This document shows, piece by piece, positions 1 to 64,000 of a stretch of 64,000 nucleotides of DNA. The stretch's first letter is position 1; every line of letters starts with the position of its first letter. Both the position numbers and the translations under genes were made by a program. The notes beneath the pieces were generated by a model, which did no database searches, was not told the DNA's origin, and was given only the letters and a program-made list of their open reading frames with translations. The DNA is from Pachyseris speciosa (lineage: Eukaryota > Cnidaria > Anthozoa > Scleractinia > Pachyseridae), in assembly GCA_016490735.1 (NCBI GenBank), contig JAEMWC010000212.1, positions 889,501-953,500 on the forward strand, in the 5' to 3' direction.

Positions 1-640
1 CATCATTAAGCGTGACGGTAGCTAAGAACGTCAAAATGACGTTTTCAGAAACCTTGAGCCTCCAGTGGCTTAGGACAGCACCACTTTTCCCTAGTAGTTC
101 AAATAAAGAGTCACGAATTGCTATTCATCCTTTATAGGGGGAAAATCACTCCGAAAATGTAAAAACAGCCGGTAGTCAATGGGCTAATAATGTCTCGAGA
201 AAAATTGTCAGTACACTTACAAACATTTTTGTAGCCTACCCCTTCATCCTTGCATAAAATCTGCACCAGCCCCCCTCTCTCCCCCTCCCACCCTCCCCAC
301 CACCCTCTAATTATTAACCGGTCCCTTCGTTAGCTAATCACAATAAGAGTTTTCTACTCATGCGATTCAATAGTAAAATCTGCATGCTGGATCACCACGA
401 GGTCCGTAAAACTAATCGCGCACATGATAAAAGCTTATCTCAGGTGACATCTCGCTCCTTTGAGCTATTAAACAGACCTAACGATAACACAACTTGCATG
501 CAAAAACTTGCAAGAAACAGTAACGTACTTAGAGTATATCTAGTATCTTGCGACATTTAGAGCATCTCTTTCCTCTCGCAGGGAAAATTTCCTTTTTTCT
601 GTGTACACGATTACATCTAGAACATGGCTGAATCGACGAG
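1..640. other. No gene recognised
   Basis: I see no convincing coding exon here. A stretch at about 370-440 resembles 3345-3420 (shared words include agtaaaatctgc/agtaaaatctcc and ctggatcac), so part of it belongs to a dispersed repeat whose second copy lies next to the LINE end near 3300. Confidence 0.4.
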
Positions 641-935
641 ATGTTCTTAGGGTTCTTCCCTTGCATTAGTAGCCCGGCCAAAATCCCGGGCAGCCTGGTA
701 AAGGCTGGCCAGGTCAGACTTTCCGGGTTTTCGGCCAGGCTTACCGGAAAAACGCGTCCTGGTAAAGCCCGGCAAGCATGGCCACAGCCAAGCTTTCTCG
801 GCATCCTCGGCAATCGAAGCTTAACCTTCCTGGCCTTGTTAGTTCCAAGGCCGGGCTTTCTCAGCAACCTTGGTAAGAAAAAGCCCGGCCTTCCTGGCCT
901 CCAAGATTTAAGCCAGGCTTTTACAGTCTTCGTTT
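641..935. repeat. GC-rich repetitive patch
   Basis: This is a locally GC-rich block in AT-rich surroundings, built from variants of ggccgggcttt, aagcccggc and cttcctggcc in both orientations. The open frames on both strands here are explained by the biased composition and look unlike a protein. A related gcccggac/ctggcc patch lies at about 2250-2310. Confidence 0.45.
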
Positions 936-1335
936 TTAACTAAAGTGGTGGAGCTTTGATATTGGCCTCAAAATCAAATTTTCATAGACTCTCTCTTAGT
1001 TTACGACTGATTCCGAGACATGGGTTCTCAGAAATTCAGTTTAGGAACATTAATATATTCAAGTGTGATATAATTAGTTGCTATGATTGCTTTTCTATTA
1101 AGCCGAAACACAACGTTAACATAGCGCCCTTAATGAAGGCAAAAAGACAAATATATAGACAGAAATATAAACCAAAACACAATCCTAACATCACACAATC
1201 GTTAAGTCACACATTTACTCAGTGAATTATCCCAAAAGCTCATGAACTGGCTTAAGAAGCAAAATTGTAAAGTCCCTTGAAATTAATGAAAAGAATGTAC
1301 AAACAAGAGTTAAGCGGGAGATAATTTTTCTCACC

Positions 1336-1499
1336 TACACCATGAACAGAAATCATTAGTGATATTCGAATGTTGCCTCGACAATGTTCGACGACTAAAA
1401 CATGTTTTATCCTCAGCTGAAGATGAATCTCTCCATAAAGTGTGTTTTCGTCAAAATCTCCGCCAGAAAATGGATTTATATCCCCGAGATCTGAACAAT
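1336..1499 (-). other. Possible coding exon, unidentified
   Basis: On the minus strand an open segment is bounded by an acceptor-like ...ttgttcag and a donor-like gtag|gtgagaaa. It would encode about 54 residues including NPFSGGDFDENTLYGEIHLQ and a hydrophobic VLVVEH stretch. The GEIHLQL wording is faintly like the start of a C2 domain, but this is too short to call. It could equally be chance; no partner exon was found. Confidence 0.2.
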
Positions 1500-2219
1500 T
1501 CGAAAAGATCCAAGTGAGCCCAGGGAACATTTACCGGAGGAAAGAGAACATGTTTTCCGATATTTTGCGCATGCTTCAGGTAGTTCTCTGAAGACCACAA
1601 TCAGACAATCCAGCGGATATAACACAGCAACAGCCAATGATAGTGTGCTAATTTTCACGTGACTATCCTCGTGCTTTTACCAAACAAAGAACCTCTAATC
1701 ATTCTCTTTTGGCGCCCATCTTTGAATTGCCTTTTCGGTTGTTTGATGTCTTTTTAATGGTTCAGAGGGAGAATGAAAACAACGTTAGCGTAGTACACGA
1801 AAAGCAAGTCTGTGGCGCCGACGTGAAACTAAATAAAGGCATCTCCGTGGATGTATCTGCCGGTACGATTAGACTAGCTGACGGGCTAGGCAGGCAAGCC
1901 ATTAAGAGATTTTGGTAGGTGAAAACTCTAGGATCAATTCTTAAATTACAAAAGGCCGTAACTTGTCAACGACGCAGTGAGACCTGAAAGAACAAAACCA
2001 TCGCATAACTGAGACTGTGCTCCTCGAGCTGAACAGTGTAATCCACCGCGGCCGCAGTCGTGTCTTGATTTCTTTGAATCGGCAAGTAGTTCAACTTGAA
2101 TATTTTGAACGCGAAGTTTTTGATAAAAGTACAGATCGAGTTAATTTCGGGGGCCAGTCTTTAATTATTCTGAGTACTCTTAACATCTAGTGAAGTAATG
2201 ACTAAACTAGTCAAGAATC

Positions 2220-2925
2220 TCTACGTGTAATAAATGGTCTCAATGGCCACAAGTCGGGCTCAGCCCGGACTTTCAGGTCAGGCTTTGGCCTCGCTCTGGC
2301 CAGGTTCCTGATGCAAGAACTGGTCTTCTCGCTGAATTCGGTCTTCTTGGCTGAACTTCTTTTGAAATGCTTGTCATCTGACTGGATCGCAACTTTAAAT
2401 TTTACCGGTTTGGATTGACGCTCCATTTGTATCGCAGTATTGAGATTTAGATCTGATCTCATCTGTAGCTTTTGTGGGCGCGATTTGTCCAGAATTCCGA
2501 TAACAATTCTGTCTCTCACTTGTTCATCTCTCTGTGTTCCTAATTTGCAATGTTCTGCCGGCTCATAGAGATTTCGAAAGAAGGTTTCGACAGTTTCCCC
2601 TTCTTTGCAAACATGCTTGCTAGTGAATAATTTTTCTCTTCGGTATAAAGTAATTGTCGAATTTCTCGATAAGTTTGGCGTACTTCTTTTCGTCGCCAGC
2701 CGCAAATGTAAACGCTCTGAATATGTGTTCTCCCTATTTTCCAGTGGTGTAGATAAGGGCATTTATCTGAAGAACTTCACACGTCCTCGTTTAGTTTCGT
2801 AGCGCATCTAAACCGCTCGAAACTCTGCATCCAATCCAGCCACTCTTGAGGCTTTGCGAAGTCAAGCTTCTTTGGCCGGTCGAGTTTCAATATCTTACAC
2901 TGTACTTGTCCGCTGCCACCTGACA
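2220..2925 (-). pseudogene. Ty3/gypsy-type gag remnant
   Basis: The minus strand encodes a decayed Gag polyprotein of a Ty3/gypsy LTR retrotransposon. The N-terminal part reads KLDFAKPQEWLDWMQSFERF, typical of metazoan gypsy Gag, then a stop and frameshifts near 2760. Beyond 2762 the frame is open with EGETVETFFRNLYEPAEHC and RDEQVRDRIVIGILDKS, which match the Gag capsid region. No protease, reverse transcriptase, integrase or LTR was seen next to it. A LINE 3' end abuts the N-terminal side at about 2932, so the element was probably interrupted or truncated there. Confidence 0.75.
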
Positions 2926-2931
2926 CATGCA

Positions 2932-3310
2932 TACATACGTACATACTTTATTGCAACTCCCTATAAGTGTTTTCAGTTATAAAACTACATAACCATTATA
3001 CTATAATAACTAAGATAATAAATAACTAAGATAATATCTAAATACGCATTACAAAATTAGTGAAATACAAGAAAAATACAATGGTTTGGATTTACTATTT
3101 ACAAATTAATAGACTAATCAGGAAAAAATAGGTTAACAAGTCTTTTCCTAAAAACTTTAACACAGTCTGAAGATCACGATTTAACATCGTCTCTTAGATT
3201 ATTCCAGAGCTTAGCACTACGGTAGGTGAAAGACCGCTGTCCAGTGGTTGTACGGCACCTCGGAATGTTCAGTTGACCGCACAAAGACGTTACACACAGT
3301 TCAACTGGAA
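2932..3310 (-). mobile_element. LINE 3' end fragment
   Basis: Only the C-terminal tail of a LINE ORF2 and its 3' UTR remain. On the minus strand about 3310-3120 reads RCRTTTGQRSFTYRSAKLWN followed by NLRDDVK, the usual end of L2/CR1-like cnidarian reverse transcriptase proteins, with a stop just after. The 3' end is an A/T-rich UTR ending at a short catacatacgtacatac repeat at 2932-2950. The reverse transcriptase and endonuclease domains are absent (5' truncation). Confidence 0.7.
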
Positions 3311-3439
3311 TAAAACGTCTTTAATTCAACAGAATGTTCAACAGTAAAATCTCCAAGCTGGATCACTAGAGGTCCACTGGGCACTGCAACATGTGATAAA
3401 TGCTAAACCCACGTGACACTATGGTAGCCTATTATCGAT

Positions 3440-4090
3440 CTCGAGAAAATGACTAACGCTTGTTCTTTAATGATTATACAATCCCTTGATTTTTACAGCT
3501 TCAAATAATATTGGTAGTATCAATCCATCGAGGTAGGAATGCTGGAAACTGATGGAAACCATTCCTAACTACTTTAAAGAAGCTCTGTTATGAATTTTTG
3601 GGTCATTGTTAGAGACATCAAAACTTCTTTTGAATAGTAGGAAGCAGTGAAACAACAATTTGCCAGGGAAGATAAGTACCAAAGAGACAAGAATAAAAGC
3701 AAATGTGGTGAGTCTTATATTTTGGTTTAATTAAAGAAAGAAATCAACACTTCTTCTGCATAGGTAAATAAAAGGATTGAAAAATAATTCCGTCGAGCAT
3801 CAAATTATCTTGGGATAATCTGTCGAAATGTCATTATGCAAAAGCTTCGAAATCCTGCTAAGAAATTCACTACATCAGTAGTCTTGAAATAACCAATTAT
3901 GGATATTAACGGTTGTCGTGATGATGCGACACGGCTGTAAAGTGAGACGTTTTCTAGGCTATATCAGTATAAATCTACTAGCGTTCTAGGAGGATTTAGA
4001 TAAGTTACTTCTTCAGTTTTGAACGACTGGTAGATTTATACTAAAAAATTACATTATTCACTCCTGATTTCCACGCGTAATAGCTGATTC
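3440..4090. other. No gene; imperfect hairpin
   Basis: I see no coding signal. At 3966-3980 and 4028-4041 the words agtataaatctac and gtagatttatact form an inverted repeat around a ~48-bp spacer, possibly the ends of a very short MITE. Confidence 0.4.
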
Positions 4091-4130
4091 TACAATACAA
4101 TACAATACAATACAATACAATATTCTTTAT
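4091..4130. repeat. (TACAA)n microsatellite
   Basis: About eight copies of a 5-bp unit, followed by tattctttatttaacg. This is the look of a LINE 3' tail read on the minus strand. Confidence 0.9.
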
Positions 4131-4187
4131 TTAACGAAGGTGACGTAATTAACCAAATGAGTTATCTACCGTAATTCCATTAACTGC

Positions 4188-4430
4188 AACCTTGATAATC
4201 CTAAAAACGTGTGGAAATTAATCCGCAACTTGGCTCCTTCTCAATGTTCCAATCTTCCAAGTCATCTGTTGGTTGATGGAATAATTTATAACAGTCATTG
4301 CGAACTTGTTCAATGCTCAGTTTGTCAATATTGCCTCCTCAGTTGTGCTTAACAATAACGCAAGTACGAGTCCCAACTGGGGTTACCTGAAGAACTTCGT
4401 TAGGTCCAAGCTTCCTCTGGGAGTTTCTTT
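4188..4430 (+). mobile_element. LINE ORF2 linker fragment
   Basis: The plus strand encodes a short piece of a LINE ORF2, from the region between endonuclease and reverse transcriptase: NPKNVWKLIRNLAP, then NLPSHLLVDGIIYNSHCE. After a frameshift it continues LFNAQFVNIASSVVLNNNAS and YLKNFVRSKLPLGVSF. The order and wording fit L2/CR1-like cnidarian LINEs. It ends directly at a (TACCA)n run, and catalytic domains are missing, so it is a dead fragment. Confidence 0.6.
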
Positions 4431-4456
4431 TACCATACCATACCATACCATACCAT
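4431..4456. repeat. (TACCA)n microsatellite
   Basis: Five tandem taccata-type units directly after the LINE fragment. Confidence 0.9.
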
Positions 4457-4619
4457 AAACTAATGATAAGGCTAGTGTCTTGAAATCTGGTACTCTACCA
4501 CTACCGTTATAATAATAAATAACCAATTCGCAGTCATTCTCACTGCGCCCTGATCAGCTATCACGCGTAAGAAATCTAAAGCTCATAATCTAATTTGTTA
4601 AGTAGTTGCCGCTTCTTGT

Positions 4620-4995
4620 CTGGTCACAGGCGATTCTTTTTGATAATCTTCAGCTTCCCCTTATTCACTGCGAGATTCAGGCACAATTTCTTCATCTGCA
4701 TGAGATGTAGCCTCTTTTCTGATCACAGGCACGTAATGTTTTGACAATCGTCAGCTTTAATTCCCATACGTACTGAGAGATTAGTGCACAGCTCCGACAT
4801 TTGCAAACACCTAGCCTCTCCGTCGCCAATTTCTTCTCTAATCACAAGCGCCCTCTTTTGTCAATCGTCCAGCTTCCCATATTCACCGAGAGAGTAATGC
4901 ACAGACGCTAAATGTTCATAGCATTTTGCTTCTCCTTGTCTGTCGCCAATTTATCGTCTGATTACAAGCGCTTTGTTGTAATATTGTTCAGCCTT
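4620..4995 (-). pseudogene. Decayed distal TPR repeats, locus copy 1
   Basis: Downstream of the TAG that ends the TPR exon, the same reading frame goes on encoding recognisable repeats: KAEQYYNKALVI, then GDRQGEAKCYEHLA, then KRALVIREEIGDGEARC. At least two further in-frame stops interrupt them. The ancestral protein therefore had more repeats than the present open frame. The other locus copy shows the same kind of decay at 49080-49450. Confidence 0.65.
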
Positions 4996-5979
4996 CTAAT
5001 ATTCAGCGCGAGATTTGTACAATATTCCTAAATTTGTATAACATGCGGCCTCTCCTTCTCTGTCGCCAATTTCTTTATTGATCACAAGCGCTTTGTTGTA
5101 GTATTCTTCAGCCTTCTCATAATCAGCACGAAATTTATACACAATTCCTAAATTTGTATAACATGCGGCCTCTACTTTTCTGTCACCAATTTCTTCACTA
5201 ACCACAAGCGCTTTTTTGTAATATTCTTTAGCCTTGTCATATTCAGCGCGAGACTGACACCAAATTCCTAAATTTGTATAACATCTTGCCTCTCCTTGTC
5301 TGTCGCCTATTTCTTTACTGATCACAAGCGCTTTGCCGTCACATTCTTCAGCCCTCTCATATTCAGCGCAAGATTTATACACAGTTCCTAAATTTATATA
5401 ACATGCAGCCTCGGCTTCTCTGTCGAAAATTTCTTTACTGATCACAAGCGCTTTGTTGTAATATTCTTCAGCCTTCTGATATTTAGCGCGAGATTTATAC
5501 ACAATTCCTAAATTTGTATAACATGCAGCCTCTCCTTTTCTGTCACCAATTTCTCCATTGATCACAAGCGCTCTGTTGTAATATTCTTCAGCCTTCTCAT
5601 ATTCAGCGCGAGATTCATACACAACTCCTAAATTTGTATAACATGCAGCCTCTCCTTGTCTGTCGCCAGTTTCCTCACTGATCACAAGAGCTTTCTTGTC
5701 ACATTTCTCGGCCTTCTCATATTCAGCACGAGAGTGATACCAAGTTCCTAAATTTGTATAACATCTTGCCTCTCCTTGTCTGTCGCCAATTTCTTTTCTG
5801 ATCGCAAGCGCTTTGTTGTAAAATTCTTCAGCTTTCTCATTTTCAGCGCGAGATTGATACACAGTACCTAAATCTTCGTAACGTGTAGCCTCTCCTTCTC
5901 TGTCGTTAATTTCTCTTTGTTCTTCTTCTTCTTTATTCAGTTTTTCCTCGAGATTTCTTCCATTGCCTTTTGCCTCCTT
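4996..5979 (-). CDS. TPR-repeat protein, main exon, copy 1
   Basis: This exon encodes about 328 residues of tetratricopeptide repeats, a scaffold fold that binds partner proteins. After an acidic, charged N-terminal stretch (EEKLNKEEEEQREI) there are about eight near-identical 40-residue units with the core GEAxCYTNLGxxYxSRAEYEKAEEYYNKALVIxKEIGDR, the pattern of the kinesin-light-chain/TTC28-like TPR class. The proposed start is a splice acceptor (gtttcag|aag) at 5980, not the upstream methionine. A hinge exon and a TRADD-N-like exon lie upstream on the same strand. The frame ends at a TAG inside a repeat, and repeat-like sequence continues after it, so the protein is truncated or the gene is dead. 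The family assignment is safe; gene integrity is not. Confidence 0.75.
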   Translation of the reverse strand, partial: KEAKGNGRNLEEKLNKEEEEQREINDREGEATRYEDLGTVYQSRAENEKAEEFYNKALAIRKEIGDRQGEARCYTNLGTWYHSRAEYEKAEKCDKKALVISEETGDRQGEAACYTNLGVVYESRAEYEKAEEYYNRALVINGEIGDRKGEAACYTNLGIVYKSRAKYQKAEEYYNKALVISKEIFDREAEAACYINLGTVYKSCAEYERAEECDGKALVISKEIGDRQGEARCYTNLGIWCQSRAEYDKAKEYYKKALVVSEEIGDRKVEAACYTNLGIVYKFRADYEKAEEYYNKALVINKEIGDREGEAACYTNLGILYKSRAEY

Positions 5980-6077
5980 CTGAAACGACTCTTTTAACAC
6001 AAATAAGAAATAAAGAGAAAATAAGGCGATACCCTAATCCACCCTCTCTATAAATACCTAAAAGCTCATGATCTTAC

Positions 6078-6213
6078 CTTCGGAGATATCTGCTTCATTT
6101 GTGTGTGTGATATCCTCAGTAGCTTGCACTGATTCATGCATTAATGCTAAATCTTTTCTCGTAACATCGTCCACGTTATGCTCGAGATTTGTATCGTTGC
6201 CTTTTGTTTTCAC
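6078..6213 (-). CDS. Hinge exon upstream of TPR exon, copy 1
   Basis: A small open segment sits between an acceptor (cgtttcag|gtg) and a strong donor (gaag|gtaagat). In the best frame it reads TKGNDTNLEHNVDDVTRKD and then EDITHTNEADISE, a hydrophilic linker. Its start resembles the start of the TPR exon (KGNxxNLE), suggesting exon duplication. A diverged counterpart lies at about 50195-50325. By eye the splice phases of this exon and its neighbours do not fit one continuous frame, so a further exon or an alternative start is likely. Confidence 0.4.
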
Positions 6214-7216
6214 CTGAAACGATTCTGTTAAAAAATAGAAAATAATAATAATAACGGATTCAATAATTAACCAAGATTTGCTAACAGGATTTTTAGGGAG
6301 GTGGGACGTTCAACGCGCTTTCCTCCATCGCAATAACTCGTTTCTGTGCTATGCGCACCCACGAGTTAAAAGGGACATTAAGACATTAAGAGGCGATCGG
6401 CTCTCATTGTCCTCGCGCTTGTTCTCGCCTACAAACCCAACAGGGAACTTGATGGGAACAAACTAGCCAACATTCCCCTAAATTCTTTGTATGTAGGCCA
6501 GTTGAAGTGGGAATTTCGCAACTGTTGGCTGGGGGAAGAGTTGTCCCCTTTCCCAATGCAAATTACGCCTGGAAACCACTAGAAAAGAGGATTTACCACC
6601 AGTAGAGGTTTATAAAATTCCTGGACCTAACATCTAAGCTAAACGAAGGGAACACTTAGATGAGATCGGGAATTGAATGTAGCTGACAGGGTGTTAATTT
6701 TCGAACTGAGCAAAAACCTACACCTCAATATGATGAAAGGTGTTTGTCATCAGGGTTTCAAATGATAGTTGAGTTAATCGTTTGTTTCACGGTTGAGTCA
6801 CATGGATGTGGATCTCGACTGATGGCTGTGGATCAATATAAGTAGCACTGTGGTTGGTGGTGATTGGTGCGTTTCCATCCACGCTTAACGCTCTGGCTGT
6901 TCTTGATTACAGGATTTCAATCGTCGTCGTTCACTGAGACTAGAAATCGTTTCCTCACTTTGGTACCGATCGGCTGTGTTGTTTGATCCTGGGTATCCAC
7001 GCTTTAGGAATTTCAACAACGGTCAACAACATCGTCTGATAAAGAACAGCAGTGTAGCGGATGAAACGTCCCGATCCACCTGTGTGTGACTCACTCGTGA
7101 GACAAACGATTAGCTCAGCTGTCAACATAGAACTCATTTCTTGAAAGGTAATAAGAAAAATAAAATAAAGAGATTGAATGAAACATATAGGTAGATAAGT
7201 ACGCACTAAATTTTAC
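6214..7216. other. Intron-like region of locus copy 1
   Basis: No clear exon. A minus-strand open frame at 6955-7206 is not recognisable as a domain. Much of the region shows no similarity to the corresponding, much longer interval of locus copy 2. Confidence 0.4.
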
Positions 7217-7751
7217 CTTGTGTATCCAAGAAGTACTTGCGACAAGCTAAATACTCCTCCTCTAGGATGGTTGTTGTCATTTTCACTTCCAGGAGACCAA
7301 ACTCCTTCAGAACGTCCTCTGTCACCAGCAGCTTTTGAACCATTTCGTTAAGGTGCCCTGTACGATAGTCTTCCCATAGTTCGTCAAGGATTGGCAGCGA
7401 GCTACATTCTACTGTAAGAATCAAGCTCCCTGTCTTTTTATCCACAACCAGCACATTCTTGACCTCTTTCATATAGGTTAGAAAATTACTGAGGGCCTCG
7501 TAAGTACGTGGCGCAGTGTCAATGTACCAATCGGCAATGCGGTTTAAGACTCGCTGTGTGGTTTCGTCAGCATTATGTATGGTTCTCAGAGTTGCTGTCA
7601 ATCCATCATGTTGTTGCGGCTGAATGGATGTTATTTGTGATGTTGTCGGTCGACACTGGGGCAATACCTGGGGTGTCTGCGATGTGTCTACCACATTAAG
7701 AGCTTCGCCATGAATTACAGGTTGTGGTACGATCTCACAGTCAAGCCGCAT
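7217..7751 (-). CDS. TRADD-N-like domain exon, copy 1
   Basis: This exon starts with an ATG and runs about 178 residues to a donor (acaag|gtaaaa). Residues 1-60 are low-complexity and polar (TSQITSIQPQQHDGL). Residues 65-178 form a compact domain with VLNRIADWYIDTAPRTYEAL, LILTVECSSLPILDELWEDY, then LNEMVQKLLVTEDVLKEFGL and TTTILEEEYLACRKYFL. I match this to the TRADD-N-type adaptor domain that cnidarians place in front of TPR, death-domain or NTPase modules in apoptosis/immunity proteins; this is family recall, not a search. A second copy at 55884-56421 keeps the domain and differs mainly in the linker, which argues for real coding sequence. A TPR exon lies downstream on the same strand. Confidence 0.7.
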
Positions 7752-8800
7752 TCGAAGTCGAGCTGTCAGGAATAGGGAGGGGTGGGAATAACCGTTTGTT
7801 AGCTTTCAGAGTACAGAAAAGAAGAACAGCATATTTACAGATCAAAAACGCATTTTCCCGGATGCTTGATATGAACATTCTCCGATATTCTTTCTTCTAA
7901 TTATAATCTTTATGACATTGTTTTGAAAAAAATGTGTTTCTTTTACGCTTGATTCTTCGCAGCCAAAGAAACGGAATTTTACTCCATTTTTGACCTAAGT
8001 TTTAAAAGAATGTTTTAACAATTAAAATAGATGCCAGGGTACGGTTATCCAAAAGCCCTTTTATCACTAACCCACATTTAATAATAACGAACTGCTTTTG
8101 TCCCACGTTACTCTACGAACAGAATAGTTCTCTTTGTCTTTCGAGTTTTCCTCGACTCCAAGAGAAACTTATGCCACGGAAACGATATCACATTCTTGAT
8201 TCGTCAATGAGATAAGCCAGTTTTACTCTGCCTTCAGAGCATGTTTTTCTGATATCGTTCCCTGGGCTTTAAAGCGTCCCCGGTTTGCGGGAAACTTAGA
8301 TGGCAATTTCCAATCACCAACGAAGCCATCTCTTCGAGCAGTAAGACGTCTTATAACAGTTATTCAGCCGGTACCTGTAGGATGCTTTCCGTGCGGAATT
8401 ATGTTCATTATATTCAAGATCATAACATAGCAACACGACTAAGGAGAAATGAAAAACTCGGCACTTTGAATAAACTGCAAGTGTATAATCTGTGTGAATG
8501 TTAAGGCAGACGAAATAAGAAAGAAAAAAATAATTGTTTGATTATTTGGTACAAAAAACATAGTGGTTCTGGGACGAGGCTCAGCTATTTCGATTGAAAG
8601 AAATTTCTTACTGTAGCCAATAACCATAGCAACCGCAGCCATTGCTCGACGAATCTTTAGTGTCGTTTCGTGGCAAAGGATTCTTAATGAGTAAAGTTTA
8701 CAGCAAAGTATTTTGCTTGTTCTGGCGGAGAGAGGCTGTAACGTCTACTAGGTAGGGTTATTAAATTCTTAACTGAAACGCAAAAGACCCGGTTTGCATT
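7752..8800 (-). promoter_or_regulatory. Upstream flank shared with locus copy 2
   Basis: This flank of the TRADD-N exon is recognisably repeated in locus copy 2: cattcgaagtcgagctgtc follows the ATG in both, and gggacgaggct[c/t]agct occurs at 8573 and 57359. The part at 8612-8730 (gtagccaataaccatagcaac, gtggcaaagg) reappears at 62478-62570. The duplication thus included the upstream region and probably the promoter. No TATA box or initiator can be fixed by eye. Confidence 0.5.
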
Positions 8801-10260
8801 ACTTTATCGGCCTACTAAACCCCGGGGAACGTCGAGAGCACATGAGAAAAGCTTGTCACCACGAGCCAAAGGCGAGTGATTTACTTAACAAATTGACCTC
8901 AGTTTTTCTTATGCGTCTGTCCTCTTATTGATCATGAATTGCGTCATAACATTGCCAAAGTGCCTGTGGACTATAAGCCGCAGGCGAGTTGTTCCTCAGC
9001 AAACTGTTATGAATTTTTTTTTACAATAAAAAAAAAACCCCGAGGTGGTCAAATGCCGGGTTTAAATAAGGAGAAAAGACACCGTCAATAGCCAGAAACA
9101 TAAAAAAAGTAAATAAATTTTATTCAAAATGACGCAAATATTGTCAATAACGTTTCACGATTCCTGATTGTCTCCTAAGAACAGCTAAAAAAATCATTGG
9201 CTGAGAACTTGATAGGTTGACGTTAGGCAGATGCTTTGCATAAATTACAATCATCATTTGCTGCGGAAAGTTTAATCAAATTCAATATACGATCTGAAAG
9301 GCTATCTAGAGATATGAAATGTTTATGTGTTTTGGTTTTCGGCATCAAAGCGCCCAGAACTGTCGTCTGGCTGTTCCTCATTAATTGCATGCAAGCAAGT
9401 CGTCTGTTTAGTTCTTGTTCAGAGTACTGTTATATTCGAGAGATTAATCAGAAGGTACGTCAATGGCTAGTGAACAGTTACAAGATGTTTTTTGTTGCTA
9501 GCGAAACTTTTTCTTTTAGGGAAGTCTACTAAATATTTTTGAAAGAAACTGGTCCGTGTTCGAATTTTTATCGCGTCTTTAAGTCTGCAAAAAAGACTAT
9601 AAGTTGTGTTTCTGAACATTCGGAAACCTGGCGTTTATTTAATTCAGTTGCTTCATTTTCGGGATCTTCTACACAGGAGAAGAGTCTATATGATAATTCT
9701 AGATATATTTCCCATTCAAGGGGAGTGCCATCTACAACACTAAAGTTGAAAACAATAAAGTGCTGCCTGTGGTCATCCTCCATCTTGCTACAAATGTTCC
9801 CATTAATTCAAATTGTGTCTCTCTGTACTCTTAGTGAGGATGAAATTAGCAAATCAGCGCGCGAGAAATCATTGTGAAAAACTTTTCGAGTGTTCTTTCA
9901 GTATTCCATGTTGGGGTAACTAATAACAAAAACGGTGTAGCTACTGTTTTTATAAAACATCTATCATACAAACTTAGGGAATTTATTTTAAGTTGTGAAA
10001 GTGACGCTGAAAATGATGAAGTGACGAAAGCTTCCTACGCAAAAAGAAAAGATTAATTCATAAGTCAAAGAAAAAAAATGTTCTTTATGACAAATCAGAT
10101 TTGCGCAGTTTTTCTTTCATTTTGAAAAACTGGTGTTGAATGGTCCTACCTCGGTACAAAAGGGCAATTATTATTGATTAATCAACTTTCTCATGTTTGG
10201 GGTCTGACCAAAATTACTAAACAGGAACAATAACAACAATAAACAGCAACAACTCGGTAT
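8801..10260. other. No gene recognised; one ORF of note
   Basis: A cacgagccaaaggcgagtg word at 8858-8876 belongs to the same family as the palindromic element at 62.9 kb. The minus-strand frame at 9568-9783 (71 residues, starting MEDDHRQHFIVFNFSVVDGT) has protein-like composition but no family I can name. Everything else looks non-coding. Confidence 0.3.
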
Positions 10261-10264
10261 GGCT

Positions 10265-11577
10265 GAAAATGGGGAAGTGGGTGACAAAGTGCTCAACTGT
10301 AGCAACTTTGTTGGAAGCGACAGATTCTTGGGAATATAATATTGATAACGGGAAAATCAATGGAGTCATTTTTCTAGATTTGAAAAAAGCTTTTGACACT
10401 GTTGATTATCACATCCTTCTATCGAAACTAAACTATTATGGTATACACGGCAAATCTTTCAAATGGTTTCAGTCATATTTAGAAACCACACACAAAAATG
10501 CTCTGTGAACGGGTCGCTATCCAATAGTTGCTCATTGACATGCGCGGTGTCCCTCAAGTGACCATCCTCAGTCCATTATTGTTTAAAATTATTATATATC
10601 AACGATCTTCCAAATTGCTTATCAAAAACCGAGAATGTACGCTGACGACACGCACCTCACATATGCGGGCAGCAATCTTGAGAATGTTCAGTTTTGTCTA
10701 AATGAAGACGTTTTCAACTGGCTGCAAGGGAACAAACTCACATTGAACATGACCAAAACCGAATTCATGCTAATAGGGTCGAGGCAGAGACTGAATACTC
10801 TCACAGCTTTACCAACAATTAGAATGAACAATACTCAAGTGAGCCACGTTACAGCTACAAAACCGCTTGGTGTAATAATAGACGATAAACTCGATTGGCA
10901 TAGTCACATCGCAAAATTAACGAAAAAGATCGCCTCTGGTATCGGGGCCCTAAAGCGAATTAGGCACCTGATCCCAGCATCAACCTTACATCTTATTTAC
11001 CAAGCTTTAGTAAAATCTCACTTTGATTACTGTGACATTGTTTGGGGTAACTGTGGGAAAACGCTACGAGACGAACTGCAAAAATTGCAGAATAGAGCAG
11101 CCCGTGTGTTGACATTCTCTAACTATGATGCTGAGTCAACTGAGCTACTCTAGTTTTTAGGGTGGAAAAATCTTGCACGCCAGCAGGAAATTCATAAAGC
11201 CACCATGATGTTAGATGTCTGCACGGGCCAGCTCCAGAGTATCTGTATTCAAAGTTTACGTGGCGTGACTCTGCTTATGACCTCAGGGACTCTGAAAATA
11301 AGCTCAATGTTCCATTACCGCGCACTAATTATTACCGAAAAAGCTTTAGCTACAATGGCACCAAATTATGGAACAGTCTACCATGCGATGTAAGGAACAC
11401 AGAGTCTCTGGGGGTATTTAAACGTAAGATCAATGACATTTTTTAAGTCTACGCACGGCATTCACGGAAAACAGCTTTTAGTTTGAATTTTAAATATTTT
11501 AGTGTATGTGATATGTATTTTTATGGGCTGATGAATTGATCGTGTTTAAATAAAGATTATCGTATCGTATCGTAAGA
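10265..11577 (+). mobile_element. 5'-truncated LINE with reverse transcriptase
   Basis: The plus strand encodes the core and C-terminus of a LINE reverse transcriptase. In order: VIFLDLKKAFDTVDYHILLS (fingers/palm), FKWFQSYLE, a frameshifted GVPQ block, MYADDTHLTYAG with the catalytic YADD, KPLGVIIDDKLDWHSHI, and KSHFDYCDIVWGNCGKTL. A frameshift or stop at 10500-10640 and another near 11150 kill it. The tail encodes SYNGTKLWNSLPCDVRN, and the element ends with an AATAAA and a (TATCG)n run at 11560-11575, typical of L2/CR1-like LINE 3' ends. No endonuclease domain remains. Confidence 0.85.
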
Positions 11578-11589
11578 AAAACTTACCAC

Positions 11590-11830
11590 CAGGGTGGTGC
11601 CACACCAGTATGGAGGAGGGAGTTGGACCTCCTACCAGGGCCATGTGACCATTCCTGGTAGAGAGAAGGGCCTCCTCTCCGATTGGAGGGAGCTGGGCCT
11701 CCACTAAGCTAGATGGAAGGTGCACAGATCGATATAGAGGAGGAGGGAGTTGGCCTCCCCTCTGGGTCGGCTGTGACCAATCATGGGCCTCCCTAGGATC
11801 CCCACTAACCTATATGTATAAAACAGGAGT
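11590..11830. repeat. GC-rich imperfect repeats beside a TATA-like word
   Basis: Right after the LINE tail are three or four diverged copies of a unit like ggaggagggagttggacctcc, then ctatatgtataaaac at 11809-11823. This could be part of an LTR or a promoter of another repeat; I found no matching second LTR. Confidence 0.35.
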
Positions 11831-12344
11831 ACAAAATGTCGAGTCTATGGGGGCAAAAGTGTGACGAGAGGAGCACTTCATCCCCATTCCCGGCTTTATT
11901 GAAAACACGCAACTGTCTTCACACTAGAAGTACAAGATAGAGACAACCGAAATTAACTAAAATAGATTCCACAGCCTTACATCAGGTTGAAAAGCTAAAC
12001 TGCAAGGCGCAACGTGTTGACATAAAAGGTGCATTTGACTATAGAGTAGGCTGTAGACTTCGCTACACAAATTATTGTCTGATACAAAGATTTTAAATAC
12101 ACCTATATAATTATATAAACTTAGATATGCATATATCATTATTGATTGTTGACAACATGTTACATGTAAGTGTTTGAGAAGTCCTATGTCCAGTGATAAA
12201 ATAAAAGTAGAATACAATGGGTGGGATGGAAGGGGAATTGAAAAGAAAAACTTACAAGATATTGTTGTCCGCTCGTGAGAAAACAGAATGAACGAAGCAC
12301 ATGTAAAGCGAGCAAAGGAACCTAAAGGAGTGTCACGCGATTAG

Positions 12345-12366
12345 TAAAAAAAAAAAAAAAAAAAAA
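12345..12366. repeat. Poly(A) run
   Basis: About 22 adenines, possibly the tail of a retroposed sequence. Confidence 0.85.
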
Positions 12367-12497
12367 ATTGGAAGAATGGGATGGCACGTGAAAATCACTG
12401 GACAGAGTACAAAGCTCAAACAAGAGTCGTTGATTAACTAAAATTTATTTCTGGTCATCAATAAATTGTGATTAGTAGCTCGTAACAAGAGGTTATA

Positions 12498-13733
12498 TTA
12501 AGCCTTACCTTTCCGAGAGCTCTCCGCTTCAATGGACCGCTTCATACTCTTGAAGTCCACCTTGATTTCCTTAACGTCAGATCCGACATCAGCTAGCTCC
12601 GTTTTCACATGTTTTACTCGTGATCCGACACCTGTTAGAGCTGATTTTACTTCAGATCCGACATCTTTTACGGCGGTTTTTACGTTTTCTACTCCTGCCT
12701 TGACATTCTCCAGGCCTCTTCTCACATCTTTTACTTCTATTCCGACATCTGTTAGAGCTGAGTTTATTTCAGATCCGACATCTTTGAAAGCGGTTTTTAT
12801 GTCTTCTATGTTTGAGCGAACGTTTTCTAGGCCTGTTTTCACAGCTTTCACTTCTGACCCGACATCTGTTAGAGCGCTTTTTACCTCAAATTTGACATCT
12901 TTTAGGGTGGTTTTTACGTCGTCTACGTCTGAACCGACGTTTTTTATGCCTTTTTGCACACCTTTTACCTTAGATACGACATGTCCTATGTCTGACCTGA
13001 GATTTCCCACCCCTGCTTTTACATCTGATGAAACATCTTTCACTCCCAACTCAATTTCGTCAAGATGATCTTTGATTTGCTTAAATTTAATCGCAGCATC
13101 TTTCTCTCTCTTCAGCTCGTCCTCCAGTTTTGCAACCCTACCAGTGGGAAAGTCGTCATCTGCCAGGTTTCCTATGTCATCAATATTAGTTTTGTCTTGA
13201 CCAAGAGCATCAAAAGCATCTTTCGCCAGCAAAAGGTATTGTTCGAAGGTTGTCTTGTCAAATGTTCTCGTACTGCACTGGTGGCATAGAGTGTTTCGTA
13301 GCAAGCGAAGCTGGTCCAACGCCAACGCGAAAGTCTGAGCTTGATCTGCACTGGGGCTTACAACGGAACGATGAAATGCTCCACTTATTAAACCACAAGG
13401 TTTCACATAAAGCTTGTCCAATATGCTCAAATGTCCACTCTTATCTGGTATGGCAAAACTTTGAGCAAAGAGAGTGGCTGACAACAGAGATGTACAGTCC
13501 CAGTCTTTTAAGGGTTTGTTCAGACTTGGTACCTTTTTCACTCCACCCTCCTTAGTTAGGAACCAGTTAAGAACTGCCACAGAATCATCCCACTTCTGAC
13601 AGCCATATCTCGGGACGACTAAGTTGTCCCACATGTATACGAACACTTTGCGTAAGGCGACCGGAAATTCATCAAGTACAATAGCGGAGAACTTGAAAAA
13701 GTTAAGTTGTTCGGAAGAGAATGTTGTCATCAT
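12498..13733 (-). CDS. HEPN (DZIP3-like) domain protein with repetitive coiled coil, 5' exon
   Basis: This 411-residue open frame starts SSEQLNFFKFSAIVLDEFPV and continues with a helical domain I match to the HEPN domain found in DZIP3-like proteins of corals and molluscs. The signature RNTLCH (about residues 155-160) fits the HEPN Rx4H motif; HEPN domains are often RNA-binding or RNA-cleaving modules in immunity proteins. From about residue 205 to the end the sequence is a coiled coil of repeating VGSEVKSALTDVGSEVKAVK-like segments of roughly 33 residues. The last codons run into a good donor (gaaag|gtaagg at about 12506), so more exons should follow on the minus strand. None was found before the LINE at 11.58 kb. 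No stop interrupts the frame. Confidence 0.75.
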   Translation of the reverse strand: MMTTFSSEQLNFFKFSAIVLDEFPVALRKVFVYMWDNLVVPRYGCQKWDDSVAVLNWFLTKEGGVKKVPSLNKPLKDWDCTSLLSATLFAQSFAIPDKSGHLSILDKLYVKPCGLISGAFHRSVVSPSADQAQTFALALDQLRLLRNTLCHQCSTRTFDKTTFEQYLLLAKDAFDALGQDKTNIDDIGNLADDDFPTGRVAKLEDELKREKDAAIKFKQIKDHLDEIELGVKDVSSDVKAGVGNLRSDIGHVVSKVKGVQKGIKNVGSDVDDVKTTLKDVKFEVKSALTDVGSEVKAVKTGLENVRSNIEDIKTAFKDVGSEINSALTDVGIEVKDVRRGLENVKAGVENVKTAVKDVGSEVKSALTGVGSRVKHVKTELADVGSDVKEIKVDFKSMKRSIEAESSRKGKA

Positions 13734-13989
13734 CAGGAAAAGAAAGGTTACTCAGTCAAGCAAATTGTGTGTGTGCACCTGCAAAAAAATGCAAACTTTC
13801 TGTTTGTGGAGGTTGACGCAAATTAAAGGGAAAAAAGACAAGAGAGGTAGCCATTCTCTTAATGATCTCTCTCAGCAAAGCTATGTATGGCAGCTGGCGA
13901 TGACACCCTAAGAAATTAGAATCTGGCATTGGACAAGAATTTACTTGAAGAAAAGAATTATCATCACCTTTGGAAAAAAACTATATCTA

Positions 13990-14940
13990 ATCTCATATAT
14001 TTGTTAAAAACCTGGAGGAATTTAATTTAAGTTATGTTTATCGTTAAATTCAAAAGTATCTATTTATTTGGGAATTTTACATAATCAAACAAAGCCAAGA
14101 GAAAAAGCTGAGAAAGTTTATTAGAGAGTAAAAGGGAGCATTACAGCAGCAATCATAGATTATGAGAGTAAGTTTTAAAGTAAGTTTGACGTAAGGACAG
14201 GGAAGACACCTTAAAAAGAAACCTTAAATGAAATGTCATCTCAATACCATCATGACCTTATACTTGTAACTCTCCAGAAAACAATCACTGAAACGCCCAT
14301 TACAATCTTCATAGTCATGTCTTTGTTACTGTTAGTCTTTGTTACTGTTAACTGCGGTAATGTAGTTCAAAAGGTGTGCAAAAAGATTTTTTGATGACTT
14401 TTGTGCAATGTTTTTGCTCATGAGAAAATTAAGGCCGTATCTCAGTGTGAAAGCAGATTCATAATCAATTCAAGCTAAGCTGTGTTTTGCTTGTCCCAGG
14501 CCACAGTGAGTATTTGGGGCATTTTGGGGCCTTCATTTTTCTCATGTAATTTTTTAATGGTGGAGTGGCCCATCAGGGTGTTAATTGCCCGGCTTTGCCC
14601 GTCTTTGTCAAAAATTATGCCCAAATGTTTTTGGCAAGCTTTTGCTGACGTTTTAATTTTAAGTTTTGTCTTTCAATTAATAATGAACTATAATTAACCT
14701 GTTCTGATCATGAACTAGGGTCAGATATATTATGCCGGCATAATTTTGGGCGTAATGGTATCAGGGGTCAGAGCATCGCGCATAATGTTGGCATATTGGC
14801 TAAAATCTTAAGCATTAAACGTCTCAAGCTCCAGTTCTACTTCTTTTATGATGAAGTTTCAGCATGTTATCGATATAGGAGGGGGGGCCAAGGGTGGTCT
14901 TGTCACGAAGTCAAGATAGTAAATTTTCGATTTGACAAAT
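13990..14940. other. No gene recognised
   Basis: AT-rich sequence without a convincing exon. One 21-bp word is repeated in tandem at about 14323-14352 (ctttgttactgttagtctttgttactgttaac). Confidence 0.4.
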
Positions 14941-14949
14941 CACGACTCA

Positions 14950-15185
14950 AGTGTTAAATTCACTAAGGTCACGGAAAAAATCTAATCACAATGCAGTGAA
15001 ATTCAGCTACGAACTCAACTTTAGATATTCACGATTTATTTCTTATCGATTCACGATTCACAGCCAAGGACTTTTGCATTTCACGCCTCACAGAATACAC
15101 TTCGACCACGATTCACGGAACAGTTTTTTATCAAATCACGATTCACAGAGCACAAAAAAACCGGATCACGGCGTCACGAAAATAC
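14950..15185. repeat. Degenerate tcacgattcac repeats
   Basis: Variants of the word tcacgattcac, such as aatcacgattcacag, recur several times. The plus-strand open frame across them looks like translated repeat rather than protein. Confidence 0.45.
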
Positions 15186-15187
15186 CC

Positions 15188-15515
15188 TGCATGTTTGACC
15201 GTTTAGCCACCTCTCTCAACATTGCATTTAAATGGTTTTCCACGTTTGATCTAGATCAAACATTTTCATCCAACATTTCGCGTTACGGACAAATGCTTAA
15301 TCGTTTAGCCACCCGAACCATCAAACCGTTCATAGCCGGTAAAAGGCAACCAAATGAACCACACGACGTCGAAATTCAGCGATAATACGCAAAAAATCGT
15401 TCTGTGTACTCACTCTGTCTAGTATTATGTGGAACCGTTGTTTGTGCGGTTAGCCACCCAAAGTTATGTTTGACAAACACGATGTTGGATGAAAATGTTT
15501 GATCGTTTAGTTTGG
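15188..15515. repeat. Inverted-repeat element, member of a dispersed family
   Basis: The left part has gtttagccacctctctcaac and gatcaaacattttcatccaac; the right part has the complement, gttggatgaaaatgtttgatc. The same words occur in opposite order at 31323-31432. This looks like a small non-autonomous DNA element. Its exact ends and target duplication are not clear. Confidence 0.5.
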
Positions 15516-15575
15516 TTGATCCTTAATTTTACGCCGAGGCTTAGCTTGATCCTTAATTTTACGAGGACTCATTGC

Positions 15576-16484
15576 GATTACGTGTTAATAAGATAAGGGA
15601 AAAAGTTTCTTAACGCTGTTGAGGCCAAGCGGAGTAAAAACACTCGCTCGCTTGCAAGCAAAACAAACAATTCAACAATTTTCTTGCGTCGAAACGAATA
15701 GAGATGATTGTTATTTATATCCAGTCGAGAGAAAAACACAAGTATCATTCCTGAAGAAAAAAGTAACAACGATTAAACCAACTGTTAAGCCTCTATTTAT
15801 TTAATTCACCTGTGTTGTAGAATTTCCACCACTTGGAAATACGTATCCAGTTTAGTAAAAACACGCATCTTCAAAAATAGCAAGCGGTTTGTCGAAAGGA
15901 ATAACTTCTTCCACTAAGTTTGAGCTTCTCGTTCCTTCCATTAATGCCGGTGAACTGTTAAGTGACCTCTTTTGGTGAGCTGCAAGATGCCGCGCTAACT
16001 GAGTCAAAGCCCTTGAAGCTTGAAGCCCTTTGTTTTTCAACCACATAATCCGGGCGCCATGCATATGGATCCAAATTTTAAGCTTTTCCTGAGAAAAATA
16101 TTTTGCTGTTCCTTTTTATCACTTGAAATTCACCTTCCGGAGTATCTTTAAACTAGTTCATGATTTTTATGCTTTTTACGGGAAGAACTTCGAAAAAAGA
16201 TGAAGTTGTTTTCCTCAAAAAGAAGAAACCAACTGAGAATGTGAAATGTCGAGCCGCAGAAACCTCGCGAAAAACTTAGCCTAGACTAGACATTAATAAC
16301 CATCATTTCTACTCGTTTTGGATGCAAAGAAGTACTTAAATTTTTTGTTTGTTATGTTGTTTTGCTCGCAAGCGAGCGAGCGAGCGAGCGAGTGTATTTT
16401 TACTGCGCTTGGCTGACTGTTTTTCAACGTCTGTGCCTCACCAGCGTTAAGAAACTTTTGCCCTTGTCTTATTAACACGTAATC
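15576..16484. mobile_element. Long-inverted-repeat DNA element with internal ORF
   Basis: Both ends carry gattacgtgttaataaga in inverted orientation, then cccttatc/cccttgtc, gtttcttaacgctg and a ctcgctcgcttgc block, so the inverted repeats run to about 200 bp with indels. Between them lies a minus-strand ORF (15852-16064). The right side has a (GCGA)n run at 16368-16391. A related element sits at the window end (63460-63925) with the same outer word and ORF. The superfamily is not identified and no clear target duplication was seen. Confidence 0.55.
15852..16064 (-). CDS. Short ORF shared with 63.5 kb element
   Basis: The 70-residue frame starts MHGARIMWLKNKGLQ and contains AAHQKRSLNSSPAL, GTRSSNLVEEV and AIFEDACFY. 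It aligns with the frame at 63465-63674 (HGAR...WLKNK...AAHQKGSQKS...GTSSSNL...EV...FTDTCF). Homology also extends a few residues upstream (KxWIxxHGAR). Indels between the copies are multiples of three as far as I can see. I do not recognise the family. Confidence 0.4.
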   Translation of the reverse strand: MHGARIMWLKNKGLQASRALTQLARHLAAHQKRSLNSSPALMEGTRSSNLVEEVIPFDKPLAIFEDACFY

Positions 16485-16499
16485 ACATAACTTCAAAAC

Positions 16500-18800
16500 T
16501 AATTTGCATAACCTCAAAACTATCATATTGGCCTGTGTGTAATATATATTGGCCTGTGTAATTTGTTCGCAATCATAACCTCATTCTGTTAAAAAAAAAA
16601 AAACAGTGCTGAAATACGTTTCTTTGTTGCCTTTCGGCATTAAACGGGAGAAGAGAAAACATTGGTGCTTTGCTGTCCACAGTTACTGTTTCCGGCGCAG
16701 TATTTTTACCACGCTACTATTTCTCCAACGTATGAAAGGAGCATTGGAGCCACAGGTTGCTGTTTCTGTTCCTGTTTCTGTTTATTGATATTCAGGTAAG
16801 AGTTACAAAATAAATAAATAAAAAATAAAAATAAAAAATTATACATAAACACTCATATCAACTTCCTCTGCTCGTATATAGCTTAGCTAATCGAGGCGGG
16901 CAGAGGAAAACAAACATAAGGTGATTCAGTAGGAAGAGATTAAGAAAAGGAAAGAAATGGAAAGGAGAAGGAAGATAAATCTATATAATCGATACAAAAA
17001 AGATGAACTAGAATTATTACCATTCAACTTTACAAAATCACAAGCTTATATTAGATTTCATGACATCTTGCTTAATTTAGTAACTAAAGTAGGTGTGTCA
17101 ACATAAGTATCCTCTGATTGCAAAATACGTAAAAGGAGCTGATGTGGAGAAACCATAAATTTGTGCTTTTGTTTGTTTTCACGGCACTTGTTATAGTTCT
17201 TGGGGTAGTTTTGTGAACTGATCTAGTTAGGCATAAGCATGTTGTGGTCTTCCGGCGAGATCCGAGTGTTAGATGTTGCACATTTAGCCTGTGCTATATA
17301 TGAGTTGCTGGGTCAAGTTCTTCTGGTCACGCTGTTATTGTGCCACATTTGCATTTAACGCTTTCATTAGCAGGCGAAATCGTTCTAATTTGAAGCCGAA
17401 ATCGTTCTAATTTGAAGCCTTCCACTAAACATGGCCAAACATTGAGATAAGAGAAAGCTAAATAAGACTCTATTCAGGCTTGACATTTGTTTGTAAGGGA
17501 TAATATGAGAGCTGATGAGAGCTCTGCAGATCACGGGTAGTGTAGAAATCGTTTCATTAAATAAATGCTTCAAAACTAAAATAATCTTCTCATTTTTATA
17601 CAATCACCAGAACTGTCCTGTCTTCGCGATCTTAATGCCGTAACTGAACGTGAAATGTTAATAATCTCAATCACTCAGTGTACAGAGCCCACATGCGGCT
17701 CAATCAAATCACGTGCCAGTAATTTGCTTTCATGGCATAAATCTTTTGCACAACCGGCTGTGAATCAAACTGATACCAAAACGTTGAACATCGATAAATA
17801 TTTAAACAATATAATCCAAAAAATAGAAAACCATGGACAAATATTGAGGTCTTTTCTTCAGCTTCCCCTGCAATGATCGATTGAAATCTATGTGTATCGT
17901 CCTGGTAATCCACCGAACGGGCCTTCGTCATCGTAATGGAACGCAAAAGAATTATTCTGGTGACTTCTAACTTCACTCCCTTTGAGGATGAATTATTGGA
18001 AATCAGCTTTTTATTTCCACTACCTGACTGTTGCAATGCCATGTAAAAAGCTCAAATAAGTATTATAAGCTCGAACGGCTCATTTCATAAATATTCTTGA
18101 GAAGCATTTAGCTGTTGCTGAACGAGTCGAGAAGAATTGAAAGTTTCTCTCAACTGAACAAAACAAAAATCAGGGAGCAAAGCAACCAGTTTATTGACTA
18201 TGTTTGACTCACCTTTGGGCCAAAACTCTTGCTGCTTCTGCCAAAGGCAAGACGGTGATCTGAAAATATTCTGTATTCGACGAAATAAGGGAAGGTCTCT
18301 AGCAAGATAAAGTCATGTGATCAATCCCTTTGGAAACTTCCGGGTCACGTAATGTATAAAGTCAAGACACCATGCACAGAGAGTTCACTTGTCTTCCGCT
18401 CATTCGCACCGGTTTATATTACTGACAAACTGTTTAATCCGTTATCGATTCAGCATCATTCTAACGGAAGACACGTTAATAAGACACGTTATTTGGGGGC
18501 GGGTTGATTATACAAATAAAATAGACAAATGGTTGGATTATCTGTAATAGTAGTCATATAATGGCGGCAAGAATTAAAAATTAAAATTAACATAAAAAAT
18601 TAAAAAACAGCAAGCAAATTACGAAGTTTTTATGTGGCATTTTATTTAACTGTAGGAACTAGAAGCATTTTTTGAGTAACTGTTGCTTCAACTGCCTTCG
18701 ATGAAGAAGGCATGTCAGTCTAAAACCAAAACAGAAAATAAATGTCATCATTGTAGTCTGTTTTGAAAATGTGGTATTTTGGATGCAGTCCAAAATGTTC
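16500..18800. other. No gene recognised; weak exon candidates
   Basis: The 112-residue minus-strand frame at 17704-18042 (starts MALQQSGSGNKKLISNNSSS) could be an exon. A donor-like ccaaag|gtgagtc lies at 18218 with an open stretch behind it, so a small minus-strand gene is possible. There is no family match. A (AAATA)n-like stretch lies at 16805-16840. Confidence 0.25.
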
Positions 18801-19550
18801 ACTTAACTTTCCCATGAAAATACCTGATGAAGATAGGGAGGTGTTCCCCTGTTAAGGTGCCCTGCAAACTGAACGATCAGAATATTAATAAAAAAATATA
18901 TGTAGCCATGCCAAGAGAAAAAGTGGCCACTGAAATTGACTGTCCCTATAAGGTGAAAATTATGATCCACAGGGCCAAAGCCTTTCAATTTAATTTTAAA
19001 TATGTAACATTTTCCATAGGAAAAAAAATGTATGTAGCCATGCTAAGAGAAAAAAAATACCCAAAAAATACCCAACCTCTACCCCCCCCCCCCAACCTCA
19101 ACACTTTCAAACAAATCAAACAAATGATCTAAAGACCGTTTGTCTTATGTTTGAGGGGGATGGAGCGATCGAAGCCGAAAAGACTTGAAAGTATAGCTAA
19201 GCTGACTGGCGCACAAAATAGCTCATTCGCCCCTACAAAATCTGCTGGGATGCCAATTGACTTTCCCAAGATCTGTCATGCAACGACCATCTCTCTTCAA
19301 TCTGTATTAGGAGTGCGTGCTGAGTGACTAATATGGTCGACTTAAATTCGTGCAAACATCTTTGAGCCATGTAAAACAACCCCGTTCTCAGCGTCTTTCA
19401 GCTCTCCTTTTGCCGATAGTGAGAATGACAAGGACGGTAAGAGAAGAAACCCTACCCGTTTTTTACGGGTAGGTAAAGGAGGCAGCAGACTGAATATTGA
19501 GTCTCTGGCCTTTAAATTTGCTGTGGTAATTTATTCCAATTGTGACCTCC

Positions 19551-19586
<36 letters not shown>

Positions 19587-22080
19587 ACGGAAGCCACGTC
19601 TTCTTCATCTTCTGCTAACTGCGGGCTACAAAGCCAATGTTGTTGTTGCCGTTGTGAGATTATTATAGGTTGTCTGTGTTTACCTAACATATAGGCCTCG
19701 TGCACGTTGTAGTCTTGGTGAAGCAGACATCCAGTCATTATCTTTGCTTAGAAACACTTAACATTGAAAGAAATTTTTCAATGAGACTTCGGCAGCAACT
19801 TTTGCTTATTTTGAGCAACTATAAGGAATCTTTTTTGAGTAATTTTTCCGCGCTTTACTAGTACAATCTGGTTAGGGCTACTTGCCACCTCTATTTGGTT
19901 GAACTGATCGGGGATTCTTCAAAACAAAACCTGAAACAATATACAATGGGTTTGGGGAGTGTGAGAGGCCACCGCGATTAATTAAAAATGTTTCAAAAAT
20001 AGGACTTCAAACCACCAGTTTCGTTAATCCTTCCGTCATCTTCTTCAGAAACCCTTTTCTGAGCTAGAAGCAGAAGAGGCACCAACAAGAGCTCTTTCAT
20101 GCTACAATTGATGGCTATTATGGAAATCTAGGTACTAGTCGGTACACGTGCGTTGGTTTTCGGTAAGCACGTAAGCACTGAGTGTCTTTCGTCGATGTAT
20201 CCAGTTGATATGCAGGCAAGTATCTAGGAAAGGAATTTGGTGTCCAGGTGCCGAATTGAATGCGTTAATCGAACGAGCTGAGACGTATCAAGAAGAGCGG
20301 GAAAATTCGAAAACAATAGGTATTGTTAACGAGTGTCGTAAAGACCATAAAAGATCATTTTGAACTAATCCCATGAGCGGTGAAAACAATAGTATCTTAA
20401 GAGGCAGTCCCGCTAAGAGCGGTAATCTCGACTTGGCGACCAAAAAAAGTTTTCCTTTATTTTTAGACTATGAAAAGGGTTTGGTACACATGTTTAAAAA
20501 ATGTAATAATTCTATAATTCTTTATTTTTGCGCCGCCACAAGTCCAAATTGAAATTTGGTTCACCTGCCCAAACTGATAGCGATCGAAAGTATAAATTTC
20601 ACAGATTTTGTCAAGTGCGCTCTGACTTTAAAAATTCAGCTCACTGAATTCTATTTTGCTTCAAGTTACAAGGTGTATTCAGTTAGTTCACAGACAAAAC
20701 ATGGAAACTTAAAAAAAAAATTTACGCATTTCAGAGTGATTAGAAGACACCGTTCTCTAGAGCCTTAATTTGCATATCGAAAATTAACCAAATTAAAGGA
20801 AAGAAATCTCAAAAGTTTGGTCTAATTCGTGATTAAAAAAAATCACACCAAAGCAAAGTCTATACTCCAATGAACTGGTGTATTGCTTCAAGCCGGCGGG
20901 TATCATCTTAGCGTCCACACACCAAGAAGTCAAAATTGACGAAAATCCACGTGTTTACATTATTATCGTTGGTGCCAAGCTCGTTTGCATAATTCTAAAA
21001 TTAGCGAAAAGATAGTTTTTTACCCTTCAGATTCTTTCACTGGCCTTCTAAACAATGGGTCTTAAAAGTAAATGTCTGTAAGGATCGAAGAAATGACGGA
21101 AACAGCTCAAAAATCGGTTTGGCTCATACATTTTATATTGGTAGCCACTAGTACCACACATTTGAAAATGAAGTTTATTTATTCAAATATTCGTTAATTT
21201 GGGAGAAATTAATTTAAATCAGTTAACGGTATTTTTCGTCAGCAAAACCCCTCAAAATTCCCAATATTCATGACCTTAGCAACTCAGCTAATCGCAAAGT
21301 TTGATCCTTTTCCACGCAATTCCAACTTGATTGAACCTTCTTTAGATTATTGATTTAAGAAACAGTTGATTTTCTTTTCGAATAAATAAAATACGATTTT
21401 TTCGCCAAGCGTATCCACACCTCGTCTGAAACGTGTACCGTAGGACCCAAAACAAACACGCCGTAAATGGCCGTGGTACGCCACGAATCTCTCCAGAAAA
21501 TCTTTTGAGAGACATTGACGAATTGTTTTAACTTTCTACCGTTTCAAATTTTTGGGATCCTCCACGGTTTTGCGACAAAAAGTCTCGAAAGTTAGCAAAT
21601 TTTTACTATCCGCCATTTTGAAATATACATGTCAATTGTGTGACAGATTACCGCCGTAGCAAATCTGTCCTCGGAAGAGCTCTTTTCTTTAAGTTGCAAA
21701 TGTGAATCACCTTTCTTGTTCTTTTCACAACTGAAATCAAAAGCCACATTGAGATATAATGGAAATAATCAATTTTATCAAAAATAGAAATCCGAAAGAA
21801 GAGCTCGCAATAGGTTTTATTAGGGTTTTAATTGTATTTTCAACTTAAAATACAGGGTTTTTCAATGAAAATCGCTTTTGCAAGCCCAATCAGAGTCATT
21901 TTGAGTAGAAAACAGCTTTGCCTTTCCTAATAAATGGGCATTTTTTAATGTAAACAACCTTTTCAACCTAAAAAAAAGCTTTCCGGGTATTTCGACCCCC
22001 GAGGGCCGCACCCCCTGGCGACACCTGTTCTACGTTGCCATCCCAAGAGGCTGCCCGTTGGAGCAAAGATGAATGCTCCT
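18801..22080. other. No gene recognised
   Basis: The DNA is AT-rich. A poly(C) run lies at 19083-19093 and a ~30-bp poly(A) run at 19556-19584. I found no transposon ends and no protein-like frame. Confidence 0.4.
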
Positions 22081-22082
22081 TT

Positions 22083-22112
22083 TCTCGTCTTTATTTAGGG
22101 TTAGGGTTAGGG
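22083..22112. repeat. Short interstitial telomere-like repeat
   Basis: Three consecutive ttaggg units occur here, matching the metazoan telomere unit. More degenerate telomere-like words lie at 23440-23605. Confidence 0.7.
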
Positions 22113-22189
22113 TGTGTACGTTTCTCACATCTTAGTGAGGGCTGAATTGCGCTGTGTAGTGGCCCGGAAGAAAAAAAAAAGGCGAAAAT

Positions 22190-22550
22190 GGGCAACTCAT
22201 TAACTATTCCACCTCTCTAAACTCAGACTGTCTCTGGGTAGCTGCGCGAGCACTGGTACCTAGTACCCGCCAGCAAATTTGACCTACAAGGAAAACAAGG
22301 TAAAAAAAGGCCAGCTCATTAACTATTTCACCGCTGTAGACTCGGACTGTCCCTGGGCAGCCGCGCGGGCACTGGTATCCAGAACCCCGCCCGCAACGTG
22401 GAGACAGAAGGAAAACAAGGTGAAACAAAGAACAACTCATTCACCATTCCGTGTCTGTAACCTCGGACTGTGCCTGGGGAAGACGCGCAGGGAGTGGGAC
22501 CAAGGACCCTGCCCGCAAAGGCTCTCGCAAAGGGGCGTTCTTTCGGTGAC
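22190..22550. repeat. Three diverged ~120-bp tandem repeats
   Basis: The word [a/g]actcattaac recurs at about 22193, 22313 and 22434. Each is followed by an actcggactgtcctggg-type word, gcgcg[a/g]gcactgg, a cccgc word and ggaaaacaaggt. The period is 118-121 bp. GC content is well above the surroundings. The several overlapping open frames on both strands are composition effects. Confidence 0.7.
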
Positions 22551-22609
22551 AACAACGCAAAAAGGCTCCTCAGTGAGGCAAAAAAGTGCCTTTTCGGAAG
22601 GAGCAGTTT

Positions 22610-22640
22610 TTCTGAGCAGTGCATGCTGGGAAATTTTGCC
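22610..22640 (-). promoter_or_regulatory. ZNF143/STAF-like promoter word
   Basis: On the minus strand the sequence aaatttcccagcatgcactg closely fits the conserved STAF/ZNF143 site core (ttcccagaatgca). It sits in the GC-rich block, and a YY1-like aacatggccg word follows at 22819. Together they could mark a TATA-less promoter. No gene with a recognisable product starts here. Confidence 0.3.
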
Positions 22641-23419
22641 TCGGACACGGCCCGCAAGGTCTCACGGGTCCGCCGCAAGTTTTCCCCCTTCCAAAAAAAA
22701 AAAAACAAACTAACAAACAAACATACAAACAAAAAACCATCCAACCCACTGGCCTGCATCGCACACGCACGCCAACCGGATCTGTGCCCTCACGCCCGCA
22801 TTGGATCCTGGGATATCCAACATGGCCGAACTGACGAGTAGCACACAGCCCAGCACTAAATCAGCCTAAAACAAACTCTAAGTCTGGAAGCAGCCCAAAG
22901 TTTTCCCACAAATCCCGCGGCAAATGGGCCGCTCTACACGCGACACGCTATTTTGATGCGGGGATGCCTGCAGACTCGTGCAAACTCGCCGTCTGGATCG
23001 AAGGGCTTGCACTGCCAAGTTCCTGCTTATAAAAACCAGCGCCTAGATACCACTTTTGCAAGAGCTTGGCCAGCCCTACGTGTCTTCATTCTTCAAGAGA
23101 CGCCAGCGACTTGCGGGCTTTGGGACTTTATGATGTCCCGCGGCCAGCAGACCGATTTGCCCGAAACTCTTCTGCAAAAACCACATCTCCGGCTGAAAAG
23201 TGCATCGATGAATCCACCGATCGCTCGCAAGGCTCTCTGGGACCAAGAAAGGGGGCCAAACAGCTAACTTGCACGCCCGGTACGTACCATATTTTTTAAA
23301 GTGGCATCATTGTAGGGTAAACTTGGACCGGAGAGTCATCCCTGAGTCTATTTCTTGCTAACTCGAGCTACGATTGCTGTTTTTTCTCAAGGTGATTGTT
23401 TGGGTTGTTCTTTTTTGTA

Positions 23420-23640
23420 GGGGTGAGTGCAAGGGTGCTTGATTTTGCCAGGGTTAGTGCAAGGGTGGTCGATTTTTGTAGAGTTAGTGCTAGGGTGCTT
23501 GATTTGATAGGGTTAGTGCTAGGGTTAATGGCTTTGAAAATTCACCCCAACCCTAAAACCCTAACCCTACCCCTAACCCAACTCCAAACCCTAACCCTAA
23601 ACAAACAAACAAACAAAGAAACAAACAAACAAACAAGATA
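23420..23640. repeat. Degenerate telomere-like and (AAAC)n repeats
   Basis: Spaced gggttagtgctagggt words run along the plus strand to about 23527. Complementary ccctaaccct words follow at 23550-23602, so the two halves can fold back. An (AAAC)n run follows at 23602-23638. Confidence 0.65.
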
Positions 23641-23750
23641 ACCAATGGTACCACCACCAACAACAACACCAACAACAAAAATGGCAAATCCCGCTATTGC
23701 TTCTCTTATGCCTTTTGCAAAATAAGAGAAATAGGTTCTTATCCACTACA
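23630..23750 (+). repeat. Dispersed repeat, copy A
   Basis: Contains gataaccaat, accaccaacaacaa, aatggcaaatcccgctattg and cttctcttatgccttttg. The same series appears inverted at 28315-28460. It is therefore an interspersed repeat of about 120-140 bp of unknown class. Confidence 0.65.
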
Positions 23751-24739
23751 CAGCCATCTACCCAACAGGTTTGACATAAGGATATCCAGGTCAGTGCAGT
23801 ATTTCATATGGGGGTTTTTCCAGGGGGTCGCCTTGGTTTTTGTGGGAACAGTAACAACGCGTTAGAGGGTTTGAAGTTTTTTGCCAAGGTTAGTATACTC
23901 CTACTTCAAGTTTTGAGAATGTGCGTGTTTGTTATTTCTGCAGCACTGTCTAGGATGATAGCCCGACATTTCGATATAGTTTAAGAAAAGGTCCCCCCCC
24001 CCCACCTCAGGAACATATTTTGTGAACCCTTGCTAAGGGCTTTAACAGCGTTTTTTTTTTTGAAACGATGAAAGTTGAAAAAATATCTGTGTTGTTGGAC
24101 AATATTTTGGGACTTTTCTATGATATCAGTTTTAAGTTTTAAGTTTTAAACACGCCGGCTACACAATCAGAGTGCGTTGCGCGGGTGACTTTTCTTGCAG
24201 GTTGGATTCATTAAGCTGATCGATGCGTGGATCTTGGTTATGGGTGCGTGGTTTTTAAGCAGTCGCATCTAAATATTCTTTATAGCATCCTCATTGTCAC
24301 AAGGTAAGTCCTTTTAACTAACAGATCGTTGGCATGTGTAGCCGCCGATTTTGAACATCTGCTAATGGGGACTTGTCATGAGCGGTACAACTGTTTCAAC
24401 TGCTACGTTTACCACAGTAATTGGCCTCACTGTTTCAAGGTAAAAGAACGTTCCCTGACAGCCTGGACAATTTGTTTCTATCAACATATGGCTTTTTCCC
24501 TCTCCGTGCAATATCATGTACATTTAATCCGAGATCCCCATAAATCTCCCTCAGCATTCATATTAATAAACTCGATAATTTGTTGTTGTGCACCAAATTG
24601 CATGTTTCGTGAGAGCAAAAAAATTGGGTGACGCAAAGCAACCTCCTCGTCGACGACTGCGTGAAAGTTTGAATACAAAGATTCAGCCTCAATTGCATTT
24701 TTTGGTCTTTATCGTCCCTGCTGGATTCTTCATGGTCCG

Positions 24740-25290
24740 TCGATGAGACCTTTCGTAGTCTCGCTGCCAGTAGAAGTCAGCTGAAAGAAAAAGCCTGTCA
24801 CTTGGTATGGTGACAGAGCGTCGCTCCCGAGGAAAAGGCGAGCTTTTAATTCACTCCTTCCTTTGCGCATATCAGTCGAAACGTCTTTTGGGTCGGCTTT
24901 GTTCCCGCGCTCTTCTAGTCTTCTTCTCCAATCAAAAATTATTCGGTAAGGTATTTTTTGCCTTTCTGTAAAGTTAGTTTTCCTCTTCACTGTTCTTAGT
25001 GCCCATCCCAAGATGTACCCTCATAGGGTGGTCCACTGCCACTGAATGTCGAAACTTGAAATCCTTTCCCTAGTTCTTTTCGCTGCGTAGCCTCACTTCT
25101 CCTTGTCGGGCAGTGTTTCTCTTTCCAGGGATCGTTCATACTTTCCCATATCTAGATAAGCCTGCAAAGCTGATGACCGCTGAAATGTCTTGCTACAGCC
25201 CTCTTCTTGACAAAAAAATATTCCACTGGCGTCTGCTGCTACGGCTTTGTCATCTTCTAAACCTTTTGGGCCTTGACGGGAGGAACTGAT
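24740..25290 (-). pseudogene. Transposase-like fragment with degraded C2H2 finger
   Basis: The minus strand encodes an interrupted protein. First comes a C2H2-like segment with the cysteines kept but both histidines replaced by tyrosine. Then, after a TGA, come an FTERQK word and NKADPKDVSTDMRKGRSELK, and an ending SPYQVTGFFFQLTS. This is the C-terminal half of the multicopy family; the core lies on the opposite strand to the right. Confidence 0.5.
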
Positions 25291-25429
25291 TTCGTCAGAA
25301 GTTTGGGAGGACTGACAATCGCGTCGTGGCTTAATGTCTCTGTCGCATTATTTGTTGGTAGATAAATGACGCAGATACAACACTGCACTGACTCCTTGAG
25401 GGCAGCTCTGCAACTCATGAAGTGGTCCT

Positions 25430-26155
25430 GTGGAAAAGCAATCCATCGTGCACATGTTTCAGACCTGCCTTCTAGACAACGTAGCAGTAGCCGCTATCTT
25501 GCAAAATGTACTTGCAACATTTAAGAAACAGCCGTTCCAGATCTGGATAAAATGTACTGGAAACAAGACAATGCTGGATGCTATCATTGTGTCTCTACCA
25601 TTGTCCGTAAGTACCATGTCAAGCAGTCAGCGGGTATCAGGCCTGAAGGTAGAGAGGTTCGACTTTCTGATCCTGAACAGTCTTTGACCGGAGAGGATCG
25701 CGGGAAGAAAGCCGACCAAAGGGAGTTTCGAATGACATGCGCGAAGAAAGGAGTGAATAAGAAGGTCACTGTGAATTAGGAGCGACAGGCTTTTTCTGTC
25801 AACTGTCAGCGAAAGGTCTCATCGACGGAACACGAAGAATCCAGCAGCGACGATGAAGACCAACAAAATGCAATTGAGGCTGAATCTTTATATTCAAACT
25901 TTAACACGGTCAGCGGAGAGAACGTTGCCTTGCGTCACCCACACCCTATTGTTTCGCTAATTTGGCGCACAATAACAAACTATCAAGTTTATTGCTAAGA
26001 ATTCTGAGTGAGATTTATGAGGATCTCGGATTAAATGTTGATGATATTGCACAGAGAAGGAAGAAGCCATATATTGATAGAGCAAATTGTAAAGGCTGTC
26101 AGGGAATGTTCTTGTATTGTGAAACAGTGGGTCTTCTGAATACTGTACTCTAGAA
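25430..26155 (+). pseudogene. Transposase-like core and C-terminal fragment
   Basis: The plus strand encodes ILQNVLATFKKQ, then in another frame MYWKQDNAGCYHC with a probable catalytic aspartate in KQDNAG. An acidic stretch ESSSDDEDQQNAIEAESLYS follows. The C-terminal piece LSSLLLRILSEIYEDLGLNV is in a further frame. At least two frameshifts and one stop break it. It belongs to the same family as the minus-strand fragment. Confidence 0.5.
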
Positions 26156-26540
26156 AACCTTGAAAACGTTGTACCGCTCACGACAAGTACCTATCAGAGG
26201 CATATGTTGCAAATTCAGCAGCTACACGTGCCAACGATTTCGTAGTTAAAATGACTTACCTTGTGACAATTGGGATGCCTTAAAGCATATATAGATACTT
26301 CCTTATAAACACACACACGTGACCAATATCCACGCATCAGCGAATCCACGCTAATCCACGCATCAATGAATCCACGCCCGCGAAACTCGCCCGCGCAACT
26401 CACTACCCCTGGCAAAAAGCGTGACACCCTTTAACACGTTGTTACTGTTCCCACAACAACCCTTTATCAGACACTGCACTGACCTTGAATTCCAATGGTC
26501 AAATCTGATGAGGTGGGTGGCTGTACATTGGATTAACCCT

Positions 26541-27112
26541 TTAACGTGCCTATGAAGCGAAATGTTTTTGGACATATTTATAAAATGTACCATTTGAAAC
26601 TTACGATTTCAAAGTTTGAGACGTTTAGCGTTAAAATTGACCATTTTACAAACCCTCAAAGTTGTGCCATTTTGCCAGAAAAATGGTCAGGAGAATGGGT
26701 CCGAGTTAAGTGCAAAATGCTTTGTCGTGACGTCATTTTGTTGCCAGAAGTTTGTTTACGCACAGAGAATTCTACTGTAAGCAAGGAGTTTTGGAGTGAG
26801 AAGACATGGTAAGCGAATCAGAATTGAGCGACTTTTCGCAAACATTAAGCGAATCCGGAGAAGAAGAAGTGGAGGAGGAAGAAGACGACGACGAACTGAT
26901 CTTCTGGCAACAAAATGACGTCAGAGACTGTAGTCACGTGGTATTTTGACCGCGCAATTCGAATACCATTTTTGAGGGCAAAATGGCATAACTTTGAGGT
27001 CTTGTGAAATCGTCAATTTTAACCCTAAACGTCTCAAACTTTGAAATCGTGATTTTCAAATGGTACATTTTATAACTATGTAAAACCAAATTTCGCTTTA
27101 TAGGCACTTTAA
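26541..27112. mobile_element. TTAA-flanked inverted-repeat element
   Basis: The sequence is bounded by ttaa at 26541-26544 and 27109-27112. Just inside are gtgcctatgaagcgaaat and its inverted partner atttcgctttataggcac, and the two arms stay similar for roughly 150 bp (aaaatgtaccatttgaaa, tttgagacgttta). A TTAA target duplication is the hallmark of piggyBac and Kolobok elements. At 572 bp it is too short for a transposase, so it is non-autonomous. It contains a small acidic ORF. Confidence 0.7.
26806..26949 (+). CDS. 47-residue acidic ORF inside TTAA element
   Basis: The frame starts MVSESELSDFSQTLSESGEE, continues with a run of acidic residues, then LIFWQQNDV. It sits in the non-repeated centre of the element. 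Both the tgg|taag-type word at its start and the composition are consistent with a captured or ancestral first exon. It may be only a composition effect. Confidence 0.25.
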   Translation: MVSESELSDFSQTLSESGEEEVEEEEDDDELIFWQQNDVRDCSHVVF

Positions 27113-28310
27113 GTCCGAAATACCTTGAACTTTTCTGTCAATTTTCTCGATGCAAACAATTGAAATGGATCTAGATGTATTATATGAAGGTCTCCCTTGA
27201 AATGTTTTCTGCTCTAGAATGCCGAGGACTCAAGTTTTATTGTGACGTCGCCAATTTGAACCGTTGTTGTTCTGCTCCCGACTGTAACAAGTTGTAAGCG
27301 GTAGGTAGTCGGTTTATAAGTGTTTTCGAGCCATTTTTCACTGCAGAAGCTCCCAGGCTGGCATCATTAAGCTGGAATGGAGAGTAGAGGGAAACTTCTG
27401 AACTAGACCAGAGGCGAGAGATAATTTCATAACGACTGGTACGCCAAAAGTGCTCGTGTCGAGTCATGGCGGTTCAGAAGTAAAGTTCGTCTCTCTAGCC
27501 GTTCTGTGATAGATTTTTGGACCTAGTAAGCTAGTTTTGGCAAGATTTGACTTGCAATGAACACAGCGGGTACCATATTTCACCAGTAGGTCGGGATGGC
27601 TCTAGACAATGAAGATAGCCGGACTTTCATTTCGCCGTGGTATCCAAATTACCCAGAATACAATTCGGGTGCCAAAGGCTTTCAAAAGTGGCTCGATTCA
27701 AATGGCTGATGCTCGACTCGCTGTAGGCGTGAGGCAAAATTGGAGATAAATGCTTAGTCATGAGATCAAGGTTTGCTCTCATTAGGGAATTTTGTGGGAA
27801 AGGTGTTTTTCAAGGAAAGAATTGAAAGCAAAGATGTGTGTAGGTAGGTAAGTAAGTAGATTGCCCTTATTTATACGCGATGTATATGAAAGCTGAAAGC
27901 TCGTGGGGCCGTGCACTACTAAATTAAAATACAAGTAAGGCTACATTGTAAATACAATGCAGTGTAAAGGAATATTAAATGCGGTCAGTGCGACGTGTAG
28001 CTTACATTCAAATATATGCAAAATCTTCAAGTTCAAAACTAGCGGTCGAGGCGGTCGTTGAATTTAACGGCCTTAAAAAGTTCCAAAATTTTGCGGAGCT
28101 TTTTAACAAGATTTTAATGGCTTGTATCAACAAGGTGTTTTTTAGCTTTCCTCCAGGGCGCACAAAACGGCCATTATTGGTTTTGCTTGAAAACAAATAA
28201 TGATATGGAACGGAAAATGAAGGTTATTCTTAGTTACTGGTTGACGTTATAAACAGACCATGATAAGCGCGGGCAATCTTGAAAACGGTAGCCCTGTCTG
28301 TCGTACAAAT
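27113..28310. other. No gene recognised; possible LINE tail
   Basis: Around 27841-27880 (taggtaggtaagtaagtag then cccttatttatacgcg) the pattern resembles a LINE 3' end on the minus strand. No reverse transcriptase follows upstream of it. Confidence 0.3.
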
Positions 28311-28314
28311 TTGT

Positions 28315-28460
28315 ACGATTGGGTCTTAAAGGCATAGGGACCTATTTCTTTTATTTCCAAAAGGCATAAGAGAAGCAATAGCGGGAATTTGCCATTTTGA
28401 TCTTTGTTGTTGGTAGTGGTGGTAGTACGATTGGTTATCTTGTTCGTTTTGGGTTAGGAG
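28315..28460 (-). repeat. Dispersed repeat, copy B
   Basis: Inverted counterpart of 23630-23750, sharing cttttggaaataaaagaaatagg-like and gcaatagcgggaatttgccat words. Confidence 0.65.
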
Positions 28461-28751
28461 CCTAGTTTAACATTTAACAATCGTTTTAGCCTTTTGAAAG
28501 ATTACACTCAATTTGATATCTGTTAAAGGGGCTACTTTCTTTTCGAATAAAGGAACTTCTACTAAGGCTACTTGCAATTCTTAAGTCTTAGAGTAACTTG
28601 AGCTTTACGCATTGGCGACCTCGCCTGTGATGTATTACGTGACAAGTCAGCAAATGGCCGGGACCGTGTCGAACCGTAAACATTCAACTGGAGATAACTC
28701 TACGCTGCAAAGCTTTTAAGACCTCAACGCATATTTGTGTGAAACTCATTA

Positions 28752-29530
28752 AGATAGATAGATACTTTATTAGCGTGTACATGGTAGCCATTGGCTAAAT
28801 TACGTACAATAACTGTATATGCTAAAGGGAAAAAAAACTTTAAAAAAATGCTAGAGTTACTAGAAATATTCTATAAGATATACAACCTACTATACATTCT
28901 TATTATTGTTAATTAAATTGCACTGAAAGTTAAGAAAACTATTCTTTGTGCGATTAGTTTTATAACTAAGATCAAACACTCGGCTTTGCCTAAAATTGTA
29001 CTTAGGGGTATGTCTTGGGGATAGCAAGTGGTGTAGTTTATGCTCTTCGTCGTCTAAGATTTTACTAAAAAGTGAACTGCATAAAAAACTATGATGATCG
29101 AAAAGTGAATCCATGTCTAAAAACGCTAACGATTCGTTATAACTTAAGTGAGGGCAAATAATTGATAAAGCTCTTTTCTGCACTCGTTCTAAATCATTAA
29201 TGAGGTAATTAGGCAGAGATGAATGAAAAACTGGTACAGCATAGTCACAAACGGATCTAATACAACATGTGTAGAATCTTACTAAGTCCGATGTAGCGAC
29301 CCTAGCACGTTTAAGCTGTCTAAGAAAATAAAGTCGTTTAGACGCTTTCTTGATAGTTTCGTTAATGTGTAAGTTCCAAGAGAGATTGTTTGTAATAGTC
29401 ACTCCAAGTAGTTTGGCATTCTGAACTACTTCAAGTTCTTGGCAATTAATGAATAAAGGTGGTAGATCAGCATTGTTCTTAGAGAATGATATACGAATTT
29501 CCTTACACTTGTCGATGTTCAATTGAAACC
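28752..29530 (-). mobile_element. 5'-truncated LINE, reverse transcriptase C-terminal half
   Basis: The minus strand has a 210-residue frame without stops. It starts MNIDKCKEIRISFSKNNADL, just after the catalytic YADD position, and continues AKLLGVTITNNLSWNLHI, LVRFYTCCIRSVCDYAVPVF and LERVQKRALSIICPHLSY, the thumb and connection of an L2/CR1-like reverse transcriptase. The 3' UTR ends in (GATA)n at 28753-28766. The frame is intact, which suggests a fairly recent insertion, but the catalytic core is missing. Confidence 0.8.
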
Positions 29531-30649
29531 TGTTATCTGCGGACCATCATGATTGAATGACAGGAGAAGGAAACTAAAACAGAAGACAAACGAAATGCAG
29601 CTTAATTGAAGACGGTCTATTCAACATTGTGGTGAGTCACGTAATAGATTTTTAGAATCATTGCGAGCTCTTCTTTCGGATTTCTATTTTTGATAAAATT
29701 AATCATTTCCATTATATCTCAATGTGCCACTTGATTTCATTTCTGAAAAGAACTACAAAGGTGATTCACATTTGCAACTTGGAGAAAGAGATCTTTCAGA
29801 GGACTGATTCGCTACGGCGGTGTCACACATTCAAAATGGCGGATAGTGAAAATTACACTAACATTAACACTAACTTGATTTGGCTCGATTTCCAGCCGTT
29901 TTGTGAGCCGGCGTAAAGGAGGATGATACCGGACTCCCAAAACGGCTGGAAATCCAGCCTATAACTTGATGCGACTGTACACTTGTGGGGTAGGATTGGC
30001 CTGACCGACAACTACAGTAGCAGACTCGTGTCAACAAATTATTGTGTAATCAATACAGGAATTAAAACAAGCGAAAAATGCTAATTATGTCGATAAAATG
30101 AAAGCCCGTACAACTGTAGTTGTAGCCTGTGTACAGACACCCCCTCCCCTGAGGGAAACGTAGAAAAGAATTCACGACCGTCGAAAGCAGCCGCCGTAAT
30201 TATGCGGATATATTTTCTGTTCAAACCGGTTTCTCGGCCGGGAAACCACGCTTTTCCTTAGCCAATCAGAGTTGCTGTTTATTTGAAGAACCAATCAGCA
30301 GACTAGGATAAACACTGTCCCAATTTGATGATTTGGAAATGAATATCTCGGCTCGTGCGACCAGAGGCCCAACTCTCTCGCGTTCTATTTTGGCTTTCGA
30401 GCGATATTTATTTTTTCAACGCGCCTCTAGAGCCAGGGTACCGTCAAGGCAACTGGGAAGACTTTCGATTCAACATTCTTAGAGAAAACTACAACTTAAC
30501 GAAGCATTTACCCTTGTGTTAACGAAAATTTGAACGTCTTGCTCAGGATAGAACTGTGTTCGCGAAGTTTATTTCGTTTCGTGTTGCCACTTTCCTCCAA
30601 TAGCGCCATTCAGATCTCGCGCTGCATAAATAAACCGATCTTTTCAAAC
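29530..30649. other. No gene recognised
   Basis: Apart from the hairpin at 29.9 kb I see no coding or transposon structure. The sequence is AT-rich with scattered short palindromes. Confidence 0.35.
29888..29957. repeat. Hairpin-forming inverted repeat
   Basis: The word gatttccagccgttttg and its complement caaaacggctggaaatc flank a ~35-bp spacer. It could be a tiny MITE or a fold-back transcript element. Confidence 0.6.
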
Positions 30650-31856
30650 TTAATCGAACAATTGGGTTCGATTAGCCCGATAAACACAATCGATCTAAAC
30701 AGTTGTGTGAGAGACTTCGATTGCGTTCGATTTCCGACCAAATCGAACCCAATCGAACAACCTTAATAGCGGAGCTCCGGCAGCCCTTCGGGCCGCCAAG
30801 CGGTGCACCATACCTATAGAAGCCCGTTAACTGCTTTTCTCATGGTAATCATGGCTAGCGGTATTGCTAGTGGGCGTCACCGCACGACGACGACGACGAC
30901 GTTGCCCAATAATCAATAATATCCTAATGATAATTATAATAATCAAACATGCCGGCCACACTCCACCTGCCCCAGCTGACCAGCTAGTTTACAAGGTACG
31001 TCTTTAATACGTACTGGACATCCATCTTATAGCCTCCTTTTAACCAATTGACAGCTGTCAAAACAAGGTATCCGCTGACCAGTGTTACGTGACCATGACA
31101 CCCACTCAAGTTAAGACCTCATCGAGGTCACCTGTTTTTTGAAGTTGGCCGCTGACAAGGTAGTTGCTTTCGATTGGAAAGCAGTCTCAAGCCAGGTGTG
31201 GGACACCCGAAGCAAATCGAGGCTTAATTTTTTGCGCGCTTTCTGCGGCTCGTAATTTCACATCCAGCTGGTTTCTTCATTTTAGCAAAACAACTTCATC
31301 ATCTGCGATCGAAGTTTGTCTTGAAAATGTTTGATCTAGGTCAAGCATGGAAAACCATTAAGAATAAATGCAATGTCGAGAGAGGTGGCTAAACGTTCAA
31401 AGACGATGTTGGATGAAAATGTTTGATCGTTTTTTGATTGTTAACTTTGTTTTCGAACAAACATACGCGTCGTGTATTGTTTTCTTGTAATGTTTTAGTG
31501 TTTTGAGGTTTTTGAACCGCGGTCAATTCCTGTTGACTGCTCTAAACATAAAATGTTGGCGTAAGGAAAGCCATGCGAAGTTGCTCAATACAAGTAAAAA
31601 AATAATAATCGTGGAGCTCCGGTTTTAGACCTAGCTAAATCTATATATTACCAACGTGAATCTAAAGGCGACCGTTGTTTTTTAAAATCCACCCTTAAAT
31701 CAAACACAATCGAATCTAATCGCACTCAGTGGAATTAATGGCCCACAATCGAACGTTCGATTTATCAAGATGTTTTGTGACAGTTCGATTGTGTTGGATT
31801 ATCGAACTCAATCGAACCCAATCGCGTGCTTGGGGTTCGATTGAACGTTCGATTAA
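30650..31856. mobile_element. TTAA-flanked element with ttcgatt subrepeats
   Basis: Bounded by ttaa|tcgaacaattgggttcga on the left (30650) and ggttcgattgaacgttcga|ttaa on the right (31856). Multiple aatcgaac words lie in both subterminal regions (30650-30765 and 31690-31850). The TTAA ends suggest a Kolobok- or piggyBac-type non-autonomous element. The middle holds a (CGA)n-like run (30882-30901) and a copy of the 15.2-kb dispersed repeat at 31323-31432. No transposase is encoded. Confidence 0.5.
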
Positions 31857-34334
31857 TAACTCCTCTCCCCTAGTGCAGCTAATTTGACCAGAGTTAGTAG
31901 AGGAGATTTGACACGCTGACAATATTGGGGCGATTTTCAATTCATAATCACCAAGTCTCGGCAGAATTCCCTCAGCGCAACAAAGAACAAAAGGCTTTTG
32001 TTTAGAGTTGTGAAGACAAATTTGACCCACTACAATGGGCCATTTCTTAATGCGGACTATCTAACAATGAGGTCACTGCACGCACTAACTTTATATGGGT
32101 TGATAAAAGGTGAAGCAAAGCTTTCTCCTTTTATGCCATAAAACTATTTTCTTTGTATTCACACTCGCCCACAAAGGCTCCCGTGTAAACCAAAAAAATA
32201 CAAGTGACAAGTGAGTTATTCCATGGTATAAAACGAGAAAACTTTAAGTACCTATTTTGTACTATGCCATAGAAAAATTTACAGGCTCACACTGTCAGTG
32301 CAACATGAGCCCGGTGCAGGACGTAATAGTTGGGTGGAATACTTAATGATTATTTTGCGAAATCGCGCGGGATATGGCATGATGCTTAACCAACGAGGCC
32401 GTAGGCCGAGTTCGCTAAAATCAGGGGTTATTCCGCAAGATTGAACTGGATAATTGTTTAATTATTCAACAAGTTGATTAAAAAAGCCCAATTTACCAAG
32501 TTTACTGCAGAAAAGCTGAAAAGCGCCATGACCACATTTGAAAAAACGTGTTTGAATAATAACGATGAATCATGATATAGCTACTTTCCTGCCTTCTGAT
32601 TGATGGTCCTTACTACAATATAGCGTGCTATAAATCGTGTTGGTACATCTAGAAACGAAAACAAGCAACAAGAACAACAAGCAACAATGACTTCCAACGA
32701 CAAAGAGAAAGTTAGGGGAAACGTTAGGCGGCCACTTGCCTGTTGTAACGTGTTAGTTTTACAGCGCTTTTGCGAGCTCAACTTGTTGTAGGTCCACTGG
32801 GAGTTTTTGTGGCCAGCGATCACCCTGATGGCTTATGCGCGCGTTTACACACCTGCTCTAATTTGTACCTGTTTTCTCTGTTGCGCTATTCTCAGCTTCT
32901 AACGTCCGCAAACAATGGCCACCTAATGAAACACGTGCTCACCAGTCTGAAGAAGCAAAAGCCGACTAAGGGATTACATGTGCTTGTTCAGAGGGTCTTA
33001 GGATCCTCTTTCCATGAAGAGAGATTAACCCGTCTACGAGTTAAGTGAGTCTCTTGAAAAGACCATGATCAGGCTCACAATAAATGGATTAATGATCAAG
33101 CCCGGTTGGGTATCCGCGCAATCTAAAACAATACTAATCCGTCCACTCACCCTACGCCTGTGAAAGCTGTGGTAATCAGAAATAAAAGTATGCACAAAAT
33201 ACACAGTTTAATATGCATGTGTCGCGCCTCTGATACGCCACCAATGGAAATAACAAAAGTCCCTTATTTGTATAGTTTTATTTGTAGATAAGTGTTCTGG
33301 CAGTCCAAAACCAAACAGGTTCGACACAACATCCTTAAATGCTAAAGGTCATATTGGCCTTCACTCGGCCTTCCAAGAGGCAATCCGAAATTGCAATTTG
33401 CTACTTCACTGATTCACCTAAACGGTTGTAATATTATGACAACGTTAGCATAACGAGATCTGAATTCCTTTCCATATTTTATTTTCACTATGGCATCATG
33501 TTGATCATGTACAGATAGTTGCACTGCCTTCTCTAATACATCGCATTTTACATTGCTTGTGTTTTGGATGTCTAGAAAACGATGACCCATAAAAAACAAT
33601 GAATGATTAGTGGCTTTTGATCCTAGGAGCTTGTTTGTGCAGTACAGACAAAGGCCTTTTTTCTTACAAAAGTATCAATAAAGTCAATTATGTTGTTGTT
33701 GCTTGTCTTTCCTCATAGCTCCGCTAGCTTACATTAAATAAAGGTATAAACATTACTGGAATCTCGGTGAAATGTGAGGAGAAAAAATATTCATCAGAGT
33801 AAAACTGTTTGCAAAATATGTCATTTGAAACAGAGACAGTGCTATAAGAAAGAGAGGAACGTTTCTGCGGCCAGTTCTATAGTTGGTTTTCACGTCACGC
33901 AAGTAAACATAAACCGCTTATTATTCAAAAATTAATGTCAAGAAATTTAGATATTGTAGAAAAATAGTAAAGACGACCTGGCAAAGTCTCAGGGGTGTGT
34001 AATACCCCAAACTTGAGTTATTCAGCAAAATGTACCACTTAAAATTACAGAGTTTAGTATGGAGCGGCCAGGGGAACAAACACGCTGCAGGTAACTATTG
34101 AAAGCATCTACAGTTTAGTTTGGCCATGTTAAAACCTTTCTCCCTGTTTAACTCGCAAGCATTCTTATTAACACTTCTCTTAATATACTAGTTGTTCAGA
34201 CCTCTAAAACACAAGGTGAATCGACGTTTTCGTGTACCTGATATGTTTCTCAGCAGCCATGTCAACACTCTGAAAAAAATCTGAAATTCAAACTGCATGC
34301 TTTTTCAAAACGAAGTGCGCTATTTTTGTTTTTA
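31857..34334. other. No gene recognised
   Basis: Plus-strand frame 32770-33048 and minus-strand frame 32581-32823 overlap and are not recognisable. I see no transposon ends. Confidence 0.35.
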
Positions 34335-34647
34335 TGCACATGTCATCGGCTTCCCCGTGGGGTCGACCCCCGGGCTAACCAGGGGGATTGTAAAATCAGT
34401 CAAGCAAACTTGAGGAATTTCCCGGGGGGGTCGAGGAATCTTTCAAGACAAAGTCCCCAGGGTGAGGTGTCTCTCAGCTGAAAATCCTCGTGACATCCTT
34501 TTCAAACCCCCTAATCTTTGATCGTAAAACAATGTCAAGATTTCCCCCAACCTCGGGCAAAGAACCCATCGATCTCCTTGAATTCCCCCACATATCTCCC
34601 TGGTAGACCCAGGGGTTGACCCCACGGGGAAGCCGATGACATGTGCA
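34335..34647. mobile_element. Harbinger-like MITE, copy 1
   Basis: The element is 313 bp with near-perfect terminal inverted repeats. The left end reads tgcacatgtcatcggcttcc, then cgtggggtcgaccc; the right end is the complement, agccgatgacatgtgca. It is flanked by TTA on both sides (34332-34334, 34648-34650). TTA/TWA 3-bp duplications are typical of PIF/Harbinger elements. It has no coding capacity. A second copy interrupts the transposase at 54.5 kb. Confidence 0.85.
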
Positions 34648-34650
34648 TTA

Positions 34651-35250
34651 TGGGTCGTCGTTTTCTCTCGTCGTTTTCTAGAGACGCTTGCGTATTAGTA
34701 AAATAAGCTTTAAAACACATTCACATACAACCTGTGAAGGCACAGATTCAGCACATAACACTAATACACTACATAGAAAAACTAATAGCGCTGATAATCC
34801 ACTACGTACAGTATATATAATGATCATAATGGTCATAAACGTAAAAACGTTACTCGCATCTTCTCTTCGATCCGTGGCTTCTTTAATAGAGTCCAACATG
34901 GTCACATTCTTAGGTTATTGCTGTGTTATTTTTCGTTAGCGCTTGCGCAGAAACGCCCGAAGTGAGCTTTGTGGATGAAACACGACGACAACGACGACGA
35001 AGAACGGACGACATTGTTAGACTCGGGCAATTAAAAGATTGCTACAGTCAGGGTTGACCATGTTCATTTAAATATTAATTCGTGCTGCTGTGATTGAAAA
35101 ATATGAGAGGCCACACTAAGAATTCCTAACCCCAATGTCAGGTACATGGCCTGATGACCTTATTATATCAACTGTCGCAGATCGCCGGACAAACTTCATC
35201 TCAAAATCTATATTTGAGAATGAATATATGAAAATCACATATTTGAACTG
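34651..35250. other. No gene recognised
   Basis: Contains a short (ACGACG)n-like run at 34982-35005. The frames at 34688-34939 lie on both strands and are not protein-like. Confidence 0.35.
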
Positions 35251-35252
35251 CG

Positions 35253-35463
35253 GATTAAAGAATGAATATGTGAATGATCATCGCCGTTATTTAAGTCACT
35301 GAGTTGGCTTGTTAGTTCAGTTGGTAGAGCGCTGCACCGGTATCGCAGAGGTCATGGGTTCAAACCCCGTACAAGCCTGAATTTTTTTTTCAGGCTTTAT
35401 TTGCACTACTGCTTAAGTAGTGTTCATAACTGCGATGATCATTCACATATTCATTCTTTAATG
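35253..35463 (+). mobile_element. tRNA-Thr-derived SINE with flanking inverted 30-mers
   Basis: A tRNA-like body is followed by a hairpin (ggcttgta...caagcctga, then tttttttt, tcaggc) and a conserved tail with cttaagtagtgttcataact and gatgatcattcacatattc. The last ~30 bp of the tail occur upstream in inverted orientation (35253-35282), so the unit has its own terminal inverted repeats. Related tails occur at 35655, 37990 and 46300. Confidence 0.75.
35306..35377 (+). tRNA. tRNA-Thr(GGT)-like sequence, SINE head
   Basis: A 72-nt cloverleaf is possible. The acceptor stem ggcttgt/acaagcc pairs over all 7 bp, the D arm is ttcagttggtaga, and the T arm has gggttcaaacccc. The anticodon loop is ccggtat, giving anticodon GGT at 35339-35341, but position 33 is C instead of the usual U and the anticodon stem has one mismatch. 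Being the head of a repeated element, it is more likely a Pol III promoter module of a SINE than a working tRNA gene. Confidence 0.5.
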
Positions 35464-35559
35464 AGCAAATAAAGAAGCCTCGCCTGTGATCTGTTCTGTG
35501 GTAAAGCACGCAGCAAGTGAATAGAGCACGAAAGAAGTGCAGGGGAAACACGAGACGTA

Positions 35560-35655
35560 GCCGCTGCACCGGTATCGCAGAGGTTATGGGTTCAAAACCC
35601 GTACAAGCCTGATTTTTTTTCAGGCTTTATTTTCACTCCTGCTTAAGTAGTGCCC
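35560..35655 (+). mobile_element. Partial SINE copy
   Basis: Starts in the anticodon arm (gctgcaccggtatcgcag) and continues through the T arm, hairpin and tail to agtagtgcccat. It is cut by the inverted LINE piece that begins at 35656. The 5' half is replaced by a gagcacgaaagaagtg-type word of another repeat. Confidence 0.7.
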
Positions 35656-36815
35656 ATAAATATCATCAAATAGACGAATGTTCTGGCTTTTGTGGTGGTC
35701 TTTAATGAACCCAGTTTGGTCAGGGTGTACTAATTTTGATAACACACTGTCAATTTTCGCGATGGCTTTCGAAACAATCTTGTAGTCAACGTTTAATAAC
35801 GTGATCGGCCGCAAGTTTGATATAAGGTATAAGGGTGATCACACCTCTTCTTTGAGAAATGGACATCTCACCCACATCTTCATTTAAACAATGAACTAGG
35901 TCTTTCCCAAGTATTCCAAAAAATGTGTTATAGAACTCAACGGTAAAACTATCTTCGTCAGGCGATTAACCCAAATTAAACGTTTTCAAGATTTCCTCAC
36001 ATTCCTTAAAGGTAAGAACTGCAATTGGCGGATGTCGAATGGAAGAATTATTTCAACCTATTAAAAGTGGTATGCAAGGAGACCAAACTGTGTGAATTTT
36101 ATTACAAACGTTTACTTAAGATTATAACGACAAGAAAAGAATTATTCATTTATGGGATAGCTAATGATCGAGCGTGTTTCTTTTGTCGCATGGCTGACTC
36201 TGTCTACCATACTTTTGTCGAAAGTCCAGTCTCAAAATTGTTCTGTGGCCAGGTAATTAAATGGTTCAATGTGGAAAATGCTTCTTCCTTCTCTCCATTC
36301 CCTTTTGGGACCTTTCTTGGGATGCTAAGTAGCTCGCGCGTTTTAGACCCTAAAGTCAGGAAGCTGAACTACGCTCTGCTGTTTGCGAAATATTACATTT
36401 ATTGCCAGAAGTTAAATGATAAAGCATTGAACTTTAATGAATTGTTGTTGGCTTAGCTTGCTATATTGGTTGTTGAGTTCATTCTCATAGTTTCGCCACC
36501 GTTTGATGCATTAAAAAATTGACTGTGATTTCTTGCGTAATGAAATGTTTCCTTTAACAGAGGGTTGGCTGTTTTAAGCTGGAATCTAAGCCAGTAGCTT
36601 AATGTTGAAGCTTTTATGTCTATACTTAAAGAGTACCGTCCAAGCTCTGCCCTACAGGCATGTTCTCTGTGTACCATGGTGTATTTAGTGTTTGTTAACA
36701 GAACTTGATATGTGAGTCAGTGAGTGAATAAATGAATGATAGAACAAACGAACGAACGAACGAACGAACGAACGAAAGAACGAACGAATGGATGGATGGA
36801 TGGATGAATATATCG
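35656..36815 (+). mobile_element. L1/Tx1-type LINE with 5' inversion
   Basis: On the plus strand (36013-36456) the frame encodes the C-terminal end of an L1/Tx1-like ORF2: LCEFYYKRLLKIITTRKELF, CFFCRMADSVYHTFVESPVS with a CxxC-type zinc-binding look, and FAKYYIYCQKLN. On the minus strand, directly adjacent and head to head (36012-35656), is an earlier part of the same protein: LTFKECEEILKTFNLG, SQRRGVITLIP, RPITLLNVDYKIVSKAIAKI and HPDQTGFI. The segment between them, including the catalytic core, is missing. The 3' end is a (GAAC)n then (TGGA)n run at 36736-36806. Confidence 0.75.
36733..36807. repeat. (GAAC)n/(TGGA)n microsatellite
   Basis: About ten GAAC units followed by four TGGA units, forming the 3' tail of the LINE. 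Confidence 0.9.
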
Positions 36816-36960
36816 AAAACTTTATTTAAGCACGGTAATTTTCGTCAAAAATTTACAATCTCTGCATTTTTGTCTTTCACAAAAGCCGTGAACCATTAAA
36901 GTACACATGAATCAAAAATTAACTATCAATTATTTATACGTTTTTACATAGCTTATAAAA

Positions 36961-38106
36961 GGGTCTCAATGGGGTTCAACCGTTAGCCGTAAAAGGGCCA
37001 AAAATTTAACCGTTAGCGCAAATTAAAGGTCTCAATTGTCTTGTAAAGAACTCCATTTGCGTTATTTTTAACTAATTCGGCTAATTACTGTCATTTGACA
37101 ACGACGGAAATGGAGGATGTGACTTTAAAATGGATCGCACCACACTCTTTGACAGCCGCCTTGACGTTTTGATAGCTCTCGCCATTTTCTGACCTTGTTG
37201 TTTAGTTTTTCTTTATAAGTGGCGGCTTTGCTATCCATGGCTAGCTATGGCTGTAGTGAAGGTAGTTGTTAGTTCTATCGCACTGGAGAGAAGAAGCCCA
37301 TAGAAAGATACAAAGCAAGGATTCAAATCGACGAAGATCACAAATATATTGCTTCTTTCAAAAGTGTTTTGATTGACTTTTTTGGTCTGAATGATGACCA
37401 GGCCAAGAAATTTGGTTTGGCGTCGTTTTGACCTGAAACTTTATCGGCTGGTAAAAGGTAATGGCAAAGCGGAAAAAAAAAATTATGCCCTATCAATTCA
37501 ACAACGTCTGGAGCTGGAATTGCCCTTCTTGCTTGGCTCGGATGGGGAAAGCGAGCAAAACGTTAAGTAGTCTTAAAATTCAAAGGTACAACGAGCCAAA
37601 AACAGAAAGCATGTGAGTAGGCATTTGTCTGCGGGTAGGATCAAGAAAGGCTCAAGTAACGTCAGTTGGGTATGTGGTTTTAATTTCGCTAGTTTCAAGA
37701 GCACTGTACAGGACTGATGTGTATTTGTGGACTGAGAATGTTCCCTATACTTTTCATGATTTTGCCATGCTCCGCACCAATGAAAATTAAATATTATATT
37801 TCCAGTTAATTATTACATTGTAATGTAAAACAATGGTAATTAATTATTAAAATTTCAGTTAGCCGTAACGGTTGGTAGAGCATCGCACCAGTATCGCGAG
37901 GTCACGGGTTCCAACCCCGTTTAAGTCCTGAATTTGTTTCAGGCTACTTTACGCAATTGCAAACATTGCGTTCACAACTTCGAGGATCATTTCTTAATTT
38001 CAAAAAAATAACCGTTAGCCATAAAAGGGCCAAAAATTTAACCGTTAGGTGTAAAAGTGCTTAAAATTTAACCGTTAGCCGTAAAAGGTACTACTCCATT
38101 GAGACC
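36961..38106. mobile_element. Element bounded by accgttagcc repeats
   Basis: At both ends ggtctcaatgg words lie in inverted orientation (36962 and 38095), next to taaccgttagccgtaaaagg units. Such units occur twice on the left and four times on the right, all on the same strand. Inside are a SINE copy (37861-38010) and a degraded coding-like stretch at 37280-37440 (ERYKARIQIDEDHKYIASFK, LIDFFGLNDDQAKKFGL). I cannot place it in a superfamily. Confidence 0.4.
37861..38012 (+). mobile_element. SINE copy, diverged subfamily
   Basis: tRNA-like words gttggtagagc, gcaccagtatcgcgag and gggttccaacccc are followed by cctgaatttgtttcagg and a tail with gcgttcacaacttcgaggat. This is the same architecture as the 35.3-kb copy but with a different tail variant. 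Confidence 0.65.
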
Positions 38107-38189
38107 GTCTTATAGTCCCCATATTTCATTTTCAGTCGTTTCTCTCCTTTCCGTGAAGAGGATTCGCTATTTGTAGAGGTTCCAAACAC

Positions 38190-38660
38190 TGCGCAAAAAG
38201 GCCGATATTCGGGCCCGAATGTACCCGAATACGGATCGATACATCCGGAGTATACGATAGTATTCCAAGGTATTCGAGGACGCATGACGCGACGTATGCC
38301 TGGAATATCCGATTAGAATCCGGACTGTTTTTCCGAATTCGATTAGAATATTTTTGCATACGTCGAAGCATTCGAAATTCATACGTCCAAATTCAGGTCT
38401 AAAAATATTAATGTAGGTACTATTTGAGGTTTGATGATCCTTAGATGTTTGAACATGTCAGAATACCCCGGAGTATCCGAACCAGCATACGACGCGAACA
38501 CGGCAATGCTGACGAACGGGATTCTGGACGTGAACATGCGCGGATACCAACGCGTACAGGATGTCATACAGGTGGTATTCGGGACGTTTACAAGACGAAT
38601 GACGCCATGATTTGCGTATTGTAGTGGTAGCCTGGGGTATTCGGGCCTGAACATCTTTGA
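38190..38660. repeat. gtattcg-rich inverted-repeat region
   Basis: Words such as gatattcgggcccgaat and gggtattcgggcctgaa at the two ends, plus many gtattc/gaatac words inside, suggest a palindromic non-autonomous element. A similar vocabulary (cgtattccattcgaatat) occurs at 47880-47990. Confidence 0.4.
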
Positions 38661-38699
38661 ACAATCCTCGTGTTCAAGAATATGCGAAGTCTGATCCTG

Positions 38700-40180
38700 A
38701 TCGAGTGCCTCGCATTCGCTTTGAACACGGTGTTCTTAAATATGTATTAATGGCGTGTTCATTCAACTCATACACACGCATATCCTTTGGTATTTTAGCA
38801 TTTTTTCTGAACTTTGAGCTATTCCCGAGTATAGGGGGGATCCCTTTTTGGGAAACGTCAATTGACCCGTAATTTTCTTCTTTTCATGCGAAGGTAGAAT
38901 GGCCAAAACAGTTTGTTTAAAGTTAAGCAAAAAGGCTAGACACCGTAAAATTGATCTAACAAAACTTTATTTGACAGAGGGTTTAAATAACATGTATTAA
39001 AAGCTACCTTTAAAAATATAACTGTCATTTATGTCCACGTCACGTTATATCTGAAGTTTTGCTGTATGAAACTTGAAACTTTCAGTTTTACAAATTAACT
39101 CACATGCCTATCACTGACGAGTTAAACGTCGACAGTGACGAAATCATAACTTTCAATTTGACAATCGCGTTCCAGACGTCTTCACAGATAGAACAAACTA
39201 TAAAATGTCTATATATACGGCCTAAACTCGGAAACTTTTCGGTTGTATGCTCAATGGAATGTCGTTAGCGACGACGGCGACGGCAACGAAAACGTCATTT
39301 CAAATATAACTTTGCTGCTGGCGACATGTCCAGGAACTAATTAAGTTACTATGAACGACGTCAAAGTAAGAAAATAGAAAGAAACAATTGCCGCCATTCG
39401 CTCACGTTCTCAAGAAAACATAAAACTTGGGTCATTTCACGTGTTGTTTTGCTGAGGACGGCAAAGAAATGTACCAAAATGCAAAAAGATCGTGCAGAGG
39501 AATTGTTCTTGCTCACTAAGCCTATTGTTTAGTGGCTTCTCGTTGCCGTTGCCGTCTTCGTTGCTTAAGCTCCCTAAATGACAGTGACGCCGTACTTTTG
39601 ATGAACCGAACCTAATGCATTCAATTAAGTACATGAAAAGTTCGGCGTCTGAATCAATTAAGAACGGATATTTTAACGGCTCAACCGTTCTTTTCGCCTG
39701 GAGGAGGCGGGAATTTCGACTTTGGATCCGGAACGGCTTTGATTCAGACACCAAACTTTTCATGTGCCGAACTTAATGCGTAAATTATTATATTGTATGT
39801 GTAAACAGTTGTACTCATTACTGGAACTGGAACTGAAACTGTATGAAGAACACTTGTGAAACCACAACTTAAGTTCGACTTCTGAATCAACAGGCGTAAT
39901 TTTGTTAATTTGGGTCGGTCCAAATTCGAATTAAATTCAAATTGTTCAGGTTTTGCCATCTTTTTGTGAGTCAAGAAATCACAACTACATTTCATCGATT
40001 ACTCTGACAAATACTAATTACCACTTGTTATAGAAAGATACTCAACTGGTGAGTGATAACTCTCTCATTCCCACAGCCATTGACTTTAAGTCATGCGATG
40101 TGGTTAAGTTTGTGGTTTCATTTTCATTTTCATTTTCAGGGTAGTGCTTGTGGTTTTCAACAATGCTTATGTTCTTCACC
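38700..40180. other. No gene recognised
   Basis: AT-rich. The inverted words cttttcatgt[g]ccgaact/gttcggcg lie around 39633-39765 (cattcaattaagtacatgaaaagttcggcgtctgaatc versus gattcagacaccaaacttttcatg), which could be a ~130-bp fold-back. Confidence 0.35.
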
Positions 40181-40182
40181 AT

Positions 40183-40641
40183 TCACCAAATGAAACGTGA
40201 GAATTGTTTAGAGTTGCTCTTGAGAATGAGAGGGTTAATTATCATCAGAATCTTTATCACTAGAAAGTTGACGGACTCTTCACCTCCCTGAACTCGCTGT
40301 TCAACACTCTCGCTTTCAGATTCATTTCTTTCATCTCTTCGGTCTGGCGTCTCTTCTTCTTTTAATGCCCAAGCCACCTGAAGCCTGGGCATTGATCATA
40401 CTGATCGAGGCCCCTCCATTCTTGGAACACAGGTTCTGATGTCCTCCTTTCTCGACTGCTCAATCCTCTGTTGGAGCCTGTTCATCAGGCTATCAGCTTG
40501 TTGGGATCTCCAACATGGCTTTCGCACTATCCACTTTCCCTCAGCACCATCCTCCTCATCACTGACATAATCATAGTTAATTTCTTTCATCCTGTCCTTC
40601 TCCTGGCCACGTGCCACTTTCAATCGTGCACTAAAAAGCTG
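40183..40641 (-). pseudogene. 3' exon of an unrecognised conserved protein
   Basis: The exon follows an acceptor (tttttccag|ctttttag). It reads ARLKVARGQEKDRMKEINYD, YVSDEEDGAEGKWIVRKPCW and RSQQADSLMNRLQQRI, then after an in-frame TGA (40396-40398) continues PRLQVAWALKEEETPDRRDE. The acidic DEEDG next to a basic/tryptophan-rich segment is reminiscent of multicopy uncharacterised cnidarian proteins, but I cannot name the family. The nonsense codon together with the broken 5' exon suggests a pseudogene. Confidence 0.5.
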
Positions 40642-41119
40642 GAAAAAATAAAGATGCCATTTAATTTTGGTTAAATACTGGGGTGCTTCTGACACCTTTG
40701 TGCTGACCTATGTGAGACAGTTTGTACCCAAATTGGTGCTATTTTAATTTTTCAATGATTTAAAGTGCCTCTGAACCCCATGTACAGAATGTTTTAAAAC
40801 TTTGCAGAAAAATGGATCTTCATGTGCTGATTGCAATTCAATGATAAAAATCGGAGGTCACTGGACTCATTTTTGAGTTACAGGCACATAAAGCCAAAAT
40901 TTAGGGTATTTCTAAGAAGCTGTACTGTTGCTATGGTAACCTTAATATGTCACAAAATTGATCGCAAATTGTTGAGAAATAATTGGGAAATGTTTTGATA
41001 CCATTTTCAAGACAACAAATAAAAAATTGGGGAAGTATCGACCCATCAAAGAGTTGGTGTTTAAAAATAACGAAAGGTCCATTTTGAGCCACCTTAAAGT
41101 AAAGTTAAATTCTAGTCAA

Positions 41120-42370
41120 AACTTAAGGATGAAAATCTTTTGGTAATGTTTGTAATGAACATTCGCTAAACTGGACTCAAAGTTCACTCTAACCCAGGGT
41201 TAGCCTAATCATGCTTTGAACAACTGGGCCCAGAAGTACAAAGCGAATTGCATGTCAATAATTAATAAGTTTGGGAAATAATATGCAACATAAAAATCAG
41301 GGTTGTCATTAGGGGCTGTAACCCATAACACCTGATACGGCTTCGCTCAGTTGTTGTTATGGGTGATTGTTGTTTTGTTAACAAACAATGTTCATGGAGC
41401 AAGATCAGATGTTACAGGCGTTATGCCTGCTCCAAAACTTAATGACAGCTCTGAAAGTCACCATGTAACCTAACCAAAAACTCTTCAATTACTTGCTAAT
41501 TAAGAAAAATTATTATCAATATACGCGGCCAAATAGAAAATTGGCCTCTTCAAAACACACGCTCAGTGGGCCGCAAAAGACGGACAGCGGGCTGCTAATG
41601 CATTATCAGCCCTACAGCTGATTGGTTCTTGCTTCATCATCTGATGGATTTTAACCAATTAGAGTAAATGGGGGGCCGCAATGACACTACGCGGGCGCAG
41701 ATAAACAATATTCCCGAAAAAAGTCATGTTATTCCAGCAAACAGGCTTACATTTTACTGTCTTTAAGTGATATCCCTTATCTTCATTTGCCATCTGTTCC
41801 TCAAGATGATGTCGCACAGACATGTGTAGTGAAAGGGCACTAAGAATTGAAGGTAAAACAATGATTCATTATCTCAATTTGTAAACAAGATTCTCCTCTT
41901 GAATGTGTAAGTTTACAAAGAAATGAATCTGACTTACTCTAGTACATTTTTAGAGGAAAACAGCACTTCAAAGCATCTTAATTTCCAAATTTTCTGGATG
42001 AGCATTCCCACAGAGCCTCCCCCCCCCCCCCCCAAGAGGGGAGTGCCTTTCGGGTCTGATAAACTCAGGTACCCAATTCAAAAGTTAGTGACAAAACTGA
42101 AAAGTGTGACAAATGCCTAAGGATTTTACCGAGAAGCCACACCAGTTTCTTTTTTGCATAACTATCACGTACATTTGCTAATAATTGTTGCATATCTAGT
42201 GCAGTTCATTGCTATTTAATGGAATTACACACAAATCTGTCTTTCAGATCTATACTCACTTATGGGTCTCTAAGAATAACATCTTTCCCACTGCTAACTT
42301 TTCAAGGACAGAGTCAAGTTACAGCACTGGCAAGGTCATCTTTTTTGGTTACTAGGATGGCCAGAAACCG
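41120..42370. other. No gene recognised; poly(C) run
   Basis: A 16-bp poly(C) run lies at 42019-42034. A hairpin-like repeat (acccataacacctgatac...gttgttatgggt) lies at 41330-41372. I see no coding exon. Confidence 0.35.
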
Positions 42371-42379
42371 GCCTTGTAA

Positions 42380-42791
42380 ATAACTTTAGACTTCTGAGAG
42401 CGGTCTACTCCTGCGTCAACCTTAAGATAGTTTTTCAGAACACTCTCCGCATCAAGTCTTATTTTCCTTATAAGGACTGCTTAAACCACTCTCAGAAGTC
42501 TAAAGTCATTTATAAGGCCGGTTGCTGGGACTGCACTGATTTTTACATCGGTAAGACAAAAAGAAGACTTCATGACAGGAAAACTGAACATTTCAAGGCA
42601 CTCACTAAAAATGACCACACATCAGCTATTGCTGACCACATTAAAACCACTAGACACAACATCAAGTGGGATCATGCAGACATTTTTTAGCATCGGGCAA
42701 AACCGATTATCATTGTAAAATTAAGGAACCCTTATTTATCCAAGAATTTAAGCCAGCTTTTAATGTAAACATTAGTAGTGAGAAGTTGTAA
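42380..42791 (+). mobile_element. Penelope-like element, GIY-YIG endonuclease end
   Basis: The plus strand encodes the C-terminal endonuclease of a Penelope-like retroelement: LRAVYSCVNLKIVFQNTLRI, CWDCTDFYIGKTKRRLHDRK with the YIG half of the GIY-YIG motif, KTEHFKALTKNDHTSAIADH, and a degraded end matching IQEF-KPAFNVNISSEKL. A 2-bp insertion near 42682 shifts the frame. The reverse transcriptase is absent, so this is a 5'-truncated dead copy. Confidence 0.75.
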
Positions 42792-44851
42792 AGAGTTGCT
42801 TTATTAATAAGGTGTATCCTTTCACATATTTACTGTTAAGATAGTTTTTCTTGATCTTGGATCCAGAGCCCTGTATTAAAAGTATATAAACAGTTTTCAA
42901 AAATTGTAACAGTCACTTTTGGAAATATAATTATGTTGCCTAGCATACGAAATGTATGTTACGTTAACATACATTTACGTTGGTTTACCATGTTTATCTC
43001 CACTGTTTGAGTTTTATTTTTAGTACTACAATGTTTATTTCCTACGATGCACTATCAAATTTACTGAAACCCCAGATAAGGGGCATTTAAGGATTAACAT
43101 GAAATGGGCCCTTTGCAAATAACCACATGGTACAAATCTGTCATGCTGATTACAGCAAGTAACACACAGAAACAGAAAACAGAAAAACTTCATTAATACT
43201 TGACTGGATGAATTTGTTTTCTTTAGGATGTCCCCAAAATGTAGCTTGCTCTACAGCATAGTGGATTTTGTACCAAGTGATTGTTAGTTGCCAAAATCCC
43301 ATTAATGTTTAATACCAGCTAGCCATGTCCATGTAAAGGGGTAACAATGCATCTGCCTTACAGTGCAAGTCATACTGTAGGTGTCTACTGTGAGAGATTT
43401 GACTGTTATTGAGCGATCAGTCAAGTGCCCTTCTGTAAAAGTTAACATGTAAGCACATACACCATACAATGTCTTGATAAATTTGTAATTTTGTTTAGAA
43501 GCCATCCCCCCAATAAAGCCCTTATGAAAAGGATGGTGTACAATCTCATACAACGTACACGTGAATCATAAGTACATCATCTTCATAAGTACATGTATGT
43601 GGACTTGCACACTGAGTTTGCAACTTAGTCTGTGCATCATAACTTATAGAGACAAGAGTTAGACCAGTCTCCTTTCTACTCCAAAACTTACAATACTGAT
43701 CACTCATTGATTACCTACATGTATATAATTATGTGTTTACAAAAAATAATAATAGCTATTTCACATGTACCTTTGCTCAGGCTTGTACAGCTTATCCAAG
43801 GACAAACTTATAGAGAAGGTGAACATCTGCCTGAAGGGAAAGAGAGTGTACAACTTTCAGCTACATGTATTAGAGTCTTTTAGATAGCAGTAGGAGTACA
43901 AGATTAAGTACAACTTTTCGATTTCAATCCAGTTACAGTGTACATTCCCAGAGCCCTCACTCCTCCCTCTTGCTGGAAACCTGATAACAGGGCTGCATAA
44001 GCACTAGGCTTGAAAAGTTATACTTGTGTTCAAACTCTTACTCCAAACTAAAGGTCGCTATCGTCAAGAGAAAAATTGTCTAATTGTCTGACAAACTACC
44101 AAATTTAAAGGCTATTTACACTGGAGCAAAATTTGGCCTAGACCCAATATCCTGCAAAAATTTGACTGTTTCTTTACAAAACTCATCGGGTCCAGACCAA
44201 ATTTTTCTGCCATGTAAAAGGCCTTTTAGTTCCAATGGAAACCTTACTTCATCATTCTTTTTCTCCTTACTCATTAAATAAACAGTTTAATATATTTTCA
44301 AAGTAATTGTAGACTCTATTCCTTCTGTTTATATTTAACCTGTGCATGACTGTCCACTCTCCTTGCCCTGAAATGCTGTTTACCTCCATTAATTGGGGAT
44401 CTTAACTTCAAAATTTTAAATGTATCAGTCACAAAATGTAACCAATTTCTACTGAGGTTTCTGTAGCCAATGCTCAAAATATTTGTCAGCACCACCAATG
44501 TTAAACACGAGGTACTTCTCAACAATTGGCAAGCATTAAACTTTGTTTAACCACAAACAATCCATCAACCAATGAGAACATTTTCTACACCTTCTGGGGA
44601 AAATCATGTGGCCTTGAACACGATTATGAATGGTTAAACAGTCACTGTCTTTCACATTTTTCCTTGTGGAGAGTGGGTAGCTGTATACAGGCTATTTATA
44701 TTATGACACTATTGACAAAACATGTAGCAGTTAACGTGGAGAATCAAAAAATGATGTTATTTAGGATTAATGACATACATGTACTTTGAAAATGAAAATC
44801 AAAATAATATCAAGTAAACCATCAGTGAAAATAACCAACTTTTAAACTTAC
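42792..44851. other. No gene recognised
   Basis: AT-rich intergenic or intronic DNA. It lies between the two exons of the pseudogene at 40.2-45.2 kb, so the Penelope fragment and this stretch may be its intron. Confidence 0.35.
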
Positions 44852-45190
44852 TGAAATTTCAGGTGGAATTTTTCCATCATCTACAGCATTATTTTTTTAT
44901 AGACTTTCTACTTTTTCTTGAACTCTCAGGTCCTCTTTCAGTCCATGCAAGTCAGCAGTTATTGAGTCTTGCAATGAATTCTTTACACTCTCCAAAGCTT
45001 GACCCTGTAGTTTAAGCTGGGCTGATACTATATTGAAGGCATCAAAAAACCTTGCCAACTTCAGCAATGGTGATTGTCACTGTATCACACCTTCATACAG
45101 GAGTCTGATCATCAAAAAATCCACTCGAAGATGAATAGCCTCTCCTGGAGCCGCCACTACTACATGTAGGCCTCCCACTACTCGAGCTTC
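44852..45190 (-). pseudogene. 5' exon of the 40.2-kb unrecognised protein
   Basis: On the minus strand the exon reads SSSGFFDDQTPV, TVTITIAEVGKVF, then in a shifted frame NIVSAQLKLQGQALESVKNS and LQDSITADLHGLKEDLRVQE (a helical, coiled-coil-like stretch), then GKIPPEIS and a perfect donor (tca|gtaagt at 44851). Two stops and a 1-bp insertion break it. The linkage to the 40.6-kb exon is inferred from strand, splice sites and the similar degree of decay. Confidence 0.45.
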
Positions 45191-46249
45191 TGTGTAACAG
45201 TAAATATAAAAAAAAAATCAAACAAACTCTGTGAGATTGAGAGCTTGAGAATTATGTGGTGGTACTTACTACACTGTAGGCTCCCATGAAAGGATTCTAG
45301 ATTAACTTGTTAATCGAGTGGCCTACTAACTAGTGACATACAGCTGTACATGTCTCAGAATTTGCGAGCCAAACAACCTTTAACTCAAAAATTGCCAATA
45401 CAATTTTTTTTATTATGCATCTGAATTGCAACTCTAAAAATGTTGGTATTGGGGAGGTTGATTGAAATAAATATTAGATACAATGTACTGTATCTTTCTT
45501 AATGTCATTCCCACTTGTGAAGTTCAGCTTTTGTATTTGCAAATGACAACTAATATGCTGATTCAACACTGTAGGAAAAACTGTTTTAAGTAGCCAAAGA
45601 GGCAAGTAGAAAATGAAAACAGAATTCCCAAATCTGTTAATGTTAGTGAGTCCAGCATTAGTACACACACATGTACATGTAAATTGCATGCTTATGTATG
45701 ACAAATTTTATTTAGCAGAAAGCAATTGCTTTGACTTTTCCTTGGTCAGATAACAAAGAGAACTTTCTTTTAGAGCTTCCCTCCTTGGTGAAATCTGAAA
45801 TATTGTCATTTTTATATCTACACTGTAACCATCACAACTGCTTGAGTGACAAAACTGTCATAAAAATTTTTAATTAAGAACAACTCAATTCTTAGCAACC
45901 TCATCCAAAAATGTAATTTGCATTCTGGACCAGTTCACATAAAAACATAGCAATAGTGCAATGGCAAAATCTATGGGCAATAGGTATTACTTTCATTGGT
46001 GGCAATTCAAACCAGTTCGAAGGGCAACAGAAGGTGTGAAATTTTATGTAACCTTGTGCATCATGCAAACATATAATGTTAAGATTCGTAAACTATGTTC
46101 TTACCCTGCTCACTTTCCTAATAAACAGTAGCCATAGGCATCACAAACAAGTTATCGCAAGGAAGATAAGACCTATACTTAGTCTACAGTGTCAGGGCTC
46201 GTACACGACGATGAAAGGTGGGTACTCACAAAGGAATAGAAGATAATAA

Positions 46250-46318
46250 CAGGCTTCTTTTCGGAATTGCATAAATTGCGTTCATAACTGCGAGGATAAT
46301 TCCTCATTTGATTTAATA
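46250..46318 (+). mobile_element. SINE tail fragment
   Basis: Only the tail remains: gcgttcataactgcgaggataattcctcatttg. It matches the tails of the 35.3-kb and 37.9-kb SINE copies. Confidence 0.5.
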
Positions 46319-46794
46319 ACAGGACAAGAGGATTAGAAATTAACTGTAGAAATACACACATACCTTTATCAACGACAATAAACTTGGAATTCCGTAGCCA
46401 CCAACCTCAAGCAGCGCTTCGAAAACAAGTAAAAACCTAACGATCCTCCTCACTAACCATCCTGCGTGTAAAGAATTTTAAAAGTGACGCGAAGAAACGA
46501 TCGCAATCGTGATCTCACTTTTGATTGGTCCAGTTGAGCAGTGATTGTTGTGATAGCCAATGAGCAACGGAGGAGCAACGGTTGTCTGGTTACTAAGCAA
46601 AGCGTTCGTAGAACACAAACGAGACAGCGGTCGAGCAGTCTGGTACTTGGTGTAAGTTACTTGATTTGCTATCTGGGTCGCGACCAGGGCCGCGACACAA
46701 AATACACGAATATCGCGCGCACGGTTTTGCGATAATGAAAACGAGTTAGAGCCTTGAGCAAAACGCAGAAGAAGGCAAAAGTTTTCTAGAATAA

Positions 46795-47075
46795 ATCAAT
46801 CCGCCCTTTTTTCGAAGAGTCCAGTACGTTTCAATGTCAGTTCTTTACGTTTGTGTAAAGACACGTACAGGTGCGTAAAGACAGTTCGCTCTAAAACTAG
46901 TCTTTCTATTTTACGGTGCTCAATAAATGTAGATATTTGAGCATCTTACGATTTTATTGAATAATCTGCCCTTTTTTTTTTCGAAGAGTCCAATACGTTT
47001 CATTGTCAGTTCTTTACGTTTGTGTAAAGTCACGTACAGGTGCGTAAAGACAGTTCACCAGTTTCCGGCTTTCGT
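46795..47075. repeat. Tandem ~177-bp duplication
   Basis: The series cgcccttttttcgaagagtcca, gtcagttctttacgtttgtg, taaag[a/t]cacgtacaggtgcg, taaagacagttc appears twice (46801-46890 and 46970-47061). Further cgtaaag words continue to about 47660, in both orientations. Probably part of a transposon end. Confidence 0.65.
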
Positions 47076-47669
47076 GATGCCCCGTTTGCTTACGTAAAGG
47101 ACTGAGGTCCTTTACACGAACGAAGTTGAATGGTAAGGAAGGAATGCCTACAGCTCAGGTAATGCAGCTCAGTTTTTGACGTTATTTTTTGTAAATTTAC
47201 TCATCGAAAGTACTCCCGTACTTAATTTATAGCGCTCTGAGAAAATCGATACATGCTTTCTCGTGCCATTGATTTTGCTATCACTGCAAATATTTATTAA
47301 AGCGTTTCCTGATGTTACACTATTTTGAAACTTTTTTTGGATTTGATTCCTTGCCATGCTTTAGAACCACAACATTAGACAAAGTATGCTTTTAAGGGGA
47401 AAGTTCTGTGAATGATTTGAACTAAGGGCATTCTGGCGTTTTGCATTCCAATGTTCCTGAATACATCCTGTCAGAGTGAGTAATTCACAGCTGAGTTCAT
47501 TAATTCTTCATACTTTCTTGAAGACGCGTAAAGCGGAAAAGGCTTCGAGAGGGTCGACATGGCTCTTCTTGTTTCTGTAAAGACGCGTAAAGGAGACTAA
47601 ACGTATACACAGTCGTCAGTTACGGCTTTCGTAATGACCGGTAAATTTACGTAAAGAACGTCCCTTACC

Positions 47670-49079
47670 CTTCCGAATAGACTATTGGACGAGTTTTCTC
47701 ATTGAGTTTGCCATTACTGCAAACATATTGAACGTTTCGAGCCCGATGTCACACAGTTGTCAGACGTACTGGGTTCTTTACAGGGATTGATTCGCTGTCA
47801 CACTATAGGCGCATGACATTAGAAAACGTATGGCTTAAACAACACTTGCGAATGATTTTGGACAAAGGGTATTCGGGCGTATTCCATTCGAATATTTCAG
47901 AATACGTCACGTGTGGTGTGCGTATAGAATACTCTAGGATTCTAAGGAGTCAAGAACACGTATTCGAAGCAAGAATATTCTTGAATACTTAGCTTTTTAC
48001 GCAGTGAAAATTCCCGCAGTGGCCTGAAATTATAGACATTTTGCGCGCGGCCAAAAGGTGTGTATGTGAGGAGTGAGACATGGCGGAGAAGGCAAAAAAG
48101 CGTAAACCTGAAATTTTGCGCAGATGGCTGCCCCGGTAGTGAATCTTGGTAGTTCTCCGACATTTCTATTCCACGAAACTCACAAAAACAGAGTGACGCA
48201 CTCAACTGAGTACACGTGAATGACGTCACGACCATTCACCAGAACCCAGGCCCTTATCTAGAATTGTGAGAAAGGCCCAACTTTCGCCGCATTTTAAAAT
48301 AAGCTCCTGACTAAAAGAATCAATTAATCAATACGGAAACAAGCGTGAAAAGATCTCTCGTTACTTCCTGTTACAATAAATGACACCATACATTTGCTCA
48401 CATGTTAAAGGTAGTTGAAAACGTTGTATTTGGATTGGTGCACATTTATCATTCATTAAAACCCCGACCAATTTTGTCTTCTAGCAGGCGCTCCATCGGG
48501 TCCCTATTTTGTTGAACTTTCCAAATAAAAAGGTTGTTTTACATGCTATTAGAGGACAGAGCTCTTTTGCGAGCTACTATGACTTTAAGCTAGACTAAGG
48601 AATGTCTTCAATAGATTACAGCGGAACCTCGCCATAAAACATTTTATCCTAGTTCGTACATACGGCCACCCCGTTCATACGGCCAGCTTCTTATGCCCCG
48701 TTGATAGCCCTTTTAAAGGGTTTTCACTACATATTGTCGCTATGGTAACCTATTCCCAATGTTAAGAAGGCGACTAAAACTTGTTCATTCATGATTGCAC
48801 AATTAAATGCTAGAAAGAGCGCAAAATAATTCCAGCTACATTAGAACAGCTACATCGAAATCCCGCCAATAAATAAGCTCGCCTAAACCAACTTGACATC
48901 GATACAAACAATTTACTCCTAAGAGTCACCTTTCTTATGCCTGGCACTAAAATAGCGCTAAAATGGTTTTCACTAGGGACATTCTGCTATATTAAAAAAC
49001 CGATTAATGATCTATATGTATAACACGCTTTAGACGCCACTTTCTTGTTTAGTCACATGCAGGCGATTCGAATTCATAT
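47670..49079. other. No gene recognised
   Basis: gaatac/gtattc words at 47865-47995 are like those at 38.2 kb. The rest is featureless AT-rich sequence. Confidence 0.35.
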
Positions 49080-49452
49080 TTACCACGAGATTGAGGCGCA
49101 ATTCCTTGATCCTATGACATGCAGGCGCTTTGTTTTAACATTCTTCAGCATCCTCATATTTTCGAAGACACTGATACACAGCTCCGGCATTTGCATAGCA
49201 TCTAGCCCTTCGGGCGCCAATTTCTTCTCCGATCTCAAGCGCCCTCTTTCGACATTCGTCAAACTTCCCTTATTCACCGAGAGAATACACAGCTGCTAAA
49301 TGGTCATAACATCTTGCCTCTCCTTGTCTGTCGTCAATTTCTTTACTGATCCCAAGCTCTTTCTTTCGACATTCTTTAGCCTTGTCATAATTATTTAACG
49401 CGAGATTGACACAGTTCTTAAACTCTCATAACTTCTAGCCTCTACTCCTCCG
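49080..49452 (-). pseudogene. Decayed distal TPR repeats, locus copy 2
   Basis: In the minus strand, repeat-like segments continue beyond the open frame: KECRKKELGISKEIDDRQGE, ARCYDHLAAVY, then FDECRKRALEIGEEIGARRA and RCYANAGAVYQCLRKYEDAE. Stops and small deletions separate them. Together with copy 1 this shows that both loci have lost their distal repeats. Confidence 0.6.
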
Positions 49453-50095
49453 TTACCAGTTGATCATAAGAGCTTTCTTTTGACATTCTTCAGCAAGAGA
49501 TAGGTACACACTTGCTAAATTTGCATAACATATTGCCTCTTCTTCTCTCTCACCAGTTTCTTTATAGACCTTAAGCGCTTCCCTATAATACTTTTCAGCC
49601 TTCATATATTTAGAGCGAGATTTAGACACAATTCCTAAATTTACATAACATCTTGCCTCTCCTTCTCTGTCGCCAATTTCTTTTCTGATCACAAGCGCTT
49701 TGTTGTAATATACTTCAGCCTTATTATATACAGCGCGAGATAGATACATATTTCCTAAGTTAACATAGCATCTAGCCTCTTCTTCTCTGTCGCCAATTTC
49801 TTTATTTATCATAAGCGCTTTGTTGTAATATTCTTCAGCATTCTCACCGCGCGATTTATACACAGTTCCTAAATTATTAAAACATGCAGCTTCTCCTTCC
49901 CTGTCGCCAATTTCTATATTTATCAGAAGCGCTTTGTTGTAACATTCTTCAGCCTCCGCATATTCAGCGCGAGAGTGATACTCAATTCCTAAATTACAGA
50001 AATATCTAGCCTCTCCTTCTCTGTTTCTAATTTCTTCTTCTTTTTTTTCATCGGGTTTTTCTTCGAGAACTCTTTCATTGCCTTTTTCTTCCTCC
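49453..50095 (-). CDS. TPR-repeat protein, main exon, copy 2
   Basis: About 214 residues. After an acceptor (catttcag|gag) comes a charged start (EEEKGNERVLEEKPDEKKEE), then about five TPR units of 38-40 residues, for example CYVNLGNMYLSRAVYNKAEV and YYNKALVIRKEIGDREGEAR. One unit (SRGENAEEYYNKAL) is shortened. It is clearly paralogous to the exon at 4996-5979 but has fewer intact repeats. The TRADD-N-like exon that should precede it lies 5.8 kb upstream, beyond the inserted transposon. Confidence 0.7.
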
Positions 50096-50194
50096 TGAAA
50101 TGACTCTATGCACAAAAATAAGAAATTAAGATAAATTGAGGCGATGCCCTAATCCACCCTCTTTAATACTTCCCTGCAGAGCTTATGACCTTAC

Positions 50195-50325
50195 CTTCAG
50201 AGATATCCGCTTTCTTTGTGTGTGACATCCTCAGTAGATTGCATTGGTTGAGCCATTAATTCCAACAATTTTCTTCTAACAGCACTCCCTTTATTCTCGA
50301 GATTTGTCTCGTTGCCTTTTCTTCC
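50195..50325 (-). pseudogene. Hinge exon counterpart, copy 2
   Basis: Reads KGNETNLENKGSAVRRKLLE and QSTEDVTHK, then an extra base shifts the frame before the conserved donor (gaag|gtaaggtc). Compared with copy 1 (TKGNDTNLE...TEDITHTNEADISE) this copy is frameshifted, which argues against a functional copy-2 protein through this exon. Confidence 0.45.
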
Positions 50326-50601
50326 CGACCTTGTTTATCAATGCAAAAACGGAGAGGAGGAAGTCCAGTTCAACTGGGATTTTCGCAGCCACTAGTGGGG
50401 AAAGACCTTTTCACTCCAAGACTTTCGTCACCAGACAACTGTTGCCTGGAAATGAAAGTCTTGGAGCGAAAAGGAAACTTATATCCTGCAGAACTGAACC
50501 CAGGGGGTTGGGAGAATGGGACAGCAAGACTTCTTAATCACCAGAGTTGTTCATTTTATCTCCGTCCTGTCCCCTTACCCATTTTAACCACGTCTGGAGA
50601 C

Positions 50602-50607
50602 CACCAG
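50602..50607. other. Target-site duplication CACCAG, left
   Basis: Six bases directly outside the left end of the 5.06-kb transposon, matched exactly at 55672-55677. Confidence 0.8.
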
Positions 50608-50845
50608 TATGGTGGCCGACAACTCCCATTCAAAAATAGGGCATATTTTTTGTTTTTTACCTAAAACATGTGCATAAAAACTTTTTCGTTTAAATCAAAA
50701 CGAAAAGAAAAACGTTTTAATTTCGAAAACAAAATAAAAGTAAAAGTGAAACAAAAGAAAATCATTGTAAAAGCCGAGAGCTGCCATAGTATACCGTCAT
50801 GCTTTGCGTTAACACATGTACGGAAGGGACTGGTGGCTAGCATTT
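50608..50845. repeat. Left terminal inverted repeat
   Basis: Matches the right end in inverted orientation, including tcaaaaatagggca, gcataaaaacttttt, aacgttttaatttcgaaa, caaaagaaaatcattgtaaa, ataccgtcatgctttgcg and ttaacacatgtacggaaggg. Confidence 0.9.
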
Positions 50846-50869
50846 TCTTACCGGACTATCGAATTTAAC

Positions 50870-51570
50870 ATGGGGGATCGAGCTTGGGCAAAGTTTCAAG
50901 CCCAGATGAAACACAAACGTGCACAGAGAAAGTCAAAAGCAGATGCTGGAGGTGCTGGCATAATTCACCAACGTGGTGAATTGACAGTACAGCGCCTAAG
51001 TTCAGAGGTCTCTGGCAAGGCGCAAACGTTTAGCAGAATCGGAGCCAGGGAGTTTGTGCCATTCGCCAAGTATGAGGATTTAAAGCTAGCGAACATTAAA
51101 CTTGTCTGTGAGAAGTACTTCTCATCCACAGTTGCTAAAAGCGTTGTGTGCGATGTTCTCGCAGGTGAGCAAGGGCCGTCTTGTTCCACACTGGAACAAG
51201 TTCCTGACTTGAGACTTACACACATTCGATTCACTTAACGGGAGCTCGAACAAGACCATGTGGAGAAGTCTAATACAGTGTTTCTCACCCCAAACAACCA
51301 GAGGAAGGAAAGAGCATTTTTGAGTGTTCCCATTGCATCAACTTCTTTCGAAAAGGATTCAACAAGTGCTTGGTCACCCAAACGCATCAAGGTTTTCCCA
51401 AAGAGCCTGTCAGTGTCTGATATGATGAAGCTTGGGAAGGTCATAAGGACGAAAGCCACTACATTGATCGAGCTGTGATCCTTTGACTTAGATCCTGTGA
51501 AATGGCCCTTAACAGAAAGTACTGTAGAGTTCAATATTGAAAAGGACTCATTTGGAATAGGCGCCCCCCA
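50870..51570 (+). pseudogene. Alpha-kinase-like protein, 5' exon
   Basis: Starts at the ATG 50870, about 25 bp inside the repeat. Residues 1-120 read MGDRAWAKFQAQMKHKRAQR, FVPFAKYEDLKLANIKLVCE and VVCDVLAGEQGPSCSTLEQV, an N-terminal module I cannot name. Then comes an in-frame TAA (51236), open sequence in the same frame with FLTPNNQRKERAF and LSVSDMMKLGKVI, and an in-frame TGA (51476). After it, VEFNIEKDSFGIGA matches the N-lobe entry of alpha-kinases (residues before the usual GAFRxAY). The continuing single frame across two stops shows a formerly longer exon. Confidence 0.65.
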
Positions 51571-52128
51571 CTACAAACAGCCCACACTTTTGGAATATCA
51601 CTACCTCCTCTGTAAGATTTCTTGTTTTATTTTGAGACAATCACCCTGGGGAGGAGGGAAACTCCCACATATAGGTGATGGGTATGGATTGTGATTGGTT
51701 ATTATGTTAACCAATAGTACCTGTGAAAGGCAAAAATGAAATTACAGGTACACCCAAGTAAGCAAAATGTTACCTTTCAGGATTTCTTTAAAAATGTTCA
51801 GTAATCTTACCTTAACTTTTGTACAAGAGCCCCAACCACACCCACAGGCATTGAAACAAAATTCAGTAATGTGAAGAAAATCTAACCTACAGCCAGGGCC
51901 TGACATACCACAGGAGGCTATGTTTTACTATCACTAAACACTGTATGGGAGCATATTCAGGGTGTCACTTGGTCTTGAAATGTTTCTTGCCCAATAACGT
52001 AAATACATGAAACAAGGCCCAAGATTAGTCATGACTGCAGGTTGAAATCATTCCAACACTGAACTACAGCATATGAACAATTCTACTGATTTAAAGATCT
52101 AAGTATATAATTATTAACTTGCTCACAG

Positions 52129-52722
52129 GGCAACAAGTCAAAATGCAGGTTTTACTGGCTCCACATGGGTTGTGAAGAAATACCTGCCAGAAGCATTGAA
52201 AACAATAGAAGAAACAGGCCAGACAGTGGAGATACATACAAAAAAAGTTGTGAAGATGCACACTCTTGCCAAGAATTTTGCTGATCAGTTAAACACTGAA
52301 TTTACAGAAAAATGATCTTATAGAGTTTGGGCAAGCACTCCAGTATGGCAAGCTGTACTTTGGAAAGGAGCTAGATAATGGTGAATTTGTCACTGTTGAG
52401 GAATACATTGACGGGAACTTTGTAAAATACCTCAACAACAATGGTATGGTGTGTGTCAAAACCAGTGCGCTTTCAGAAAAGGCAGATTTGTCTTGCCCAC
52501 TTCAGTCATGAAGAGTCAAGCCATAAATTAATGGTCTTAGATATCCAGGGCACAGGCCACAAGCTACATGATCCCGAAATAGCTTCTTCAGAATTGCTTG
52601 AAAATGACGAATTCCTGTTTTGCACAGGTAACCTTTCTCAAACAGCCATTGACACTTTCATTGGCTCTCACCACTGTAGTATTTATTGCAAAAACTTACG
52701 TTTGCCAGAATTAAAGCAATAA
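52129..52722 (+). pseudogene. Alpha-kinase catalytic domain, 3' exon
   Basis: After an acceptor (gctcacag|ggc) the exon encodes the catalytic domain of the atypical alpha-kinase family (eEF2K, TRPM7, vwkA, ALPK). Blocks: STWVVKKYLPEALKTIEETG (ATP-site lysine region), VVKMHTLAKNFADQL, KLYFGKELDNGEFVTVEEYI with GNFVKYLNNNG, LAHFSHEESSHKLMVLDIQG, DPEIASSE and the glycine-poor FCTGNLSQTAI, then HHCSIYCKNL, the HxCxxxC zinc/fold motif. DIQG matches the catalytic DxQG. Frameshifts occur at ~52311 and ~52475. The stop is at 52720-52722. Confidence 0.75.
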
Positions 52723-53120
52723 GGTACGGAGTTTATCATTATACCTTTCCTGTCATTTACTATTTTGCATTTTGTGATGAATGGGCTTAAATGTTTCTTA
52801 ATCCCCAGTGCAGTTAATTGAGTACTGTTAGGTAATCTTTTAATTTTGTACATAAGTGATAGACAGTATGGCATCATCGTTTTGAAAGTTTATTGTTAAA
52901 TTATAACTACAGTTGTTGTTGCAGTTCACGAGGTTGGCATACATTTGGTCTAACCCAATGTTTTGGGTTTCAGTTGAAGGAGATAAAGAAATTTTGTTGA
53001 AATTGTTTCATGTTATAGTTATAGTTACAATATGCATTTAAGACACATTTGGTCGAGTTGCATGAATCGTGATAAATTAAAGTGTGGTCACTGAAAGTAA
53101 ACCAATTCAACGTTTACCCT

Positions 53121-53311
53121 TCACTGATCCAATAATTTCTCTTCAAGATAAAGGAATGCCTCTTGGCATTCATTAGGTTGCACGTGGTCAGGATAAGGAA
53201 TGATTTCCTCACACCTTGTTCTAAATGTAGCATCCAAGAAGTCCTCTTCAACTTGCAGAACACCAGAATGCAGTGCAGCCTCTTTAAGTTCTTCTTCTGT
53301 TATGGGCCAAC
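53121..53311 (-). CDS. IS3EU-like transposase, exon 4 (3' end)
   Basis: Follows an acceptor (gttgtag|gtt). Encodes WPITEEELKEAALHSGVLQV and a C-terminal LYLEEKLLDQ before the TGA at 53121-53123. The exon has no stops or shifts. Confidence 0.65.
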
Positions 53312-53553
53312 CTACAACATGTGAAGTGAAAATTGCATTAGTAGGCAATAAAGGAGCAGAAAACCTATAATGGGAGTAAACCACTGCATGAAAAACACCA
53401 TTTAAGTGCACTGAACTGCATTTCAGCTGTGTTAAGCAAAACTAGAGTGACCCCACATGAACCTCGGGCACATGGTGTATACAGTATAGTACATGTGCGT
53501 AAAATGCATCAACTTATATAAATGTGATATAACCATAAAAAAAATACACATAC

Positions 53554-53723
53554 CACAAGCTTCCAGACCATACATGTCTGGAAAGCTGTAGATATGATCT
53601 GGGACTCCATCTTGCAAAGCTGTATCTTTCTGTGCTCTTATTCTGTGGCTGTTCCACACAACTGTCCTGAATACATCAAGTTGTTTCTGTACCACTGGTA
53701 TCATTAGGAAAGCTAATAGCATT
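53554..53723 (-). CDS. IS3EU-like transposase, exon 3
   Basis: Between acceptor tttttag|aat and donor tgtg|gtatgt. Encodes MLLAFLMIPVVQKQLDVFRT, VVWNSHRIRAQKDTALQDGV and PDHIYSFPDMYGLEACG. The phase joins exon 2 cleanly. NSHRIR is a recurring element of this transposase family as I recall it. Confidence 0.7.
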
Positions 53724-54009
53724 CTAAAAATATAACACAAAACCAGGTCATCAAGTTCGTTATTATGACTCGGGCCAAAGGACACAAGTTATGTAAAGGC
53801 ACAAGTACACAGAAATGCATGACTGCTTAGTCTACACATGAATCCATTCACCCAGTCGATTCAGATGGTTGAGGTTCGGGAATGCACAAAATGTTGCGTT
53901 GTTTGCATAATACATGTATTTGGATGTGAACCATAGAGTTCAGCTATAGCTGACACAAAGGAGGGAAGGAGGAGTCCTTATCGTCTACATGTATTTAATA
54001 TATATCAAC

Positions 54010-54122
54010 CTGTCTCTTAATTCACTATGTGGATTGTAATAACCTTGGTCCTTTAACAAATTTAGTTGTTCCTTGAAGTATTTTTCCATTCTTTCATGGA
54101 GTTCCTTCCACCATCTCTCAAT
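54010..54122 (-). CDS. IS3EU-like transposase, exon 2
   Basis: Between acceptor ctttgtag|att and donor gacag|gttgat. Encodes IERWWKELHERMEKYFKEQL and NLLKDQGYYNPHSELRD. The glutamate in IER follows a conserved SNQ and is the likely third catalytic residue of the DDE triad, 39 residues after the second aspartate. Confidence 0.7.
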
Positions 54123-54271
54123 CTACAAAGAAAGTAAAGTTCCAGACGTTTGTCGCATTTCTTTTGTCTCATTAAGGGAATGAACACCAGACAAAGGAAA
54201 TTACAGCCCAAACTAGGTGAAAGTAACTTTTACCAGGAACATATACCGGTACATTGTACCCAGACACTTAC

Positions 54272-54458
54272 TTGATTTGAGCTTGATGGTCCATATATGA
54301 TGGAATAGCAAGGGTAATTTATATCACCATGGTTTCTTCGGAGAAAGGCATGTATTGTTGCCATTGTACCAGTCTCTGTGCCTTTGTCCAACCTTATCAT
54401 GGACGGAATAACTCTGGTCTCGTACAAATATTCCAAGTACCAATGGCCGATGACCTTA
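54272..54458 (-). CDS. IS3EU-like transposase, exon 1 distal part
   Basis: The part of exon 1 beyond the MITE. It encodes KVIGHWYLEYLYETRVIPSM, IRLDKGTETGTMATIHAFLR and INYPCYSIIYGPSSSNQ, then a donor (caa|gtaagtg). LDKGTE carries the second catalytic aspartate of an integrase-type RNase H fold. With the MITE and one TTA removed the frame is continuous with 54789-55360. Confidence 0.75.
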
Positions 54459-54788
54459 TGCACATGTCATCGGCTTCCCCGTGGGGTCGACCCCCGGGCT
54501 AACCAGGGGGATTGTAAAATCAAGCAAGCAAACTTGAGGAATTTCCCCGGGGGATCGGGAATCTCTCAAAACAAAGTCCCCTGGGTGAGTTGTCCTTCAG
54601 TTGAAAATCCTCATGACATCCTTTTCAAACTCGAGAATTTCCCCACCCCCTAATCTTTGATCGTAAAACAATGTCAAGATTTTCCCCTACCCTCGCGCAA
54701 AGAATCCCATCCACCTCCTTGTATTCCCCTACATATCTCCCTGGTAGGCCCGGGGGTCGACCCCACGGGGAAGCCGATGACATGTGCA
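54459..54788. mobile_element. Harbinger-like MITE, copy 2, inside the transposase exon
   Basis: 330 bp, with the same terminal repeats as the 34.3-kb copy (tgcacatgtcatcggcttcc and its complement) and TTA on both sides (54456-54458, 54789-54791). The interior is also shared (ctaatctttgatcgtaaaac, aatgtcaagattt). The insertion separates codons for SNSNP and KVIG, so the target was clearly an intact coding exon. Confidence 0.9.
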
Positions 54789-55360
54789 TTAGGGTTGCTG
54801 TTAGTGACCCAGACGCGTTGCCACAATAGGTTCCTACTAGCATTATCGATGCAACCGTAAGCCGCTAACGGGAAAGGGCTATTTTGATACCCCATTAGTT
54901 TGTCATGCCCATCCAATGAATGAACAAAGTTGGGTCCTTTAGAACTAAAACTGCCTTTAGTTTTGGCTTTCTCCTTGCCAACTGGTCCACGGGCTTCCAG
55001 ACCCTTTGGGTCAAGATCATACATTGCTGCATGAACTAAATCACGTGGAACGTTGAGCTCATGGTCTTGTCGAACTTTGTGATACATTGCTCTATATCCA
55101 AGCAGTTTTCCTGGCCCGTCAAGCCCCTTCTTACCAGCTTCTTTCACTGTGTCCACTGACACATTCTTGTCGTGGTAGTAAATGTCGAAGTAACGGAGGC
55201 GTTTGTCGAGAGTACGAAGGCTCCATGCGTACTGGGCAAAGGCCCTTGTCAAAAAATCTAAAATTTCCTCTCGTTGAAGACCCTGTTTTACGTATTTAAA
55301 CATTTCTTCTTTGAGAAACATGTCGTCCTTCCAACTATCATTGCGAAAGTACGCCGCCAT
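54789..55360 (-). CDS. IS3EU-like DDE transposase, exon 1 proximal part
   Basis: Starts with MAAYFRNDSWKDDMF just inside the right terminal repeat. An N-terminal helical part (LQREEILDFLTRAFAQYAWS, LRTLDKRLRYF) resembles a helix-turn-helix DNA-binding region. GKLLGYRAMYHKVRQDHELN follows, then the catalytic core begins with VHSLDGHDKLMGYQNSPFPL and AAYGCIDNASRNLLWQRVWV. SLDG holds the first catalytic aspartate. The family is the integrase-core type found in multicopy cnidarian and fish transposons. All segments together would give about 409 residues with consistent phases. The only damage is the MITE. Confidence 0.8.
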
Positions 55361-55365
55361 CTTTC

Positions 55366-55671
55366 AAGCAATACTAGCTACCAGTCCCTTCCGTACATGT
55401 GTTAACGCAAAGCATGACGGTATACTACGGCAGCTTTTTTATTTTGAAAATTTCAACGGCAGTTTTCGGCCATGGACTCATTTCTTTTACTTTTACAATG
55501 ATTTTCTTTTGTTTCACTTTTACTTTTATTTTGATTTCGAAATTAAAACGTTTTTCTTTTCATTTCAATTAAAAAAAGTTTTTATGCATATGTTTTTGGT
55601 AAAAAAAAAAAAAAAAAAAAAAAAGAAAAAAAAATTGCCCTATTTTTGAATGGCAACTGTCGGCCACCATA
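55366..55671. repeat. Right terminal inverted repeat
   Basis: Inverted counterpart of 50608-50845, with a poly(A)/(T) run at 55602-55634 and an extra ~50-bp segment at 55440-55490 absent from the left repeat. Confidence 0.9.
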
Positions 55672-55677
55672 CACCAG
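55672..55677. other. Target-site duplication CACCAG, right
   Basis: Exact match to 50602-50607. Confidence 0.8.
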
Positions 55678-55883
55678 AAAAGGGGACGTATTTACTAGGT
55701 GTCTTTATGTTTATGAATTTCTTGATTTGATTTAAAATCTGCGCTAATAGAAGAGAACATTCAGATGTGGGGATTAAGGTATGGTTGACAGGAGCGTTTT
55801 CGATCCGAGAAAATCACTCGTTTTCTAGACTATATACTAAGAATAAAGGAAACGGATTATATATTGGAAGCACGAAAATTTAC

Positions 55884-56421
55884 CTTGTACATGCAAGAAG
55901 TACTTGCGACAAGCTAAATACTCCTCCTCTAGGATGGTTGTTGTCATTTTCACTTCCAGGAGACCAAACTCCCTCAGAACCTCCTCTGTCACCAGCAGCT
56001 TTTGAGCCATTTCGTTAAGGTGTCCGCTACGATAGTCTTCCCATAATTTATCAAGGATTTGCAGCGAGCTGCATTCTACTCTAAGAATCAAACTTCCTGT
56101 CCATTTATCCACAACCAGCACATTCTTGACCTTTTCCATATAAATTAGGAAATCACTGAGGCCCTCGTGAGTACGTGGCGCGGTGTCAATATACCAATCA
56201 GCAATGCGGTTTAAGACTCGCTGTGTGGTTATAACATCATGCTGGTTATGAATGGCTCGCACACTTGCTGTCAATCCATCATGTTGTTGCGGCTGAATGG
56301 ATGTTATTTGAGACGTTGTCGGACACTGGGGCAGTAACTGGGGTACCTGCGATGCTTCTACTGCATTAATAGCTGGTCCATGAGTTTCTTTTTCTGGTAC
56401 GATCTCACAGTCAAGCCGCAT
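55884..56421 (-). CDS. TRADD-N-like domain exon, copy 2
   Basis: 179 residues from ATG to a donor (acaag|gtaaat). Same organisation as the copy at 7217-7751: a polar linker (TSQITSIQPQQHDGL), then VLNRIADWYIDTAPRTHEGL, VLVVDKWTGSLILRVECSSL, QILDKLWEDYRSGHLNEMAQ and VTEEVLREFGLLEVKMTTTI. The domain is intact; differences from copy 1 are mostly conservative or in the linker. Its downstream hinge exon is frameshifted and separated from it by the transposon. Confidence 0.7.
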
Positions 56422-57385
56422 TCGAAGTCGAGCTGTCGGAAAAGGTGTATGACCATTTAAAATTAGCTTTCAGGGTAACACAAGAAGACCATCTTTATAG
56501 GTCAAAAACTCATTTCCCGGACTCCTTGATAGGAACATTCTCCGAGATCTCTTCATTAAATTCAAATCTCTATGGCATTATTTTGAAAAGAAGAAAGATG
56601 ACTTGTTTCTACGGAGCTTGCTTAGCAGCAAAGAAAAAGATTTTAACTCAGTTTTGGACGTAAATTCTTAAAAGAGTAATTCAAAAAGTAGATATCTGAG
56701 CCTCGCTGTCCGAGAGCCACTTAACACTAAATGAACAATTACTAATAACGCGGCTTTCATCCCCCATTACCCAGGGAGCAGAAGGTTATCTTTGTCTTTC
56801 CCGTTGTCCTCTGCTCCAAGAGAAGCCAGTTATGCCACGGAGACGACATCAAAAAAGTTTGAGCATGCGCTCTCATAACCTGAAAATTGTTGGTTCATCA
56901 CGAGATAAGCCAGTTTTGAAACTGGTTTTACTGTGGTATCTGCCTCTCTTCCAGATTTTTCATGCGACCCCGGTTTGCGGCAAAAGCGTTCAACTCATGA
57001 TGGTGACGTTCACTGAATGGCCTGGGCAATCCCCAGTACTTCCGATCGTAAACAGTCAGGAAAGGAAGTCTTTTAGTTACTTGTTATTCAGTAGGATGCT
57101 GTCCCTGGACGATTTATGTTCGGGATATGTAAGCTCATACTAAAGCAACACGCAGACTGCAAGAAATCTGTGTGCATCTCCATTCAGTTATCCAAACAAC
57201 GTAGTTTTCAGCAAACAAACAAAAACAAAAGAAAGCAAAAAAAAAAAAAAGTTTGACTGGTAAAAAACAAATCCGAGCATAGATGATTTTCGGAAGCAAA
57301 GAAAGTGATAGTTTTTGGCTGATTTTTCTGTACAAATTAAACAGTATGTGATTCCTCCGGGACGAGGCTTAGCTTGGAGAGTGCG
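56422..57385 (-). promoter_or_regulatory. Upstream flank of copy 2
   Basis: Alignable in pieces with 7752-8600, for example cattcgaagtcgagctgtc, atgccacgga[a/g]acga and gggacgaggct. Similarity stops near 57385 and resumes at about 62470, so roughly 5 kb of other sequence was inserted into the upstream region of copy 2. Confidence 0.45.
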
Positions 57386-57990
57386 GGAGGGTTATTTTCT
57401 CGTCTACTGTGTTTGGTCGTTTCTTCACACTGATGTCTGAAGGGGTAGCTCTTTCTGAATACAATGCGCGGACGCTCGATCGGACGGAAAACCTTATGTC
57501 CATGTTGATAGAACGCAGGCGACTTCGACAGCGACAGACTGAAAGTCACCGGAATTACACGGCATCGGCTTCCATTGGCGTTGATAGGACGCTCCATGCA
57601 GGCTGAAAGTCCAGCTCTCTGAAGGTCCTGATCTTGGATATTAATGGCGTAGCTCTCAAATCGGCTGACAGGCTGGGAAACAGGAAAGGCACCACGTCCT
57701 GTCTTATTTCGATTGATTCTTCGTGTTGGAGAAGAACTTTCATTCCTACGAGAAAATTCTTTCTCGTGCCTCTTCTATGCGATCTGGATCAGGATCAGGC
57801 TCGAAGGCTTCTACTAAGTCTACCGGCAGGTGATCTTTCGGCTCTCAGGTGTTTTGGCTGGCACAGTATTCACACCATTTAACTATGTAGTAAGGTCTCC
57901 TGTTAAGAATCGTTTTGGCAATGACGCGCTCAGCTTCGAAGGTGCCAAGAACTGCAGGTTTTCGTTCACAAGTTTACGGCCACGGGGAGT
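57340..57990 (-). pseudogene. Chromodomain protein remnant
   Basis: In the minus strand, about 57985-57770 reads PAVLGTFEAERVIAKTILNR, RPYYIVKWCEYCASQNT, stop, EPKDHLPVDLVEAFEPDPDP, DRIEEARERIF. This follows the chromodomain pattern (ERVIxK...YYIVKWxxY...NTWEPxxHL...L). The stop is a TGA where chromodomains have the tryptophan of the TWEP motif. After a frameshift an open tail continues to 57337. It could come from a stand-alone chromodomain gene or from the C-terminus of a chromovirus integrase; the acidic tail favours the former. Confidence 0.55.
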
Positions 57991-58019
57991 CAAAGGCGTA
58001 TCAATGGACTGGTAAAATC

Positions 58020-58950
58020 CTTGAGGCGGACGAGAACTTTTCTCTATAGTTTTTTCGTTTGTTACTCTCAGCTAAAACTGTTTATAGTGTATCTATAGGT
58101 TACTGCGGATTTTATAATGACAAATGATGGAACAAAGGAAAACCGCAGGATCTAAAAGCGTCAGTAGCGTTGAATGTAAACCCAACAACCTAAATTAGCA
58201 TGCCCGACGAAATGTCAAGCTGTTGTTCTTAAACACGGTACCATAGCTTGTAGCTTTTTACGTATCTTAGCAAAATGTACTAGTTAAAGCTTCTCTTTTC
58301 TTTCGCATCAAAGAAAAGGGCATTCGTAGGCACGCGCGTGCAAACTTTTTCGATCATAACTTACTCAAGATTCAGGCGAGACAAGTCTATTCACTTTATT
58401 TGAAGATGGACATTTAAGATTTGTTGCCGTAGGTTTGGCGGAAGGTAAGAGGTGCCTTATTCAAAAATACTATATGTAGGCTAAACGGCGTTAAAAGAAA
58501 CCTCGATCTGATATACTATTGAAAGTTAATACACTTGTTGCCGGTACGTACTCATTCAGCCGTACTGCAAAGGTGCGATATTAGGAAACAATAGAATGAG
58601 CCATATCTTATGTGGCCTTTGTCTTTAAGCTCCGCCCGGACAAGTTGATTAGCTAAGCGGAGCAGGGTGCGTGTAGACTCGGACCAATAAGAGTCATTTA
58701 CGCTTCACGCTAATATCACAAATCTGTAATTTTTGCTGTACAGTAACTAAATATCCCAATCAAATTACAACTGTGAAGAAGTCGTGGATATGTGACCTTA
58801 TTTGCGATAAGGGGATTAAGCCAAGGTGACTCGAGAAAACGGCGTTTTAACTAGTTTAAACGGGTGAAAACTCTTTCTCGAAAGTGTTTAAACAACTTTT
58901 TAATGCGTTCCGAAACGTCCAGCTCTTTTGAGCATCAATTTTATTGATTA
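58020..58950. other. No gene recognised
   Basis: No exon or element boundaries seen. Confidence 0.35.
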
Positions 58951-58951
58951 C

Positions 58952-59198
58952 GGGGAGCAGGGTTGGCACAGTGGTGAGAGCACTCGCCTTCCACCAATGT
59001 GTCCCGGGTTCGATTCCCGGACTCGGTGTCATATGTGGGCTGAGTTTTTGGTTCTCTACTCTGCTCCGAGAGGTTTTTCTCCGGGTACTCCGGTGTTCCC
59101 CTCTCCTCAAAAACCAACATTTGATTTAATTTGATTTGATTTGAGATTTGCAATTAGTAGGCGAAGAGCCACTTTGTGGAAGTACTACTAATAAATCG

Positions 59199-59246
<48 letters not shown>

Positions 59247-59250
59247 GTTC
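58952..59250 (+). mobile_element. tRNA-derived SINE, second family
   Basis: The head has a box-A-like ttggcacagtggtgagagc (58963-58981) and box B ggttcgattcc (59007-59017). The body follows with ttggttctctactctgctcc, gagaggtttttctccgggta and ctccggtgttcccctctcct, and (TTTGA)n at 59121-59145. It ends in a (ATT)n run at 59201-59247. This body is one I recall as abundant in anthozoan genomes. It differs from the threonine-tRNA SINE at 35.3 kb. Confidence 0.8.
59201..59247. repeat. (ATT)n microsatellite
   Basis: About fifteen uninterrupted ATT units, serving as the SINE tail. Confidence 0.95.
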
Positions 59251-60126
59251 ATGAGCTTAACACAATTTAACCTCGGGTTCATATTTACATATTCGCGTTT
59301 GAATGAATTATCGAGGCAGGGAGATATCGTGCTCCTTTTAAAAGGTTTCTGTCTTGTCCGTATGGTCGGATAAATACCGGGCATTACTAAACCACGAAAC
59401 AGCGAAACGAAACACCGAAACAGCTATTTTTCCTACTTTTTCTCAAACACCGAAACAGCTATTTTTTACCACTTTGATGGTGAATAAAATAGACAGGCCA
59501 AACATGACTCCCATTGGTCCTTTGCTGTCATCGTTGACCTTCAAAGTTTGGCTCTTACGAGTATATCTTACTCTAACATTCGAGGATCTCTTTTTCTCCC
59601 AGCCAGCAGTGTGAACTCCATTAGCCAGACTGCATGGTGCGTTTTCATTAACCCCGGCGTTAAACATTAGCCTGCATAGCAGACTTTGTGGTGTACGAAC
59701 GCTCGTTTAAAGACCGCCATTTTGGAAGCCATTAAAAGAGAGAACTGGGGACGGCCAGTGTAAGATATGGATTGCGGACTGCAGACCCGGACTGCGGACA
59801 GGACTGCGGACTGGGTATAAAACGAGGACTGAGTATAAAATATGGACTGAAGGCTGCAGACTGGGTACAAACCGCGGACTGAGTACAAAACATTGTACAA
59901 AAAGTACGGAGCAACGAAATGTATTACTGCAATCAAATTCTTGAACTGTAGGAAAGGCGCTTACAATTGCTGTAAATATTACCAGAGTACACAGAAAACC
60001 TACCTATTTTGACCTCGAGCTCTTCATGATAGGAAAAATGGCGACGCTTGTCGGTTATAATTCATGTACGGTAATCGTGTTGTACCATTTTGGCATGGAA
60101 AACCGCTTGTTTAAAATACTTTTTTT

Positions 60127-60422
60127 TTAAACGCTCAGAATTGTCGGATCGAGAATCCACTTTAGTTGATTCTTGTTCGCAAATATGAAATTTGGACTTT
60201 CTCCCAAAAAAGAAAACGCAGTGGTATTTCCTGTTTTATCTTCAGTTCTCTGCACCAGTGGCCAGATGCAGTCGAATGAGGACGCATTTCCATTTACAGC
60301 ATTTATATCTAGATTTGTGACCAGTAATTTCGTGATGCACGCCAGTGCAAGGTCCGGTTCCATTTTATATGCCTTTCTGTTTCCATTCTTCCCAATAATA
60401 ATTTCTTCGACTCCCTCGATCT
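60127..60422 (-). CDS. Coding-like segment captured in the MULE-like element
   Basis: After an acceptor-like cactag at 60423 the minus strand is open to a TAA at 60127. It includes EGVEEIIIGKNGNRKAYKME, PDLALACITKLLVTNLDINA, SSFDCIWPLVQRTEDKTGNT and SPNFIFANKNQLKWILDPTI. The composition is protein-like. I do not recognise the family. It lies between the two arms, the position where captured gene pieces sit in Pack-MULE-type elements. Confidence 0.4.
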
Positions 60423-61022
60423 AGTGTTAAACTCGTGGAGTTAAGTACAATTTCAGGATAAAATCTCTACTCTTATACTTTCTCTAGCTCGGTCAATGTT
60501 GGAACTGAGCATTTCGTGTAACTGAGCATTACTATGTACATGACAAATCTTGACACGGAATAAACAGACTCAAGGCTTTTTTAACCTGCATCTGGGCCAG
60601 TACAATACTAGTTTTGTTCTATACTCCCTTTTTTATACTCGGTCCGCTTTTTGTTCCTAGTCCGCAGCCTTCAGTCCTCATTTTATACGCAGTCCACGCT
60701 TTCTACCCAGTCTTCAGTCCGGGTCCGCAGTCCGGGTCTACAGTCCGCAATCCTTATCTTACACTGACCGTCCCCAGTTCTCTCCTTGGATGGCTTCCAA
60801 AATGGCGGTCTTTAAACGAGCGTTCGTACACCAAAACGTCTGCTATGCAGGCTAACGTTTAACGGAAAGGGTTTAATGAAAACGCACCATGCAGTCTGGC
60901 TAATGGAGTTCACACTGCTGGCTGGGAGAAAAAGAGATCCCCGAATGTTAGAGTAAGATATACTCGTAAGAGCCAAACTTTGAAGGTCAACGATAACAGC
61001 AAAGGACCAATGGGAGTCATGT

Positions 61023-61460
61023 CAGGGGCACCCAGCGACAAGTTTCGGTAGATATCTGTTCGGTGGAGGGTAGTTCGCCTGAGGCTTTCGGCGTCGATTA
61101 AAGAGTGCACTCGAATTTTCGTAAGTAAAACGTGGCCTAAAAGATTCGTAATGTGGAAATCATAACTCCTGAGGTTTTCGGAAAGGTCGTTATTGCTGTT
61201 TTTGGCAGTAAAAAACGTCAGCTAGCATTTTCGGAAAGACAAAAAGGTTCCCTAGAAAGTTCATTTCAGCTAGTATTTTCTCAAAGAAAGATTTTGTTCC
61301 CTAAAGTTTTCGGGCAATTAACATTTCAGCTAGGGAATCCGAACAGATCAAAGTTTTCTAGCTAACCAAAACATCACTTTAAACAGACTTCAAACACCAT
61401 AAGGTACTTAAAAATGTCTTTCCACAGCTTTTGGCTGCTTTGGCTCGTTGGGTGCCCCTG
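61023..61460. mobile_element. Nested 438-bp hAT-like insertion
   Basis: Inserted in the right arm of the MULE-like element. Its ends are caggggcacccagcgac and the complement gttgggtgcccctg; the flanks are gtcatgt on both sides (61016-61022, 61461-61467). The uninterrupted target (gggagtcatgtttggcctg) is visible in the left arm as its complement. A CAGGGG start suggests hAT, but hAT duplications are usually 8 bp and this is 7. The interior has repeated ttttcgg and tttcagctag words and no transposase. Confidence 0.75.
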
Positions 61461-61602
61461 GTCATGTTTGGCCTGCCTGTTTTATTCACCATCAAAGTGG
61501 TAAAAAATAGCTGTTTCGGTGTTTGAGAAAAAAAAGTAGGAAAAATAGCTGTTTCGGTGTTTCGTTTCGCTGTTTCGTGGTTTAGTAATGCCCATAAATA
61601 TC

Positions 61603-62469
61603 AGGCGAAAGGACGATTTCGCCAAAACGAAGCCAGCCAAACACTGCAGTATTTCGAGAAAATTGTTACACAAAGCTGTCGAACGAACGTGAACGCAACC
61701 GAAATTTGACATATGCAAATTATGCTTTTTACTGCCGGTCGGAAATGCAACATTTGCCGTCGTTTTCACAAACAACCATCAACGCCATGCTTTTGGATAT
61801 AAAAATAATAAAAAGTTTTGAATGGCATTCAAAACTTTTACTGAAAAAATGGTGCGTTTAGTTAAAAAGAAGAGTATTTCTCAAAGCAAACTTGTGTTCA
61901 CATTGTGGCTAGACGCGATGGCGCCACCTAAAAATAATTTAATTTTAGATTGTATTGTTTTCGTTAGAATATTATTTCCAACGCTGAAAATGGCTTCGCG
62001 AATGCAGCTATATTGGTGTCAAAAGTTTTCGTCGTCAGTTCCTGTACACACTTGGAAAATATCTTGGGTTGAACGGCTCATATATTTTTTCCACAGATCG
62101 TGAATTGGATGAACGAAGGAGAAGCTGCGCTTGTGACGGAATATTGATTATAATTTCTTTCGCCGTTCGGCTGTTTGATCGGACGTTCCTTTTGCCGTTT
62201 ACTTCTTTCGATCCGAGCTGAAATAAAGTTACTTTACTTTACTTTTTTCATTCCGTTCATCGGTTCGACTGTTGCTCCTCAGACATTACTTTGGAAAGCC
62301 GATAGAGGTGTTCCGGCAATACTTCGGAAAATCGATATCTATTGGTATGCCGTTGACATATCGATTTGTTTACATCTGAGTGAGTGACAAATTTACATAA
62401 TCTGCCCTCTAACAATACTCGTTCCTACGCTTCGCGTATTCACGACTAAAAAACAATAGGCATTCTGCG
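61603..62469. other. No gene recognised; possible LINE/SINE tail
   Basis: At 62215-62247, gagctgaaataaag followed by (ttact)n resembles a retroposon 3' end. No coding exon recognised. Confidence 0.35.
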
Positions 62470-62610
62470 CAATGACTTGCAGTAGCCAAATACCATAGCA
62501 ACGGCGGGGTTTACTCGAAGTATATTTCTATCATTTTGTGGCAAAGGTTTCTCTCGGAGTAGAGTAAACAGCAAAGGGCATTACTAGTCAGGGTTCTTTT
62601 TAACTGACAC
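62470..62610. repeat. Detached upstream piece of locus copy 2
   Basis: gcagtagccaaataccatagcaac and ttttgtggcaaagg...gagtagagtaaacagcaaag match 8612-8710. It marks where the duplicated flank resumes beyond the inserted 57.4-62.5 kb segment. Confidence 0.55.
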
Positions 62611-62880
62611 AGATACAAAAGCCTTGTGGAATTTTCTGTTTCGCTGCTAAAATTCTGTCTAGATTAGTTGCTAAATTGTGCTCTCCAGGATACTATCATG
62701 AAAGCTTGTCGAAGAGATGGGAAATAATATATTTTAACTGAAGTTAGATTTTATTTTAGGTTGTTGAAACAAATTCTAAGTTCTCTACATTTTCCTGAGT
62801 TAAATACATGTATAATATTATAAGAATCAGCCCAAGCTACAGAAGCCACAGAGATCACTCTATGTTATTTAACAAATAAA

Positions 62881-63047
62881 AAAGCCTTAACCGTGCTGTT
62901 CTGTTATAAGGCACGCAAGGAAGTGACGAGAGCACAAAAGAAGTAGAAAGAAGCACGAGCCGTAGGCGAGTGCTTTTAACTACTTCTTGAGTGCTCTCGT
63001 CACTTCCTTGCGTGCCTTATAACAGAACAAAGCACGGTTAAGGCTTT
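62881..63047. repeat. Near-perfect 167-bp palindrome
   Basis: The arms are 62881-62946 and 62980-63047, starting aaagccttaaccgtgctgtt. They pair over ~65 bp with one 2-bp difference. The loop has its own small hairpin (gcacgagccgtaggcgagtgc). A partial degenerate repeat of the arm follows at about 63160-63200 (gccgtgctttg, ataaggcacgc). Confidence 0.85.
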
Positions 63048-63459
63048 AAGGCTAATTTAAGGCTTATTTGTTTTATAATAAAGAATTTCTTAATTTCCTC
63101 ACGCATTCGGCTACAATTTTCGGAAAACTTTATTTTCAAAATCCTACGAGTGGCGTCAGCCGTGCTTTGTACTCTCATAAGGCACGCTAGAACAGACCAA
63201 TCACAATCCTTGTTAGAATGGCTCAATACATTTCATTGGTTAAACACGACCAAAGCTGTCAAAATGTCAAACCATCAAAGTGTAAGTTGTTTTCTAGTCT
63301 AAGATCGCGATCAAAAAGCAAATTGTTCAGTGAAATTCGGCGGAATTTTGGCTCATGCATTCGCTAAAAAAGGCGTAATGATCAAGAGCTAGTTTTAAAA
63401 GATACTCAGGAAGGTGAATTTTCGAGTTTGAAATGAAAGTGTAAAAGATTTTACTTGTG

Positions 63460-63925
63460 AAAAGTTTAAAACATGGATCGGCTTGCATGGCGCCCGGCGT
63501 AGTGGGATTGTGTGGTTGAAAAACAAAATGATGATTCCACGGCATCATGCAGCTCACCAAAAAGGGTCACAGAAGAGTTTACCATTAACTGGAGGAACGA
63601 GTAGCTCAAACTTGGAGGACGAAGTTCTTTCTTTGGACAATCCGTTCGCAATGTTTACCGATACGTGTTTTTAAGTGGATGTGTTTTTTCAAGTAATGGA
63701 AACCTCTGCAACGACAGGTGAATTAAATAAATTTCAGCTTTGAACATTTGGTTTAATTGTTGTTACTTTTGTTCAGGACTGAAACCTCGTATTTATCTCT
63801 CGACTGGATGTAAATAGTAATCATCTACACTCGTTTTGGACGCAAATTAAGAAATTAGCTTAAGCTTAGTTGAACGGTTATTTTCGTTTGCGTTTGCTTT
63901 ATTTTATTAACACGTGATTGGAATG
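63460..63925 (+). mobile_element. Second copy of the 15.6-kb inverted-repeat element (one end)
   Basis: The plus strand carries the shared ORF, then caggtgaattaaataaat, ttggtttaat[t/c]gttgttact, ctctcgactggat and an outer ttattaacacgtgattg. All are in the same order as the complement of 15576-15900. The opposite end was not found upstream. Confidence 0.55.
63465..63674 (+). CDS. Short ORF shared with 15.9 kb element
   Basis: Reads TWIGLHGARRSGIVWLKNKM, HHAAHQKGSQKSLPLTGGTS and SSNLEDEVLSLDNPFAMFTD, then TCF and a stop. It lacks an ATG at the conserved HGAR position, so translation would need an upstream exon. The similarity to 15852-16064 at protein level is the only evidence for coding function. 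Confidence 0.4.
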   Translation, partial: FKTWIGLHGARRSGIVWLKNKMMIPRHHAAHQKGSQKSLPLTGGTSSSNLEDEVLSLDNPFAMFTDTCF

Positions 63926-64000
63926 AGTCGTCATAAACCACTTGTGTTTTCAGAAGTTGCTGAAATTGCCCTTGTCGCTGTATGACTCGGACAATTTCAG

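What the first reader, a model, noticed from the sequence alone, without database searches (positions are those of the whole stretch)
50608..55671. A DNA transposon that carries its own alpha-kinase gene
Seen: one element with matching ~240-300-bp inverted ends, exact 6-bp target duplication CACCAG, a five-segment DDE transposase on minus, and alpha-kinase catalytic blocks (KKYLPEA, EEYIDGNFVKYLNNNG, LMVLDIQG, HHCSIYC) on plus. The two genes start just inside opposite inverted repeats and converge, so the repeats probably act as two promoters. Established: alpha-kinases (eEF2K, TRPM6/7, ALPK1, vwkA) are not known to me as transposon cargo. Inference: the kinase is a resident gene of this family and could explain multicopy alpha-kinases in cnidarians.
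Basis: partly seen in the sequence, partly recalled or inferred. Interest (0 to 1): 0.88.

Follow-up and report, generated by a model that had tools for sequence, protein, structure and literature searches.

The report
Animal transposon with resident alpha-kinase gene
This stretch of an animal genome is a real cut-and-paste jumping gene that carries a protein-kinase gene beside its transposase; the same pairing has already been reported in fungi, and this finding extends it to animals.

Summary
Window 50608-55671 is one DNA transposon: inverted repeats of 237 and 302 bp, TATGG..CCATA ends, exact 6-bp TSD CACCAG. A tandem relative of the host gene keeps an empty site with a single CACTAG. A five-segment integrase-type transposase (minus) and an alpha-kinase gene (plus; PF02816 above cut-off) converge. 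This copy is dead: stops and frame breaks in the kinase, a foldback insert in the transposase. Relatives are many: 248 kinase homologues, 120 listed, 103 of those over at least 90% of the query. Named sources are cnidarians, a hemichordate and a sea spider. Six catalytic or metal-binding positions are invariant in 64 of 64 aligned. One relative's first exon continues into similar terminal-repeat sequence, and kinase and transposase hits share three long contig lengths. The kinase is thus very probably resident. But alpha-kinases in transposons are not new: PMC12730594 states that fungal TET+ IS3EU families carry transposase and alpha-kinase in opposite orientations. This is a TET-less animal member of that kind. 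The kinase's role is unknown; control of transposition is my best guess.

The parts
50602..50607 (.). left target-site duplication CACCAG
50608..50844 (+). left terminal inverted repeat, beginning TATGGTGGCC
50870..51611 (+). alpha-kinase gene, exon 1: N-terminal conserved domain and linker; in-frame stops at 51236-51238 and 51476-51478
   Evidence: P0003, P0005, P0098 and P0033 align here at 40-43%, P0023 and P0072 at 69%
51612..52148 (+). probable intron (GTAAGA donor; acceptor at 52128 or 52148, not resolved)
   Evidence: sequence only
52149..52722 (+). alpha-kinase gene, exon 2: catalytic domain (WVVKKYLP, VTVEEYIDG, LMVLDIQG, GNLSQ, HHCSIYC), with two frame breaks
53121..53312 (-). transposase, last segment
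53510..53725 (-). transposase, fourth segment (WNSHRIR)
   Evidence: (PF24764 E 0.0085, below cut-off)
54003..54143 (-). transposase, third segment with the presumed catalytic E (IERWW)
54260..54457 (-). transposase, second segment with a presumed catalytic D (RLDKGTETG)
54454..54793 (.). foldback (MITE-like) insert with 59-bp arms that interrupts the transposase gene
54773..55360 (-). transposase, first segment with start codon and a presumed catalytic D (SLDGHDKL)
55370..55671 (-). right terminal inverted repeat
55672..55677 (.). right target-site duplication CACCAG
6542..6714 (.). paralogous empty site (single CACTAG) in the tandem relative of the host gene

Best explanation
It is a decayed copy of a two-gene cut-and-paste DNA transposon of the IS3EU/GingerRoot type in an animal, probably a cnidarian (inferred from its nearest named relatives), sitting between a TPR exon and a TRADD-like exon, apparently in an intron. 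Shown: the unit's borders, an empty site in a paralogue, an RNase-H-type integrase-like transposase, and an alpha-kinase gene belonging to a large conserved family. Inferred: the transposase alone cuts and joins the TIRs with a 6-bp stagger. Inferred: the kinase is a resident partner gene, read from the opposite end, that uses its conserved N-terminal domain to dock a partner and phosphorylates either the transposase or a host chromatin, repair or silencing factor, so as to license or tune transposition. The stated confidence is for the identity and the residence of the kinase; for control of transposition through the transposase it is about 0.4.
Against: No second copy in the window's own genome could be examined: the genome search did not complete (14 tries). 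No DNA of any relative was obtained, so the converging layout outside this copy is inferred from protein extensions and contig lengths only, and nearness on the shared contigs is not shown. No dN/dS was possible. Of the 14 N-terminal extensions scored against the TIRs, only P0023 is far above its shuffles; five (P0100, P0132, P0133, P0190, P0210) exceed their shuffle maxima slightly, and eight (P0035, P0059, P0072, P0099, P0131, P0169, P0186, P0206) do not. The transposase fold matches have low TM-scores (0.27-0.35 by query length in the three best). No evidence on substrate or activity.
Confidence: 0.88

Rival explanations
1. The kinase is a host gene fragment captured by this copy or this subfamily (passenger), with no role in the transposon.
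For: This copy of the kinase is broken. Passenger capture is known in Mutator-like and CACTA elements (recalled, not from a call).
Against: Relatives keep the whole gene, including an N-terminal domain not covered by the PDB matches (best stretches start at profile position 199 or later). 248 homologues and invariant catalytic residues in the 64 aligned, shared contig lengths, and the repeat-to-exon-1 junction in P0023. A similar two-gene layout is reported in fungi.
Confidence: 0.06
2. The kinase is resident but acts on host defence rather than on transposition itself, for instance phosphorylating an RNA-silencing, chromatin or immune factor, much as fungal relatives carry TET/JBP, which is proposed to escape methylation silencing. 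(This shares the identity part of the best explanation and differs on the target.)
For: In fungal TET+ IS3EU the alpha-kinase sits beside a TET gene proposed to counter methylation silencing. The conserved N-terminal domain suggests a fixed docking partner.
Against: No direct evidence; one family over this range of animals would need a target conserved across phyla.
Confidence: 0.35
3. Two unrelated insertions: a kinase-bearing segment nested in an IS3EU element.
For: Nested insertions occur here (foldback insert in the transposase).
Against: No long inner repeat pair brackets the kinase among the repeats listed (20 of 28 direct families and 25 of 27 inverted pairs shown). Its start lies 25 bp inside the left TIR, and P0023 shows a repeat-like sequence before the same exon in another contig.
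Confidence: 0.03

Closest known systems
TET+ IS3EU DNA transposons of fungi (seven Pucciniales species, Tuber indicum), PMC12730594
   Same: 6-bp TSD; ends TAYGG..CCRTA in the Pucciniales; transposase and alpha-kinase genes in opposite orientations (abstract, passages, sections 25 and 34 seen)
   Different: The window element has no room for a TET gene between the two (398 bp), lies in an animal genome, and its kinase could not be compared with the fungal one in sequence
IS3EU/GingerRoot superfamily in general, PMC10045372
   Same: TA..TA ends, TSDs usually 6 bp, DDD/E transposase (passages seen)
   Different: The passages seen do not mention an alpha-kinase; phylogenetic placement with Repbase IS3EU was not run
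Alpha-kinases of hosts with solved structures (TRPM7, eEF2K, MHCK A, ALPK1)
   Same: Catalytic fold and motifs
   Different: About 22-26% identical in structure alignment for TRPM7, MHCK A and eEF2K, and 18% for ALPK1; the best-scoring sequence matches do not cover the N-terminal domain
Alpha-kinase expansion in rust fungi, PMC4469406 Table 3
   Same: Multicopy PF02816: 79 in M. larici-populina, 39 in P. graminis tritici (passages seen)
   Different: The passages seen do not attribute it to transposons; the link through IS3EU is my inference

Membership tests
IS3EU/GingerRoot | TA..TA termini | tested here: met
   TATGG..CCATA, which also fits TAYGG..CCRTA of fungal IS3EU
IS3EU/GingerRoot | 6-bp target-site duplication | tested here: met
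   CACCAG twice; single CACTAG in the paralogous empty site
IS3EU/GingerRoot | DDD/E integrase-like transposase | tested here: met
   PF24764 in 40 of 40 aligned relatives (on the window fragment only E 0.0085, below cut-off); D149, D213 and E253 invariant in 40 of 40 (calling them catalytic is inference); best Foldseek matches IstA, TnsB, retroviral integrases
IS3EU/GingerRoot | transposase groups with IS3EU in a tree | not testable with these tools
   no Repbase IS3EU sequences at hand
fungal TET+ IS3EU | alpha-kinase opposite in orientation to transposase | tested here: met
fungal TET+ IS3EU | TET/JBP gene between them | tested here: not met
   398 bp between the two reading frames' ends; the only ORFs of 60 aa or more overlapping that gap are of 68 and 61 aa. 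No separate TET profile search was run.
alpha-kinase family (PF02816) | domain match above curated cut-off | tested here: met
   25.3 and 55 bits against 21.3
alpha-kinase family (PF02816) | conserved Lys, Glu, Asp-x-Gln-Gly and zinc His/Cys positions | tested here: met
   64 of 64 aligned relatives for Lys, Glu, His, Asp, Gln, Gly; 59 of 62, 60 of 61 and 58 of 59 for the later His, Cys, Cys, gaps set aside; assignment of roles recalled from TRPM7
alpha-kinase family (PF02816) | kinase activity | not testable with these tools
   needs an assay

The most novel reading that the evidence does not exclude
An alpha-kinase with its own N-terminal docking domain is the ancestral second gene of IS3EU transposons in both animals and fungi, a transposon-encoded protein kinase that controls transposition or silencing. 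Multicopy alpha-kinase genes of cnidarians (annotated vwkA-like or TRPM6-like) and the alpha-kinase expansion of rust fungi are then copies of this transposon gene.
Probability: 0.45. Interest if true: 0.75.

Novelty: new member of a known kind. Interest (0 to 1): 0.52.

Why it matters
If the kinase is a core gene of IS3EU, eukaryotic cut-and-paste transposons would include a lineage that carries its own protein kinase in animals as well as fungi, which makes phospho-control of transposition directly testable. It also warns that some animal genes annotated as vwkA-, TRPM6-, alpha-protein kinase 2-, eEF2K- or myosin heavy chain kinase-like are transposon genes, and offers one cause for alpha-kinase expansions reported in rusts.

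Tried and rejected
Own-genome search for further copies: not completed (14 identical tries). Scans of viral contigs and genome contigs with the kinase and transposase alignments found no relative at their sensitivity, so no DNA context of other copies was gained. A third protein search shifted to longer proteins, meant to reach fungal or host kinases, gave 19 hits, 7 of them already. Three of the 19 bear an organism name, all animals (Exaiptasia, Pycnogonum, Paramuricea); no fungus was named. So kinship of the animal and fungal transposon kinases stays untested. Fold search of the kinase model against viral proteins: 0 at E <= 0.001 among 202 at E <= 10. The transposase alignment had no PDB sequence match at E <= 0.1.

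Dropped or left out: two shared short contig lengths, 1668 and 1503 bases, because such contigs cannot hold both genes in full. In one search, 117 of 120 rows of each table were entered; the other three of each have no contig length. Alignment A1 used 65 of the 120 kinase hits listed and A3 used 64 (A1 without P0067); A2 and A4 used 40 of the 120 transposase hits. They were chosen by hand as near full length and varied, so the invariance counts hold for those sets only; 128 of 248 kinase hits and 366 of 486 transposase hits were not listed. No tree was built; instead pairwise identities were taken. In one search, 10 of the 34 ORFs listed were scanned.

Prior art: ten searches. Only PMC12730594 holds both 'alpha-kinase' and 'IS3EU'. 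No report of alpha-kinase transposons in animals was seen in the listings, but one search listed 20 of 32 papers and one search listed 20 of 1,668, the library holds open-licence papers only, and Repbase was not available.
Full report
What was checked. The element reads as described. The inverted arms are 50608-50844 and 55370-55671; the flanking hexamers are both CACCAG. Within the arms the ungapped blocks are 87-95% complementary, so the copy is not new, though how much of the difference arose after insertion is not known.

Independent proof of the borders. The element lies between a TPR-repeat exon (49453-50148, minus) and an exon with a TRADD-like N-terminal domain (55837-56469, minus); that the two belong to one gene is inferred. 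A tandem relative with the same order lies at about 5.0-7.9 kb: the TPR part is 77% and the TRADD-like part 84% identical. When the flanks are joined with one CACCAG, they align through the junction to the relative at 6542-6714, where a single CACTAG stands (score 65; maximum 30 in 300 single-base shuffles; BLAST E 5e-6 over 6542-6662). The 5,064-bp unit, kinase included, is therefore absent from the paralogous site.

The kinase. Two ORFs pass the PF02816 cut-off. The gene starts at 50870, 25 bp inside the left TIR, and ends at 52722. It is broken by stops at 51236-51238 and 51476-51478 and by two frame breaks in the second exon. A read-through finds 248 proteins at E <= 1e-3, of which 120 were listed. 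By my count 103 of the 120 cover at least 90% of the query, so the unassigned N-terminal half is part of the family. P0023 and P0072 are 71-73% identical over 53% of the query, matching exon 1 only; the other 118 are 36-49% identical. Named sources are cnidarians (Dendronephthya, Paramuricea, Desmophyllum, Actinostola, Actinia, Exaiptasia) and the hemichordate Saccoglossus; a later search added the sea spider Pycnogonum. Named transposase relatives also come from Clytia, Acropora, Porites, the limpet Patella and the tunicate Ciona. Several kinase clusters hold over 100 member sequences (132, 103, 145, 107), though members may come from different individuals or assemblies.

Is it resident in the transposon? 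Besides the borders, three lines bear on this. First, P0023, an ORF from a separate 1,491-bp contig that matches kinase exon 1, begins in sequence that translates like the window's TIR (score 76 against the transposase-side arm, 57 against the kinase-side arm, maximum 37 in 50 shuffles). It does not reach the catalytic domain. Of the 14 proteins with extensions scored there, five more slightly exceed their shuffle maxima (P0100, P0132, P0133, P0190, P0210), and eight do not (P0035, P0059, P0072, P0099, P0131, P0169, P0186, P0206). Second, kinase and transposase hits share three long contig lengths exactly: 374143 (Exaiptasia LOC110237033 and LOC110237035), 969663 (unnamed), and 4408652 (Dendronephthya, where the scaffold is so long that nearness is not suggested); 0.0055 coincidences were expected. 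Third, PMC12730594 states for fungi that all TET+ IS3EU families have a TET/JBP gene between transposase and alpha-kinase genes, which are in opposite orientations (section 25 read).

Novelty. What I did not see in ten full-text searches (some listings capped) is any report of the pairing in animals, or a link between it and cnidarian alpha-kinase genes. PMC4469406 (passages) gives 79 and 39 alpha-kinase genes in two rusts, and PMC5295586 (passage) lists alpha-kinase among its protein families with a significant value; the link to IS3EU is my inference.

How it probably works. The transposase, read from the right end, should cut the element out and join it at a 6-bp staggered target. The kinase, read from the left end, is likely a regulator, with the N-terminal domain as docking module. 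Whether it acts on the transposase or on host silencing and repair is open: I put the first at about 0.4 and host-factor targets at about 0.35, the rest unknown. That the repeats serve as promoters is untested.

Limits. 

Noticed in passing
54454-54793 and 34334-34648: A foldback, MITE-like repeat with 55-59-bp arms, 88% identical between two places in the window; one copy interrupts the transposase gene.
   Followed up: partly
4787-7932 and 49122-56600: Tandem relatives with TPR-repeat and TRADD-like exons; one holds the transposon between the exons, the other shows the empty site.
   Followed up: yes
10587-11153 (+) and 28890-29546 (-): ORFs that look by eye like the ends of non-LTR reverse transcriptases; the first matches RVT_1 weakly (E 0.00066, below cut-off), the second matches ALKBH8_N, a domain I recall as often found on such proteins.
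   Followed up: no
12498-13751 (-): A 417-aa ORF with a long repetitive part after a different N-terminal part; 32 Pfam families match, many of them coiled-coil proteins.
   Followed up: no
proteins P0008, P0074, P0007: The Saccoglossus transposon kinase is closer to the Paramuricea one (51%) than the Paramuricea and Dendronephthya ones are to each other (44%), so the kinase history may not follow the hosts.
   Followed up: partly
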